NCBI GenBank assembly: GCA_016748015.1
Contig: JAAOMT010000760.1
Location: forward strand, 167,609-231,608
DNA length: 64,000 bases
Direction of reading: 5' to 3'
Source: Geosiphon pyriformis
Lineage: Eukaryota > Glomeromycota > Glomeromycetes > Archaeosporales > Geosiphonaceae
The translations under genes were made by a program, and so were the position numbers. Positions 1 through 64,000 of the stretch are shown piece by piece. The notes under the pieces are model-generated. The model saw nothing but the letters and a program-made list of their open reading frames with translations, searched no databases and was not told the origin of the DNA. Numbering within the stretch: position 1 is the first letter of the stretch; each line of letters starts with the position of its first letter.

Positions 1-3000
1 CAAGAGCCAAAGCAATGGCCTGCAATTCAGACATAGTAGAAGAAACCAAACCAGATACCCCCACACCTAAACCAGAATTAATGTCTTCAAAAAAGACCAC
101 AGCCCCAGCTTTCATGACAACAATTCCCAAACCACTCAGAGACCCATCCGTGTACACAGAAAAGTGGGCAGTGTTAGTAGCCAACAGATTGTCACAGATA
201 ACACTAAAATCATAAGATTGATGAACATCAGACAAAATGGAATTTTTCACAAGAGAGGAGCATGCAAAAAAAGAAGCAACACCACCAAGAAAACACACAG
301 AAAGATCAAACCAGAAAGGAATCAGGCCATGGGGATCCAACCTCTTCCAATGCTTGAATGTCTGCCAACTAAAAACAACACCATTTCAATTACGTAATTG
401 TTCCACAAAAGCGATACCATATCACTTGAGTGAAGAAACACATTTTAGAAAATTGATTTTACCAAGAACAAGAGACATAGGAATACCACTTTAATGATGG
501 AAAACACAGACCAGAGACCCACCCAGAGACAGATCACATCTGGAGAAAATACAAACCACATCTGCTAAGAAATTATTTGAAGAACTGATACTAACACGAG
601 CCAGAAACAGCAAGAGGTGATGAGGATGCCAGCTGAGAACCTGGAGATCGTGAGATCTGTAAGAAAATAAGTGGCCCAAAATACCAACTGAATTTGCAAA
701 AGCAATGATGGAGACCAATTTGCTTTCTGCCTGAATTTGTTCAAAAGTCTTCAAACCATACAAAGAAGGATGATGAAGTGCATCATTGGAAAAATCAAGC
801 AGCAGCTCAGACTTAGACTTCAAGCTTTTGTGAATCAGAGCATCCCATTTATTACATACACTAATAGGAACAAAACTGAACTGAGTCCTGTAGCTGACAA
901 TAAGAAACAGAACAGCAAAAACCAAATAACTGAATTGTTTATCCGAGATGGTCTTTTTCAGAACAAGATTGACAAAAAATTGGATGTCCGAGTGAGTCTT
1001 GGCCAAGCTGGACACCGAAAGACTATTAAAAGACAAAAGAATACCAAGATAATAATAAGGTTTACCCTTTTTGGCTATAGAAATAGATAAGCCACTGACA
1101 GTTAGGTAAGAGGTCTCAACCCGGCAGTTGATGGGAATAGCCACAGTTTTGTTATTGTTAATCGAAATGTCATTAATCCTGAAGAACTCACTAGCAATGT
1201 CCAAAATGTGTTGTGTAGTAGCCTGGCTGCTACCAACCCAGATGGTATCATCAACAAAAACACCAGCAGCAAAAAACAATGTCAACTCAGCCTAAGATTC
1301 CACACAGCCAGTATTGGAAATGAAATGTGAATTCAATCTGTAATCACACATCTCTCCTTGCCTCTTGACCTCACACATAAGCAAATCATAAAATATGCAC
1401 CAGAAAAGTGGTGAGAAAACTTCACCCTAATCCAAACCATCATAAACCACATACCTACTAGTTAAGCCAAAATCTGTTATTATTCTGTTCCTGCAATTAT
1501 TGTGGATGCTACCAAAAAATTTAATGAATCTGGTACACATTTTAATCCTGATCAAACTTCTCTTGAGATGTTCCCAACCAACTGAATCATATGCTTTGTG
1601 TATGTTCTATAAAACCAGCTACAGCTCTCTGTTTTTTTCTAAAGCATTCTTGACCACAGAACCAATGGCAAAAATGGGCGACTGCATTGTCGTACCCTTT
1701 AAAACAGAAAAATTGTCCTCTTGTAAAATGTTAAACTCACTGTAAGCTGAAGATATTCTGTCCAATAAGATTTTGGAAAGAATCTTGCAGGCTGTTTTAA
1801 TCAAAGTGATAGGACAGGTGTTCATGAGAACACCCTTCTATTCATAGAGTTTAGGAATCATCGAAACCCAGGCTTCTCTCCAAGGTCCAAACACCGACTC
1901 ACAAACCAGGCAGAGATTCAAAAGCACCAAAAGCATATCCAGAACCACTCTGTTGCAATGCTTCTATAATTCATTAGAGATGCCAGAAAGACCAGCTGCT
2001 TTTTTATCAGGCAAGCTTGAAATGACACTGAACATCTTATCAAAACTAATTGATTTCATGACACCAGAGAAAACACCATCAAAAATGTAATCCAAAAGCC
2101 AAAATTGGCATTTCCAATTATCAGAAAAGTCCGAACCCACCAATCATCTCCTAGTCCATCCCTCTATAATTCCGTTCACTTTAGATTTAACCAGCTCAAG
2201 TTCCAAAACCAACTCACCATTTACTACCAAATGATCCAATACTACCTTGTGAAATGAATGCTCCAAAACACTTCTGATAGTACAACTCTTATCCAACTCA
2301 AAACTCTCTATTCTATTCTCAATGGCCTGTCTTATATGAGATTCCTCAGCACACTTAGATTCCAGCATCTTAGAAGAGTGGTAAGACTTCCTTACCTTAG
2401 CCAGTTCAGAGCAAATACCATCAAAACCAGATCCTGAAAGGAAAAAAGACTTCACTAATGAAGTACCAACAGAGTCAAGTCTGTTCTACATATCCAACAA
2501 CAGAGCAAAATTACCCCCAAAAATCAAACAGGAGGCCTTTACCAGCTTAAAAACCAGCAACTCCAGCTTATGAAACCTAGAAGACACCTTATTGAAAACA
2601 TTGTTAAAATCTTTGAACCACTTTTTCATGAAAGTTCCACCTGCTGAAAGAATCATAATTTTGCGAATAATATTCCACATCACATCCAAATCTGAAAATT
2701 TCTCAGCCACAACAAATGCATCTGAGAACATAAAGGCATTGGCAGCCATATCATCCCTGAACTCAGCCCACTTCAACTCATTTGCATCCTTGACATCAAA
2801 CTTCCAGTAATCTTTGTTGGCCTGCTTATGTATCAAAGAAAGTCTTGTGTTCAACAAACCACCCAGACCCACAGAAATAGAAACAGCCTTATGATCAGTG
2901 TCAAAAAAATTATCAACATTTAACACGCCACAATCCATGATTGCATTAATCAAGTTAGAAGAAATAAACACATAATTAATTGTCTTAGCAACACCATGAG

Positions 3001-3562
3001 AATTGTACCAAGTTGGTAACTTAGCAAGAGAGCTCCCACCCAAAGAGTTGACCAAACCCAAATCAAAGCACTTCTTGAAACTGGTGCACTTGTAAGATCC
3101 GTCTTCATTAAAGTTACCACCAAGAATAACAAAGGAAGATTCATTTACAGCTCTAGCAATGAGAGAATTAATTTCATTAGCCTAAAAAAAACAAACTGTC
3201 AAAGAGGCACCAGCATACAGCCCCAAAATGGAAACAGAGAGTCTGTTCCTGAAAAGCAATTTTACTAACAGAAGCTAACCAGGCACCTCTAGAATCTTGC
3301 ACACATGTTTCGCCAGAGATGAGTCCATAATAATTGCAACACTAGATCCCATGTGACCAAAATCCAGATCTGAAGTAAAAACACGAACACCAGCAAACCT
3401 ATCCACAATCCAGGAGCAGATCTTTCCCTTCAATTTTGTTTCAGTAACAACAGAAATCAGATTGTTCATATTATTATGCCAACATACAATGTCTGCCTGT
3501 TTCACACAATTGTTCATTCTTCTAATATTGCATGTAGCAATCTTTCAAGTAAACTCACTCAT
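1..3562 (-). pseudogene. LINE ORF2 (endonuclease, reverse transcriptase, RNase H), copy 1, partial
   Basis: All recognisable segments (3562-3275, 3061-2486, 2455-2144, 1825-1619, 1285-491) lie in one frame separated only by stops, so this is a nonsense-riddled single ORF. The APE-like endonuclease covers about 3560-2850 (TETKLK near 3430; the usual GDFNEDG motif reads GNFNEDG; SDH-type motif DTDHKAVSI near 2890). RT spans about 2100-600 with the catalytic FVDD box at 1247-1258, here FVDDTIWVGSSQ. The RNase H domain begins near 480 and its SVYTDGS-like strand is near 150. ORF2 opens with ATG at 3562, overlapping the ORF1 stop. Non-functional. Confidence 0.88.
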
Positions 3563-5439
3563 TGAGAAGGAGATTGTGGAAGTATATCAGCAGCCAGAGC
3601 CAAACTGTCAAAACGAGCAGACAAATTCAGCACTGAAGCAGCAAGACCTTCTAACATATTTTTCAACTTGACAACATGGAGGGACATAGAAGAGTCCTTC
3701 GCAGTATAAGTAGCAGTAGCAGTAGCAGTAGTAGTCTCATTACAAGCAGACTCACCCGAACCCACTCCCATCACTATATCCTCCCCTTAATTCTGTGATA
3801 AGAGGGTCACTGGCAGCTGACATCTAGGGCTAGGCTGGGAAACTGCTGGCATAAGTAACTCCAATCTCTTAGCCAACTCACCAATTTGTCCCATAAGGCT
3901 GACAAGACTGCTTTTAATGCTGACCAACTGTTTTTCCAAATTATTCACAACAAGAAAAAGAGGTTTACCATTATCAATGGAACCAGAAGAAAGAACCTGT
4001 CAATGAGAAGAAACATCAAGAGGAGTACCAACTACTGACACCCAAGTTCTTCCACCAAACGAAGCCAAGTGAGAGACAGGAGCTGATTTCCTCTTATAAA
4101 TTACAGCCAAACAAACACAATTCTGATCAGAAACCACTCATCTCCTATGAACTCCAGAACTCCCATCCACAGAGCAATTGGCAGTGATATGACCAAATTG
4201 TATATACTGTGTACAATATGCCAAGCAAAAACCAGCCCAGCACAAATTCACACTCTTGAAAACTGGAATCAAACCAACAGCAGCCAACTTGGATGCCTCA
4301 TTCTCAAAACAGATTACAGCACATTGATTATAAACATATGAGAAAGGATTATGGCCAATAAAACAAGTCTTCCCACCATATGATTCAAGTAAACCAGAGA
4401 GATCATAAGCTGTAGTGTCAACAGGTAAAGTATACAACAATGCCCAATATTAATCCCTCAATACCCATGTTTGTTTATCCTCCACAGCCAAAGCCACATG
4501 CACAGAATCTTTTCCCACCAGAACAGACTACTTGGAAGCAACCTGGTTGGCAATTTCAGCTGACTCAAACTTTACTAGGGCCTTTTGCCAAAAACCAATT
4601 AACTACATCCTAACTGATTTGATTGCACCAAACTTGGAAAACACTGCCACAATTGCCGATTTGAAAAAATCTACTGAAATCTCCTTGATGATCACTTCTT
4701 GATCTGATTGGTTGTTTATCTTTCTAAAATTATCATTCACCACAATATTTTCACAAATCACCAAATTTCTAGCCTTTTTTAGACTTGATTCAGATGTAAA
4801 AAAAGATCTGATGATCCCAAGAAATTTTGAGGGAGTAGAAGCTCCCCCAAAACCATCAATTTGATAGAAGATTTTTTTTATTGAAATTAACTTGTCACTA
4901 ATTAATTTGCCAGGCACCACAGAAAGCTCAATATCAAGTGTGAAAAACTTTGTTGAATCAAAACTTTGCGTTTCCAGAGCACATGACATGAGTGGCAGCA
5001 ATTGATTGAAACCACTAAGCATGTGAAAAGGGAGCTCCAGTGCACTATTATTGTCACTCACATTGTTGAAAAGGAGTTGCTTCATTGGGTTGCCTAAAGC
5101 ATACGTTCTGGTGTATGTTTTTCTTGGCATAGCTTCATTCATGTCATCGTCCTCACCAGATTCTGCGTAGCTTGTTTCTTCAGTAACCAAGTTTGTCATA
5201 TTTTCTATATTCAAAAGACTGCTCACACTGCTCGCTATATTACCGACATCACTACCCCAGAACACTGCAGGTTTGGCATCAGCTTTACCCAAATCTTCCA
5301 AGCTGAGAGGACCAGCAAATGTATTGATCACACCGCTAATAGCAGCAGGCTTCTTAGGTTTTTTGTAAGATGCACCATATGAGTGAGCACTCGCCAAACG
5401 TTTAGATTTAACACTAGAATGAGTTCCCAAACCTGCCAA
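3559..5439 (-). pseudogene. LINE ORF1 (RRM and CCHC nucleic-acid-binding protein), copy 1
   Basis: One continuous reading frame of 627 codons interrupted by stop codons. It should bind the element RNA as part of the RNP. An RRM-like unit is visible around 4700-4450 (NQSDQEVIIKEISV, then FSKFGAIKSVRM) and a second around 4440-4200, followed by a zinc-knuckle region near 4220-4170 in which the second Cys has become Tyr (Cys-Thr-Gln-Tyr), which would destroy it. The first stops are explained by single transitions: CAG to TAG near 4603, TGG to TAG near 4532, CAA to TAA near 4453 and CGA to TGA near 4138. The ORF1 stop overlaps the ORF2 start as ATGA at 3562-3559. The start at 5439 is the first in-frame candidate; the region upstream is non-coding. 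Confidence 0.85.
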
Positions 5440-5626
5440 AACAGAACCTGAACCACCAGCAGAAAAGCCTGTCAGTTCTATATTAACAAAAAGAGGTGTA
5501 CTGAGAGAAATAACTTTAAGACAAAAGGGGAAAAAGGAAAAAAGAAAAAGCTATTTTATCAATTTACTTCTTGCTCTTGCTATGATCAGAGGATTAACAA
5601 CAGAAAAAGTTTTTTTTTTTTTTTTT

Positions 5627-5637
5627 TATAGTAAAAT
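5627..5637. repeat. Target-site duplication of LINE copy 2, left
   Basis: TATAGTAAAAT is repeated exactly at 12427-12437, on the other side of LINE copy 2. The 11-bp length matches the 12-bp repeats around LINE copy 3 and the ORF1-only element at 34201. Confidence 0.7.
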
Positions 5638-5737
5638 TTTTTTTTTTTTAATTTAACGAATGAGATCTACACACAACCTAGCACTATACATCAAAGAAAT
5701 GATCTAAACTAGGTGTGAATCATGCATTTTCTACATG

Positions 5738-5760
5738 TAACCAGCCACTCAGGCTAGTCA
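5738..5760 (-). promoter_or_regulatory. 3' UTR hairpin of LINE copy 2
   Basis: In the RNA sense (minus strand) the arms TGACTAGCC and GGCTGGTTA pair across a 5-nt loop (TGAGT). Two of the nine pairs are G-U wobbles, so the stem is stronger as RNA of this strand than of the other. It lies about 100 nt before the A-rich tail, and the same position is a hairpin in all the LINE and ORF1-only 3' ends here. Likely a recognition element for the RT; that role is inferred from stringent-type LINEs. Confidence 0.65.
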
Positions 5761-5768
5761 GAACAATA

Positions 5769-8700
5769 CTACACAGCTATATAGATAGAAACTGAATTAC
5801 CAATGCTGAAGAAAAACATGCAAAACTTGCAAAAACCAAAATGCATACCAAAAGCTTCATCGATACCAAGCAAATCAATTACACCAGCAAAAAAACGCAA
5901 AGTCAAACCAGAGACCAAAGTAGGAGACAAGCCATCTAAAGGAATCAGTTCATGCTTTTCCATATAGGCACAATGTTTGGCATGAACCAACCATATCTCA
6001 TCTCTAAAAGCGAGGCCAAAAGAACGTGCAAAATTAACGATTTTCAAACATGCCACCTTGGGACAATGGAAGACGGAGACAGCTTCACAAAACCAATTAT
6101 CAAAAACAAAACTCTTATGAAGAGCCATGGACACTGAGGAACCTAAAACACAAGATGACAACAACTACAACAAACATAAAGAAGAGACAGAAGAACCAGA
6201 AAGCGTTTTCCAAGTGTCCATGTGAGAATCTAACAACCGATGCCAAGCAGAATCATTGACTTTACAAGAAAAAACATGATCCGACACCTCCACATCACCA
6301 CAATATAGACACAACACACTGGGATAAAGTCTATTATAAAGCCGTTTTTGAACAGCCACAGGCAACCGATGATGCAAAGCTTTCATAAAATAAGAGTGTG
6401 CATTAGCCGAAATCCTGCTAGTGAAACTGGTGGTCATATGCAAATTAGGATGCCACACCAAAGAAGAGTGAGACCAATCAACATCAGCCTGCAAGTTGTC
6501 AGGCAAAAACTTAGAACCAGACCCCACTTCCCAACATGCACAACACATGGCATGAAAAGTGTCATGGACAAAGTGCCTTGAATTGCCAGAGACAATGTTG
6601 CCATCAGCCATCAAAAAGTGTTCGTCCAGGCAAAAAGGAAGAAACCAGTCAAAAACAGAATCAGTACTGGCAATCACATCAATATGCTTGTTTCCCAAAA
6701 CCCCAGAATGACTTTTGACTTTGTGCCAAGCAACATTTAGAATCTTACTGGAAATGACATTGGCAATGTGTTGATGCTCAATCTAACATCAATTCCAGAA
6801 ATCAGGAGCCATCATACCCAATTCTGATTTGTAAGCATCCAAAGCAGACTGACTATCCAAAAACAAATAGACATTACTAAAAACAGGAACACACTCGAGA
6901 GCCAATGCAATTGCCTGTAACTCAGCCATGGTAGATGACATCAAGCCAGACACACCAACACCCAAACCCATACCAATGTTCTTGAAAAAAGCCACAGCAC
7001 CTGCTTTACAGCCAACTGTACCCAAATTTCTCAATGACCTATTAGTATAGACAGACAACACTCTTGCATTGACCCGCGAAAGATGATCACAGATAGACAC
7101 AAAACCAGAAAAACCCAGAATGTCCAAAAGACCCATATTAGCAAGAACTGGGATGCAAGCAGGAGAGAAGTTCTTACCAGCAAGAAACACAGCAGAAAGC
7201 CTGAACCACTTAGGAATAAGGCCACGGGAGTCCAGTTTCTTTTATTACTTAAATGTGGACCAATCAAAGACTGTACCATAACGATCACAAATTTGGTTTA
7301 CAAAGGCCACACCATACCACTAAAGTGAGGAGAGACATTTGGAGAAAACTGATTTACCCAAAACAGTTGACATGGACATCCCACTATTGACACAAAAGGA
7401 ATTGGCAAAGGATCCACCCAGAGACAATTTGCAATTATAAAGCACATGAATCATACCTACCAAAAAATTATTAGAGGCACTAACACAAATGCGAACAGGA
7501 GAACTCAACAGATGAATAGGGCGCCAACACAAAACCTACAGATCATGAGACTTATGAAAGAACAAACATCCCACAATCCTACCAGAGTTGGCAAAATTAA
7601 TAAGAGAAGCAATCTTGTTTTCAGATTGAATCTGCAGAAAAGATTTCAAACCATAAAAGGAGGAGTGGTGAATTGAATTACTAGAAAAGTTGAGTGGAAG
7701 TCCAGATTTGAGCTTCAGGCCCTTACGAATCATAGCATCCTACTTGTTGCAAATGCCAATAAGAACAAAGCTAAATTGTGTCCTGTAGCTAATAATAGGC
7801 TGGAAAACCACTGAAACCAAATATAAGAACTGCTTATCTGAGATAGCCTTTTTTAGAACCAAATTTGTAAAGAAACAAATGTCCGAATGCACTTTAACTA
7901 AATTAGGTCTGGAAAGACCCTCAGTTGACAGAAATATGCCCAGATACTAATAGGATTCACCTTTTTTGGCAACAGAGATAGGTGAACCACTAATAAAAAG
8001 AGCGGAATTTCCAACTCTACAATTGATGGGAATAGCTACAGTCTTGTTATTGTTTATTGAAATGTTATTAATCCGGAAAAACTCACTAGCAACATCCAAA
8101 ATGTGTTGAGTAGTGTTCTGACTACTGCCAACCCAAATTGTATTATCAATAAAGGCGCCAGCAGCAAAACAGGAAGAAAGCCCAGCCTGCGACTCGACAT
8201 GACCACTCTTGGAAACGAAATGAGAAATTAGCCTGTACTCACACATACTCTCCTAACACTTGACTTCACACAAAAGGGGATCATAAAAAATGCACCACAG
8301 AAGAGGGAAAAAGACCTTTCCTTGATCTAAACCATCATGAATCCGATAACCATCTGTCAAACCAAAATCTGTCATGACTCGATTAGTGCAATCTTTGTGA
8401 ATGCTGCCAAAAAACCGAATGAACCTGTTGCACATTTTAATTCTGACCAGACACTTTTCCAAATGCTCCCAGCCAACCGAATCATATGCTTTCCTTATAT
8501 CCTACAAGACCAGCCAAAGTTCTTAGTTCTTTTTCAGAGCATCCTCAACAACTGAACCAACTGCAAAAATAGGGAACTGTGTCGTCATATCTTTCAAAAC
8601 CAAAAAATTGTCATCACGAAGGACATTATGAGTGCTGCATGCTGAAAAAATCTTGTCTGAGAGTATTTTGGAGAGAATTTTACAAGCCATCTCAATCAGT

Positions 8701-10452
8701 GCAATAGAATGAGTATTTGTAAGAACACTCTCCCATTCATATGGTTTGGGAATTATTGAAACCCAAGCTTCCCTCTAGGGGCCAAGGACAGATTCTTCAG
8801 ATAAGCAAGAGTTCAAAAGCACCAAGAGCATATTAAAGACCGAAATATTGCAATGTTTCCAAAGCTTATTTGAGATACCTGAAAGGCCAGCAGCTTTGCC
8901 ATCTGGCAGGTTGGAGACAACCCCAAACAGTTCGTCAAAGTCAATCAAACTCATTACACCAGAAAAAGCTTCATTGAAAACATAACTTAGAGAATGATAC
9001 TGGTGACTCATCATTAACGTCAAGCACCACCTTTCGCTTTCTAGTCCAACCTTCCATAATCTCATCCACCTTGGACTTTACTGGAGCAGGATCTAACACC
9101 AGCTCATCTCCTACCACCAAATAGTCTAAAACCATCTTGCAGAAGGGTCATTCCAAAACACTACATACAATATGACTTTTGTTCAACTCAAAACTCTTCA
9201 TTCTTTTGTCAATCACCAACTTAATCTGGGATTCTTTGGCACAATTTGATTCTGACAACTTAAATGAATGGTAGGATTTCCTGATCTTGGCCAAAGCTGA
9301 ATGAATGGTATCAAAATGGGAACCTGAAAGAAAAAGAGAATCTACAACAGAAGCGTTAGCAGAATCAATTCCTTTCCATGTATCAAGTAGAGAAACAAAC
9401 TCCTCATGAGAAACCAGATAAGAGGCTTTGACAATTTTCGACACCAAAAGTTCTAATTTGTGAAATCTGGATAATACTTTATTATAGACACTATCAAAAT
9501 CTTTAAACTACTTTTTTTTGAAAACATTCTCAGCCGACAAACACACCACTTGGTGAAGGTGACCCCACATTGTGTTCAGGTCCAGACTCATCTTGGCAGC
9601 ATAAAATTTATCATGGAACATGGCAGCATTCGCTGATGTATCTTCTTTAAACTTGATCTATTCAGTATCACCAGCATTCACAAAATTGTACTTCTAATGA
9701 TCCTTATTTACTTGTTTGCGCAATGTGTTCAACTGCACATCCAGCAAACCACCAAGACCCACAGAAACAGAAACAGCTTTATGATCAGTATCAAAATACT
9801 CTTCAACACCAGACACATCATGATCCAGAATTGTATTAACTAGACTCGACAACACAAACACATAATCAATAATTTTAGCCACTCCATAAGAATTGGCCCA
9901 TGTAGCTTCCTTTCCAAACAAGCTTCCATTCAAGGAGTTGACCAAACCCAAATCAAAACATTTTCTGAAGCTGACACTTTTATGAGAACCATCTTCATTG
10001 AAATCTCCACCCAAGATGATGAAAGAAGACTCATTTACTGCCCTCGCAACCAAAGAATTGACATCATTCACCTAAGAGAACCATACTGCTAAAGATGATC
10101 CAGCATACAGCCCCAAAACTAACACAGACAGTTTATTTTTGAAAAGAAGCTTGATAGAAAGAAACCGGCCAGGAATGTCCGAAACCTTACACACATGCTG
10201 AGCTAAGAAATTGTTCATAATGATTGTGATCCCAGAACCCATGTGACCAGAATTCAAACCAGAAGTAAAAACCCGAACACCAACAAACTTGTTCATGATC
10301 CAAGGGCGAATCCTATCTTTCAACTTAGTCTCAGTAATAATTGAAATCATATTGTTTATTTCTTTATGCCAATGAATAATATCCTCCTGTTTTGCAAGAT
10401 TGTTTATTCTCCTAACATTGCACATAGCAATTTTCCAAATATAACTGGTCAT
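5769..10452 (-). pseudogene. LINE ORF2 (endonuclease, RT, RNase H, zinc finger), copy 2
   Basis: Starts at ATG 10452 (MTSYIWKIAMCNVRR), overlapping the ORF1 stop as ATGA. Endonuclease motifs are intact in sequence (TETKLKDRIRPWI, GGDFNEDGS near 10025, DTDHKAVSVSV near 9790). One frameshift lies between about 9147 and 9066; from 9065 to 5769 everything is in a single frame broken by stops. RT motifs: AAGLSGISNKLW near 8890 and a damaged F-DD box near 8160 (FIDNTIWV, second Asp changed to Asn). RNase H near 7040 reads YTNRS where copies 3 and 4 have YTDGS, removing a catalytic Asp by G-to-A. A C-terminal RVT-type zinc finger (CLYCGDVEVSDHVFSC) is at about 6330-6280. Confidence 0.88.
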
Positions 10453-12300
10453 TGAGACGAGGAGAGGACCTGAGGACCCGAACCAGCACACATCTGCTCT
10501 AACTTCGCCAAAATCGAGCCAATGGAGGCATTGAGGGCAACCAACTTTAACTCTAAAATGCCAATTTTAGAAGTTAGCACCTTGGAACTACTCAGACCCA
10601 ATTGAGAATTGTCATTGCTAGAAGAGAGAGAAATGGACTGAATTAAAGGAACATCTAACACCATGTTGGAACCCAAGTCAGAGTCATCAACTATAAGAGA
10701 ATCAGAAATGGATGGGTGAGGAGTATTCACAGAAGGAATTACACTAGAAGGAGGAGTTAAAGGCACCAAACTGAGATTGTTAAGACGAAGAAGAATGTTC
10801 GAAATTTAATTAGATAAAAGCTCTACAGAGTACTTAAGGGGGAATCAACCATAGAAAGAGGGGGAAGAGTACCACCTGAACTTGAAGCACCAAAGAACAG
10901 AGAACCAGAACCAGAGCCATCACGAAAACCATAAGAGACTGAAGCAACTGAGACCACTTGGGCTCAGGATTTGCCTCCAAAAGCAATAGGACAAGAGATC
11001 GGAACTTTCTTTTTAGCATATAATTTGGCCAGTTGGAGATAAGTATTTAAGTTAGCAGGCCTTTTAAATGACTTGGGTGACTGAGAAGCTGATGCAACCT
11101 CAGCATCACATTCCAAAGCAGAATAACCAAATTTCTCACACCATTCACAGCGAACTAAATCCAACCTAGCCCATAAGAGTTTCATACTACCAAAGATTGG
11201 CTCCATGCAAAAAGCTGACTCCATAGCTTCATTAGATTCAAAACAGACTACAGCACAGTGAGTTCTATTGCCAGTCTTTAATGAATGATTGATAACACAA
11301 GTTTTCTCACCAGTCCCTTCCAAAAGAGTTCCAAAATCATGAGCTGTTGTTCCTACTGGCAATGTGAACAGAAGTGCCCTGAATTGATCCCTAAAAGCCC
11401 ATGTCTCATGATCTCCCATGACTTTTGCCACATGCACAGAATCTTTTCCAATTAAGAAGAACCATTTTGAAGCCAATTGCTCTGCCTGTTCTGGTTCGGC
11501 AAATTCCACTACAGCTTTTTGCCACATGCTGATCAGCTGAATTTTGATTGATTTAATTTCCCCAAATTCAGACACTGCGGTGATGATCATATCTTTTGGC
11601 GTGTCCATGGGAATTTTTTTGATCATCACAGCCCGATCTGACCTAATTTCTTGTTTCTTAAGATTGCTGTTTACTGTGATGTCATTTTTCTTGGCCAATA
11701 AAACAGTCTTTTCCATGCTTGCTTCAAAGGTGAAGGTAGATCTGATGATCCCTTCAAATTTTGAAAGAGTAGTGGCCCCCCAAAACCATTGATTCTTGAA
11801 AATAATTTTCTTATGGTGTGAGTTTTGGCCATTGCCAATTTCTCTTCTATAGCCAAAAGATTGATGTCCAAAGCAAAAGATTTTTTTACAGCCACTTCCA
11901 CCTGAGTTTTAATGATTTTGGGATCAATCAACACCTTATCCAAAGAAAAAAACTTATGGAGGGGAAGAGAAACCTCCTCTTCCTCCTCCATGTTGAAATT
12001 AATAGAGCCAAGAAGGGAGCCAACAATCGCACTATTATTGAAATGCTTGGCTTGAGGTGTATTCATCTTGGAATCAGATACTTTTTCACCTTCAGAAGCC
12101 TCTCCATCAGTATCCATGTTATTAAACTGCCTGACCACTTGACCAGATCCACTACCTTTGAGAGCCATATCACTACTTGATAGCTTAGCACCACCAGGAG
12201 GTTTCTTGACCTTATGACTTGAATCACTACTAACTGAACCAGAAGTTAGAACTCTGGTCGACCTTTTTTTAGCACTAATACCACTCATAGGAGCAGTCAA
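10449..12300 (-). pseudogene. LINE ORF1, copy 2, frameshifted
   Basis: Starts at 12300 (MSGISAKKRSTRVL) and ends at the TGA at 10451-10449. The frame is lost near 11786, where a G run coding Gly-Gly-Ala has six G where copy 3 has seven; the downstream frame 11716-10964 continues with an RRM (RAVMIKKIPMD, then VSEFGEIKSIKIQ). The knuckle near 11150-11110 reads C-EW-C-EKFG-Y-SALE-C, with the ligand His changed to Tyr (CAC to TAC). A second frame change lies between 10834 and 10769. The C-terminal part 10769-10449 is coiled-coil-like and Ser-rich. Confidence 0.85.
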
Positions 12301-12426
12301 GTCAACAACAAAAGGATTTGTTTCTTGTAAAATGATGGAAGACAGTATGAAATAGCAGAAAAAACTTCTTTCAAAATATGCTTTTTGAGGATTTTAGGAG
12401 GTAAGAGAGAAAAAAGTTTTAATTTA

Positions 12427-12437
12427 TATAGTAAAAT
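12427..12437. repeat. Target-site duplication of LINE copy 2, right
   Basis: TATAGTAAAAT, identical to 5627-5637. The next base differs (C here, T on the left), which sets the limit of the repeat. Confidence 0.7.
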
Positions 12438-12531
12438 CTAAATAATTTTAATTTTAAACTTAATTAATAGTTATTTATAAATTAAAATAAATTGAAAAAA
12501 ACAGTATTTACTATGTAAAAAAATTATTGTG
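12438..12531. other. AT-rich spacer between LINE copies 2 and 3
   Basis: Ninety-four bases of very AT-rich sequence separate the TSD of copy 2 from the TSD of copy 3. No gene is seen. Confidence 0.7.
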
Positions 12532-12543
12532 TTTTTTGTATTT
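12532..12543. repeat. Target-site duplication of LINE copy 3, left
   Basis: TTTTTTGTATTT is repeated at 19304-19315, on the far side of LINE copy 3. The T-rich content makes exact limits uncertain, but the TGTATTT core is specific. Confidence 0.6.
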
Positions 12544-12654
12544 TTATTTTTTTATTTTTTTATTTTATTTTAACGAGTAAAGTCCAAATGCAACCTAGTG
12601 CTATACATTATACAAATGATCTAAACTAGGTGCGAATCATGCGCTTTCTACACA

Positions 12655-12677
12655 TGACCAGCCACTTGGGCCAGTCA
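12655..12677 (-). promoter_or_regulatory. 3' UTR hairpin of LINE copy 3
   Basis: RNA-sense arms TGACTGGCC and GGCTGGTCA form nine pairs, two of them G-U, around the loop CAAGT. The opposite strand would have two mismatches in place of the G-U pairs, so selection, if any, is on this RNA strand. Same position relative to the tail as at 5738, 28404, 34304 and 58482. Confidence 0.68.
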
Positions 12678-12685
12678 GAACTACA

Positions 12686-15600
12686 CTATACACCTATATG
12701 CACAGAAACTGGATCTCCAATACTTGAAAAAAATGGACAGAACTTATAAAACCTGAAACTAACTCCGAAAGCCTCAGCCACCCCCAGCAATCTGACCACA
12801 CCAGCCAAAAACACCATAGGCAAACCAGAAACTGAAGCAGGAGCGGAGCCATCATGTGAAATCAAACCGTGTCTTTCTATAAACGCTTGATGTCTGGCCT
12901 GAACCAACCAAACATCATCCCGAAATGCTAGACAAAACTCACGCACAAAGCTCACAATCCTCCTAACACCCTCCTTAGAATCTTTAAAGACCAAAACAGA
13001 CTCACAAAACCATTCATCAAAAACAAAGCCCTTACACAGAGCAACACCAACTCCAATCTCAGAAACACAAGAAGCCAAGGCCTATAAGACACATGAAGAA
13101 GAGTGAGAAAGACCAGAAAGAGCCTCCCAAGCTGAAGCATGTGCACCCAACAAACGAGCATGGCCAACGGCATCCTGAGGACACAAAAAGACATGATTCG
13201 AGGTCTCAACATTACCACAAAACAGACAGACCACACTGGGGTATCTCCTATCATATAAACGCTTGTGCACAGCAACAGGAAGCTGATGATGGAGAGCCTT
13301 CATAAAGTGAGTACGACAGCCTGCCGTGTGCATGCTGGTAAAACTGGATGCCAAGTGAAAATCAGGGTGCTACACCATAGAAGACTTAGACCAATTGATA
13401 TCAGCACGTAAACTATCATCCACAACACAAGAACCAACTCCAATCTCCTAACGAGCTTGATGAACTGACTGGAAAACATTACAAACAAAGTGTCTAGAGT
13501 TACCAGAAATTGCCGTACCACCAGCACATAGAAAACGTTCACTGACTAAATGAGGTAGGCGCCAAGCAGAGAGAGCAGCACCTTTGGCAAGTGTATCAGC
13601 ATGCTCATTGCCTAAGACACTTGAATGACCTTTCACCTTAACCCAATTCACATCCAAATTCTTTTGATGAATGATGGTGGCAATGTGACGACGCTCAATC
13701 CAACAGTGGTTCCTGAAATCCGGATGAACCAGCAAAGACTCCGACCTACATGCATTCAAAGCAGCCTGGCTATCCGAGAACAAGTCAATTGAACGAGAAA
13801 AAAGAACACACTCAAGGGCCAAAGCTATGGCTTGTAGTTCTGTCAGAGTAGAAGAAACCAAACCAGACACCCCAACACTCAAACCCAAATTAATGTCCTT
13901 AAAAAAAACAGCAGTACCTGCTCTCATGTCAATAGTGCCCAGACCAGAAAGAGATCCATCCGTATACACAGAAAGGCAGGCAGCATCAATGGTTGGCAAA
14001 GTGTCATAAATCACACCAAAATCATGAGAAAGACGAATATCAGACACAGCATGACCATCCACCAAAGAAGAACTTGAGGAGAGAGGCACAATGCTACCAA
14101 GAAAGCGAATGGAAAGATTAAACCAGAAAGGGACTGGGCCACAAGGGTCCAGTCTCTTCCAATGCTTGAAGGTCCCCCAACTGAAAACATCCCTATTATG
14201 GTCACAAAGCTGTTCCACGAAAGCAATTCCATAACACCTGAGTGAAGAAATGCACTTGAAAAAACAGGATTCACCAAGAACCAAAGACATAAGAGTACCG
14301 TACTGATGACGAAAAGCACAAGCTAGAGGGCTTTCCAAAGACAAATCACACCCAGAAAAAATGTGAACCACACCCACCAAAAAATTATCCGAGGGACTGA
14401 TAACAACACAAGCCGGAAACAGCAAGGGATGACGAGGATGCCAGCTGAGAACCTGGAGGTCATGAGACCTATGAGAAAACAAGTGACCCAAGACACCAGT
14501 AGAATTTGCAAAAGCAACAACGGAGGCCGATTTACTCTCAGCCTGGATCTGTTCGAAAGTTTTTAAATTGTACAAAGAGGGGTGATGAAATGCATCACTG
14601 GAGAAATCACGTGGCAATCCAGACTTGGACTTTAAGACCTTGCATACCAAAGCATCCTATTTATTACAAATACCAACAGAAACGAAACTGAATTGAGTCC
14701 TGTAGCTAATGATAGAGAAAAGAACTGCAGACACCAAATATGCACACTGTTTGTCCAAAATTGCCTTTCTCAAAACAAGATTCACAAAAAACCATACATC
14801 AGCCTGAGCTTTAGCCAAGCTAGGCTTCGAAAGACTCTCAGAAGACAAAAAAATACCCAAATAGTGATGAGATTCCCCTCTCTTGGCAATGGAAATAGGT
14901 GCACCACTGATAGTTAAATGAGGATCCAGCACCCGGCAATTAATGGGGATGGCCACTGTTTTGTCATTGTTAACAAAAATATTTTTAAACCTAAAAAACT
15001 CACTAGCAACATCAAGGATGCATTGTGTAGCAGCCTGGCTGCTACCAACCCAAATAGTATCATCGACAAAAGCGCCGGCAGCAAGAAACAAAGACAGCCC
15101 AGCTTGAGGATCCACCCAGCCAGTTCTTGATATGAAATGAGAATTCAACCTGTAGTCATACACACTATCCTGTCTCTTGACCTTGCACAAAAGTGAATCA
15201 TAAAAAATATGCCAGAGAAAAGGCGAGAAGACTTCTCCCTGATCCAGCTCATTGTAGACACAATACCCATCAGTCAAGCCAAAGTCAGTCATCACTTTAT
15301 TGACGTGACCATTGTGAATACTGCCAAAAAATCTAATAAATCTGTCACATATTTTGATCCTGACTAGACTCTTCTTAAGATGTTCTCAACCAACCGAGTC
15401 ATAAGCCTTGCGCATGTCCTGTAAAACCAGCCAAAGTTCACGGTTCTTCTCCAAGACATCCTCAACCACAGAACCAATAGCAAAAATAGGAGATTGCATC
15501 GTCGTACCCTTCAAAACCGAAAAATTATTCCCACAAAGAACATCAAAAGTGCTGCAAGCCAGAGAGATCCTATCTGAAAGGATCTTAGAGAGAATCTTGC

Positions 15601-17372
15601 GGGCCATTTCAATTAAAGCTATAAGACGGGTGTTTGTGAAAACACCTTCCTATTTATATGGTTTAGGAATTATTGAAACCCAAGCTTCTTTCCAAGGCCC
15701 AGAGACTGACTCGCCAACCAAACAGAAATTCAAGAGCACCAAAAGCATATTCAAAACAAATTTGTCACAATGTTTCCATAATTCATTGAAGATACCAGAA
15801 AGACCAGCTGCTTTTCCATCAGGAAGATCCTTAACAACAGCTGACAATTCATCAAAACTAATCGAACACATGACATCAGAAAAAGCACCATCGAACACAT
15901 AATCCAGAGGCCAATATTAACGAGCCCAATCCTCAGACAAGTTAGACACCATCTCACGTTTTCTGGTCCATCCCTCTATAATTTTGTCCACCTTAGACTT
16001 AACCAAAACAGGCTCTAAAATCAACTCATTATCTACAACCAAATGATCCAGGACCATCTTGTGAAAAAGATGCTCCAAAACACTCCTAATGGTGTGACTC
16101 TTGTTCAGCTCAAAACTTTCCATCTTCTTACCAATAGCCTGCTTGATCGAGGATTCCTCAGCGCACTTGGATTTCACTAATTTGAAGGAGCAGTATGATT
16201 TTCTTGCTTTGGCCAGCGCAGAACAAATAAGATTAAAATTAGAACCTGAAAGAAACAGAGACTTAACCACTGATGCACCAGGAGAGTCGAGTCTGTGCCA
16301 CACCTCCAACAAAGAAGCAAAACCATCACTAGAAGCCTAACGCAAAGCCTTGACCAACTTAGAAACCAGCAGCTCCAGTTTGTGAAACCTAGAAGAGGTC
16401 TTGGTAAACACGCCATCAAAACCTTTGAACCATTTTTTCTTAAATGTACCACCTGCTAAAAGAACCATAATCTTGCGAACAATGTCCCACATAGCGTCCA
16501 AATCTGAAAATCTTACTGCCACACCAAAAGCATCCGAGAACATAGAGACATTAGCAGCTGAGGCATCCCTGAACTCCAACCACTTAGCTTCATTGGCATT
16601 TTTAACATCAAACTTCCAATGGTCTTTATTCGCTTGCTTGCAAAGAGAATTCAAACACGTATTCAAGAGCCCGCCCAAACCCAAATCCACTGAAACAGCT
16701 TGATGGTCTGTGTCAAAATGCTTACTGACATTCAAAACTTTATGATACACTATTGCATTGACAAGACTTGAGGAGACAAACATGTAATCAATTGTTTTTT
16801 TAACACCCCTAAAATTTTTCCAAGTGGACATTTTTGCAGCCGAGCTACCAACTAAAGAATTAACTAAACCCAAATCAAAGCATCTTTTGAAACTTGCACT
16901 TTTATGAGAGCCGTTTTCATTAAAATCGCCACTGAGAATGATGAAAGAAGATTCGTTGACAGTCTTCACAATGAGAGAATTGATTTCATTAGCCTGAGAA
17001 AACCAAATCACCGAAGAAGCACCAGCATAAAGCCCCAAAATTGACACAGAAAGTTTGCTCTTGAAAAGTAATTTAATGGAAAAGAGCCGACCAGGCACCT
17101 CAGAAACCTTGCACACATGATGAGCCAGAAATGTCTATGATAACAGCAACACCTGCACCCAAGTGACCGGAGTTCAAACCAGAAGAGAACACTCGGACAC
17201 CATCAAACTTGTTTGCAATCCATGGACGAACCCTACTTTTTAATTTCATTTCAGTAACAATAGAAACCAAATTGTTCATTTCCTTATGCCACCTAATAAT
17301 GTCCTCTTGCTTAGTGGGAATGTTCATGCTCCTGATGTTGCACATAGCAACTTTCCAGACTAAACTGCTCAT
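12686..17372 (-). pseudogene. LINE ORF2 (endonuclease, RT, RNase H, zinc finger), copy 3
   Basis: About 1560 codons. ATG at 17372 (MSSLVWKVAMCNIRS). APE-type endonuclease about 17370-16650 (TEMKLKSRVRPWI, SGDFNENGS, DTDHQAVSV). RT about 15900-14650 with FVDD at 15059-15070. RNase H about 14000-13580: YTDGS at 13952-13966, ELQAIALALE, SDSQAAL and GHSSVLGNEHADTLAK. RVT-type zinc finger CLFCGNVETSNHVFLC about 13230-13180. One small deletion near 17132 shifts frame (only the first ~80 codons are out of phase). Stops near 16334, 15915, 15648, 15384, 14652, 13446, 13365 and 13079 are each a CAG/CAA or TGG codon changed by one transition, judged by alignment to sister copies. Not functional as read. 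Confidence 0.92.
17369..17372 (-). promoter_or_regulatory. ATGA stop-start overlap of ORF1 and ORF2
   Basis: ORF1 ends in TGA, of which the TG also belongs to the ORF2 ATG. The same TCAATGA context is present at 3562 (copy 1) and 10452 (copy 2); in copy 4 it is altered to ATAA (33107-33104). Conserved ATGA-type overlaps in LINEs are known to permit termination-reinitiation; that mechanism is inferred here. Confidence 0.65.
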
Positions 17373-19162
17373 TGAGTGAGGGGTAGAGACACCGAAAGCA
17401 CACCTATACTATTCACTTTGGCCGAAAGGCCCAGAACCATCTCCATTAGACACTTCATGCTGTCTTCCAGCTTAGACACCGAAGACATATCAAAAGACAC
17501 TGCTCCTGCGACATTCCCACCACTAGTGGACACATCTGAACCCTCACTCATCACTACATCTGCCCCTTGATCCTGTGATGAAGGAGTCACCAATGGCTGA
17601 CATCCAGGGCTAGGCTGGGGAACCGTTGGCCCGAGTGCATCCAATCTCTTAGCCAGCTTACCAACTTGCTCCGCAAGGCTGGTGAGACTGCACTCAAGAG
17701 CGGCGAACCTATTGTTGACTTCTATCACAACCGGTTGGGATGGCTTCATCTCCGAAGAGGAACCATTATTCACCACAATGTTTTGACCAGAAAGGGGGGG
17801 CGAAAAAGATCCGCGAGCAACCTCTGCTTAAGAGAGACCACCAAAAGAGACCGGATGGGCAACTGGAGCCAAGCGTTTGGCATAGATGGTTGCTAGCCTG
17901 CTTTTATTTGTATCTGAGAAAACTCTACACAGCAAACTACCAAAAAATAATTTCCCACCAACTGCACAACCCAATGACGTGTGACCCAATTTCTCACACT
18001 TGGCGCATTTAGCAGAAATGAGGCGAGACCAGTGAAGATTGGTGTTCCTGAGTACTGGCGTGGTTCCCACAGCAGCATCCAATGATTCAGCAGAGTCGAA
18101 ACAAACAACAACACACCTGGCCTGAGCATACGTAACTGAATAACGATCAATGACACACGTTTTCCCACTCACAGATCTAACAAAGTCCCAGATATCATGA
18201 GCGTTGGTCCCCATCAGCAATGTGTATAGCAGTGCCTTATGTTGGTCCCTTACATCCCATGCTTTCTTGTCTGAATCAGCCCTAGCCACATGCACAGCAT
18301 CTTTCCCGATTAAGATGGACCACTCAGCTGCGACCAAATCAGCCTGATCCAATTGTTCGAATTCTACCATCGCCTTCTGCCACAGCCCGATTAACTGCAT
18401 CTTAATTGCCTTAATAACTCCAAACTCGGATAGTGCAGTGCGCACAGCCTCAGCCGATGTTCCAATTGGAATTTTTTTCACGACCACAGCCTGATCTGAT
18501 CGCCCAGATGATCTCTTAAGATCGGTGTTTACCATAATATTCGCACCAGTAGCCTTTTCAGTGGCCTTTATTAGACCCGATTCGGAAGTGAATGTCACTC
18601 TGATGATCCCTGAGAATTTTGAGGGGGTAGATGCCCCCCCAAAACCATTAATTCCAGAAAATAATTTTCTCACCACCACAAGCTTTTCCTGAGAAGATTT
18701 GCCGGCCACTTTATCCAAGCCAATATTCAATGCAAATGACTTCCTGACTGGAATGTTGACCAAATTTTTCATAGAAGGAGGGAGCTCAAGAGGAGCATCC
18801 GAGAGAACACCATCATCACTACCATCTTTTGAGAAGTCAATCTTTCCCAACGGCTTGCCCAATGTCTTTTTGGTTCTAACCTTCGAACTCATGGGCATCC
18901 AATCATAATTTCCACCAGCCAGAGCTCCACCTTCATCATAATCAAAGCTGGTTTTCTCTACCAGACACTCCTCTTCCATATTGACACTTTCAGACTCAGT
19001 AGTGTTCCCAGTCTCTGAACCCCATGAACAAACACCAGGAACTCCAGCAGCAACCTCTCCATTATCAACACCCTCTGCCAACGCACTTCTCTTCCTCTTC
19101 TTCTTTGATGCAACTGCCTTAAAACCACTCTCAGAACCAGAAACTTTAGCAGTTTTTTTCAT
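17369..19162 (-). pseudogene. LINE ORF1 (RRM and CCHC protein), copy 3, one stop
   Basis: 597-codon frame with a single TAA at about 17828 that reads as CAA (Gln) to TAA; the frame continues unchanged to the TGA at 17371-17369. N-terminal basic, Ser-rich part (KKKRKRS near residue 20, a possible nuclear signal), RRM about residues 225-300 (AVVVKKIPIGT, LSEFGVIKAIKMQL, KAMVEFEQ), a second RRM-like unit, and an intact zinc knuckle CAKCEKLGHTSLGC (CX2CX4HX4C) near 18010-17965. A Leu-rich coiled-coil-like segment follows at about 17700-17640. If the single stop were read through, this would be a complete ORF1 product. It overlaps ORF2 by ATGA. Confidence 0.9.
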
Positions 19163-19303
19163 AACAGCAATAACGGAGCCAACAGTAGCCTCGTAATCGA
19201 AGAATAGTTTTGATTTATCGTACTGAATAGTAAAAAACTTCTTTCAAAAAAACTTTTGACTCTTTTTTTGGGAATTTTGAACGAAGGAAAGAAAGAAGTT
19301 TTT

Positions 19304-19315
19304 TTTTTTGTATTT
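19304..19315. repeat. Target-site duplication of LINE copy 3, right
   Basis: TTTTTTGTATTT, matching 12532-12543. Confidence 0.6.
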
Positions 19316-19511
19316 ATTATTATACCAATAATATTATAATTATTAATAAATATTACATATTTAAAACTTTTATAAAAATTAGTTGTTTTTTATTTAGACA
19401 ATATTAATATTTATTCATTTATTTTAAAACTTATTTTTACTATTTGTAAAAATTAAAATTTAATATTAAAAAAATTATTTAACAAAAAAAATTTAATATT
19501 TTTATTTATTT
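19316..19511. other. AT-rich spacer
   Basis: Very AT-rich, no open frame and no recognisable repeat beyond short A or T runs. Confidence 0.6.
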
Positions 19512-21733
19512 ATTAAAGTTTAATAAATATGGTCTAACTATTACTTAGTACTTTAGAAAAAACTAAGTTTCAAACTAAATAAAGTTTATGTGTTTTCTAT
19601 ATATAACTAGCTACTTAAGTCAGTTTAAATTATACTATGCTGTTATTTTATAAGAAAACTTGTCCAAAGTAGATATTTTTTGAACAATATCAAACAAAAT
19701 AAGACTATTAAAAAACCAATTTAATAAACCATTCAGCTGTTTTCATAAAACAGAATTTAACTTTAAAAGATTTAAATTCTTAGACTGCCATTAACTCATT
19801 AAATACTTTATCACTTATTTTAACTAGAATTTTAGAAACATCAGACATATCAATATTTTTTATGTTATACTCTGTTTTTAATACTACTATTTTTTTTCAG
19901 CTTATTAACAAATTTGCTAAAAGCACCCAAATACATTATAAGCTTATTGATCTTGTTTTTAAGCTTGTTGCTTAACACAAAATTACCCTTAACAAATTGT
20001 TTAAAAGTAGTTACCAATGCACCAATAAACTTAATAATAAATTCAACCAAAGTTAACAACTTGGCCAAATTAGATACCAACTAAAACAGAATCAAAAAAT
20101 TATTTTTAACTTCAGAAAAAAAAATAAAAGTCACTAATAAAAAGAAATCAGAATAGCCCAAAGGAACAAACAATTTAACATAAAACAAACATCTTAAAAG
20201 TTTTAAAAAAAAGAAGTAAAAAAATCATATAATCTACAGCCAAATAGTCTATTTTTTAACATCTGAAACAGCATCAACAACTGGAAGTTTTTTATTAAAT
20301 ATAACATTTTTTCAGTATACTAGTCTTAATAATAGCAGCATCCAAATTGACTGGAATCCAAACATAACCAAAACAAACCAGAAATAATAACCAAAATTAA
20401 AAGAGCAAAAGATAAAACAAAATCTAACCACCAACTTAAAAGATCATATTACTGATTTTAAACATAATACAACCAAAAAAAAAGTTAACCAACTTGGTTT
20501 TAAACTTATTATAAAACAAAATAGTTTCATTTTAATTTACCAAAAAGAAAATTCTAACACTATTTTTACTCACCAAAACTGACCAATAATTTAAAACAGA
20601 TACAATAGAGTTCAGTTTTTTAAAATAAACAACTATATATTGCCAAATACCAGCAGACTTTAGCACAACATGAGTAACTTTATTAAACACATTAAAAGCT
20701 GTCTTAATATTAGCAGTAAATACACCCAAAGACACATTATATAGCACAACAATAGCAGAAAAAAACCAGACTTAAAAATTATTAAAGACTTGGCAATTTT
20801 AAGAGTAGTTAAATAAACAGAACTTGTAAGCTCCACCAAAAAAGCAGCTTTTAAAAACTTTTAAAAAGCAAATTTTATACAAAAAAGTTTCACATTGTTT
20901 TTTAACACTAATTTTACATCTAAAAAACCATGTACAAACTGAAAAACAGCTTTAATATGAGTCAATTTGATCTTAAAATTAGCATTAAGCACCAGAATAG
21001 AAACCATCTACTTAGCAAACTTTTAACAACTAAAAATAGTTTTTTAAGTATCATTAATAGTAGCATCAGAAACTAGCAAAAAAAATAATTTAGTTTCTAT
21101 TTGGTCAGCCCAATTTTCAAGAACAAATAATACTATAGAAGATAGTTGTTTTGTTTTTAAAATTAATAATAATCTACTAAAAGACATCATATTTGGCAAT
21201 ACAATTAGATCTTGGCCTATTTTAAATAATGTAACAGAAATTTTATCTAAAATTTTATTAGAAACCACAAAAAAGTTCAGTATAATAATAGCAGAAATAA
21301 GCAACTGCCCTTACTTTTCTAAACTTTTGGTTTTTTTAACTATTTTTTGAAAAAAAAATGCTAATAACACTTAATATAGAAGTTATAAAAAAGAAAACCA
21401 GTTTGTTAACCAGTTTGTTATTAAAAATTTTTAGGCTCTTTAAAAGAATAAAGGCAATATTGAAACTAATTTAAATATGTCTTTTTGAGGAAATTTTGAT
21501 TAATAAAAACTAGTTAAAAATAAAAAAAATGATTTAGTAGCTATCAAATACAGTTTTTTATAATTATTAGATAAAAAAAGACTTCTAAAACGTTTTGCCT
21601 AGTTGCTTTTATAATAGAGAAAGTTTTTTTGATTGAAATTTTATTAAATATTTCAAGAAAGATATTATGTACAGCTTTTTTACTTTTTGCTCTAATTATG
21701 GTCATAAAATTAAGAAAAAAAAGAATTATATTG
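19512..21733 (-). mobile_element. ORF1-only retroelement, decayed full-length copy
   Basis: Same layout and length as the well-preserved element at 34201-36491 but heavily AT-converted. The 3' hairpin region is at 19604-19626. ORF1 remnants follow in order: coiled-coil part near 20080-19865, RRM part at 20747-20532 (corresponding to 35480-35280), the NWADQIETKLF segment near 21110 and the N-terminal part near 21700. There is no room for, and no trace of, endonuclease, RT or RNase H. Ends are estimated by alignment to 34201-36491, so they may be off by tens of bases. Confidence 0.75.
19604..19626 (-). promoter_or_regulatory. Degenerate 3' UTR hairpin
   Basis: RNA-sense arms AAACTGACT and AGCTAGTTA still form most pairs (A-T, A-T, C-G, T-A, G-U, C-G, T-A) despite heavy mutation of the rest of the element. 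Equivalent to 34304-34326. Confidence 0.45.
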
Positions 21734-22717
21734 TTTTTTTATATTTTTTAACTATATTATTAATTAAAATAAAATTAAATCAGATTTTATAAAATTAAAA
21801 AAGTATAAAACTTTTTATTATTTTAAAATATACCAAATTAAAAAAATTTTAAGATTAGTTTCTTATTATTAAAAATTTATTAATAATTACATTAAAAATA
21901 AGATATAATTAATTATTTACAAATATATTTTGTAAATAACTTAAATACAAAAAATTTGTAAAAATTTAATATTAAAAAAATTTTTTTATTTTTTTATTAT
22001 TTATAAACAAATTAACTTATATAAATTATTAACCAAAATCTTTGTTTTTTTAAAATTATTTATTTATAAAATACTAAAATACAATTTATTTAATTAATAT
22101 AAAAAATTCACAATATTATCCAATTTATTTTTTTAATAAAAATTAATAAATAAATAAAATAAGTAATAAAATATTTATATTTTTTTTTACTTAAAAAAAC
22201 AAATTATAGTTAATTTAAATAATTTTAAAAATATATAATATAAATAAATTTTTTATTACAAATTATTAAGTAGTTTTTGTTAATATTAAATTAAAAAGTT
22301 TTATTAAATACTATTTATAAAAAAACCAACAAAAAATTACCAAAAATACAAAGTGTATAATATAATTAAATGAAATTTAATTAAAATATTTTTAAATTAT
22401 ATTTTAAATATTGTAAATAGTTTTAATATTGTAAAAAATATTAATAATTTAAATAAAATATAAATTATTTTTTGCAAAGTTATAATATTTTTTATTAATA
22501 AAATTTTGTTAAAAATTTGATTTAATAATTTTAATATTATAAAAAATATTAAGTTTTTTTATTTTTTAACTTAAAGTTTTTGATTTTTAAAATTCTAAAA
22601 ACTTATAAGTTAAAAAACTTTGTTAAATTTTATGTATTATTAAAAAAATAACTATAATTAAATTTAATCAAAATTATTAAATTTAAATATTAATATTAGT
22701 ATTTTTGTTTTAAAATA
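21734..22717. other. AT-rich stretch without genes
   Basis: About 1 kb of A/T-dominated sequence with no open frame of note and no motif I can assign. Probably decayed repeat. Confidence 0.6.
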
Positions 22718-23975
22718 ATTTTTGAACTCTTTTTTTTTCTTATTTTTATAATTGTAATTAGAATTAAGAATAAAAAAGAATCTTTTGTTATTAAAGCAAT
22801 TAAATAAAATATCTTGACAATATTTTTTTTAAATATTAATAGTAAAAAACTGTTTTTAATGATTTTTAAAGCATTTTTTATTTTTAATTAATGGTTTTTT
22901 TCTAGTCAATGTTTTTTTTCAAAAAACATATTTGGATCAATTTTGGTATTGTTTTTATTTTTTTTAAGAGCCTTAAAATTTTTAATAATAAGCTAGTTAA
23001 CAAATTGGTTTTTTTTGTTTTTATTATTAATACTATCATTATTTTTTTGTAAATGATTAAAAATATTAAAGATTTCAAAAAACTGTAGCAGTTATTTGGA
23101 TTTGTTATTGTTATATCAAACTTTTTTGTAATTTTAAATAAAATTTTGAATAAGATTTTTCTAAAAACAGTTAGTTTTTTTTCTTAATATAAATAACAAT
23201 AACAATAATATATCTTTTAAAATAAGCCAAAATTAACTATTAATTGTGTTATTAAATATGATTTTTTTTAACAAATCATTGCCAATTCTAAAAGCAAAAC
23301 ATCTATTAAGTTATTTAATTTTAAGAATTAAATTAATCAAATAGAAATCAAATCAATTTTTTTTTCTTTTTTAATACTGTTTTTAGTAATATTTAAAAAA
23401 CAATTTTTAGTTGTCAAAAATTTTTTGTATAATTGTCTTTATTTTGATATCTAATACTACTTTCAAAATTAAATTGGTCTTGGTTAATTTTTTTGTTTTA
23501 TTTGTTGTTTGGCTTTATTAAATTCAAATTAATTTTTAAAAATAACATTAAGTTGTTTTGTATGAAATTTGTTTTTGAAAATTTTTTGGTTGTTATTGTT
23601 AAAATTTTTATTAATGGTTTTTTTTGATTACATTTAAGATTACAAAATTTTTTGTAGTGTTTTCTGGCTTTTTTTTTATTTTTGTTGTATTTTATAATAT
23701 TTTTCTTAGTGTTTTTAGTGTTTTTAATTTAGTTAAATTAAAATTTGCTGGCTTGTAACAATATACTGTTGTTATTTTTAAAAACTCTTTTTTTACTGCT
23801 ATTGTTTTTAATAATTAGTCTGTGTTAATTAAAAAAGATAGTATTTAGATCTTTTTTTCTAATTAAAGAAAAATTATTGTTTTATATAATATATTTTCAA
23901 AATCAAATTAATAAACTTTTTTTTCGATCATACTGCTTTTGAAATTAGTAATATGATCTAAAAAATTTGGAAAAT
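22718..23975 (+). mobile_element. ORF1-only retroelement, plus strand, truncated by the next copy
   Basis: Plus-strand decayed copy starting near 22718 (GAACTCTTT leader) with the N-terminal segment (about 22760-23000), the NWADQIE-equivalent near 23330, and the RRM region near 23680-23800 (TTTGCTGGCTTGTAACAATA corresponds to Pro-Ala-Gly-Ile-Trp-Gln-Tyr). It stops around the second RRM, at 23975, exactly where another copy begins. Identified by ordered similarity to 36460-35160 read on the minus strand. Confidence 0.65.
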
Positions 23976-24795
23976 ACAACTAAAAAAAACTCTTTGTATT
24001 TTTAATTTTATAATTACAACCAGAACAAAAAATAAAAAAACTGTAACTAATATCTCCTCTTTGGTATCTTACAAAGTTTTAAACAAAAAAGTTTTTTCTG
24101 TTATAAAAGCAACTAAACAAAACGTTTTAAAAGCTTTTTCTTAGCTAATAATAGTAAAAAGCTGGTTTTAATAACTGTTAAAACATTTTTTTTATTTTTG
24201 GCTGGTTTTTTACCAGTTAAAGTTCTAGTGTTGTTTTTATCTTATTCAAAAGCCCAAAAGTTTTTAATAATAAACTAGTTAACAAGCTGGTTTTTTTTTA
24301 TAGTTTCTATATTTGGTGTTTTTAATATTATTTTTTTAAATAAAATAATTAAAAAAACCAAAAATTCAAAAAAATAAAAACAGTTATTCATCTTTGCTAT
24401 TGTTACACCGAATCTTTTTGTAGTTCCAAATAAGATCTTATATAAGATTTCTATTATATTATTTAGTAGTCTATCCAAGATAGACCAAGGTTAATTATTG
24501 GTTATATTACAAAATGTAATTTTTTTTGACAAATAATTACTGGTTTTAGAAACAAAACAGCAGTCTTTTGTTGAATTATTTGTTCTTGGAAATTGGGCTG
24601 ATTAATAAAAACTGATTCAATTTTTTTTTGGTTTTTACTGCTGTTACTGGTAGTATTTGAAAAATTATTACTAATTATTAAAAGTTTGCTAAGTAAATAA
24701 TCTTTATTTTGGTGTCTAGTATTATTTTTAAGATTAAATTAGCTTATGTTAAGACTGTTTTTTAGTCTGTACATGGTTTTTTGGTTTCAAATAGT
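23976..24795 (+). mobile_element. ORF1-only retroelement, plus strand, 5' part
   Basis: Begins with a leader resembling the 5' end of the 34201-36491 element (ACTCTTTG then ATTTTATAATTACAACCAGA), so the 5' terminus is present. ORF remnant: ITTRTKNKKTVTNIS near 24010, then KATKQNVLKAF near 24105, NNKLVNKLVF-like near 24270 and GNWAD near 24590. Similarity fades after VHGFL near 24780. It appears joined head-to-tail with, or inserted into, the copy at 22718-23975. Confidence 0.65.
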
Positions 24796-25599
24796 AATAA
24801 TTAAAAAAAAATTGGGTTTTTAAAGTAAATTTTATTAAATTAATTTGTAATATTTAATTGTTTATTTTTTATTAAAATTCCTAGAAAATTTTTTTTTTAA
24901 AGAAAAAAGTTTTTTTATATATAATTTATTGTAATATTATTTTATGATTTCATATTTATTTTTTTGCTAATTTTTAACAAATTAAAAATACATTTTGATA
25001 AACTATAAATTATTTTGGTAAATATTTTGACAAATTTTTAAATGTTATATAGTTTAAAATATTATATAATCTAATTATTGCAATTAATTGTATTTGTATA
25101 TTATACAAACTAAATTATTAATTAAATAGTAATATTTGATAATTTAATAAAATAACAAGTAATAATTAAAAACTATAATATATATTAATTAATAATAAAA
25201 ATTATAAAAATAATTTTATGTTAATTATTAGTTTAAATTTTTATTAATAATATAATTTTTTTTAAAATTAAGATTTATTAAAATTTAAATACTATCTGTA
25301 ATTTTCAAATAATAATTTAAAATTATTGAAAAAATTTGGTCTAAAAATTGTTGAAATTTTAATTTTATAAATTTTTAATATATTGAATTTTTAAAATTGT
25401 AATATTGGATTTTATGATATATTTTTACAAATATAAAATAGGTTATAAAGTTTAAAAACTGTTTTAATTTTGTAATAAATGTTTATTGATTTAGTTGTTG
25501 TCTTAAATTTGTTGTGTATTTGTTTTTGAATAGTTTTTGATATAAATTTTGTTGTTTTAAGTTTCAGTTTTTTTTTGTAAAATAGTTTTTTAATATAAA
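24796..25599. other. AT-rich stretch without genes
   Basis: No gene, no clear repeat family. Contains only short A/T-rich patterns. Confidence 0.6.
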
Positions 25600-25943
25600 A
25601 ATATTTATAAATTAGAATATATACATTGTTTTGTTTATTAAAGTACTGTTAAAGTTTTTGTTAAATTGTAATATTTGAAAAAATATTAATAGAATAAACA
25701 GAAAATTTTTTTTTAAAGCTTGTTTTAAAAGTTTTAATAGACAGTATTTTACATTTTTAATATTTATACTATATATAATAAACACAAATATATTGAAACA
25801 TTGTCTAATGGTTATGTTTATTATTTGTTCAAATATTAAATTATTATTAGTATTATTTATGTAAAAAAACAGAATAATAATAATAATAATAATATAAATA
25901 GCCAGGAATTTCAGAAATTTTATATTATTAAAATTTATATATA
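25600..25943. repeat. Inverted duplication, left arm, outer block
   Basis: Matches the reverse complement of about 37986-38450. The clearest part is 25870-25943 (ATAATAATAATAATAATATA next to a (G/A)TAAAAAAACA block and the TTTATATTATTAAAATTTAT run), which pairs with 37986-38120. Further out the match is patchy, with indels, so the outer boundary is uncertain. Confidence 0.6.
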
Positions 25944-28127
25944 CAGTTAGACTTCCATAAAAGAACCCTCAATAAAAGAACAACTTCTTACAAAAAACAT
26001 TTTTTTATAGAACTAATTAATTAACAATTTTTCTTTTATATAAAAACAATTTATAAAAGAGTAAGAACATAATTTTATCAAACATTTATTTAAAATTTAC
26101 CTTTATATAAGAACAAATATTATGTGCTAAATGTTAATTAGTAATTGGAAAAAAAGTTAGAACATATTGAATTGATTTTATTTTAAATTAATTTATATTA
26201 GACTTACTTTTTTTTGGTTTTGTCTATTTTTATATACAGCTACTTAACTCCTATTGTATTCTAATTCAAGCTTGTTAAAACCAAATTTAATATTATCATT
26301 ATAGGCATATTTTCTAATAAACTTGCTAAATTATTACAATATTAGAACCTTTATTCAAAAAACAAAAATGAGTAATAGTTAATAATGCTTTTTATAAAAA
26401 AATTTGTCAATATTCCAAAAATTACTATAACATAAAACATAATAATATTGTAGCTTACTTCAATCATAAATATCCAAAACTTTATATTTTTTGTCCAACT
26501 GTTTTCAAGATAATCAAAAAGCATACAAAGTGATTGAATATTAAAATTGATAAAATCTCAAAAAAATCTATTTGACACAAAAACATTAAATTTTTATTAT
26601 TAGATCAAGTTTTAAGTTATGGGTAAAACAAATAATTGCAGTTACTATTGAATTTAATAATCAATTAATTAAAAAAAAAAATTTGCTAAACTTCTTAGTA
26701 TGCACGAAAATGAAATATAATTCTTAAATAGATGTGTTTAAAAATTCAAAAAATAAAACCAATTATGTATTTACCAATTTCATAGTAAAGCAGAAAGTAT
26801 ATCAACTAAAAGTTTATCAGAAGAATAAAAAAATTAAAAACTATTATATCCAAATTTGATCTTGCTGACATATATAATGCTAACAGAATTATTTTTTATA
26901 TGAAACCAAATTAAATACTTGCAAAATATTGAAATACAGAAAAAAAATTGGTATATTATATTTACTAATTATTATCATTATATGTTATTGTTATATTAAA
27001 TTAATTGGGTCTTTTATAGGATAAATCTTGAATTACAATTTTTTTTGCTACAAATTCAAGTAGATCTTACAAATTGCAATCTTTAATAATTAGATATGCA
27101 AAAAATCCAAAATGCTTTAAAGAAATTAATACTTTTAATCTACTTATAATTTACAAATTTAATTACAAAGCATGGTTGCACTCAAATATATGGAAAACAT
27201 AACTCAAATATATAAATAAAGACTTTCAAATTCAAAATTAGTATATATTACTTTAGTTAATAATGCAACTTCTTATTATACTCAAATTAGGAAAGATTTA
27301 TTCCAATTAATTAACATTACTTTGCACTATTTTTCTTTAAATACAATATTACATCTTTAATCAATAAATTCTGGCATTATGAAATTTTTCAAAAACAAAT
27401 ATAAGCATTTATATTATCAACATATTTTATATCAATTTGAACAAAAAATTAATATTGAATAGTTAAGTAATATAATATATACAGTATTATTATTATTATT
27501 ATATATTATATATTATATAATTTTATTTAATATTAATTTATTTTTTAGAAATAAATTAAACATAAAACAAGTAATTGATTATGTTATTCAATCATGGTTT
27601 CAAGTAACATCTGTTATAATTTAAAACTGTTGACAAAAAACGAATATTTTTTTCTATAATTAAGAATTAGAAATTCAAGAATCTAAAACATTAATTACTA
27701 TAGATATATTTAACAATTTATCATTAAATACATAACAATTGATCAAAAATCGAATTATTAACAACTGAAAATATTTTTGATAATAATGAAATTGTAAATA
27801 TGGTTTTAGTCAATGCTCAAATTGAAACCAATACAATTAATGATTCAAAAAAAGAATTAAAAGAATTTCACTTGTTATAATTACAATTACAGAAACATAT
27901 AAAACATTGAAAAGCAATTAGTAAATGAAAATTTTAATATAGAAAACCAAAATTTACTTTGAAAAAAATTATATGAATACAAAAAAATAAAGAAAAATTC
28001 TAAAAAATAGATAAAAATTAATCAATATTTTAATAATAATAATAATTAATTGATTTAATAAATAAATATAGTTTATTTGATAATAATTTGCATATTTCAA
28101 CTATGTTTTTTTATAAAAATCTAATTG
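25944..28127 (+). mobile_element. Pogo/Tigger-like DNA transposon, decayed, 2184 bp
   Basis: Starts CAGTTAGACTTCC and ends with a decayed inverse of it (AAAATCTAATTG); flanked by TA on both sides. The inverted duplication confirms the ends: the equivalent site near 37975 on the other arm is the uninterrupted sequence, same length after removing the element plus one TA, with two base differences. An internal CENP-B-type HTH region precedes a DDE remnant: DIYNA then altered DETGLF near 26875 (Asp changed to Asn), LV-NNATS near 27260 for the second acidic residue, FKNKYKHLYYQHIL near 27390, and a W...V...NCW-like C-terminal block near 27600. All in plus sense with many stops. Non-autonomous now. 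Confidence 0.8.
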
Positions 28128-28297
28128 TATATAGCAAAAGTATTAGAAACCAAAAAAACAGACCATCTTAAAAACAAACAAGCTTAATTAAAAACCAATC
28201 TAGTTTTTTATTACTATTTCAATTAATAAATCCAATATTTAATAACTATATTTATTTAATAAATATATTAATTAATTATATCTAAAGTTATTGTTAT
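28128..28297. repeat. Inverted duplication, left arm, middle block
   Basis: Aligns base by base with the reverse complement of about 37808-37985; shared marks include AAACAAGCTTAATTAAAAA, CAAAAGTATTA and TTTAATAAATATATTAATTA. It lies between the Pogo-like element and LINE copy 4, both of which are absent from the other arm. Confidence 0.75.
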
Positions 28298-28305
28298 ATA
28301 AATTT
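28298..28305. repeat. Target-site duplication of LINE copy 4, left
   Basis: ATAAATTT, repeated at 33277-33284. The position coincides with the gap between the two blocks of the inverted duplication. Confidence 0.7.
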
Positions 28306-28403
28306 TTTTTTTATTTCATTTTACAAGTGAGATCCAAACACTACCTAGTATAATACATTAACAACTAATCTAAACTAGACATGAATCATGCATTTTCTAT
28401 ACA

Positions 28404-28426
28404 TGACCAGCCACTTGGGCTGATCA
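28404..28426 (-). promoter_or_regulatory. 3' UTR hairpin of LINE copy 4
   Basis: RNA-sense arms TGATCAGCC and GGCTGGTCA pair at all nine positions. Relative to copy 3, both G-U pairs have become Watson-Crick (C-G and A-U) and one C-G has become U-G, so pairing is kept through changes on one arm. This is the best evidence that the stem is selected or was selected in the source element. Confidence 0.68.
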
Positions 28427-28434
28427 GAACCACA

Positions 28435-31400
28435 CTAAGTGCCTATATGTACTAAGACTGAATCCCCAACACCTGAGAAAAACAAACAAGACTTACGAAA
28501 TCCAAAACCAATACCAATTGCCTTAGTAATACTCAGCAACTTAACAATACCTACAAAAAGCTCCGCAGGAAGCCCTGTAACCAAAACTGAAGCTGAACCA
28601 TCACATAGTATCATCCCACTTTTCTCCATGTAGGCATGATGCTTAGCACAAACCAACCAAACTTTGTCCCTAAAAGTAAGACACAAGTTACATACAAATT
28701 CTATAATTCTCTGACCAGCTATTTTGGCACCTCCAAAAACAGATGTAGCTTCCCAAAGCCATTCTTTAAAAACAAAGCCCTTGCAAAGAGCTGTGCAAAC
28801 TGCAACATTTAAGGTACAAGCAAACAGGAATTGAGAAACACTTAAAAAAGAGACAGAAAGACCAGAAAGTGCACTCCAAACAATAACATGGGCATCCAAC
28901 AAGTTACAATAAACAGAATTATCAATTACACATGAAAAAACGTAATTAGAAACCTTAATCTCACCACAATAAGACACAGCACACTGGAGTAGTATCTGTT
29001 ATACAGTCACTTCCAAACAGCAACTGGCAGCTAATAGTGTAAAGCTTTCATAAAATATGTGCAAGTGCCAGCCATAGATTTACTGGTAAAGCCAGCAGTC
29101 ATATGCAAATCTGGATGCCACACCAATGACAATTTAAGTCAATCAACATTCAAGTACAGACTATTATCCAAAACCCTAGAACTTAAACCAACCTCTCAGC
29201 ATACATGAAAAACAGATCTAAAGACCTCATGAACAAAATGTCTAGAATTACCAAAAATGACATTTCTACCAGCTAAAATACGACACTCCTTTACATGAAG
29301 AATAAAACACCAGGAAGAGAGAAATGCCGCATCAGCAAGTGCATCAGCATGTTTGTTATCCACGACACCCAAATAACTTTTTATCTTGTGCCAGTTAACA
29401 CTTAAATCTTTTTTTCTAATAATGTTTACAATGTGCTAATGTTCAATCCAACAGTGATTCCAAAAATCTGGATAAACAAGACCTAATTCCAATTTGCACA
29501 CATTCAAGACAGCTTGATTGTCCATAAAGACACTAACTGAGCAATTAGAAGGAACACACTCAAAAACCAATGTAATGATCTGCAATTCAGCCAAAATAGA
29601 AGACATTAAACCAAAAACTCTGACCCCCAAACTCAGACTTATATTCTCAAAAAAGACCATAGCATTAGCTCTCATGTCAATACTTCCTAAGCCCTTTAGA
29701 GATCCATCTGTATAGACAGAAAAGCTGTCAGTCTCAAAACCTAACAACTGACCAGAAATCAATCCAAACTTACTAGATTCTAAAATATCAAAAGGTTCAG
29801 TGACACCTACAAAAAAAAACAGGCAGAGGAAAAAGCAATACCCTCAAGAAAGTTAACAGAAAGTCTAAACCATTCAGGAATAGGGCCACATAAATTCAGC
29901 TTTTTCTAATACTTGAATGTCCTCCAATCAAAAACAGCTCCATTTTTACCATGGAGCTGTTCAATAAAAGCAATACCATATCTTTGAAGGGACAGAAGAA
30001 ACTTAAAGTAACCAGTCTTGCCAAAAACAGACAACATAGAAGTTCCACCATAAAAATGGAAAGAATTGTTCACATGATCATTCAAAAACAGACCATACCC
30101 AAAAAAAATGCAAACCATACCTGCCAAAAATTTATTAGAAGCACTGATTTTGATATGAGCTGAGAACATCAACAAGTGAAGTAAACTCCAAGACAAAACC
30201 TGCAAGTCATATGATCTGTGCAAAAACAACCAACCCAAAATCTCAACAGAGTTTGCAAAGCACATAACAAAAGCAACCTTACTTTCAGCTTGGACTTGCT
30301 CAAAAGTTTTCAAACCATACAATAAAGAATGATAAAGTGCATCATTGGAAAAATTGAGAAGTAGACTAAACTTCAGTTTTAAGCCTCTGTAAATCAAAGA
30401 ATTCCACTTATTATATACACCAATAGGAACAAAAATAAACCATGTTCTGTAGCTGACAATAGAATAAAAAACTGCCAACACCAGATACGAAAATTGTTTG
30501 TCAAAAATAGTCTTTCTTAGAACCAAATTGGTAAAAAACTTAACATTAGAATTTGCCTTAGCCAGACTAGGCTTCAACAAACTCTTAGTCAATAAAAATA
30601 TCTCCAAATAGTGATAAGACTCTTCTTTCTTGGCAATGAATATAGATAAATCACTGATAGACAACTTAGGACATGTAATTCTGCAATTAATAAGAATTAC
30701 CACTGTCTTGTTATTGTTAATAAAAATGTCATTGATTCGAAAAAACTTATTAACAACATTGAAAATGTGTTGGATTGCAGCTTGGCTGCTACCAATCTAG
30801 ATTGTGTTATCAACAAAAGCACTAGCAGCAAGAAAAAACATCAATCCAGTTTAAGATTCTATATAACCAGATCTGGCAACAAAATAAAAGTTCAGCCTAT
30901 AATTACATATACTTTCCTGTTTTTTAACTTCACACAAAAGAGGATTATAAAATATACACCAAAAAAGTGGTGAGAATACCTTCTTCTGATCCAAACTATT
31001 ATGTACTTGATATCTATTTGTCAGACCAAAATCTGTTATCACTCTATTAACACAACCATTGTGAATGTTACCAAAAAATCTAATAAACTTGTTGCACATT
31101 TTTATTCTGAATAAACTGTTCCTAAGATGTTCCCACCTAACAGAGTTATAAGCCTTTTATGTTTTGCAAGACCAACCAAAGTTCATGGTTTTTTTCCAAG
31201 ACATTCTTAATAACTAAACCTATGACAAAAATAAGAGATTGTGTTGTTGTACCCTTTAGAACCGAGAAATTATTCTCATACAAGATGTTAAAAAAGCTGC
31301 ATGCCAAAAAAATTCTGTCCGAGAAAATTTTGAAAAGGATTTTACAGGTGGTCTTGATTAAAGCAATAGGTTAAGTGTTTGTAAAAACTCCCTTCCACTC

Positions 31401-33107
31401 ATATGGTTTTGGAATTATTGATATTCAAGCTTTTTTCCAAGTACTAAGCACTAACTCATGAGACAAACAGAAGTTCAAAAGCACCAAAAGCATATTCAAG
31501 ACCAATTTGTCATAATACTTCTAAAGCTTGTTTGACACCCCAAAAAAATCAGCAGTTTTGCTATCAGACAGATTAAAAATCACTTCAATTAGCTCATCAA
31601 AACTAACTGAACACATTACAGTTGAAAAAGCATCATTAAAAACATACTCCAAAGACCAATATTAACAAGACCAATCACCAAAAAAATTCTTCATCATACT
31701 ACACTTCCTGGTCTAACCTTCTATGATAACATCAACTTTGGTCTTAACTAGGTCAGGTTCCAGAATCAGTTTATCTTCAACCACCAGATGGTCCAAAACC
31801 ACTTTTCAAAAAAGACATTCCAGCACACTTCTAATTGTATTACCTTTGTTGACTGCAAAATTCTCCATCTGCTTATCAATAGCTGACCTTATTCTTGATT
31901 TTTTAGCTCGTAAAAACTCAGCAAGCTTGGAGGCATGATATGTTTTTTACATACTGAAAAAAACCAAACACACTTGATCAAAACCCACACCAAAGTTCAC
32001 AATTTCTTGCACAATTGAAGCTTTAACACTGTTCAAAGAATTCCAGTAGTCCATAAAAAAAGTGAACTTATCAACATCTTCCTTATAAAAGGCCTTAGTA
32101 ATCTTTAAGACCAAAAGCTCCAGCTTATGAAACCTAGAAGATTCCTTAGTAAAAATACTATCAAAGCTCTTAAACTATTTCTTTTTGAATATCTCATTAG
32201 CTAAAAGTGTCATAATCTTGCAAATCATATCTCACATCACATCCAAGTCCAAAGATTGTTTGGAGGCAGTAAAATTATCAGAGAACATAGCAGCATTGGC
32301 TGCTGTAGTATCTTTAAACTTGTTTTACTTTACATTATCAGCCTCTTTAAAATCAAACTTCCAGCAATCCTTATTTGCCTGCCTACAAAGAGAATTTAAC
32401 TGAATATTCAGCAAACTGCTCAGACCTACTGACACAAAAACAGCTTGATGATCAGTATCAAAGTGATTCCTAACATCTATGACATCGCGATCTACTACTA
32501 CATTAACTAAATTTAATGAAACCAATACATAATTAATTGTTTTTTGAATTTCTCCATGTATGGCATTTTATGATCAAACTATCCATTAAAGAATTGACTA
32601 GCCCCAAATTGATATGTTTTTTAAAACTAGCACACTTTTGCAAACCATCTTCATTGAAGTTACTACCAAGGACAATAAAAAAAGATTCATTAACAGTCTT
32701 TGTAATAAGAGAGTTGATTTTACCAATCTGTAAAAACTGAATTCCAGATAAAACACCAGTGTAAAGCCCCAAGACTAACACAGAAAGTTTATTTTTGAAA
32801 AAAAATCTAATAGATAAGAGCTGACTAGGCACTTCAAAAACCTTATACACATGTTTTGTCAAAGAAGAGTTTATAACAATGACAATACCAGAACCCAAAT
32901 ATTCAGAATCCAAACCAGAAGTAAAAACACAGACACCATTAAACTTATTAGCAATCCACAGATGAACTTTACTTCTCAACTTAGTTTCTGTAATATTGAA
33001 ATCAAATTATTCATGTCCATATGCCAATGGACAATATTTTCCTGTTTTGTAGAATTGTTCATGCCCCGAACATTACACATAGTAATTTTCCAAATTAAAT
33101 CAATTAT
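28435..33107 (-). pseudogene. LINE ORF2, copy 4
   Basis: Recognisable pieces: endonuclease 32979-32325 (IANKFNGVCVF, GSNFNEDG with the first catalytic Asp lost, DTDHQAVFVSV), RT with an F-D-type box damaged near 30810, thumb region 30703-29906, RNase H 29762-29436 with YTDGSLKGLG intact, and C-terminal zinc finger CGEIKVSNYVFSC near 28960-28925 whose first Cys pair and His are altered. The ATG start is changed to ATA at 33107. Many stops; dead. Confidence 0.85.
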
Positions 33108-33276
33108 TAAGATGAAAAGAGAGTCAATAAACCCATATCAGAACACAGATGGTTCAACCTTCCTAAAACTGAATAAATTGAAGTCTCTAAAGCCACTATT
33201 TTGGATTCTAATCTACCCACTTTAGTAGTTAGAACCTTAGAACTATTAGAGCTGAAATCAGCCATCAAGTTCAAAC
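33108..33276 (-). pseudogene. LINE ORF1 C-terminal fragment, copy 4
   Basis: Encodes a decayed equivalent of the ORF1 C-terminal coiled-coil segment (SSKVLTTKVGRLESKIVALE, comparable to copy 2 near 10590). The element is broken at 33276, next to the TSD. Confidence 0.7.
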
Positions 33277-33284
33277 ATAAATTT
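33277..33284. repeat. Target-site duplication of LINE copy 4, right
   Basis: ATAAATTT, identical to 28298-28305. Confidence 0.7.
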
Positions 33285-33730
33285 ATATTTAATTTGTTAA
33301 AATTTAATTTATTTATATTAATGCTATTAGTATTTATAATACATACTTAATAATACTAAAACAATAACTTTTAATTATAATTATTAATAAAATATTAATT
33401 TTTATTTTATTATTTTTTTGTTTGGTTTTTTGTTTTATTAATTGATTAAAAAAAAATACCAAAATTATAATATTAAGAATTGTTTAATAAAAAACATCAA
33501 AAAAGAGCATAAATATAGTCATAAAAATTAAAATTACTTATAAAAAAAATATAAATGCCAAAATAAATTAGTTATGATGCCAAAATAAATTAGTTATGAT
33601 GCCAAAAGTTAAATATTAAGTATTATCTATTATTACAATAATTTTTGTTTATTATACAAAAAACTTTATTATTAAAATTTTTAGAAAATTTTTAAATTAT
33701 AGCAATAATTAATTTAAGTATTAAGTTATA
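33285..33730. repeat. Inverted duplication, left arm, inner block
   Basis: Reverse complement of about 37420-37800, for example AATAACTTTTAATTATAA, AATAAAATATTAATTTTTAT, AATTATAGCAATAATTAATT and TTGTTTATTATACAAA. Contains a local 22-bp tandem duplication (33555-33598) that the other arm has once. From 33731 to 34188 similarity between the arms is weak. Confidence 0.75.
33555..33598. repeat. 22-bp tandem duplication
   Basis: Two exact copies of a 22-base unit (ATGCCAAAATAAATTAG followed by TTATG), then a partial third copy ATGCCAAAA. The right arm carries one unit near 37550, so this expansion is later than the inverted duplication. Confidence 0.8.
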
Positions 33731-34188
33731 AAAAAATCTATATAATTTATAAAAATATTATAATAACATACTTATTAAAAAATATTGCTATGTAATTTTT
33801 TAACAAATTGATTCAAAATTTGAAATATTATATAATAATTAGCATAAATAATAGTAAAAGTATTCTAAAAATATAGTAATTTTTTTGTTATTTTTTTGTT
33901 TAATAGTATTAAAATGTTTTTGTAATTAAATAATATTATTATAATTATTAAAATAACACAAAAATATGGTTTTAAATTTATTGATTAATATAAATTTAAT
34001 AATAAAACTTTAGTATTATAAATTGATTATATTTTATAAAAAATATAAAATCATTTAAAAAACTTTAATATTATTCTAATTATTAATAATAATAGCTTTT
34101 TTTATACTATTAAATTATATTTAAGCATTATTTTTTTTACTAATAAATTTTTTTATTTAAAATATATGCTATTAGTACTATTAATAAG
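33731..34188. other. AT-rich stretch without genes
   Basis: No gene; T/A-rich sequence, possibly the centre of the former palindrome. Confidence 0.55.
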
Positions 34189-34200
34189 AAAAATACATAT
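34189..34200. repeat. Target-site duplication of ORF1-only element, left
   Basis: AAAAATACATAT, exactly repeated at 36492-36503. Confidence 0.85.
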
Positions 34201-34303
34201 TTTTTTATTATTATTTTTAACGAGTGAGACCCATATACTACCTAAAACTATGATACCACAGAAGGAATTATATTATAAGTGTAAATCATGTGTTTTCTAC
34301 ATG

Positions 34304-34326
34304 TGATCAGACACTCGGCCCAATTA
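34304..34326 (-). promoter_or_regulatory. 3' UTR hairpin of ORF1-only element
   Basis: RNA-sense arms TAATTGGGC and GTCTGATCA pair at eight of nine positions (one A-C mismatch, three G-U). Sequence differs from the LINE hairpin at several positions while the stem and 5-nt loop are kept, consistent with a shared structural signal. Confidence 0.6.
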
Positions 34327-34334
34327 AGAACTCA

Positions 34335-36461
34335 CTATGCTAAATCAAAAGTAGGTAAAAATAACCTCAATCCACAAATTCTCTTAATGATACCATTCAG
34401 ATTTCTAGAGTCAAAAATAAACTTACTAAGAAACAATCTAGTAGACTCAATATTGCCCCTGGTCTCAGCACCAGACATCTGCCACAAAGTGATAACACAT
34501 TCAATAGTGTTCTCACTTAAAAAAAAAGGCTTAACAGCCAGCATATTATCATAATTTATATCACCAAAGTCAATTTCAGATCTAAGCCAAACAATGTCCT
34601 TGGAAACTCTGACCATAAGGTTAGAGAAATTGTTAGCAGCACTTTTCATGGAAATGATATCTTTCTCAACCTGAACAGTCTTAACAGCATTATCATCAAG
34701 AAGATGAGACACCAAAGCAACCAAAAAACCAACAGACTCAACAATAGACTTAACCAGAGCAGCCAAATCCGAAATCTGCTTTTCCAAAGAGTCTAATCTG
34801 GAACCAACAGCAAGATCAGCAGCAGAAGCAGCCAAAGGAGCCACTAAAGGAGAAAACTCAGAAAGACCAGAAGGAGCAGCAGTCTTGGCATATAAAGCAG
34901 AACTCACAAAACAAAACTTGAAAACCTTGAGAATCTTGGGAGTGGAAGGTGGAGAAATCTTGCAATCCATGGCCAGATGGCCCATTTTTTGACACCTAAA
35001 GCAGCGCTGGCAGCCAGGAGTTTTCCACCAGATACAGCATTTCTTTAGAGTACTAGTCTTGATTACAGCAGAACCCAAATCACTTTGAGAGTCAAATGTA
35101 ACCAAAGCAAACTGGGAACAATGACCAGAATCAGGAGAATGAGGAATGAAACATGTTCGACCACCAATCTGAGAAATCATATTACTAATTTCAAAGGCAG
35201 TACAGCCAGAGGAAAGGTTGACCAATTTGGTCTTAAACTTATCATGAGACAAAATAGTCTCATTTTGATTTACCAGAGGGAGGATTCTAACACTATCCTT
35301 GCCCATTAAGACTGACCAATGCTTCAAGACAGACACAGCAGAGTCCAACTTTTCAAAATAAACCACCACATACTGCCAAATGCCAGCAGGCTTCAACACA
35401 ACACGAGTGACACTACCAAATACATTGAGAGCCAACTTAATGTCAGCAGCAGACACACCCAAAGGTACATCACGCAGCACAATAGTAGCAGAAGAGGAAC
35501 CAGATTCAGAAACCACCAAAGACTTGGCAATTTTGAGATTGGCCAAACGAACAGAACTTGTAAGCTCAACTAGAAATGCAGCTTTCAAAGACTGTTGAGA
35601 AGCAAACTCCATACAGAAAAGCTTTACATTGTCTTTTGAAACAGATTTAGCATCCAAAAAACCATGCACAGACTAAAAAACAGTCTTAACATGAGCCAAT
35701 TTGATCTTAAAAGTAGCACCAGGCACTAGAGTAAAGGCCATTCACCCAGCAAACTTTTGACAACTAGTAATAGTTTTCCAAGCACCACCAGAAGTAGCAC
35801 CAGAAACTAGAGGAGGAGATGAATCAGTTTCTATTTGATCAGCCCAGTTTCCAAGAACAGGTGATCCAACAGGAGGAGATTGTTTTGTTTCTACAACTGG
35901 TGATGATCTGCCAGAAGACACCATATTTGACAACACAACCAGTGATTGATCTTGGCCTATCTTGGATAACGTGCTAGATAATGCTATGGAAATCTCATCT
36001 AAGATCTCATTGGGAACCACAAAGGGGTTCAGTATAACAATAGCAGAGGCAAGCGACTGCCCCTACTTTTCTGAACCTTTGGTCTTTTTGACCATTTTTT
36101 TTGAAGAAGAAGTGCTAGCAGCACCAGATGTTAAAGCTATGGAGAGAAATACCAGCTTATTTACTAGTCTATTATTAAAAACTTTTGGGCTCTTGGTTGG
36201 GGTGGAGGCAACACTGAGACTAATCCAGGTGTGTCTCTTTGAGAGGACTTTGACTGGTGAGAAACCAGCCAAAGATGAGAAAGTTGCTTTAGTGGCTACC
36301 AAAGGCAGCTTATTATGATTACTGAGTAAGGGGAAGACTTCTAAAACGTTTTGTCTAGTTGCTTTTACAACAGAGAGAGCTCCTTTGGTTGAAATTTTAT
36401 TAGATATCTCAGGACAGATATCAGGTGCAGCTTTTTTACTCTTTGCTCTGGTCATGGTCAT
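34335..36461 (-). pseudogene. ORF1-like RNA-binding protein with two RRM units and CCHC knuckle, three stops
   Basis: Single frame of 709 codons from MTMTRAKSKKAAPD (36461) to a stop at 34335. It is interrupted by TAG near 36065 (Gln codon in context SEK-Gln-GQS), TGA near 35743 (probably Trp) and TAG near 35674 (Gln), each one transition from sense. The longest uninterrupted part is 35669-34335, 444 residues. RRM 1 about 35540-35280 (ATIVLRDVPLG, FGSVTRVVLK, WQYVVVYF); RRM-like 2 about 35240-35060; zinc knuckle CFRCQKMGHLAMDC, CX2CX4HX4C, near 35010-34970; Ala/Leu-rich coiled coil (LEKQISDLAALVKSIVESVG) about 34800-34700. Homologous in its centre to LINE ORF1 but with its own N- and C-terminal parts. 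Probable role: binding element RNA. No enzymatic domain. Confidence 0.85.
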
Positions 36462-36491
36462 AAAATTAAGGAGACAAAGAGTTTCTAATGT

Positions 36492-36503
36492 AAAAATACA
36501 TAT
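36492..36503. repeat. Target-site duplication of ORF1-only element, right
   Basis: AAAAATACATAT, identical to 34189-34200. Confidence 0.85.
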
Positions 36504-37419
36504 ATTAGTAATTAAATTAATAATATTGTAATAATAAGTAGTATTAATAATAAATTTATTAATATAATTAAATCTATTAGATTTTAAATTAAAATTTGAA
36601 TTTTCAGAGTTTTAAAAACAATGATTTAAAATAAAAATTTTTTTTATTTGTGTTTTAATTTTAATTTTTTTTTCTGAATTAATGTTTTTTTAATTATGAT
36701 AAAAACTAAAATTAAGTATTATTAATAATAATTATAATAATATTAATATTAATAATTTTAATTAAAAATTTTTAAAGTATTTTTTATATTCTTCTAATAA
36801 ATTGTTATTTTTAAGATGATTTTGAAAAATAAGTTTAAGTCTTATTATAAATACATAATTTTTAATAAAATTTAAACAATATTATCAGATATATAATAAT
36901 ATAATAGTTTTAATAATAAAATAACTTGGAGTTTTTTTTATGATAATAGAATTATTTTTTGAATATTACAATTAAAGTTTGTATTAATAAATTAAATCAG
37001 AAATTTTTTGTAATAAATAAAATTTTTTTAATATATTTGTAGATTCTAAATAAATTTTAGCAAATATATTCACAAAATTATAAGATTAATAATAGTTAAA
37101 GTGTTTTTTAATAGCTTTATAAAAATTAGCTTTTGCAGTTTTTATGTTAATTAGTTTTTTTATACTGTATTTAATTCTTTTATTAACATAAAAATTAAAT
37201 ATAAATTTGATTAAAAAATAGTTAAAAAATAATTTTAAATCTTTTTAAAAATATTTATATAGTAATTTTATAAATTTTAAATAATTGGTTTTTGTAAATT
37301 TTAATTTTGCTATTTTTATTGATTGTTATTAATTGGTTTGTTTTCTGTAAATTAAATTTTATAGAAAACATTAAATATTATAAATATATTTTAGATGTTA
37401 TAAATTTTCTATAATTTGG
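36504..37419. other. AT-rich stretch without genes
   Basis: No gene. Only weakly similar to the facing sequence at 33731-34188. Confidence 0.55.
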
Positions 37420-38450
37420 TATTTAAATTAATTATTGCTATAATTTAAAGATTTTAAGTAATAAAATTCTTTGTATAATAAACAAAAATTCAATAAAATA
37501 GTAAACAATACTTAATATTTGACTTTTTTAATATTATAATTAGTTTATTTTGGTATTCACACTTTTTTAATAAGCAATTTTGGTTTTTTTAATTATATTT
37601 ACATTTTTTTTTAATATTTTTTATCAAATAATCTTTAATATTATAATTTCAATACTTATTTTTTAATTAATTAGTAAAAACAAAAAAAATAAATAAAAAA
37701 ATAAAAATTAATATTTTATTAATAGTTATAATTAAAAGTTATTATCCTAATATTAATAATATCAATATAAATAAATTGAATTATAATCAAATTAAATATA
37801 GATACATAAAATAATAACTTTAAATATGATTAATTAATATATTTATTAAATAATTATAGTTATTAAGTATTAAATTTATTAATTAAAATAATAATAGAAA
37901 ACTAGACTAATTTTTAATTAAGCTTGTTTATTTTTAAGCTGATTTGTTTTTTTGGCTTTTAATACTTTTACTATATATCTATAAATTTTTATAATATAAG
38001 ATTTTTATAATTTTTAGAATTCTTATTGGTATTTCTAGAATTTTTGATATTATATATTCTAATAATTTTTTATCTTATTATTGGTTATTTATACTATTAT
38101 TATTATTTTGTTTTTTTATATAAGTAATGATATGCTTTAAATAAAATACTGTTTTTAAAAAAGATTTAAAATCTAAAACAAAGTTATTTAAAAAATTTTC
38201 TAATAAAATTATTTATTATTTGTTCTTTTATAATTTAAAACTATATAAAAAAATTTAAATAAAAAGCAAGATAGTTTTTATAATGTAATTTTTAAATATA
38301 AAAAATATTTTTAACAGCTTTTTTAACTACTACAGTCTAAATTTATAAATATTTAATTGAATTTTAATATATTTATTTTTATATTTAGTCAAATTATGCT
38401 TAAATTTCAAAAACAATTTTTTTTGGCTTAATAAATATCTTTTTTAACTA
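37420..38450. repeat. Inverted duplication, right arm (uninterrupted)
   Basis: Reverse complement of the three left-arm blocks 25600-25943, 28128-28297 and 33285-33730, in matching order and without the two insertions. The LINE copy 4 target lies at about 37800-37807 and the Pogo-like target at about 37970-37990. Differences between arms are mostly transitions plus small indels. The outer part beyond 38120 matches less well. Confidence 0.72.
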
Positions 38451-40443
38451 TAAAGTTTCTTTTATTAATAATTTGTTTAATGTTTTTTGCTATTATAAAA
38501 AGTGTTTTTTTAGTATATTATTTTTATTTTAATTATGATTGAGTTTTTTAATTTTATTTATATAATAATAATAATAATAATAATATAATGATAAAAGCTT
38601 TTTTATTAATGTTGTAATATAAGTTATTTTTCAAATTCTGATTGTTATATATATTAATATACTTTTTTTAAAAACTAATCTAAAATTTATTCACTATTAA
38701 TAAAATTTTTTTTGTAATTTCTTAAAGTATTTTTTTAATTTAGAAACATAAAATATTAATAATTTTTAGTATTTTTTCTAATTTTAACAATAAAATTTTT
38801 ATTAATTAATAATAATATAAATAATTTTAATTAAAAATTATTCTTTTAAAAAATTTAGTTAATAAATAATAATTTTATTTAATAAATAATATAAGTAAAT
38901 TTTTTAATACTTTTTATTATAATAATTTAGTTTTTAATATTATTTTCTATTTCTTTTTAATTAAAATTTTTTTGGATATTTATTTAAAAATAAAGACTAA
39001 AAATAATTAAATAGAAAATAAAAACTTGAATGATTGTTTTTTTAATATTAAAACTATTGTATATATATATGTTTATAATTCTATAAGAAATATATTATAA
39101 TTTTTTTTTAATATTTCAATATAGTATTTGTTATTGTTATAAAATAATATTTATTATTATTATAAAATAATATTTATTGTTAATACTATTTAGTAAAGAT
39201 TTTGATATTTAGTTTGATTTAATTTAAATTTAATTAAATTATTAAATTAAACTAAATTTTAATGGAAATTTTGACTAAATTTTGAATTTAAACTTAAATC
39301 AAACTTAAAATTATTGAATTTAAATTAAATTCAAATTTAGAAAATAGTCTTATATTTTATTTTGAAAACTATATTTGTTAAAAATATTAATATTTAAACT
39401 ATTTGAATTATTAAATTCTATTATTTTATATTTTAAATTTTTAGTAATATTAAATAATAAATTTATTTTAATAAGTTAAAAAGTAAAATTATTATATATA
39501 TAGTTTTATATATCTTTTTAATTAATTATAATAATTAAAGAAAGTAATAATTAATAAACAAATAATACAAAAAATATATATTTTTTAATTTTATTAAACT
39601 TCAAACCAAACTTAAATTTAAATTAAATCTACCTTAAAAATTTGGTTTAATTCAAGTTTAATTCATAATTCGAATTAAATTTAAACAGTATTTAAAGTTT
39701 AATTTGGTCTAATTTATTAAATTTTTATTATTTAATATTAATTGTTTTTATAAAATAGTTTTTGAATAAAAAAGAGATGTATTTTAACTAAAAATGTTTT
39801 TATTATTAAAAAAAAACTTGATTTAAAAGATTTAATGCTTATATATTTTAATATAATAATTAAATTTTTAAATAATAAAACTCTTAATAATAGAATTTTA
39901 ATGTTAATTTATAATAAAAGTTTTGTAAATATTTGTAAATCAATTAATTTATTAATATTAATAATAATTTATTAAATACAAATATTAATTTTATTAAAAT
40001 ATTTACAAATAATTTTTTAAAATTTTTGAATATATTAGTCATGTTTTATAAGATAGCTGTATTTTTTATGTCTTGGTTTAAAAGTTAAAATTAAAGTATT
40101 TGATTTGGTTTTTTTTAATCTTGGCCAAGTTATAAACAATTATTTTGGTTTTATAGTGTATTTATTCTTTATATTTAATATTGATTTTTTCTAATAATTA
40201 AGTTATTTTTATTGTTTGTGCTTTTAAAAAAATTTTGCTGCTATCAGATTTTTATAATTATTGTTAAATAAAAAAATATTATATTTAGAATATTATTTGC
40301 AAAAAAAATTTAAATATTATATAATCTAAAATTAAAAACTATTTTAATATATTTAAAAATAAATATAATTAATATAATAATTTTATCTGGTTTTTTGCTT
40401 TTAATTTGCATTAAAAAAAGATTTATTTTAATTAATAATATAT
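38451..40443. other. AT-rich stretch without genes
   Basis: About 2 kb with no credible ORF. At 39195-39340 and 39590-39735 there are dense A/T palindromes built on AAATTTAAATT, AATTAAATT and GTTTAATTT-type words that might be the ends of a degraded MITE; I could not fix termini or a TSD. Confidence 0.5.
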
Positions 40444-41376
40444 TATTACTAGTAAAAATTTAAGTTATTATTTAACATAAAATTATTTTTATAATTCATA
40501 TTATTAATTAGTATATATTATTATCATCAATTATTATTTATTAAATTAGTTAAATAATCAAATATTATTATTTAATTAATAATTCAATTTATACAATACA
40601 CAAATATGATGATTAGTTTATACAATATCCTAAACTATGTAACATTTAAGAATTTGCTAAAATTTATAAAAATTTACCAAAATAATAAATAATTTATTAA
40701 AATAATCAATAGTTTGTAAAAATATCTTATAGTTTACCAAAATGTATTTTCAATTTATTAAAATGATAACAAAAAAAATGCGAGTTTACAGACAAGTATT
40801 ATAATAAGTTATATAAAAAAAAAGTTTTTTTCTTTAAAAAAATATATTTTACTCAAAATTAATCTTTTTTAGATTCAATTATTTCTTTATATTTATTACA
40901 AATAAAATAAAATCAGATTTCAAAAACAACAAAAATTTTTCAAACTACAACTAATATTTTGAAATTGATTAGTTACCAATTTTAATAATTTGTTAATAAC
41001 TTCAAGCCTAAACAAAAGGCAATTTTTTTAATAAAATTTATTTTTTATTTTTTTATTTTTTATTATATATATAAGATAGTTTACAAACAAAATTCTTATA
41101 GAAAAGTTGATTTTTATAACAAAGTAGCCACATATTTTTAGTGAACTTTTAAATAAACATTTCTTAAAAAAGAATTAATTTTTATCATAAAGTATTTATA
41201 TAAGTAATTAATACAAAATTAGCTATTCTACTTATAAGTTTAACAGTTTAAATTATAGAAAATAATTTGAAAATAAATTTAATTATTAAAAATTAAACAG
41301 CTTCCAGAATATATAAATTTTCAGCAAAACAACATTAATAATATTCAAGAAAAAAAATTAAAAGTTTTTAATAATA
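40444..41376 (+). mobile_element. Solo LTR, decayed, same family as the LTR at 62128
   Basis: Collinear with 62128-63077 over its whole length (933 versus 950 bp). The start TATTACTAG corresponds to TGTTACCAG, the U3 CCGAAAT repeats are converted to CCAAAAT/TTAAAAT near 40670-40750, the internal words GATTAGTTACCAATTTTAAT and CACATATTTTTAGTGAAC are retained, and the end AATAATA corresponds to GGTAACA. No primer-binding site or gag follows at 41377, so it is a solo LTR. Changes are overwhelmingly G-to-A and C-to-T. No target-site duplication could be recognised. Confidence 0.78.
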
Positions 41377-41660
41377 ATACTTATATCTAATAATATTTAT
41401 TATATTTATTATAAAATGGTTTTAAAAAAAATATATTTTGGCAAATAATAGTTTTATTTATTTTGTAATTTACAATTACTCTGTTTTGTTATTTATTAAG
41501 ATTATTTATTTGTTAAATATTTATAAAACACTAATAAAGCTATTTTTTGACCAATTTTTCTTATTAAATATATTAAAAGCTTTTATATATAGCTGCTTTA
41601 ATCTAATAATTTCTGAAAATATTTATTATTTTTTTTATTATATATATAATTTTTTTTTAT
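41377..41660. other. AT-rich spacer
   Basis: Contains an open plus frame (41438-41695) of Phe/Ile/Tyr/Asn only; this is what AT-rich DNA gives by chance and I do not call it a gene. Confidence 0.6.
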
Positions 41661-43912
41661 TAAGATTTAACAAATATGACCCAATTATTATCTAAAAATT
41701 AGAAATAAACTAAGTATTTCAATATTAAATATAGTTCACATACTTTTTATATATAACCAATTACTCGAGCCAGTTTAGACTATATTATATTAATACTCTA
41801 AAAGAAAACTTATTCAAAGAAGATATTCTTTGAATAATTTTAAACAATATAACACTATTACTAATTAATTTAATTAGCTACTCAGCCGTTTTTAAGGCAT
41901 TAGTCTTTATAGTAACAGATTTATGTTCTCAAAGCAACATTAAATTAAAAAACATATTATCATTAACAGCAAACAAACTTACATAGAGGCCAAATATATA
42001 TTTTTATAGTTATAATCAGTTTTTAAAACAATTATCTCCTATTTTAGCTTACTAATAGTCTTACTAAAAATATCTATATATATCAAAATTTTATTAATCT
42101 TAAAGCTAAAAACACTACTTGAAACCAAATTCTCATTAATAAATTGTTCAAACAAAATAATTATAGAACTAACTGGTTTAATAATAAATTTAATCAGAAT
42201 AAAGAATTTGGCTAAATTAGATTTCAGAAAGACTAACTAAAAAAAAATTATAGAATTATTAGCCACTATATTAATAGAAAAAACTAAACCAACCAGAGAA
42301 CAAAAAGCCAAAAAAGATACAAAAACAGTAGCTTTAACATAAAATTTGCTGTCAATAATACAAAAAATAAAAGCCTTAGGAATTTTAAGAGAGAAAAATA
42401 GAGACATTTTACAATTCAAAACCAGATAATTCAAACTCTAACACTAAAAACAGTACTAATTTTTAAGAGTCTCTTATCAAATATGATATTTTTTTAGCAT
42501 ATTAGTTTTAATAACTGCAATATTCAAATTAATCTAAGATTTAAATATAATTAGAGCAAACTGGAAATGACAATCAAAATTAAAAGAACAAAAAATAAAA
42601 CATATTTGATTATTAACTTAAAAAATTATATTATTAATTTCAATAACAGTACAGCCAAAAAAAAAATTAACCAATTTGGTTTTAAACCTATTATAAGACA
42701 AAATAGTCTTATTTTAATTCACTAAAAAAAAAATCCTAACACTATTTTTATTCACTAAAACTAACTAATAATTTAAAACAGATACAACAAAGTCTAATTT
42801 ATTAAAATAAATAATCATATATTGTCAAACACCAGTAGACTTTAATATTATATGAGCAATCTTACCAAATATACTGAAAGTTGTTTCAATATTAGTAGTA
42901 AACACATTCAAAGACATATTACACAGTATAATAGCAGCAAAAAAAAAATCAGTTTTAGAAATTACTAAAGACTTTGTAATTTTAAAAGTAATTAAACAAA
43001 CAAAGCTCATAAGTTTAACTAAAAAAGCAGTTTTTAAAGACTTTTAAGAAGCAAATTTCATATAAAAAAGCTTTATATTGTTCTTTAATACTGATTTTGC
43101 ACTCAAAAAACTGTACAAATTAGAAAACAGTTTTAATATGAACTAATTTAATCTTAAAAATAGCATTAAACACCAGAGTAGAGACTATCTACTTAGTAAA
43201 TCTTTAATAACTAAAAATAATTTTTTAAGTAGAAACCAAAGAAAAAATTGAATCAGTTTTTATCTGATTAGTTCAGTTTTTAAGAACAGATAATTCAACA
43301 AAAGACTATTGTTTTGTTTTTAAAGTTGGTGATAATTTGCTAAAAGACATCATATTTAATAATACAGTTAGTGACTAATATTGATCTATTTTTAACAATA
43401 TACCAAATAATAAAATAGAAATCTCATCTAAGATCTCATTTAGAATTACAAAAAAATTTAATATAACAATAACAGAAATAAGCAATTGCTTTTACTTTTT
43501 GAAATTTTTGGTCTTTTTGACCATTTTTAAAAAGTGGTACTAGATGTAACAGCAATGATTGAAAAGATCAGCTTATTAACTGACTACTATTAAAAACTTT
43601 TGAATTCTTGGTAGAAGTAGAGACAACACTAAAACTAATCTAAGTATATCTTTTTAAAGAAATTTTAACTGGTAAAAAATCAGTTAAAGATGAGAAAAAT
43701 ACTTTAATAATTACCAAAAACAGCTTTTTATTATTACTAACTAAGAAAAAAGCTTCTAAAACATTTTGCTTAGCTGTTTTTACAACAGAAAAAACTTTTC
43801 TGGTTAAAACTTTGTAAAATACCAAAAAAAAGATATTAGTTACAGTCTTTTTACTTTTTGTTCTGATCATAGTCATAAAATTAAGGAGATAAAAAGCTTT
43901 TTTTTGTTTATA
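41661..43912 (-). mobile_element. ORF1-only retroelement, decayed full-length copy
   Basis: Same layout as 34201-36491: 3' region with hairpin at 41754-41776, ORF1 remnants in order (coiled-coil part about 42240-42000, RRM about 43010-42750, N-terminal MTMIRTKSKKTVTN at 43876-43640) and leader near 43890 (AATTAAGGAGA shared with the best copy). No ORF2 between. Strong loss of G and C relative to the best copy. Confidence 0.78.
41754..41776 (-). promoter_or_regulatory. Degenerate 3' UTR hairpin
   Basis: RNA-sense arms AAACTGGCT and AATTGGTTA keep six to seven pairs. Equivalent to 34304-34326. Confidence 0.4.
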
Positions 43913-45061
43913 ATTTTGTTAATTGTGTTAAATAAAAAATAAAAAATGTTAAAAAGTTTTTAAATAAGAAGTTATTATTTAATATAATATTTGATTTTTA
44001 TTTTAAAACTAAATATATTAGTATTAAGTTAACTGGATTAAAAACTTATATTATAAAAGTATTATATAATAGATTGTTAATAATTATATGAAAAATATAA
44101 CATTAAATATTTAAGTATTAATTGTCTAAAGTTTGTAAAATACTCAGATTATGTTTTTAAGTATGTTATAAATTTAAGATTATATAAAATCTTTATTTGC
44201 TGGTTTTCAATAGATATTTGACCAATACATATTTTTTTAAATAGATATACATGGTTTTGGCTAAAAAATTTGTTTTTCATAATGGTATTTGAAAGCTTTT
44301 CGGATTTTTATGTCTGTAAAAATAGCAGTTAATAAGATTATAGAGTTTGTGTATTTTTTTATGGTTTTGTACAAAGAGAGTATTTGAATTTTGATGTTAA
44401 AGCTAAAAGCTGAGTCTGAAAAATTGGGCTTGATTTTGGTCACAATCAGTTTAATTTTAATTAAATTCATGTTTAGTATATATAAAAAATGTGTAAGTTA
44501 TATTGTATTAAATAGAGATTACTATTAAAAAAAATTAAATTTTTTATTAAATTTTAAATATTAATTAAAATATAAAATTATAATAGTTGTGTTATTTTTT
44601 ACAGCAATTAAAATTTTAAAATTAATCACGATTTTAGTTTTAGCATTGTAAAATTCAAGAGTCAAATTGAATTTATTATTTTAAAGTTTTATAACTTTTG
44701 TTTTTTTTTATAAAATTAAAATGTAAAAATACTTTTTCTATAATATTAAAGATTTTATTTGTTCAAAATTAATACATAATGCATAAAAAAATAAAACCAG
44801 ACTTTTTTTTACTTTATGTGGTTTTATTGCAATATTCTCAAATTTTAAGATTCTTTTTAAAAATAAGAATATATTATCGTTTTTTAATATTTGATTATAT
44901 TCATTTAATTTAATTGATGATATTAAAATTTAATTTTCATATTTGCCAATCAAATTGTAGAAATCTAATTTTTTTATTTACAATACGTTATTTGACATAT
45001 TACTAAAGTCAAAACTTTGAATAGTTAAGGTCAAAAACCGAAAACCTTTCCTTGTACCAAA
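43913..45061. other. AT-rich stretch without a confident gene
   Basis: A 69-codon minus frame at 44470-44261 is Lys/Ile-rich and has no recognisable motif; I treat it as chance or decayed repeat. From about 44990 base composition rises toward that of the gene island. Confidence 0.55.
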
Positions 45062-45196
45062 ATGGATCTCGATGCTTCTGCCTTCCAAAAAACTATTGAT
45101 AAAATGTATCAGATATGTCAATGTGATCATATTGCAAATAGTGTTAACCAATTAAGATTTTTCTCAGAGTGGTTAAATAATACTTGCCATATTTAG
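45062..45196 (+). CDS. Small ORF, 44 aa, unknown
   Basis: ATG in good context (CCAAAATGG) begins a 44-residue frame (MDLDASAFQKTIDKMY..., ending NNTCHI). Composition is balanced, unlike the AT-rich frames nearby, and it lies just upstream of hAT transposase remnants, so it may be a first-exon piece of a host gene or of the hAT element. No domain recognised. Confidence 0.25.
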   Translation: MDLDASAFQKTIDKMYQICQCDHIANSVNQLRFFSEWLNNTCHI

Positions 45197-45339
45197 AAAT
45201 AGATTAAAAATTATTCATCATATAGAATTTTTTTTTTCATGACCGCAAAAAGAATAGCCAGTCTTTGAAGTTCTTTAAGCTATGAACCACATAGCGAAAG
45301 ATTTGAAAAAAATGTCAGTAATAGTACAATCAATGAGGC

Positions 45340-45545
45340 AGTTAAAAGACGAGATTCTTCTTCTGTATTGGAAACTATAGCGCGTTATTAACTTTCAATT
45401 CCAGCAAGTTCTGTTCCTTCTGAACATCTTTTTTCAGTAGCTGGAAAATCAGTTAATCGGTTACAAAAATTTTAACCGGTTAGAATCACTAACTGCAATG
45501 CAAACAAAGACAATAATCTTTTTTTGGAAAGAATGAACAGAACAA
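45340..45545 (+). pseudogene. hAT transposase C-terminal dimerisation domain remnant
   Basis: Frame reading LETIARY-stop-LSIPASSVPSEHLFSVAGKS, the hallmark of the hAT family dimerisation region, with the stop where a Gln is likely (CAA to TAA). After another stop (near 45472) it continues NNLFLERMN, matching the usual LFL-N ending. No terminal inverted repeats were found, and the rest of the transposase was not recognised upstream. Confidence 0.65.
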
Positions 45546-46047
45546 TAACTTGTATTTTCGATTTCAGACTGGGTTTACACCATTGACATTCAAAAATAAA
45601 TTATTTTTTTTAACAGGATAGGATTTGAAATTTGCTCTGAACTTTCATTTAGGAACTCGAAAAAGGGTTATCAAATAAAAAATCATCAAGAATTCCGAAA
45701 TGATTTACCAACTAGCCATTTTGGCATGACAAAGTTTGGGCAAGATGTTGCGCTTTATTTTTCTTGGCAACTGTTTTCTGGATCCTTCAAAGATGTTCTT
45801 TGTTTTGATAGGTTGCTAGCTTATGTCTGCTTCTCACTTGTTTCTCCATCATTGGTAATACAACAATAGTAGTGTGGACTGTTAAAGGCGTTTGTTTATA
45901 ATTTTTTCTGTAATCCACCGAGCCACTTCAATTGGGCGTAGCTACGTAATTTTTAATTTAAGGGTGAATGTGCAATTTGAACCTCCTGGAAAACGACAGT
46001 TTCTTTTAACTTCTCGATTCCTGAATCTATCACAAAATCAGAAATTA
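45546..46047. other. Upstream region of the peroxidase gene
   Basis: About 500 bp of moderate-GC sequence; no ORF recognised. Presumably promoter and 5' UTR of the gene at 46048, possibly with leftover hAT sequence. Confidence 0.45.
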
Positions 46048-46927
46048 ATGCCCTCTCTAAGTATTTTATTTCTTGTAGTTTCCTCTTTTTATCTCTTTTC
46101 AATAGCAGCATTCCAAGCAGAATGGAAACCACCTGGCGAGAACGATAAACGATCCCCATGTCCGGGACTAAATGTTTTAGCAAATCACGGATATTTGTAG
46201 GTATATTATTAAAGAACTCATCTAGTTTGACCATATAATAATTGGATTTATCGCCTAAAAGACCACACGATGGAAAAGATTTAAATCCGGCACATGTTCG
46301 TGATGTGTTGAATGAGCGTTTAGGTATATCCAAAGGATTCGCTTTTACTATGGCCGGAGTTGCCGCTTCGGCGATTGGCAAGGACGGGAAATTGTATGAA
46401 GTGTTTACCTTTGGCAAAACCTATTTTATATTTTTTCTCGATTTAAGAATTATTTAAAATCTCTATATTTCCAAAAAAGCTCCTTGGATGATCTTTCCAA
46501 GCATAATATGATTGAACACGACGCTTCCTTAACACGAACCGATTTCGAACTCGGTGATAACCAGAAAGTGAACGAGACTTTAGTAGATCAGTTTCTTTCG
46601 CTCGCCCTTAACGGAAAACTTACCCTTGAATCACTGGCGTTGGCAAGAAATTTACGATTTGAACAAAGTGAACGTGAAAACCCAAAATTTAAATTTGGGG
46701 AAATTCAAAGGCTCTTGGCTTTTGGTGAGGCAGCAATTTTTTTGTTGGTGATTGGAGGGCAGACCAATAGAGAGGTGGATGTGAAATTAGCCGAGACCTT
46801 TTTTCGAGAGGAGCGGTTACCTGATGACTGGCGGCCTGCCGAAAAGGAGGTTACTTTTTGGGATGTTTCAACCCTCTCGAGAAAAATTAATAATCGGAGT
46901 AATGAACTAAAGAATCGAAAAAATTAG
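46048..46927 (+). CDS. Secreted heme-thiolate peroxidase (chloroperoxidase/peroxygenase family)
   Basis: Three exons, 46048-46196, 46262-46393 and 46480-46927, encode 242 residues; introns (GTAGGT...AAAG, GTATGA...AAAAAG) restore the frame. Family enzymes use a Cys-ligated heme for peroxide-dependent oxidation, halogenation or oxygen transfer. Residues 1-22 look like a signal peptide. The proximal motif PCPGLNVLANHGYL has the ligand Cys at 38; EHD at 106-108 in IEHDASLTR is the conserved distal triad; Glu177 in FGEAAIF is the likely acid-base residue; FFREERLPDDW is a typical C-terminal block. Length is close to the short class of peroxygenases. Exon 1 must start at 46048, since the longer upstream frame is not similar to the family and would hide the signal peptide. 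Substrate cannot be told. Confidence 0.85.
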
Positions 46928-47450
46928 AGAAGCGCTCTAAGGATCAGCATATAAAATCATTAGACGTGAAAATTAGTCTCTAAAGCTCTGGTTTATACAT
47001 CAGTCTAATCTTTGTATTGTTACTAAAATTCAGAATTTATACTGATGGTTAAAAAATTTATCTTGGATTAAAAATAGTTGAAATAAATCCTTTGGAACTA
47101 TTAATGAACTGATACCACGTGAAAAAATACCCACAGTTTCATTAACTTTGGCGCAATTATAGAAACCGAAAAGGCTTCACAATGAAATCATTTTATGCCA
47201 GCTAGCCTGACATCATGTTAGCGTCACTCTCCCATTTGTTTGTAAGTTTGATGATCGAATTTAATATTTATCATTTGGTTTAATCAAGGGGAAGTTCGCC
47301 TATCGAAAAATATATAAATCTGCAAAAGAAATTTATGCCGTTCTGTTATTAATAGTGTACTTTCAATCCATCGACAACGAATAACTCAGCATCTTTCTAA
47401 TTCAATATTTATCTTTTTATTCTCTCTTTAACTGAATCACATATACCAAA
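46928..47450. other. Intergenic, promoter side of the MLRQ-like gene
   Basis: No ORF. It serves as 3' UTR of the peroxidase and promoter/5' UTR of the next gene; see the TATA-like site at 47311. Confidence 0.6.
47311..47318 (+). promoter_or_regulatory. TATA-like box
   Basis: TATATAAA in a stretch of otherwise ordinary composition, 133 bp before the start codon at 47451. Position fits a TATA box with a 100-nt 5' UTR, but AT-rich genomes give such words by chance. Confidence 0.35.
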
Positions 47451-47882
47451 ATGGCCGCAGCAGGAGGTGGTGGACCAGTTGGCGCAACTCCTAAAAGCCG
47501 AAATCTAATGCGTTTTTTGGCTGTGGATCCAGAAATTTATCCATTAATGGGCGTCCTTTTGACTATCTTTACGGCGGTCGGATATATGGCAGGCAGGAAA
47601 GTCACGAGTGTCAAGTCGGAAAGTGGTGTTCGTTTGGCAAATCATCGTCCGTATCCTTGGCATCCATTAGATGAAGATGAACAACGAGATGGATCATCGT
47701 CAAAAAATGGAACGCAAGAAAAAGGGAGGGAAGGTGGGGGCAGTAATCGAGATTTTAAATATCGATTCTATAAGTATGGGGATCCGAACGATGAGGTCCT
47801 AGAGGCCCCTAGTGCTATCAATAAGCATAAGATTAATGTGAAAATGCCGAAGGATAAGATCCCCGACGGGATGAAAGAGTGA
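47451..47882 (+). CDS. MLRQ/NDUFA4-like mitochondrial inner-membrane protein
   Basis: Single-exon gene of 143 residues with a clear start (CCAAAATGGCC). N-terminal Gly/Ala-rich leader, then RFLAVDPEIYPLMGV and one hydrophobic helix at about residues 31-47 ending in the basic GRKVTS; the order (short leader, D/P-E-x-Y-P-L, single helix, basic turn) is that of the B12D/NDUFA4 (MLRQ) group, small one-helix subunits associated with respiratory complexes I/IV. The C-terminal half is hydrophilic, with a charged linker (about 75-105) and a Lys/Asp-rich tail, longer than in animals. Codon use and composition are normal, unlike the surrounding repeats. Other single-helix mitochondrial proteins are possible, so the assignment is moderate. 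Confidence 0.7.
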   Translation: MAAAGGGGPVGATPKSRNLMRFLAVDPEIYPLMGVLLTIFTAVGYMAGRKVTSVKSESGVRLANHRPYPWHPLDEDEQRDGSSSKNGTQEKGREGGGSNRDFKYRFYKYGDPNDEVLEAPSAINKHKINVKMPKDKIPDGMKE

Positions 47883-48911
47883 TGGTTTGAGGGAGGGAAG
47901 ACAGTTATTCTGAAACTTGGTGCTTGATTTTTCTCGGCAAAAGTTAAAGATCCTGGAGAGTAAACATTGATAACCGGAAAATTTTATTTCGCTTTATCAT
48001 TAGTTCCCAAAATTTATGCTGCTTTGCCTTTTTAGAACCGAACGTAAATTACGTTTAGTCTTGTGAACCTTTATCTTTTTGTCTGTTTAAAAGTTGAAAA
48101 TTTGCATTTTCGATTCCAATTATTAATAAACATCAAATTCTTAAGCAAAAGAGCTTTTAAAATTTTTTTATTAATTCCGATTTTTATATCTTTAAGTTAG
48201 AGAAGAACTTGAAATGAGGGTTTGGTTCTTTGCCTTGAAATTAAACAAATATTCTGCTGGTATCTCGAAGTTTTTCTTAACCTCTAATTGGCAAGCGATA
48301 ATAATTTCCAGTAGACTTATTCGTGTTTTTGATTTTATACGGGTGCTAAACCCAAGGTAAGGACTGTATTTTTGTATTGAATTATATGATAATAAGGGTT
48401 CGCTGGATTGTCAATTAAAAACATGAAATTGTGACTTGTAGGAATCGTAATGGTAGTGGTTGCGTTAAATTGTTTAAGCATAAAAAATAAGTGAGTCTTA
48501 AACTCAAGGATTGTGAAGAGAAATTTTAAGTTTTTTTTTAAAAAAAGAAGCGAAACAATTATTTAGGGAGTCGAGTTCCTCAGTATTTTTGGGTTAAATA
48601 AATTCCGGTATTATTGATAGAAACAATGAAGGCAGGAAACCTTTCTTTGGCTTTAAATGGAACTTTTGGTATTGGTTTAAATTTCCACTATCCCCCTATT
48701 TTTCTCTTAATCATTAGATTAATAAAAATTATTAAATCCCCTAAAAAATGCAAAATTTAAGAAAGGTTTTTTCCTTTCCAAATTATCCCGTCATAATTTA
48801 TCGTTATCATGATCAAATTGAAACTGCTAAACTTCCTCATTTCCTAAAGATATAAAATTGCAATACATTCTCTCGTTCATTAAATCATCTGAAAAATAAC
48901 CTGCTTAAAAA
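47883..48911. other. Intergenic region
   Basis: About 1 kb of moderate AT content. No ORF above chance, no tRNA-like structure seen. Includes the 3' UTR of the MLRQ-like gene and the promoter of the SOD-like gene. Confidence 0.6.
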
Positions 48912-49579
48912 ATGACTAAATCTGATCATAAAAGATTTCTCCACTTAACCCTTCCTTTTCTTTCCCTCATATTTCTATTCTCATTTTTCCATCTAATCTC
49001 TGCCAGTGAAGACGCAAGAGAAGCCTACGCAATCGTCGAGAGTGAAATCGGAGAAAGTGAATCAACCATTTGCGCAACATTTCAATTCATAGATTATGGT
49101 AAAAATAATATCAAAGTCAGCATTAGGGCAGAACAAAAGGGTCGGTTTTCTGATGATTGCTACGAATATCATATTCATGAGAACCCGATTAAGAACGGAG
49201 TTTGTAAGACGGGTGGTGAACATTATAATCCCACTAGGGTCTCTTATAAGAACCAAGGGTTTAAGTGTGAGGACCTACCCTGGGAAGAGAAGTCACCGGA
49301 TGTTTGTGAAATTGGTGATTTATCTGGTGAGTCTGAAAAAGTATTTAGTATATTCATTTCCGGCTGAGATTTATTCTTTTGACGCTTGCTTCTTTCCTTT
49401 AAAAATAAATTTTAGGTTTCCATGGAAACCTATGCTACGACCCTGATACTCATAACATTCCCAAAAGATCTTACATTCACCCTTTCTTAACCGTAAAAGA
49501 GATTGTTGGCAGATCGGTGATGATCCATCTTCCACATGGTGAGCTTGCGTGTGGCACTATTTACTCTGGAGCTCCGTAG
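48912..49579 (+). CDS. Secreted copper superoxide dismutase-like protein
   Basis: Two exons, 48912-49326 and 49416-49579 (intron GTGAGT...TTTTAG), encode 192 residues. Residues 1-31 are a signal peptide (FLSLIFLFSFFHLI core). Copper ligands of the Cu/Zn SOD fold are present: His87 and His89 (YHIHE), His104 (GEHYNP) and His176 (VMIH); Cys98 and Cys184 can form the usual disulfide. The two His of the zinc site are not seen between residue 105 and the GDLSG block at 135-139, whose Asp136 remains, and the active-site Arg expected just before the C-terminal ACG is replaced (GELACG). This combination resembles fungal extracellular copper-only SODs. No C-terminal GPI-type tail is visible. It would convert superoxide outside the cell or in the wall; activity is inferred. 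Confidence 0.8.
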
Positions 49580-50277
49580 TATTTCATCTAGTAAAAATAT
49601 AATTTAAATTTCTTATAAAATTATTTCCGAGTGAATAAAAAAGTAAATTAATATTTTTATTTTAATATATTTCATTTAATAACAATATTAAAGATAATTG
49701 TTACTAGGATCAAATGTTAAAAATCAGATCTATAAAGATTATTCGATAGATTAAACAAATAATTAAAAAAAAGTAGATTAATTTTAAAAATTTTAAAAAT
49801 TAAGTAATACATTACCTATATATTAAATTATTTTTAATATAAATAGTTAATATAAAAAAAGCTTTTATGATGTCTTATTTTTTTAATTATATTTTATTCT
49901 CAAGAATTAAAAACTAATTACTTTTTTTAATTATTTTAAATTATAATAAAATAATAATCATAATATTAAAAACTTAATAAATTCTATAAAAATATTAAAT
50001 TTAAGCATTAAAATTCTGACTTTTTAAAAAACCAATATATGAATATTATTTTTGTTTTTTTAATATTGTAGAATTTCTTAACTATTTTTATTTATATAAA
50101 ATCTTGATATTAAAGTACATTTTTTTTAATATTTTATTGAATAAATAATATTTTTAAAAAGTAAATAAAATATTTTTGATTTTAAATTCATTTAATCATT
50201 AATTGTTTTTATTTAAAAAAATTTGTTTAAAAAAAGTTGCTTAGACTATTTTTTGGTATTTATAATATATATATATA
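49580..50277. other. AT-rich stretch without genes
   Basis: Composition drops sharply in GC right after the SOD-like gene. No ORF or recognisable repeat. Confidence 0.6.
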
Positions 50278-51573
50278 TAAAGAAGTATAAAAAATATTAA
50301 ATACTTTTATAATATATTATATAAAAAAACTAACTTATGAATTATTAATTTTTTATTATTTTATTTAATTCTTATTTGTTTTAAAAATAACTTGAACTTA
50401 ATATAAAATAAACTTGATCAAATTATAGTAATTTATAGGTATTATATTCTATTTTTTCTTAATTCACTATTTTAATTGTACAATATTTAAGAGTTGTAAA
50501 TTATATTAACAAATTTTAACTTCAATATATTACCAAAAATTTTTTATTAAAGTAATATCAAGACTTTGTACTGGCCAAAAAAGTAATTCGCTATTTAAAG
50601 AAATAAAAAAAAACATGTAACTTTAATATATAAATTGGTATATTGTTTTTTTTGCATAAAGTTTTACCATAAGAATTGCATAATTAGCCAAGATTTTATG
50701 GTGTATAACTCCAATTATATGACCAATTAAAAGAACTAAAGAATTTAAACCAATTCATAAAAAACATTTTCAAAACATGTAATCAAAGCTTTTTTTAATT
50801 AAAACTATAATACAATTCTTATAAAATTTTTTAGAAAGTTTATGCTATATATATCCAAATTCTGTAGTTTTAAATTATGTATATATAGATTTATTTAACT
50901 AAATAATTTGTTTAAAATTTTTTACTGTCTAATTTTTATAAGTATAAATCTATTATAAATGGTTTTTTTATTTAATTTAAAAATTAATGGCTCAAAACAA
51001 AAAATATATGAGTAAAGTCTTTTTTAAACTAATTTATTTCAAATAGTTTATATAGAAATAGATTTGTTGGTATTTTTAATAAAATTCAATTATATTTAAG
51101 AAAAAGTTTGACCAGCAGATTTTTTTATTTTCTATTATTAAATATTTAAGTTGTTTATATATATATTTATTAAAAATTTGTGATTAGTTTATTCATTTTT
51201 TAAAAAGTTTTTTGGCTTGTATAACTTTTATATATGTATTACAAAAAAATATAAATATACAATAATCATGAAAATTTTACTGTTTGTATGCTTTAACTTT
51301 TTTGCTAAAATAATCTTTTTTTTTTGCTATTTAAAAAGTTTTTTCTAAGACATATTTAATATGATAAATTTTTTTATGCCAAAAATATTTGATATTTTAT
51401 ATATACATATATAATCTACTATTATATTTTATAAGAACACAATTTATGTTAATTTATAAATTATAACTAAAAGTAATTATAAAAAAATTATGGCTTAAAT
51501 TAGTAATAGTATTATAATATATAGCTTTTTTTATATATTATATTAAGTATTCAATATTTTTTATATTCTTTTA
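50278..51573. mobile_element. Tc1/mariner-like TIR element, decayed, copy 1
   Basis: Collinear with 53331-54682. Terminal sequences TAAAGAAGTATAAAAAATAT and, in reverse, TAAAAGAATATAAAAAATAT are inverted repeats of one another, and TA lies outside both ends. No transposase reading frame survives. The family is suggested only by TIR form, TA target and length (about 1.3 kb). Confidence 0.6.
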
Positions 51574-52120
51574 TATATATTATTTAAAATATATAAAAAT
51601 AATATACTAAAAATATAATAATAATAATAATATAAGTGTTTTAAATTTTAAAATACAAAAAAATATTAAAATTGAATATAATAGAATAGTTAAACACAAA
51701 TAATTAATTAAAAACACAATTATTTTAGGCAATCTAATATAATTTCATATTAATAAATAATTAAACAAATAACAATATTTTTAAAACATAAAAATTAAGC
51801 TAATTAAAATCAAAATTTTAAATAATCTAAATTATAAAATATTAAATTAATATTGATAAAAAGAATAAAAAAAAATTTATATTATTTTAAATATTATTTT
51901 TATTTATTTGATTTTAATAATTCAATATTTAAATTCGATTTTTTCAATTCTTTTAAAACTCTTAATAAGATTGATTTTATCTTTTTTAAGTACTTAGAAA
52001 AAATTACCAAATATGTTATTTTTACAAAACTAATAAGCTTTAAACCAAAATTTATAATTTAAATAATATGGTATTATCCGAGTAGAAAAAACCAATCCAA
52101 AGTTATGGAGAAAATATGAC
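51574..52120. other. AT-rich stretch without genes
   Basis: A Phe/Ile/Lys-only frame at 51853-52062 is of the kind expected by chance. Nothing else seen. Confidence 0.55.
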
Positions 52121-52300
52121 CAAAAAAATATGACAATACGAAATAACACAAGATAACACGTAATAATATAAGATAATATGTTATAACATAGTATAATGTG
52201 TAATAATATAGAATAATGTGTTATAACATAATATAATGAGTAATAATATAAAATAATGTGTTATAACATAGTATAATTAGCAATAATATAGAAAAATGAA
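52121..52300. repeat. Minisatellite with 20-bp subunits and 40-bp period
   Basis: From 52141 on, units fall exactly every 20 bp: alternating TAATAATATA-type and TTATAACATA-type halves give a 40-bp higher-order period (52161, 52201, 52241). The leftmost unit (52141-52160) has AACACA and AACACG where the next units have AATATA and AATATG, i.e. C in place of T. Confidence 0.8.
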
Positions 52301-52631
52301 GCAATAACAGAAATAATAAAGCAATTTTATAGAACAAAAAGAATATATAAAAACGAATAACTGTAAAAATTAGAAAAACATTTAAACAAGAATCAATTTT
52401 CTCTTTTTCCTTATAATTATTATATTTTATAAAAATAAAAGACTTATTTGAAAAACCACAAAATTATTAATATATGGTCATCAATTATCTTATGTTTGAA
52501 TTGAACTAATTCTTGTTTTATATTTTTATTCCAGGACAAATGTTCTTAGTATAAATACTTTGAATTCTTAATAACTGGACTAATTGCTTTTGATTATAGC
52601 AATTAATGATACTAATACATTTTCTTTTATT
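52301..52631. other. AT-rich stretch without genes
   Basis: No gene. Somewhat less AT-rich in places (around 52500-52600) but with no ORF. Confidence 0.5.
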
Positions 52632-53050
52632 TTATTTTCTTTTATTTTATTTATTTTTTTTTTTTTTATTTTTTTTTTATTTTTTATTTTGTGGAGCAGC
52701 AACATAAAAAAATTGATAGTCTGGTAAAAAGAGGAGATTTTTTCTAAGTTTGGATATTAATATTATCTTGGTAGCTTATTAAAAGAATGAAAAAACATCA
52801 CCAAACTCTAATGACTGTGCTTATTAGCTCGGAAAAAATAGCTTACATTCACATACAAGAAGTTACAATACCACAAAACATTTCTCTGTGTCTTATAACC
52901 AAAGAACTTTACAGATAAATTTATAACAATTCAAAAGACCTTCAAAGACTTATAACACTAATATACTAAACAAACCTATCAAAAAAAACCATTAAAAGCT
53001 TCCTAAAAACCCAAATCTTGAGCATCAAATATTACTATCATACTCTACCT
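52632..53050 (-). mobile_element. Candidate 3' end of an unidentified retroposed sequence
   Basis: A long interrupted T-run (52621-52691) is followed by about 360 bp of distinctly more complex sequence, as in a minus-strand insertion with its A-rich tail at the left. In minus sense a decayed frame reads roughly KIWVFRKLLMVFLIGLFSI. Not similar to the LINE 3' end described elsewhere here. No TSD identified, so this is tentative. Confidence 0.35.
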
Positions 53051-53330
53051 AGTTTATCTATAATAATGGTAACCAGTTTGCTTAAAAGTTTTATTAAAGT
53101 CAAAAAAATACAATATATATTATTTAAATATTAATAAAATAAATAAGTAAAAATTTACTTAATAATATAATAATTTTTTGGAATTTATAAACTTTTAATA
53201 TAAAAGTTAACAAAAAAATAAGTTTAAATAAGTGAATTTGTTATTTTATAAATAAAATACAATAAAAACAAAAAACTATTTTTGGTATTTAACTTAATAT
53301 AATTTAAATAATTAATTATATATTAATATA
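53051..53330. other. AT-rich spacer
   Basis: No gene or repeat recognised. Confidence 0.5.
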
Positions 53331-54682
53331 TAGAAAAGTATAAAAAATATTAAATACTTTTATAATATATTATATATAAAAAAACTAACTTATAAATTAT
53401 TAATTTTTTATTATTATATTAAAATACAAGTTAGTATTTTGTTTGATTTTTATTTGCTTTAAGAATAACTTAAACTTAACATAATATAGACTTGATTAAA
53501 TTGCAATAATAATTTATAAGTATTGCATTTTATTTTTTCTTAACTTATTGTTCTAATTATATAATATTTGAGAATTGTAAATTATGTTAATAAATTTTAA
53601 CTTTAATATATGACCAAAGATTTCTTATTAAAGTAATATTAGAACTTTGTGTTGACCAAAAAAGTAATTTAATATTTAAAAAAGTAAGAAAAAATGTGTA
53701 ACTTTTAATATATAAATTAATATATTGTTTTCTAAAAAAAAAACTTTTTTTTAGTTTTTTTTGTATAAAGTTTTATTATACAAATTGTATAATTAGCCAA
53801 AATTTTATGATATAAAACTCTAGTAATATGACCAATTAAAAAAATTAAAAAACTCAAATTAATTCATAAAAAACATTTTCAAAATATGTAATTAAAACTT
53901 TTTTTTAACTATAACTATAATACAATTCTTATAAAATTTTTTAGAAGGTTTATATTATATATATCCAAATTTTGTAGTTCTAAATTGTATATATGTAAAT
54001 TTATCTGACCAAAAAACTCATTTAAAATTTTTTACTGTTTAATTTTTATAAGTATAAGCCTATTGTAAATGTTTTTTTTATTTAATTTGAAAATTAATAA
54101 CTTAAAATAAAGAATGCATAAGCAAAATTCTTCTTAAGCTAATTTATTTTGAATAATTTGTATAGAAATAAATTTGTTAGTATCTTTAATAAAATTTAAT
54201 TATATTTAAAAAAAGTTTAGTAACAGGCTTTTTTATTTTCTATTATTAAATATTTGAGTTGTTTATATGTACATTTGTCAAGAATTTATAATTGGCCTGT
54301 TTATTTTTTAAGAAGTTTTTTTAGTTTATATAACTTCTATATATATATTATAAAAAAACATGAATATTTAATAGTTATAAAAATCTTACTGTTTATATGT
54401 TTTAATTTTTTTGCTAAAACAATCTCTTCTTTTTGGTATTTAGAAAGTTTTTTTTCAAGACATATTTAATATAGTAAATTTTTTTATAACAAAAATATTT
54501 GATATTTTATATATATATATAATTTACTATTGTGTTTTATAAGAACGCGATTTATGTTGATTTGTAGATTATAACTATAAGTAATTATAAAAAAAATTAT
54601 GGCTTAATTTGGTAATAATATTACAATATATAGCTTTTTTTATATATTATATTAAGTGTTCAATACTTTTTATACCCTTCTG
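53331..54682. mobile_element. Tc1/mariner-like TIR element, decayed, copy 2, 1352 bp
   Basis: Left end TAGAAAAGTATAAAAAATAT; right end read in reverse CAGAAGGGTATAAAAAGTAT. Over the first 29 bases the two ends differ only by transitions, so the right end keeps the original (CAGAAGGG). TA flanks both ends (53329-53330 and 54683-54684). Internally collinear with copy 1. A plus frame at 54254-54469 contains an R-I-Y-N-W-P segment that might derive from a DDE-type WPAxSPDLNP block; too decayed to rely on. Confidence 0.65.
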
Positions 54683-55784
54683 TATAATAATTAAATTGTA
54701 TAAAAATACTTAATAGTTAGGCTATATTTCATTAAATCATAAAAAAAAGATTTTTATATAAAAATTTATATCATTTTAAATGCACTTGTAAATTTTTAAT
54801 TTTTTTATTAAGTAAATAATATAAAAAGTATTAAGATTAAATTTAATAAGCTTATACACATATAAAATTATAAGTTTTTTTAATTAAAATAGCAAAATTT
54901 AAAGTTCACATAAAAATAACATTTCAATAAATTTCACTCAATATAATATTCAATCATTATTTCAAATTATATAGACATAATTAATTATAATTTATGTAAT
55001 GCTTATTTTTAGTATTATCAGATGTAAGATGTGGCTCAAGATATATCTTTATCAGCCACAATATAAAAATCAGTGATAAATGCTAAACTGTTTTCTCGTC
55101 AAATAGAAAGTCAAATTTTGATTCTAAATCAATTGCGTAATGTTATTTTAATTTTTAAGTAAAAATTTTTTATTAGGAATCAATCTTTAATTCTATGATC
55201 GTTTAATTTCATGGAATGAAAAAGCTTAAATCGTTATTTTATCATATTATCAATTTTCCTGAGTAAACAATCAAAAATAGATAATGATCCGTGATTAGTT
55301 TATTTTGAGATTTGGAAACTGTTTATTCACTGATGAAAACACATTCATCAAAGGAATATCATTAATCTCTAACAAAGTTAATGATGATTTCCCACCTACT
55401 AATTTTCCGACCTATTTTGCTGCCTAGATAATAGCAAAGGCGTTCTTTCACAAGGATGAATATCTAAAAACTAGCCAAAATGGGTGAAAATTTAAAACTT
55501 CGATAGTTCTCGTTTCCATTGATTTATCCTGTGATTCTGAACGAAAAATTGAATCAAATCTAACATAGCACCCAAAATATCATATATCCACTCTAAATTA
55601 AATGATATGGTACTCGATCAGAGACCTGAATCCTGAATGAATACTCTTCTAAAGCTGGACCTAATCTTGTCGAAAAATCTAAAAGGTGCGGTATGATAGA
55701 TATAAGTGTGGGTACTTAACAATAAAAAGCAAGTAAGCATCAAGCGCAACCATCGTCCTCGACCGTATTTACCTCATTCATCAT
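54683..55784. other. Intergenic region with return to moderate GC
   Basis: AT-rich until about 55020, then more balanced. No ORF of note. Holds the 3' flank of the pseudouridine synthase gene, which ends at 55785 on the minus strand. Confidence 0.55.
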
Positions 55785-57328
55785 TCACCTCTTATCAACC
55801 GTGACTAACCCAATAAAGGGGTCCTCCGTTCCCACATCTAAAACTTTACCCTCCAATTTCTCAATTTTCAACTCTTTATTACGTCTTCTTTGTTTCTTTC
55901 CGCATCCACCATCAAGAGGAATCACTATTCGTTGTGCATGCAGCATCATCCGAAACGTGTCTGTGTAATCCATAATTTCTTTCTCATAATGCCAATCACC
56001 TACGATTGGATGATTGAGGTATTGAGAATGAAGACGGAGTTGGTGACGGCGCCCAGTGATTGGGTTCAATCGAACTAAAGTAACCGGGATTGAACGTGAT
56101 AACGATATAGATAAATTTGGCACCGCAGGGGATGTTTCAGAACTATTAATCAGTGATGGAGGTGTTGACATAAAAGATAATGGATCGAAAAATCCGCGGC
56201 GATATACTTCTATTTCTGTTTTTGCATTCTATTTTTTTATAATCCTAATTTCAATTTATGTAAATTTTTGGGAAGATAAAATTGGAATTAAACACAATTA
56301 CATTTTAAAGTCTTACCTTTCCTGGCTTATCTTCACTCCCAATACACATTCTAAAACGATTCGATGCAACCTCAGCGATGGGTTGTTCAACAACATACCT
56401 TATAGTCCATTGCCATTTATTGGAAATTGATATAAGAGATTCAATGAAATATAACAAGGGAGTTTACTATTTGAAGCAACTCGATCACTTATTCATAATT
56501 CATCATTAAGGGCATTACTACCTATCCTCAGCCATCCACCCACGTAACATAGCTAAATAAGTTTTATGTACACGTCGTTTTGAGAACGCAATACAACCTA
56601 CCGCTGCTGCTGGGGCTGTCAATGCGATACAATAACACCCGGAAGTAGCATGATCTAGTTGATGAATATGACGCAAGGGTTTAGGTAGCGTTGGATAATG
56701 ATGATAAAGAGCCGATTGGACTAATAAAGAATTAATTAAATAAAGGAATTAAAGAAAATAATGAATGAACCTAAGAATCAAATTATTAAAAGTATAAAAG
56801 TATTATTACCAGTATGTCTTTCAGTATCACCGTCAATTCGCAAATCAAACCTAAGATTTTAAACATGAGTGCGAAAGAGTGTCAGGCATTGTGAAGAAGC
56901 AAAAAATATTCTCTTTACATGATTAGGGTTATGTTATCCTTCCCTAAGTACTCTTTGTATCAAAAAACGAGGGCCCCGTACCTACGGTTTATCAATCACC
57001 AAATATTCATCGTCCCAATGCAAAATTCTAATATCGGGAACTTTGGAGAGTTCGTTGAATCGCTGTTGCTGCTCAAGCGGGTGGTGTTTAAAGGTTGTGT
57101 TAATTTTTTGTGGTTGTGTAGTGAAAGTTTGTTGTTGCATAGTATCATAAAAATAGGTGTTGAAAATGTTGATAAATTGATTTAACTGTTAAAATATTAA
57201 CCCAGAAATAAAGACGAGATTAAACAAACCGCCCGAAGATCAACAAATGTATTTAGCAAACGCCGGGAAACGTAGAATGGGGAGAAAGGACGGTTAAGAG
57301 AACGAGAAGCGATGTATACGAGCTGCAT
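55785..57328 (-). CDS. RNA pseudouridine synthase, RluA/RPUSD1-like
   Basis: Six exons on the minus strand: 57328-57230, 57185-56986, 56850-56810, 56720-56522, 56398-56317 and 56228-55785, giving 354 residues; every junction has GT/AG and keeps frame. It isomerises uridine to pseudouridine in RNA. Family landmarks in order: ILHWDDEYLVIDKP (about 86-99), FDLRIDG, catalytic HQLDHATSG with Asp136, RRVHKTYLAMLRGW, EVYRRGFFDPLS and the C-terminal substrate-binding TGRRHQLRLH followed by HPIVGDWHY. The HQLD (not HRLD) and KPFDLRIDG forms are those I associate with RPUSD1. Exon 1 encodes 33 residues, basic and without acids until near its end (MQLVYIASRSLNRPF...SRR), a plausible mitochondrial presequence; an internal ATG at 57140 could give a shorter form. 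Confidence 0.87.
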
Positions 57329-57394
57329 AGTTTCATCGATTAGATTTAAGGATAAAATGCAATAATTAATTGTCACAAATACATGAATTTGACC

Positions 57395-57720
57395 CAAAAA
57401 TTATCCTTAATTCTTATTATCAAATTAGAATACATTACGATCCAAATCATTCTATTAATAACCCTATACAATATTCTAAACTATGTAACGTTGAAAAGTT
57501 TGCCAAAATGTAAATACTTACTGAAATTTATCTATATTTTAAAGAAATTTACTAAAATATTGTAAAAATAATAGTGTTAAAACTTAAGATATTATTATTT
57601 AAAAATGTATAAAGAAAAACTTTTTTTAAAAAAAAATATCTTAAAAGTTTTTAATATTTAAAATAAATACAATTTATTAAAACAATTCTTTTTTGTTTAA
57701 AAGTTTTTTTGAATTTATTT
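57395..57720 (+). repeat. Possible LTR fragment
   Basis: Resembles the U3 part of the LTR at 62128: CAATATTCTAAACTATGTAA and TTTGCCAAAAT at 57468-57510 correspond to CAATACCCTGAACCATATAA and TTTGCCGAAAT near 62310-62345. The match is short and fades after about 57560. Confidence 0.4.
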
Positions 57721-57740
57721 TATTGTATTATAAATTAATA

Positions 57741-58130
57741 ACATTACTCTTTTTCTTTTATATTTTTATAATTACAACCAAATAAAGAGTAAAAAAAGCA
57801 AGTTCTATTTTTTCTATTGTTTTAAATAGTTTTAATACTTAAAAAGCTTTCTTAAAAATAAATAACTTTTTTTTAAAGTGTTTTTTATAATATTAAAAAC
57901 ACAAAACAGCTTTTGGCTGCCGAAAAAACACTTTTTTGGCTTTAAATAAAAGTCTTTTTTTATCTAAAGTTTTTTTCAAACAACTAAAATTAATTCTAAT
58001 ATAATTATTATTATCATAAAAAGTTCAAAAAATCTTTAATAAACAAATTAGTAACATAACTACTTTTTTTTGTAATTTTTTGTATATTTATTTAAATAAT
58101 TACAAAGTTAAAAAACAAAAATACAACTTT
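57741..58130 (+). mobile_element. ORF1-only retroelement, 5' fragment
   Basis: Begins ACATTACTCTTTTTC, like the leader ACATTAGAAACTCTTTG of the best copy, then codes a decayed N-terminal region (ITTK-stop-RVKKAS; KHKTAFGCRKNTFLA; KVQKIFNKQISN) collinear with 36461-36150. Similarity is lost after about 58100. Confidence 0.55.
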
Positions 58131-58385
58131 TTTTTCTTTATTATTATTAATTTTAAAATATTAAAAGAAATTATTCTTTTTAGTATTTTTTAAAGCATTT
58201 TTTTACTTTAAAATTTGTTTTTTTTTAATATTTATATAAAATTTATTATAAATGACTAATTATAATATTTAATTTAAATAAAATTCTTTCTTTTATTAAT
58301 TTTTTGACCATAAAAAAAGCTAAAAAAAACTTAAAAAATACATTATTGCTTTTTTTTAATATATTTTTGGTTATTATTTTTTATT
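58131..58385. other. AT-rich spacer
   Basis: No gene seen; ends with TTATTATTATTATTATT, which belongs to the tail of the following LINE. Confidence 0.55.
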
Positions 58386-58481
58386 ATTATTATTATTTAA
58401 CAAGCAAAGTCCAAACACTACCTAGAACTATACATCAAAGAAATGATCTAAACTAGGCGTGAATCATGCATTTTCTACATG

Positions 58482-58504
58482 TGACCAGCCATTTGAGCCA
58501 GTTA
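58482..58504 (-). promoter_or_regulatory. 3' UTR hairpin of LINE copy 5
   Basis: RNA-sense arms TAACTGGCT and GGCTGGTCA keep eight of nine pairs (three G-U). Equivalent to 12655-12677. Confidence 0.6.
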
Positions 58505-58512
58505 GGACAACA

Positions 58513-61500
58513 CTACACAATTATATTAACTGAAACTGGGTCACCAATACCTGAAAAAAAAGAGCAAGATTTGCAAAAGCCAAAATAGACGCCAAAAGCT
58601 TCAGTAACACCAAGCAGCTTAACCACGCCATCCAAAAATCTTGACGCCAAACCAGAAAGTGAGATAGGAACCGAGCCATCCACCGGGATCAGACCATTCT
58701 TTTCTATGTATGTACGATGTTTAACACAGACCAACCAAATGTCATCCCTAAAAGCAATACAAATAGAATGCACAAAATCAGCAGCTTTAACGCCAGCAAT
58801 TTTGGGATCACAGAAGATAGAAACAGTCTCCTAAAGCCATCTTTTGAAAACAAAACCCTTGCAAAGAGCCGAAAACACTAGAAAATCTGAAGCACAGGTC
58901 AACAACAGCTGTAGAATGCTTGAAGAAAGGAGAAAAAAACCAGAAAGTACCATCCAAGAAGACATACAGGATTCCAAAACCTGACGACGAGCCACATCAT
59001 CAATTATACAAGAAAACATGTGATTAAACACCTCCACCTTACCACAATACAGACACAAAACACTAGGGTAATATTTATCATAAATGTGCTTTCGAACAGC
59101 CATGGCAAGCCAACAGTGCAAAGCCTTTATGAGGTAAGTATGAATATCAGCAGTGTGCCTGCTGGTGAAACCAGTCGCCATATGCAAATCAGGATGCCAA
59201 ACTCTGGAAAAGGCAAGCCAATTGACATTCAAGTGCAAATCACCAGCTAGAAACCCAGAACCAGAACTGATCTCCCAGCGTGCCCGACAGACAGCATAAA
59301 AAACATCTCGAACAAAGTGTCTAGAATTACCAAAAACAATACCACCGTCCACCAACAAAAAATGTTCATCCACACGAGGAGGGAGAAGCCAAACAGAGAG
59401 AGCTGCAGCATCAGTGAAGCTATCGGTGCAATCATTTCCCAACACCAGAGTGGTCCTTAACCTTGTGTCAGCTAACTCTCAAATTTTTTCTGTGGATAAT
59501 ATTCCTAATATGCCAGCACTTAACCCAACACCGATTACGAAAGTCAGAATACATCAAGTTTACCTCCGACTTGCAAGCATCTAAAGCTGTCTGGCTATCT
59601 AAAAACAGGCAAACAGAACAATCTACAGACATGCATTCCAGAGCCAATGCTACAGCTTGCAACTTCACCAAAGTAGATAACATCAAACTCTGAACACAGA
59701 CACTTAAACCCAAGTTAATGTTCTCAAAAAAGGCAACAGCTCTGGCCTTACAACCAGCCATGTCCAAATTTTTCACCAACCCATCCGTATACACAGACAA
59801 ACTATCAGTGCTAACCCAAGAAAGATGATCACATACAGACACAAAATCATCAGAACCATGAATGTTTACAGAGCCAACACCACCCGAAGCCAAAGGAGAA
59901 GGAGATGTACCATTAAAAAATACAACAGAGTGGGCCATGAGAATCCAGTTTTTTCTACCGCTTAAAGATATACCAATCGAAGATACCCCCACGACGATTC
60001 CGAAGCTGATCCACAAAGACAATACCATAATGCCGGAGAGAAGACAAATACTTGAAAAACAAGAATTCACCCAGAACAGCAGATATAGACACCCCATCAC
60101 GAAACTAAAAAGAGCTAGCCAAAGAGCCATCTAAAGACAAATTGCACCCAAGAAGAATGCATACCATTCCTGACAAGAAATTATTGGAAACACTGACACG
60201 GATACAAGCTGGTGAACTCAATGGATGAACAGGGTGCCAACACAGAACTTGTAAGTTGTGAGACCTGTGATTAAACAATTGACCCAGAACCCCACAGAAG
60301 TTTGTAAAACTAATAAGTGAAGCAATCTTGCTTTCAGACTGATATTATGAGAAGGACTTCAAACCATAAAAGAAAGGATGATGAATCATGTCACTAGGAA
60401 AATCGAGAGGAAGACCAGATTTAAGTTTCAAACCCTTGTGAATCAAAGCATCCCACTTGTTGCACACACTAACAGGGATAAAGCTAAACTGCATCCTGTA
60501 ACTGACTATAGGATGGAGAACTGCCAATACTAGGTACAAGAACTGCTTATCTGAAACCACTTTCTTTAAAACTAAATTGCTGAAAAAACGAACATCCGAA
60601 TGTGCCTTAGCCAAACTAGGCTTAGAAAGACCATCAGATGAGAGAAAAATACCAAGATACTGATGAGATTCGCCTTTTTTGGCTATGGAAATGGGTGAAC
60701 CACTGATAAAAAGAGATAGATTGCTGATCTTGCTATTAATAGGAATGGCCACAGTTTTGTTATTGTTGATTGAAATGTCATTAATTCAAAAAAATTTACT
60801 AGCAACATTGAGAATATGTTGAGTAGTAGTCTGATTGCTGCCAACCCAAATTGTGTCATCGACAAAGGCTCCAGCAGTGAAAAAAGTAGAAAACCCAGCC
60901 CAAGATTCAGTGCGACCATTCCTAAAGACAAAATGAAAATTAAGTCTATACCTGTACACACTCTCTTGACACTTGACCTCACACAAAAGAGGATCATAAA
61001 ATATGCACCAAAAAAGAGGAGAAAAAACTTCTCCTTGGTTTAACTCATCATGTACACTATAACCATTAGTTAAACCAAAATCTATTATAATCCAATTGGT
61101 CCGATTTCTATGAATATTACTGAAAAAATAAATAAACTTGCTACACATTTTGATCCTGACTAAACACTTCTTAAGATGCTCCCATCCAACAGAGTTGTAC
61201 GCTTTTCACATATTCTGCAGCACCAGCCAGAGCTCCCGGTTCTTCTCCAAAGCATTCTCAACAACCAAACCAATAGCAAAAATAGGAGTTTGGGTAGTCA
61301 TATCCTTCAAAACTGAAAAATTATCCCCACAAAAAATGTCATGAGCACTGCATGCCAGTGATATCCTGTCGGAGAAAATCTTGCGAACTGTTTTGATCAA
61401 GGCTATAGATCTGGTATTTGTGAGAACACCTTCTCATTCATATGGTTTAGGAATCATCGAAACCCAAGCTTCCCTCCAAGGACCAGGCACAGATTCATGA

Positions 61501-62127
61501 GACAGACAAGAATTCAGAAGCACCAAGAGCATATTCAGAACAGACCTATCACTATGCATCCACAGCTCATTCGAAATACCCGAAAGACCAGCAGCCTTGC
61601 CAACAGGCAAATCAGAAACCATGCCAAACAATTCTAAAAACTCAATTGGCTGCATTACACCAGAAAAAGCCTCATCAAAAATGTAATCCAATGGCCAATA
61701 CTGATGGTGTCATACATTAGAGACATTGGGAACCACCCTATGCTTCTTAGTCCATCCTTCTATGATTTCATCCACCCTTGATCTCACAGGACCAGATTCC
61801 ATAACCAGCTCATCGTCCACAACTAAGTGATCCAAGATGACCTTATGGGAAGGGCGCTCCAGAACACTCCAAATAGTGTGACTCTTGTTCAGCTCGAAAC
61901 TTTCCATCCTCTTATAGATTGCCAATTTGATTTGAGATTTCTCTACACGCTTCAATTCTGCCATTTTAAGTAAGCAATAAGTTTTTCTGATCTTGGAAAG
62001 AGCTGACTGAACAGTATCAAGAGGTGAGCCGGAGAGAAAGAGAGACCTGACCACAGAGGCATTATCATCATCAAGAGAACCCCAGACTTCCAACAGTGAA
62101 ATGAATTCGTCACAACAAATTGACCGA
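58513..62127 (-). pseudogene. LINE ORF2, copy 5, partial
   Basis: Pieces in order: linker before RT (62127-61710, CDEFISLLEVW then SHTIWSVLERPSHK), RT (61691-60345: AAGLSGISNELW near 61590, FVDDTIWVGSNQ near 60860), RNase H 59800-59420 (YTDG intact, then LVK instead of SLS; LDSQTALDA; LGNDCTD), and C-terminal zinc finger CLYCGKVEVFNHMFSC near 59060-59015. Several stops and at least one frameshift near 59470-60130. RT catalytic FVDD is intact in sequence. Confidence 0.86.
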
Positions 62128-62340
62128 TGTTACCAGTAGAATTTTAGCTATTAATTAGCATGAAATTTCCTTTATAATTCCTATCATTAATTAGCATATA
62201 TTATTATCGTTTCGAATTTCACTTATTATTTAATCAAATTAGCAATTATCATCATTTAATCAATAACCCGATTTGGATCATAGAAATTGAGATGATCAAT
62301 TTACACAATACCCTGAACCATATAACATAGCAAAAATTTG

Positions 62341-62408
62341 CCGAAATTAATGAAAATTGGCCGAAATAATTCATAGTTCGCCGAAATGTATCTTTAGTTC
62401 ACCGAAAT
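62341..62408 (+). promoter_or_regulatory. U3 array of four CCGAAAT repeats
   Basis: CCGAAAT at 62341, 62361, 62381 and 62402 with the intervals AATGAAAATTGG, AATTCATAGTTCG and GTATCTTTAGTTCA. Regular spacing upstream of the TATA box suggests binding sites for a host factor. The decayed solo LTR has the same spacing with CG lost. Confidence 0.5.
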
Positions 62409-62459
62409 TCTAGAAAAGAGAAAAAGTGCAAGTTCAAAGACTAGTACTACAACAAGTTG

Positions 62460-62467
62460 TATAAAAG
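62460..62467 (+). promoter_or_regulatory. LTR TATA box
   Basis: TATAAAAG about 50 bp downstream of the CCGAAAT array; transcription would start near 62490. The solo LTR keeps TATATAAAA at the same place. Confidence 0.55.
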
Positions 62468-63079
62468 AAGAGCTTCTCTCTTCAAGAAAATGTATCTTCT
62501 CATATCTTACCATAGTATCTTACTTTAGGTATCTTAATTAGAACAAATCATTTTTTACATATCTCAAATAAAAATTAAATATTCGAAAACCAAATCCTTT
62601 GATTATTACACTTGAAATTCTCTCAACACAACTAACATTTTGAAATTGATTAGCTACCAATTTCAGTAATCTGTTAGTGACTCCAGGCCTGGATAGAAAA
62701 CGTTTCCTTGACAAAATTCTATTTCTTTATGTTTCTTTTATTTTTCTCTTTCTTTTCTTATCATAATCATTTGGGTAGCCTACAGACGAGATTCCTGTAG
62801 AAGAGTTGACTTTCACAGCAAAGTAACTACACATTTTTTAGTGAGCTTCCAGACGAGCAATTCCTGGGAAAGAGTTGACGTTTACTACAACGTAACTACA
62901 TAAAGTAACTGGCACGGAATTGGCCATTCCACTTATAAGCCCAGCGGTTCAAATTATAGGAGATAATTTGAAGATAAATTCAGTTACTGGAGGTTCAACC
63001 ACATCCAGAAAACGTGAATTCACAGCAAACAAGCATCAACAACATTTAAGAAAAGAGACCAAAAACCTCCGGTAACATT

Positions 63080-63097
63080 TGGTGCTCTCCCACGGAA
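63080..63097 (+). promoter_or_regulatory. Primer-binding site
   Basis: TGGTGCTCTCCCACGG two bases after the LTR end. It starts with TGG, complementary to the CCA end of a tRNA. I cannot name the tRNA. Confidence 0.65.
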
Positions 63098-63122
63098 ACA
63101 ACACAGCAACAACAACTTCAAA

Positions 63123-64000
63123 GTGGCGTCTGCTTCAGACATAACAACTCTAGAGTACTACCAGTCGATTTACACTCACTGCAAGCAAAGATTCAACATC
63201 CAAGACAGAATTGAGGCATTTAAGAAATCATTATACCAATACATCGAAAACCGATTCAACAACTACCTACTTGGAGACTACAACATTATTGAAGTCAAAA
63301 GCAACCTCTACAACAACTTACTACACTATTCTCGTCTAAATACTAAGGAGCTCAACAGTGAAACAATTGCCACCTACTTTCAAGAACTTGATTTCAATAT
63401 CATCCAATACTGTGAAGAAAAATACCCAGTCCCACAACAATTTTCTTTAGGTTTCGAATCAGAGACAGAAACAAGCAATAAAGGCAAACAGAAACAGAAA
63501 CAACTTTTCAGCACCACCCCCAATACTCCAAAAACTCCAAAGATAACTGCCAAACATCTACAAACACCAGAGCAAAGAACCAATATCAAACTACCACTAT
63601 CCCTTACACCGTTTCCTGCTTCACTTGCTCAACCACAGACACCAGATTCACCACTTGTCCAGTTCTCAAGAATAGAAGATTTTCAGTCACCAAAGAATCC
63701 TACTCAACAGCAGGAACCAATATCAACTAGCACCAACCTTCTTGATTACTTACAAGAGAATCAAAGTAATCATTCTGAAAACCTAGAAAGCGAAGGAACT
63801 GAATCAGAACAGGAAGAACCAGAAGACCTTGAAAACGAAGAAATGGCAACCGCTTATATTGCAAAAATTCCCGAATTTACTGGTGAAGATAGCGATACCA
63901 GTCCTCAAGAATGGCTTGACAAAGTTTCGAAAGCTGGAGATGCGAATGGATGGAATGCAGCCAGAATGCTTAAAGCAATTCCTTACTTTCTCCAAGGAAC
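63123..64000 (+). CDS. Retrotransposon Gag polyprotein, 5' part, open to window end
   Basis: A stop-free frame of 292 codons from GTG at 63123 (VASASDITTLEYYQ) to the window edge. The part from Met at 63843 (MATAYIAKIPEFTGEDSDTS, then PQEWLDKVSKAGDANGWNAA) is the classical start of a Ty3/gypsy-type capsid domain. The 240 codons before it hold a helical, Tyr/Asn-rich section (about 1-100) and a Pro/Gln/Glu-rich linker. No ATG occurs in this frame before 63843, so either GTG at 63123 is a mutated ATG, or translation starts at 63843 and the upstream frame is a conserved leader, or a non-AUG start is used. The open 720 nt with no stop in an AT-rich genome argues that it is coding. Confidence 0.75.
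   Translation, partial: MASASDITTLEYYQSIYTHCKQRFNIQDRIEAFKKSLYQYIENRFNNYLLGDYNIIEVKSNLYNNLLHYSRLNTKELNSETIATYFQELDFNIIQYCEEKYPVPQQFSLGFESETETSNKGKQKQKQLFSTTPNTPKTPKITAKHLQTPEQRTNIKLPLSLTPFPASLAQPQTPDSPLVQFSRIEDFQSPKNPTQQQEPISTSTNLLDYLQENQSNHSENLESEGTESEQEEPEDLENEEMATAYIAKIPEFTGEDSDTSPQEWLDKVSKAGDANGWNAARMLKAIPYFLQG

Follow-up and report, generated by a model that had tools for sequence, protein, structure and literature searches.

An ORF1-only retroelement family with a 3' tail in common with the resident LINEs

The reference element and its surroundings

The stretch of DNA analysed here, hereafter the window, is 64,000 nt long with a G+C content of 29%, in a genome of 124.7 Mb. On its minus strand lies a 2.29-kb retroelement made up, from 5' to 3', of a 30-nt leader, a 708-codon frame, a tail that runs for about 119 nt from the stop codon, and a terminal A-rich stretch. 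A preliminary description of this DNA had placed at 34201–36491 an element with one RRM/CCHC ORF1-like gene, devoid of endonuclease and reverse transcriptase (RT) and bounded by a perfect 12-bp target-site duplication (TSD); all of this is borne out, given that the frame is present with three in-frame stops, that Pfam finds RRM and CCHC domains only, and that AAAAATACATAT stands on both sides of the insertion. The parts are the following:

34201–36491, minus strand: ORF1-only retroelement, reference copy (5' end at 36491, 3' end at 34201; profile match 34202–36487)
36462–36491, minus strand: 5' leader, 30 nt before the ATG, which is at element position 31
36435–36461, minus strand: start of the frame, MTMTRAKSK; homologous in its DNA to the LINE family A leader (20–22 of 27 nt)
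34335–36461, minus strand: ORF1-like frame, 708 codons plus stop; in-frame stops at codons 133, 240 and 263 in the reference copy
34917–35813, minus strand: core homologous to LINE ORF1, aa 217–515, with RRM-like domains and a CCHC knuckle (27–32% identity, E 1e-19 to 1e-34; Pfam RRM_1 and zf-CCHC)
34959–35006, minus strand: CCHC zinc knuckle (zf-CCHC at aa 486–501 of the equivalent intact ORF)
34217–34337, minus strand: 3' tail in common with the LINEs, beginning at the stop codon TAG (LINE-tail profile match 34217–34336, E 1.7e-15; predicted branched RNA structure)
34189–34200, no strand: TSD, 3' side, AAAAATACATAT, perfect 12 bp
36492–36503, no strand: TSD, 5' side, AAAAATACATAT, perfect 12 bp

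Other copies in the window were located with an element profile based on 39 copies, among which are the window's three full-length ones, and a plain BLAST comparison of the window gave the same relations among them. All three full-length copies previously reported were recovered, the two older ones in a heavily degraded state; as to the three reported fragments, two are found on the plus strand, and the one placed at 57741 gave no profile match at E≤10 in 57000–58376. These copies and the LINE landmarks used for comparison are as follows:

19507–21730, minus strand: older full-length copy with 14 in-frame stops (profile match)
41651–43903, minus strand: older full-length copy with 28 in-frame stops (profile match)
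22783–23959, plus strand: fragment, profile positions 117–1318 (profile match)
23983–24788, plus strand: fragment with 5' end, profile positions 4–842 (profile match)
5653–5771, minus strand: LINE B 3' tail (profile match)
12570–12688, minus strand: LINE C 3' tail (profile match)
28320–28437, minus strand: LINE D 3' tail (profile match)
58397–58515, minus strand: LINE E 3' tail (profile match)
17372–19231, minus strand: LINE C ORF1, for comparison (ORF1 comparison)
5563–5589, minus strand: LINE A leader homologous to the element start (leader comparison)

The resident LINE shows a weak Exo_endo_phos_2 match, a weak RVT_1 match, a clear RNase H and an ORF1 of the RRM/CCHC type. The LINE proteins of this genome appear to resemble those of arbuscular mycorrhizal fungi, and it is from this probable resemblance that we take the genome to be fungal-type. 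Predicted structures of four window proteins had a mean pLDDT of 43, too low for use. Between about 5600 and 21730 of the window, LINEs A, B and C and the 19.5-kb ORF1-only copy are arranged head to tail on the minus strand with gaps of roughly 20–200 nt, and LINE D has the 34.2-kb copy upstream of it, oriented alike (28300–36491). Outside the elements studied, a 300-nt direct repeat occurs at 50785–51084 and 53895–54194 (84% identical, 3.1 kb apart); a block of A/T-rich tandem repeats of about 20 nt occupies 52102–52301.

A dispersed family and the state of its reading frame

At least 305 genomic matches were obtained with a 33-nt leader/start pattern (reversed control, 0), and a protein search of the genome scored 95 copies. 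The 30 copies fetched with 1.5-kb flanks all consist of the same 2.29-kb unit, in which the tail is followed directly by flanking DNA, and the same succession is seen in 20 further, mostly divergent copies (67–80% amino-acid identity); the layout of leader, ORF end and tail junction is identical across all subfamilies. ORF2 was found beyond the tail in 0 of the 50 3' ends sampled, so that the share of ORF2-bearing copies in the sampled set has a 95% upper bound near 6%; on this count, and given that Pfam detects RRM and CCHC only, an autonomous LINE is rejected.

The longest words common to a copy's own 5' and 3' flanks average 8.63, against 6.88 ± 0.25 for mismatched flanks (maximum of 500 shuffles, 7.7); the A/T-rich background weakens any single TSD case, and TSDs are commoner than chance among the copies. 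Together with the A-rich 3' end these duplications are hallmarks of target-primed reverse transcription, and the TSD excess and the interior flanks on both sides lead us to reject a telomeric element of the HeT-A type. A SINE, which would have a head derived from tRNA, 7SL or 5S and no long ORF, is likewise rejected on the basis of the 708-codon ORF and of a check for a tRNA-like gene, which found none.

As to neighbouring elements, a LINE 5' region follows the ORF1-only tail in the same orientation, within about 30–500 nt, in 5 of 30 copies (L005, L006, L011, L013 and L024; a raw count), the L006 insertion itself sitting inside a LINE 5' region. A raw listing gives convergent tails 40–265 nt apart in L002, L004, L012, L025 and L030, and a further ORF1-only copy has its 5' end within about 100 nt after the LINE tail in L084 and after the ORF1-only tail in L112.

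The ORF is intact over all 708 codons in two copies, L012 and L020; most copies carry 1–5 stops and differ pairwise by about 10%, with the best pair at 95% identity, so that no recent burst is seen. The dN/dS check suggested beforehand for the ORF1 frame has a divided outcome. Between subfamilies i and ii the fixed differences amount to 45 synonymous and 32 missense (omega about 0.28), indicating purifying selection, versus 86 and 184 among singletons (omega about 0.83; Fisher p 3e-5), a contrast of modest size: the fixed differences total 77, subfamily ii is represented by six copies, and G>A and C>T make up most of the singleton spectrum. The decay of the ORF inside subfamily i is close to neutral, again with heavy G>A and C>T change; indeed, 184 of the 276 changes private to single copies in L001–L030 are of these two kinds, an excess that decay of methylated cytosines, or a similar process, would give.

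It may thus be asked whether the family is extinct, its copies being old relics that no longer move, an interpretation compatible for the past with the one preferred below. The distances of about 10%, the stops in most copies and the near-neutral changes within subfamilies speak in its favour; set against it are the selection recorded in the differences fixed between subfamilies and the two copies that keep every codon, and we consider extinction possible, if rather doubtful. From the selection on its own ORF1 it would seem that LINE ORF1p is not a full substitute, so that the element's protein may act in cis; the sequence gives no sign of any effect on the LINE, whether by supplying ORF1 or by competing with it, as the preliminary description had proposed.

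Kinship with the resident LINEs

Over aa 217–515 the core of the element protein is 27–32% identical to the ORF1s of LINE families A, B and C and of eight further LINE copies, and neither the 216 residues before the core nor the 193 after it have a match in the LINE ORF1s compared. A tree of ORF1 cores sets every ORF1-only core, those of the old copies too, apart from the LINE ORF1s by a single branch 1.29 substitutions per site long (support 100), a topology based on midpoint rooting only and one that LINE families beyond the sample could change. The ORF1-only core is a distant relative of LINE ORF1, forming one deep branch outside all the LINE ORF1s sampled.

The beginning of the element is related to LINEs as well. 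The first nucleotides of its frame agree with the LINE A leader at 36 of 50 ungapped positions, which is above all 500 shuffles, only just; the 27-nt LINE A-family leader, compared with both strands of the window, has as its four best matches LINE A itself and, at their starts, the three full-length ORF1-only copies, and seven of the other matches in a genome search with the LINE A leader lie about 150 nt upstream of a LINE A ORF1 match. This likeness is claimed for DNA only, because in LINE A the stretch has no constant frame relative to ORF1. The correspondence of the element's 5' leader with a single LINE family, type A, is a new observation of this analysis, and it makes an ORF2-bearing ancestor likely at the root; with leader, core and tail all LINE-like, the enzyme half alone is missing, as in HAL1.

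Such an ancestor could also be invoked repeatedly, the copies then arising recurrently by deletion from an autonomous LINE that has this ORF1, in the way HAL1s derive from L1. That HAL1s arose several times (PMC5753468) and that the leader matches LINE family A lend this account some plausibility; nevertheless, leader, ORF end and tail junction coincide in all subfamilies, ORF2 is found in 0 of 50 copies, and the ORF1-only cores form one clade, standing at 27–32% from the LINE ORF1s, while the eight further LINE copies are 43–74% identical to the LINE C type. Recurrent deletion is accordingly held to be improbable.

For the 3' end, 40 LINE ends were taken, of which 38 could be used, with four from the window. 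LINE and ORF1-only tails can be aligned over about 119 nt from the stop codon TAG, with 83% identity within LINEs and 66% (i), 74% (ii), 63% (iii) and 58% (the two old window copies) between the ORF1-only groups and the LINEs; the highest average identity of a LINE tail is 78% with subfamily ii (L075) and 70% with subfamily i (L062). With a profile made from LINE tails only, a match is obtained at the 3' end of each of the 37 elements. For 36 the E-value lies between 1e-10 and 1e-27; the weakest, L019, which has an internal tail deletion, gives E 0.0015, and five shuffled sets yielded a single match, at E 0.43. Base composition is rejected on these E-values as the source of the similarity, and the LINE-type 3' region of the preliminary description is upheld; the two findings which it had named as contrary to its proposal, ORF2-bearing relatives and a 3' likeness explained by composition, were both absent from the sample (0 of 50; similarity far beyond composition).

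RNAalifold, run separately on LINE tails and on those of subfamily i, predicts the same branched fold. Pairs derived from LINE tails alone are kept in 86%, 95%, 81% and 83% of cells of the four ORF1-only groups, versus 25–52% when slid, and 5, 3, 6 and 8 pairs have, in the majority state, both partners changed; double-change cells number 252 against 87 ± 17 in a shuffled control that ignores relatedness. Element and resident LINE tails are homologous, the same predicted RNA fold being kept through compensatory changes.

One might still regard the common tail as an incidental remnant and ascribe the movement of the family to another enzyme, for example that of a LINE with relaxed poly(A) recognition, to which the A-rich end of the element would be usable. 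The sequence has drifted to 63–74% identity with the LINE in subfamilies i–iii, yet the base pairs have been maintained by compensatory changes, which argues that the fold is still in use and makes a mere remnant unlikely.

Proposed mobilisation and relation to known elements

Taken as a whole, the evidence supports the earlier proposal of a self-contained ORF1-only family (ORF2 absent from all 50 3' ends sampled, a tail of LINE type with conserved structure, TSDs, selection acting on the ORF between subfamilies), and we consider it very probable, on sequence grounds, that it is a non-autonomous LINE derivative of the HAL1/HeT-A kind, making its own ORF1p and relying on LINE ORF2p in trans. 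The ancestor would have kept a LINE-type 5' leader, ORF1 and 3' recognition tail and lost ORF2; the element RNA would serve as the message for an RRM/CCHC ORF1 protein of its own, and this protein presumably binds that same RNA; the ORF2 protein of a LINE, recognising the common folded tail in trans, would nick an A/T-rich target and copy the RNA by target-primed reverse transcription. The first of these protein steps is supported by selection and the second by the tail; target-primed reverse transcription by LINE ORF2p is suggested by the tail, the A-rich end and the TSDs.

A more elaborate possibility, to which we give very little credence, is an obligate two-part system in which the ORF1-only lineage predates the divergence of the sampled LINE families, its additional N- and C-terminal regions have become specialised in guiding either LINE ORF2p or the RNA of the lineage itself, and its ORF1 protein regulates the LINEs or is in part required by them.

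That an ORF1-only element with a coding region of its own should be unusual, as had been supposed, is not supported, since HAL1 (PMC5753468) and HeT-A (PMC5537684) are precedents. HAL1 of mammals is LINE-derived, non-autonomous and encodes ORF1p only (PMC5753468; PMC4859970), and the present family is similarly without ORF2 in 50 of 50 3' ends; HAL1, however, has several independent origins from L1 (PMC5753468), whose poly(A) recognition is relaxed (PMC3747384), whereas here one deep lineage is found in the sample, with a folded LINE-type tail and an RRM and CCHC ORF1 bearing N- and C-terminal regions absent from the LINE ORF1s compared. HeT-A of Drosophila, likewise a Gag/ORF1-only non-LTR element with an ORF under selection, has no pol, conserves gag and depends on the RT of a partner (PMC5537684), as the present family probably does; unlike HeT-A, which adds to chromosome ends without TSDs, this family occupies interior sites with TSDs. 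SINEs with a stringent LINE partner (UnaSINE1/UnaL2 and others) have a common 3' end and stem-loop recognition (PMC3747384; PMC4176376), the ORF2 proteins of stringent LINEs binding a stem-loop in the tail (PMC4176376). The folded tail in common with the LINE is thus a feature of a stringent-recognition template, to which ORF2p is predicted to bind; in contrast to a SINE, which has an RNA-gene head and no protein, the element encodes 708 aa. Non-autonomous derivatives of R2 and R2/R1 resemble the present case in being non-LTR elements with internal deletions that retain the ends required for mobilisation (PMC3414825); they are rDNA-specific, whereas this family is dispersed and protein-coding.

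The kind of element is therefore already known, and what is new is a long-lived ORF1-only lineage with a structured common tail in a fungal-type genome; a literature search came upon no ORF1-only LINE described from fungi, which is weak evidence of absence. By analogy, the family can be regarded as an old, well-kept fungal-type counterpart of mammalian HAL1 and fly HeT-A. A deep single lineage with a selected ORF1 and a compensated tail fold makes it testable whether ORF1p acts in cis on its own RNA and whether ORF2 recognises its template by fold and not by sequence, the tail alignment providing a ready-made set of natural mutants.
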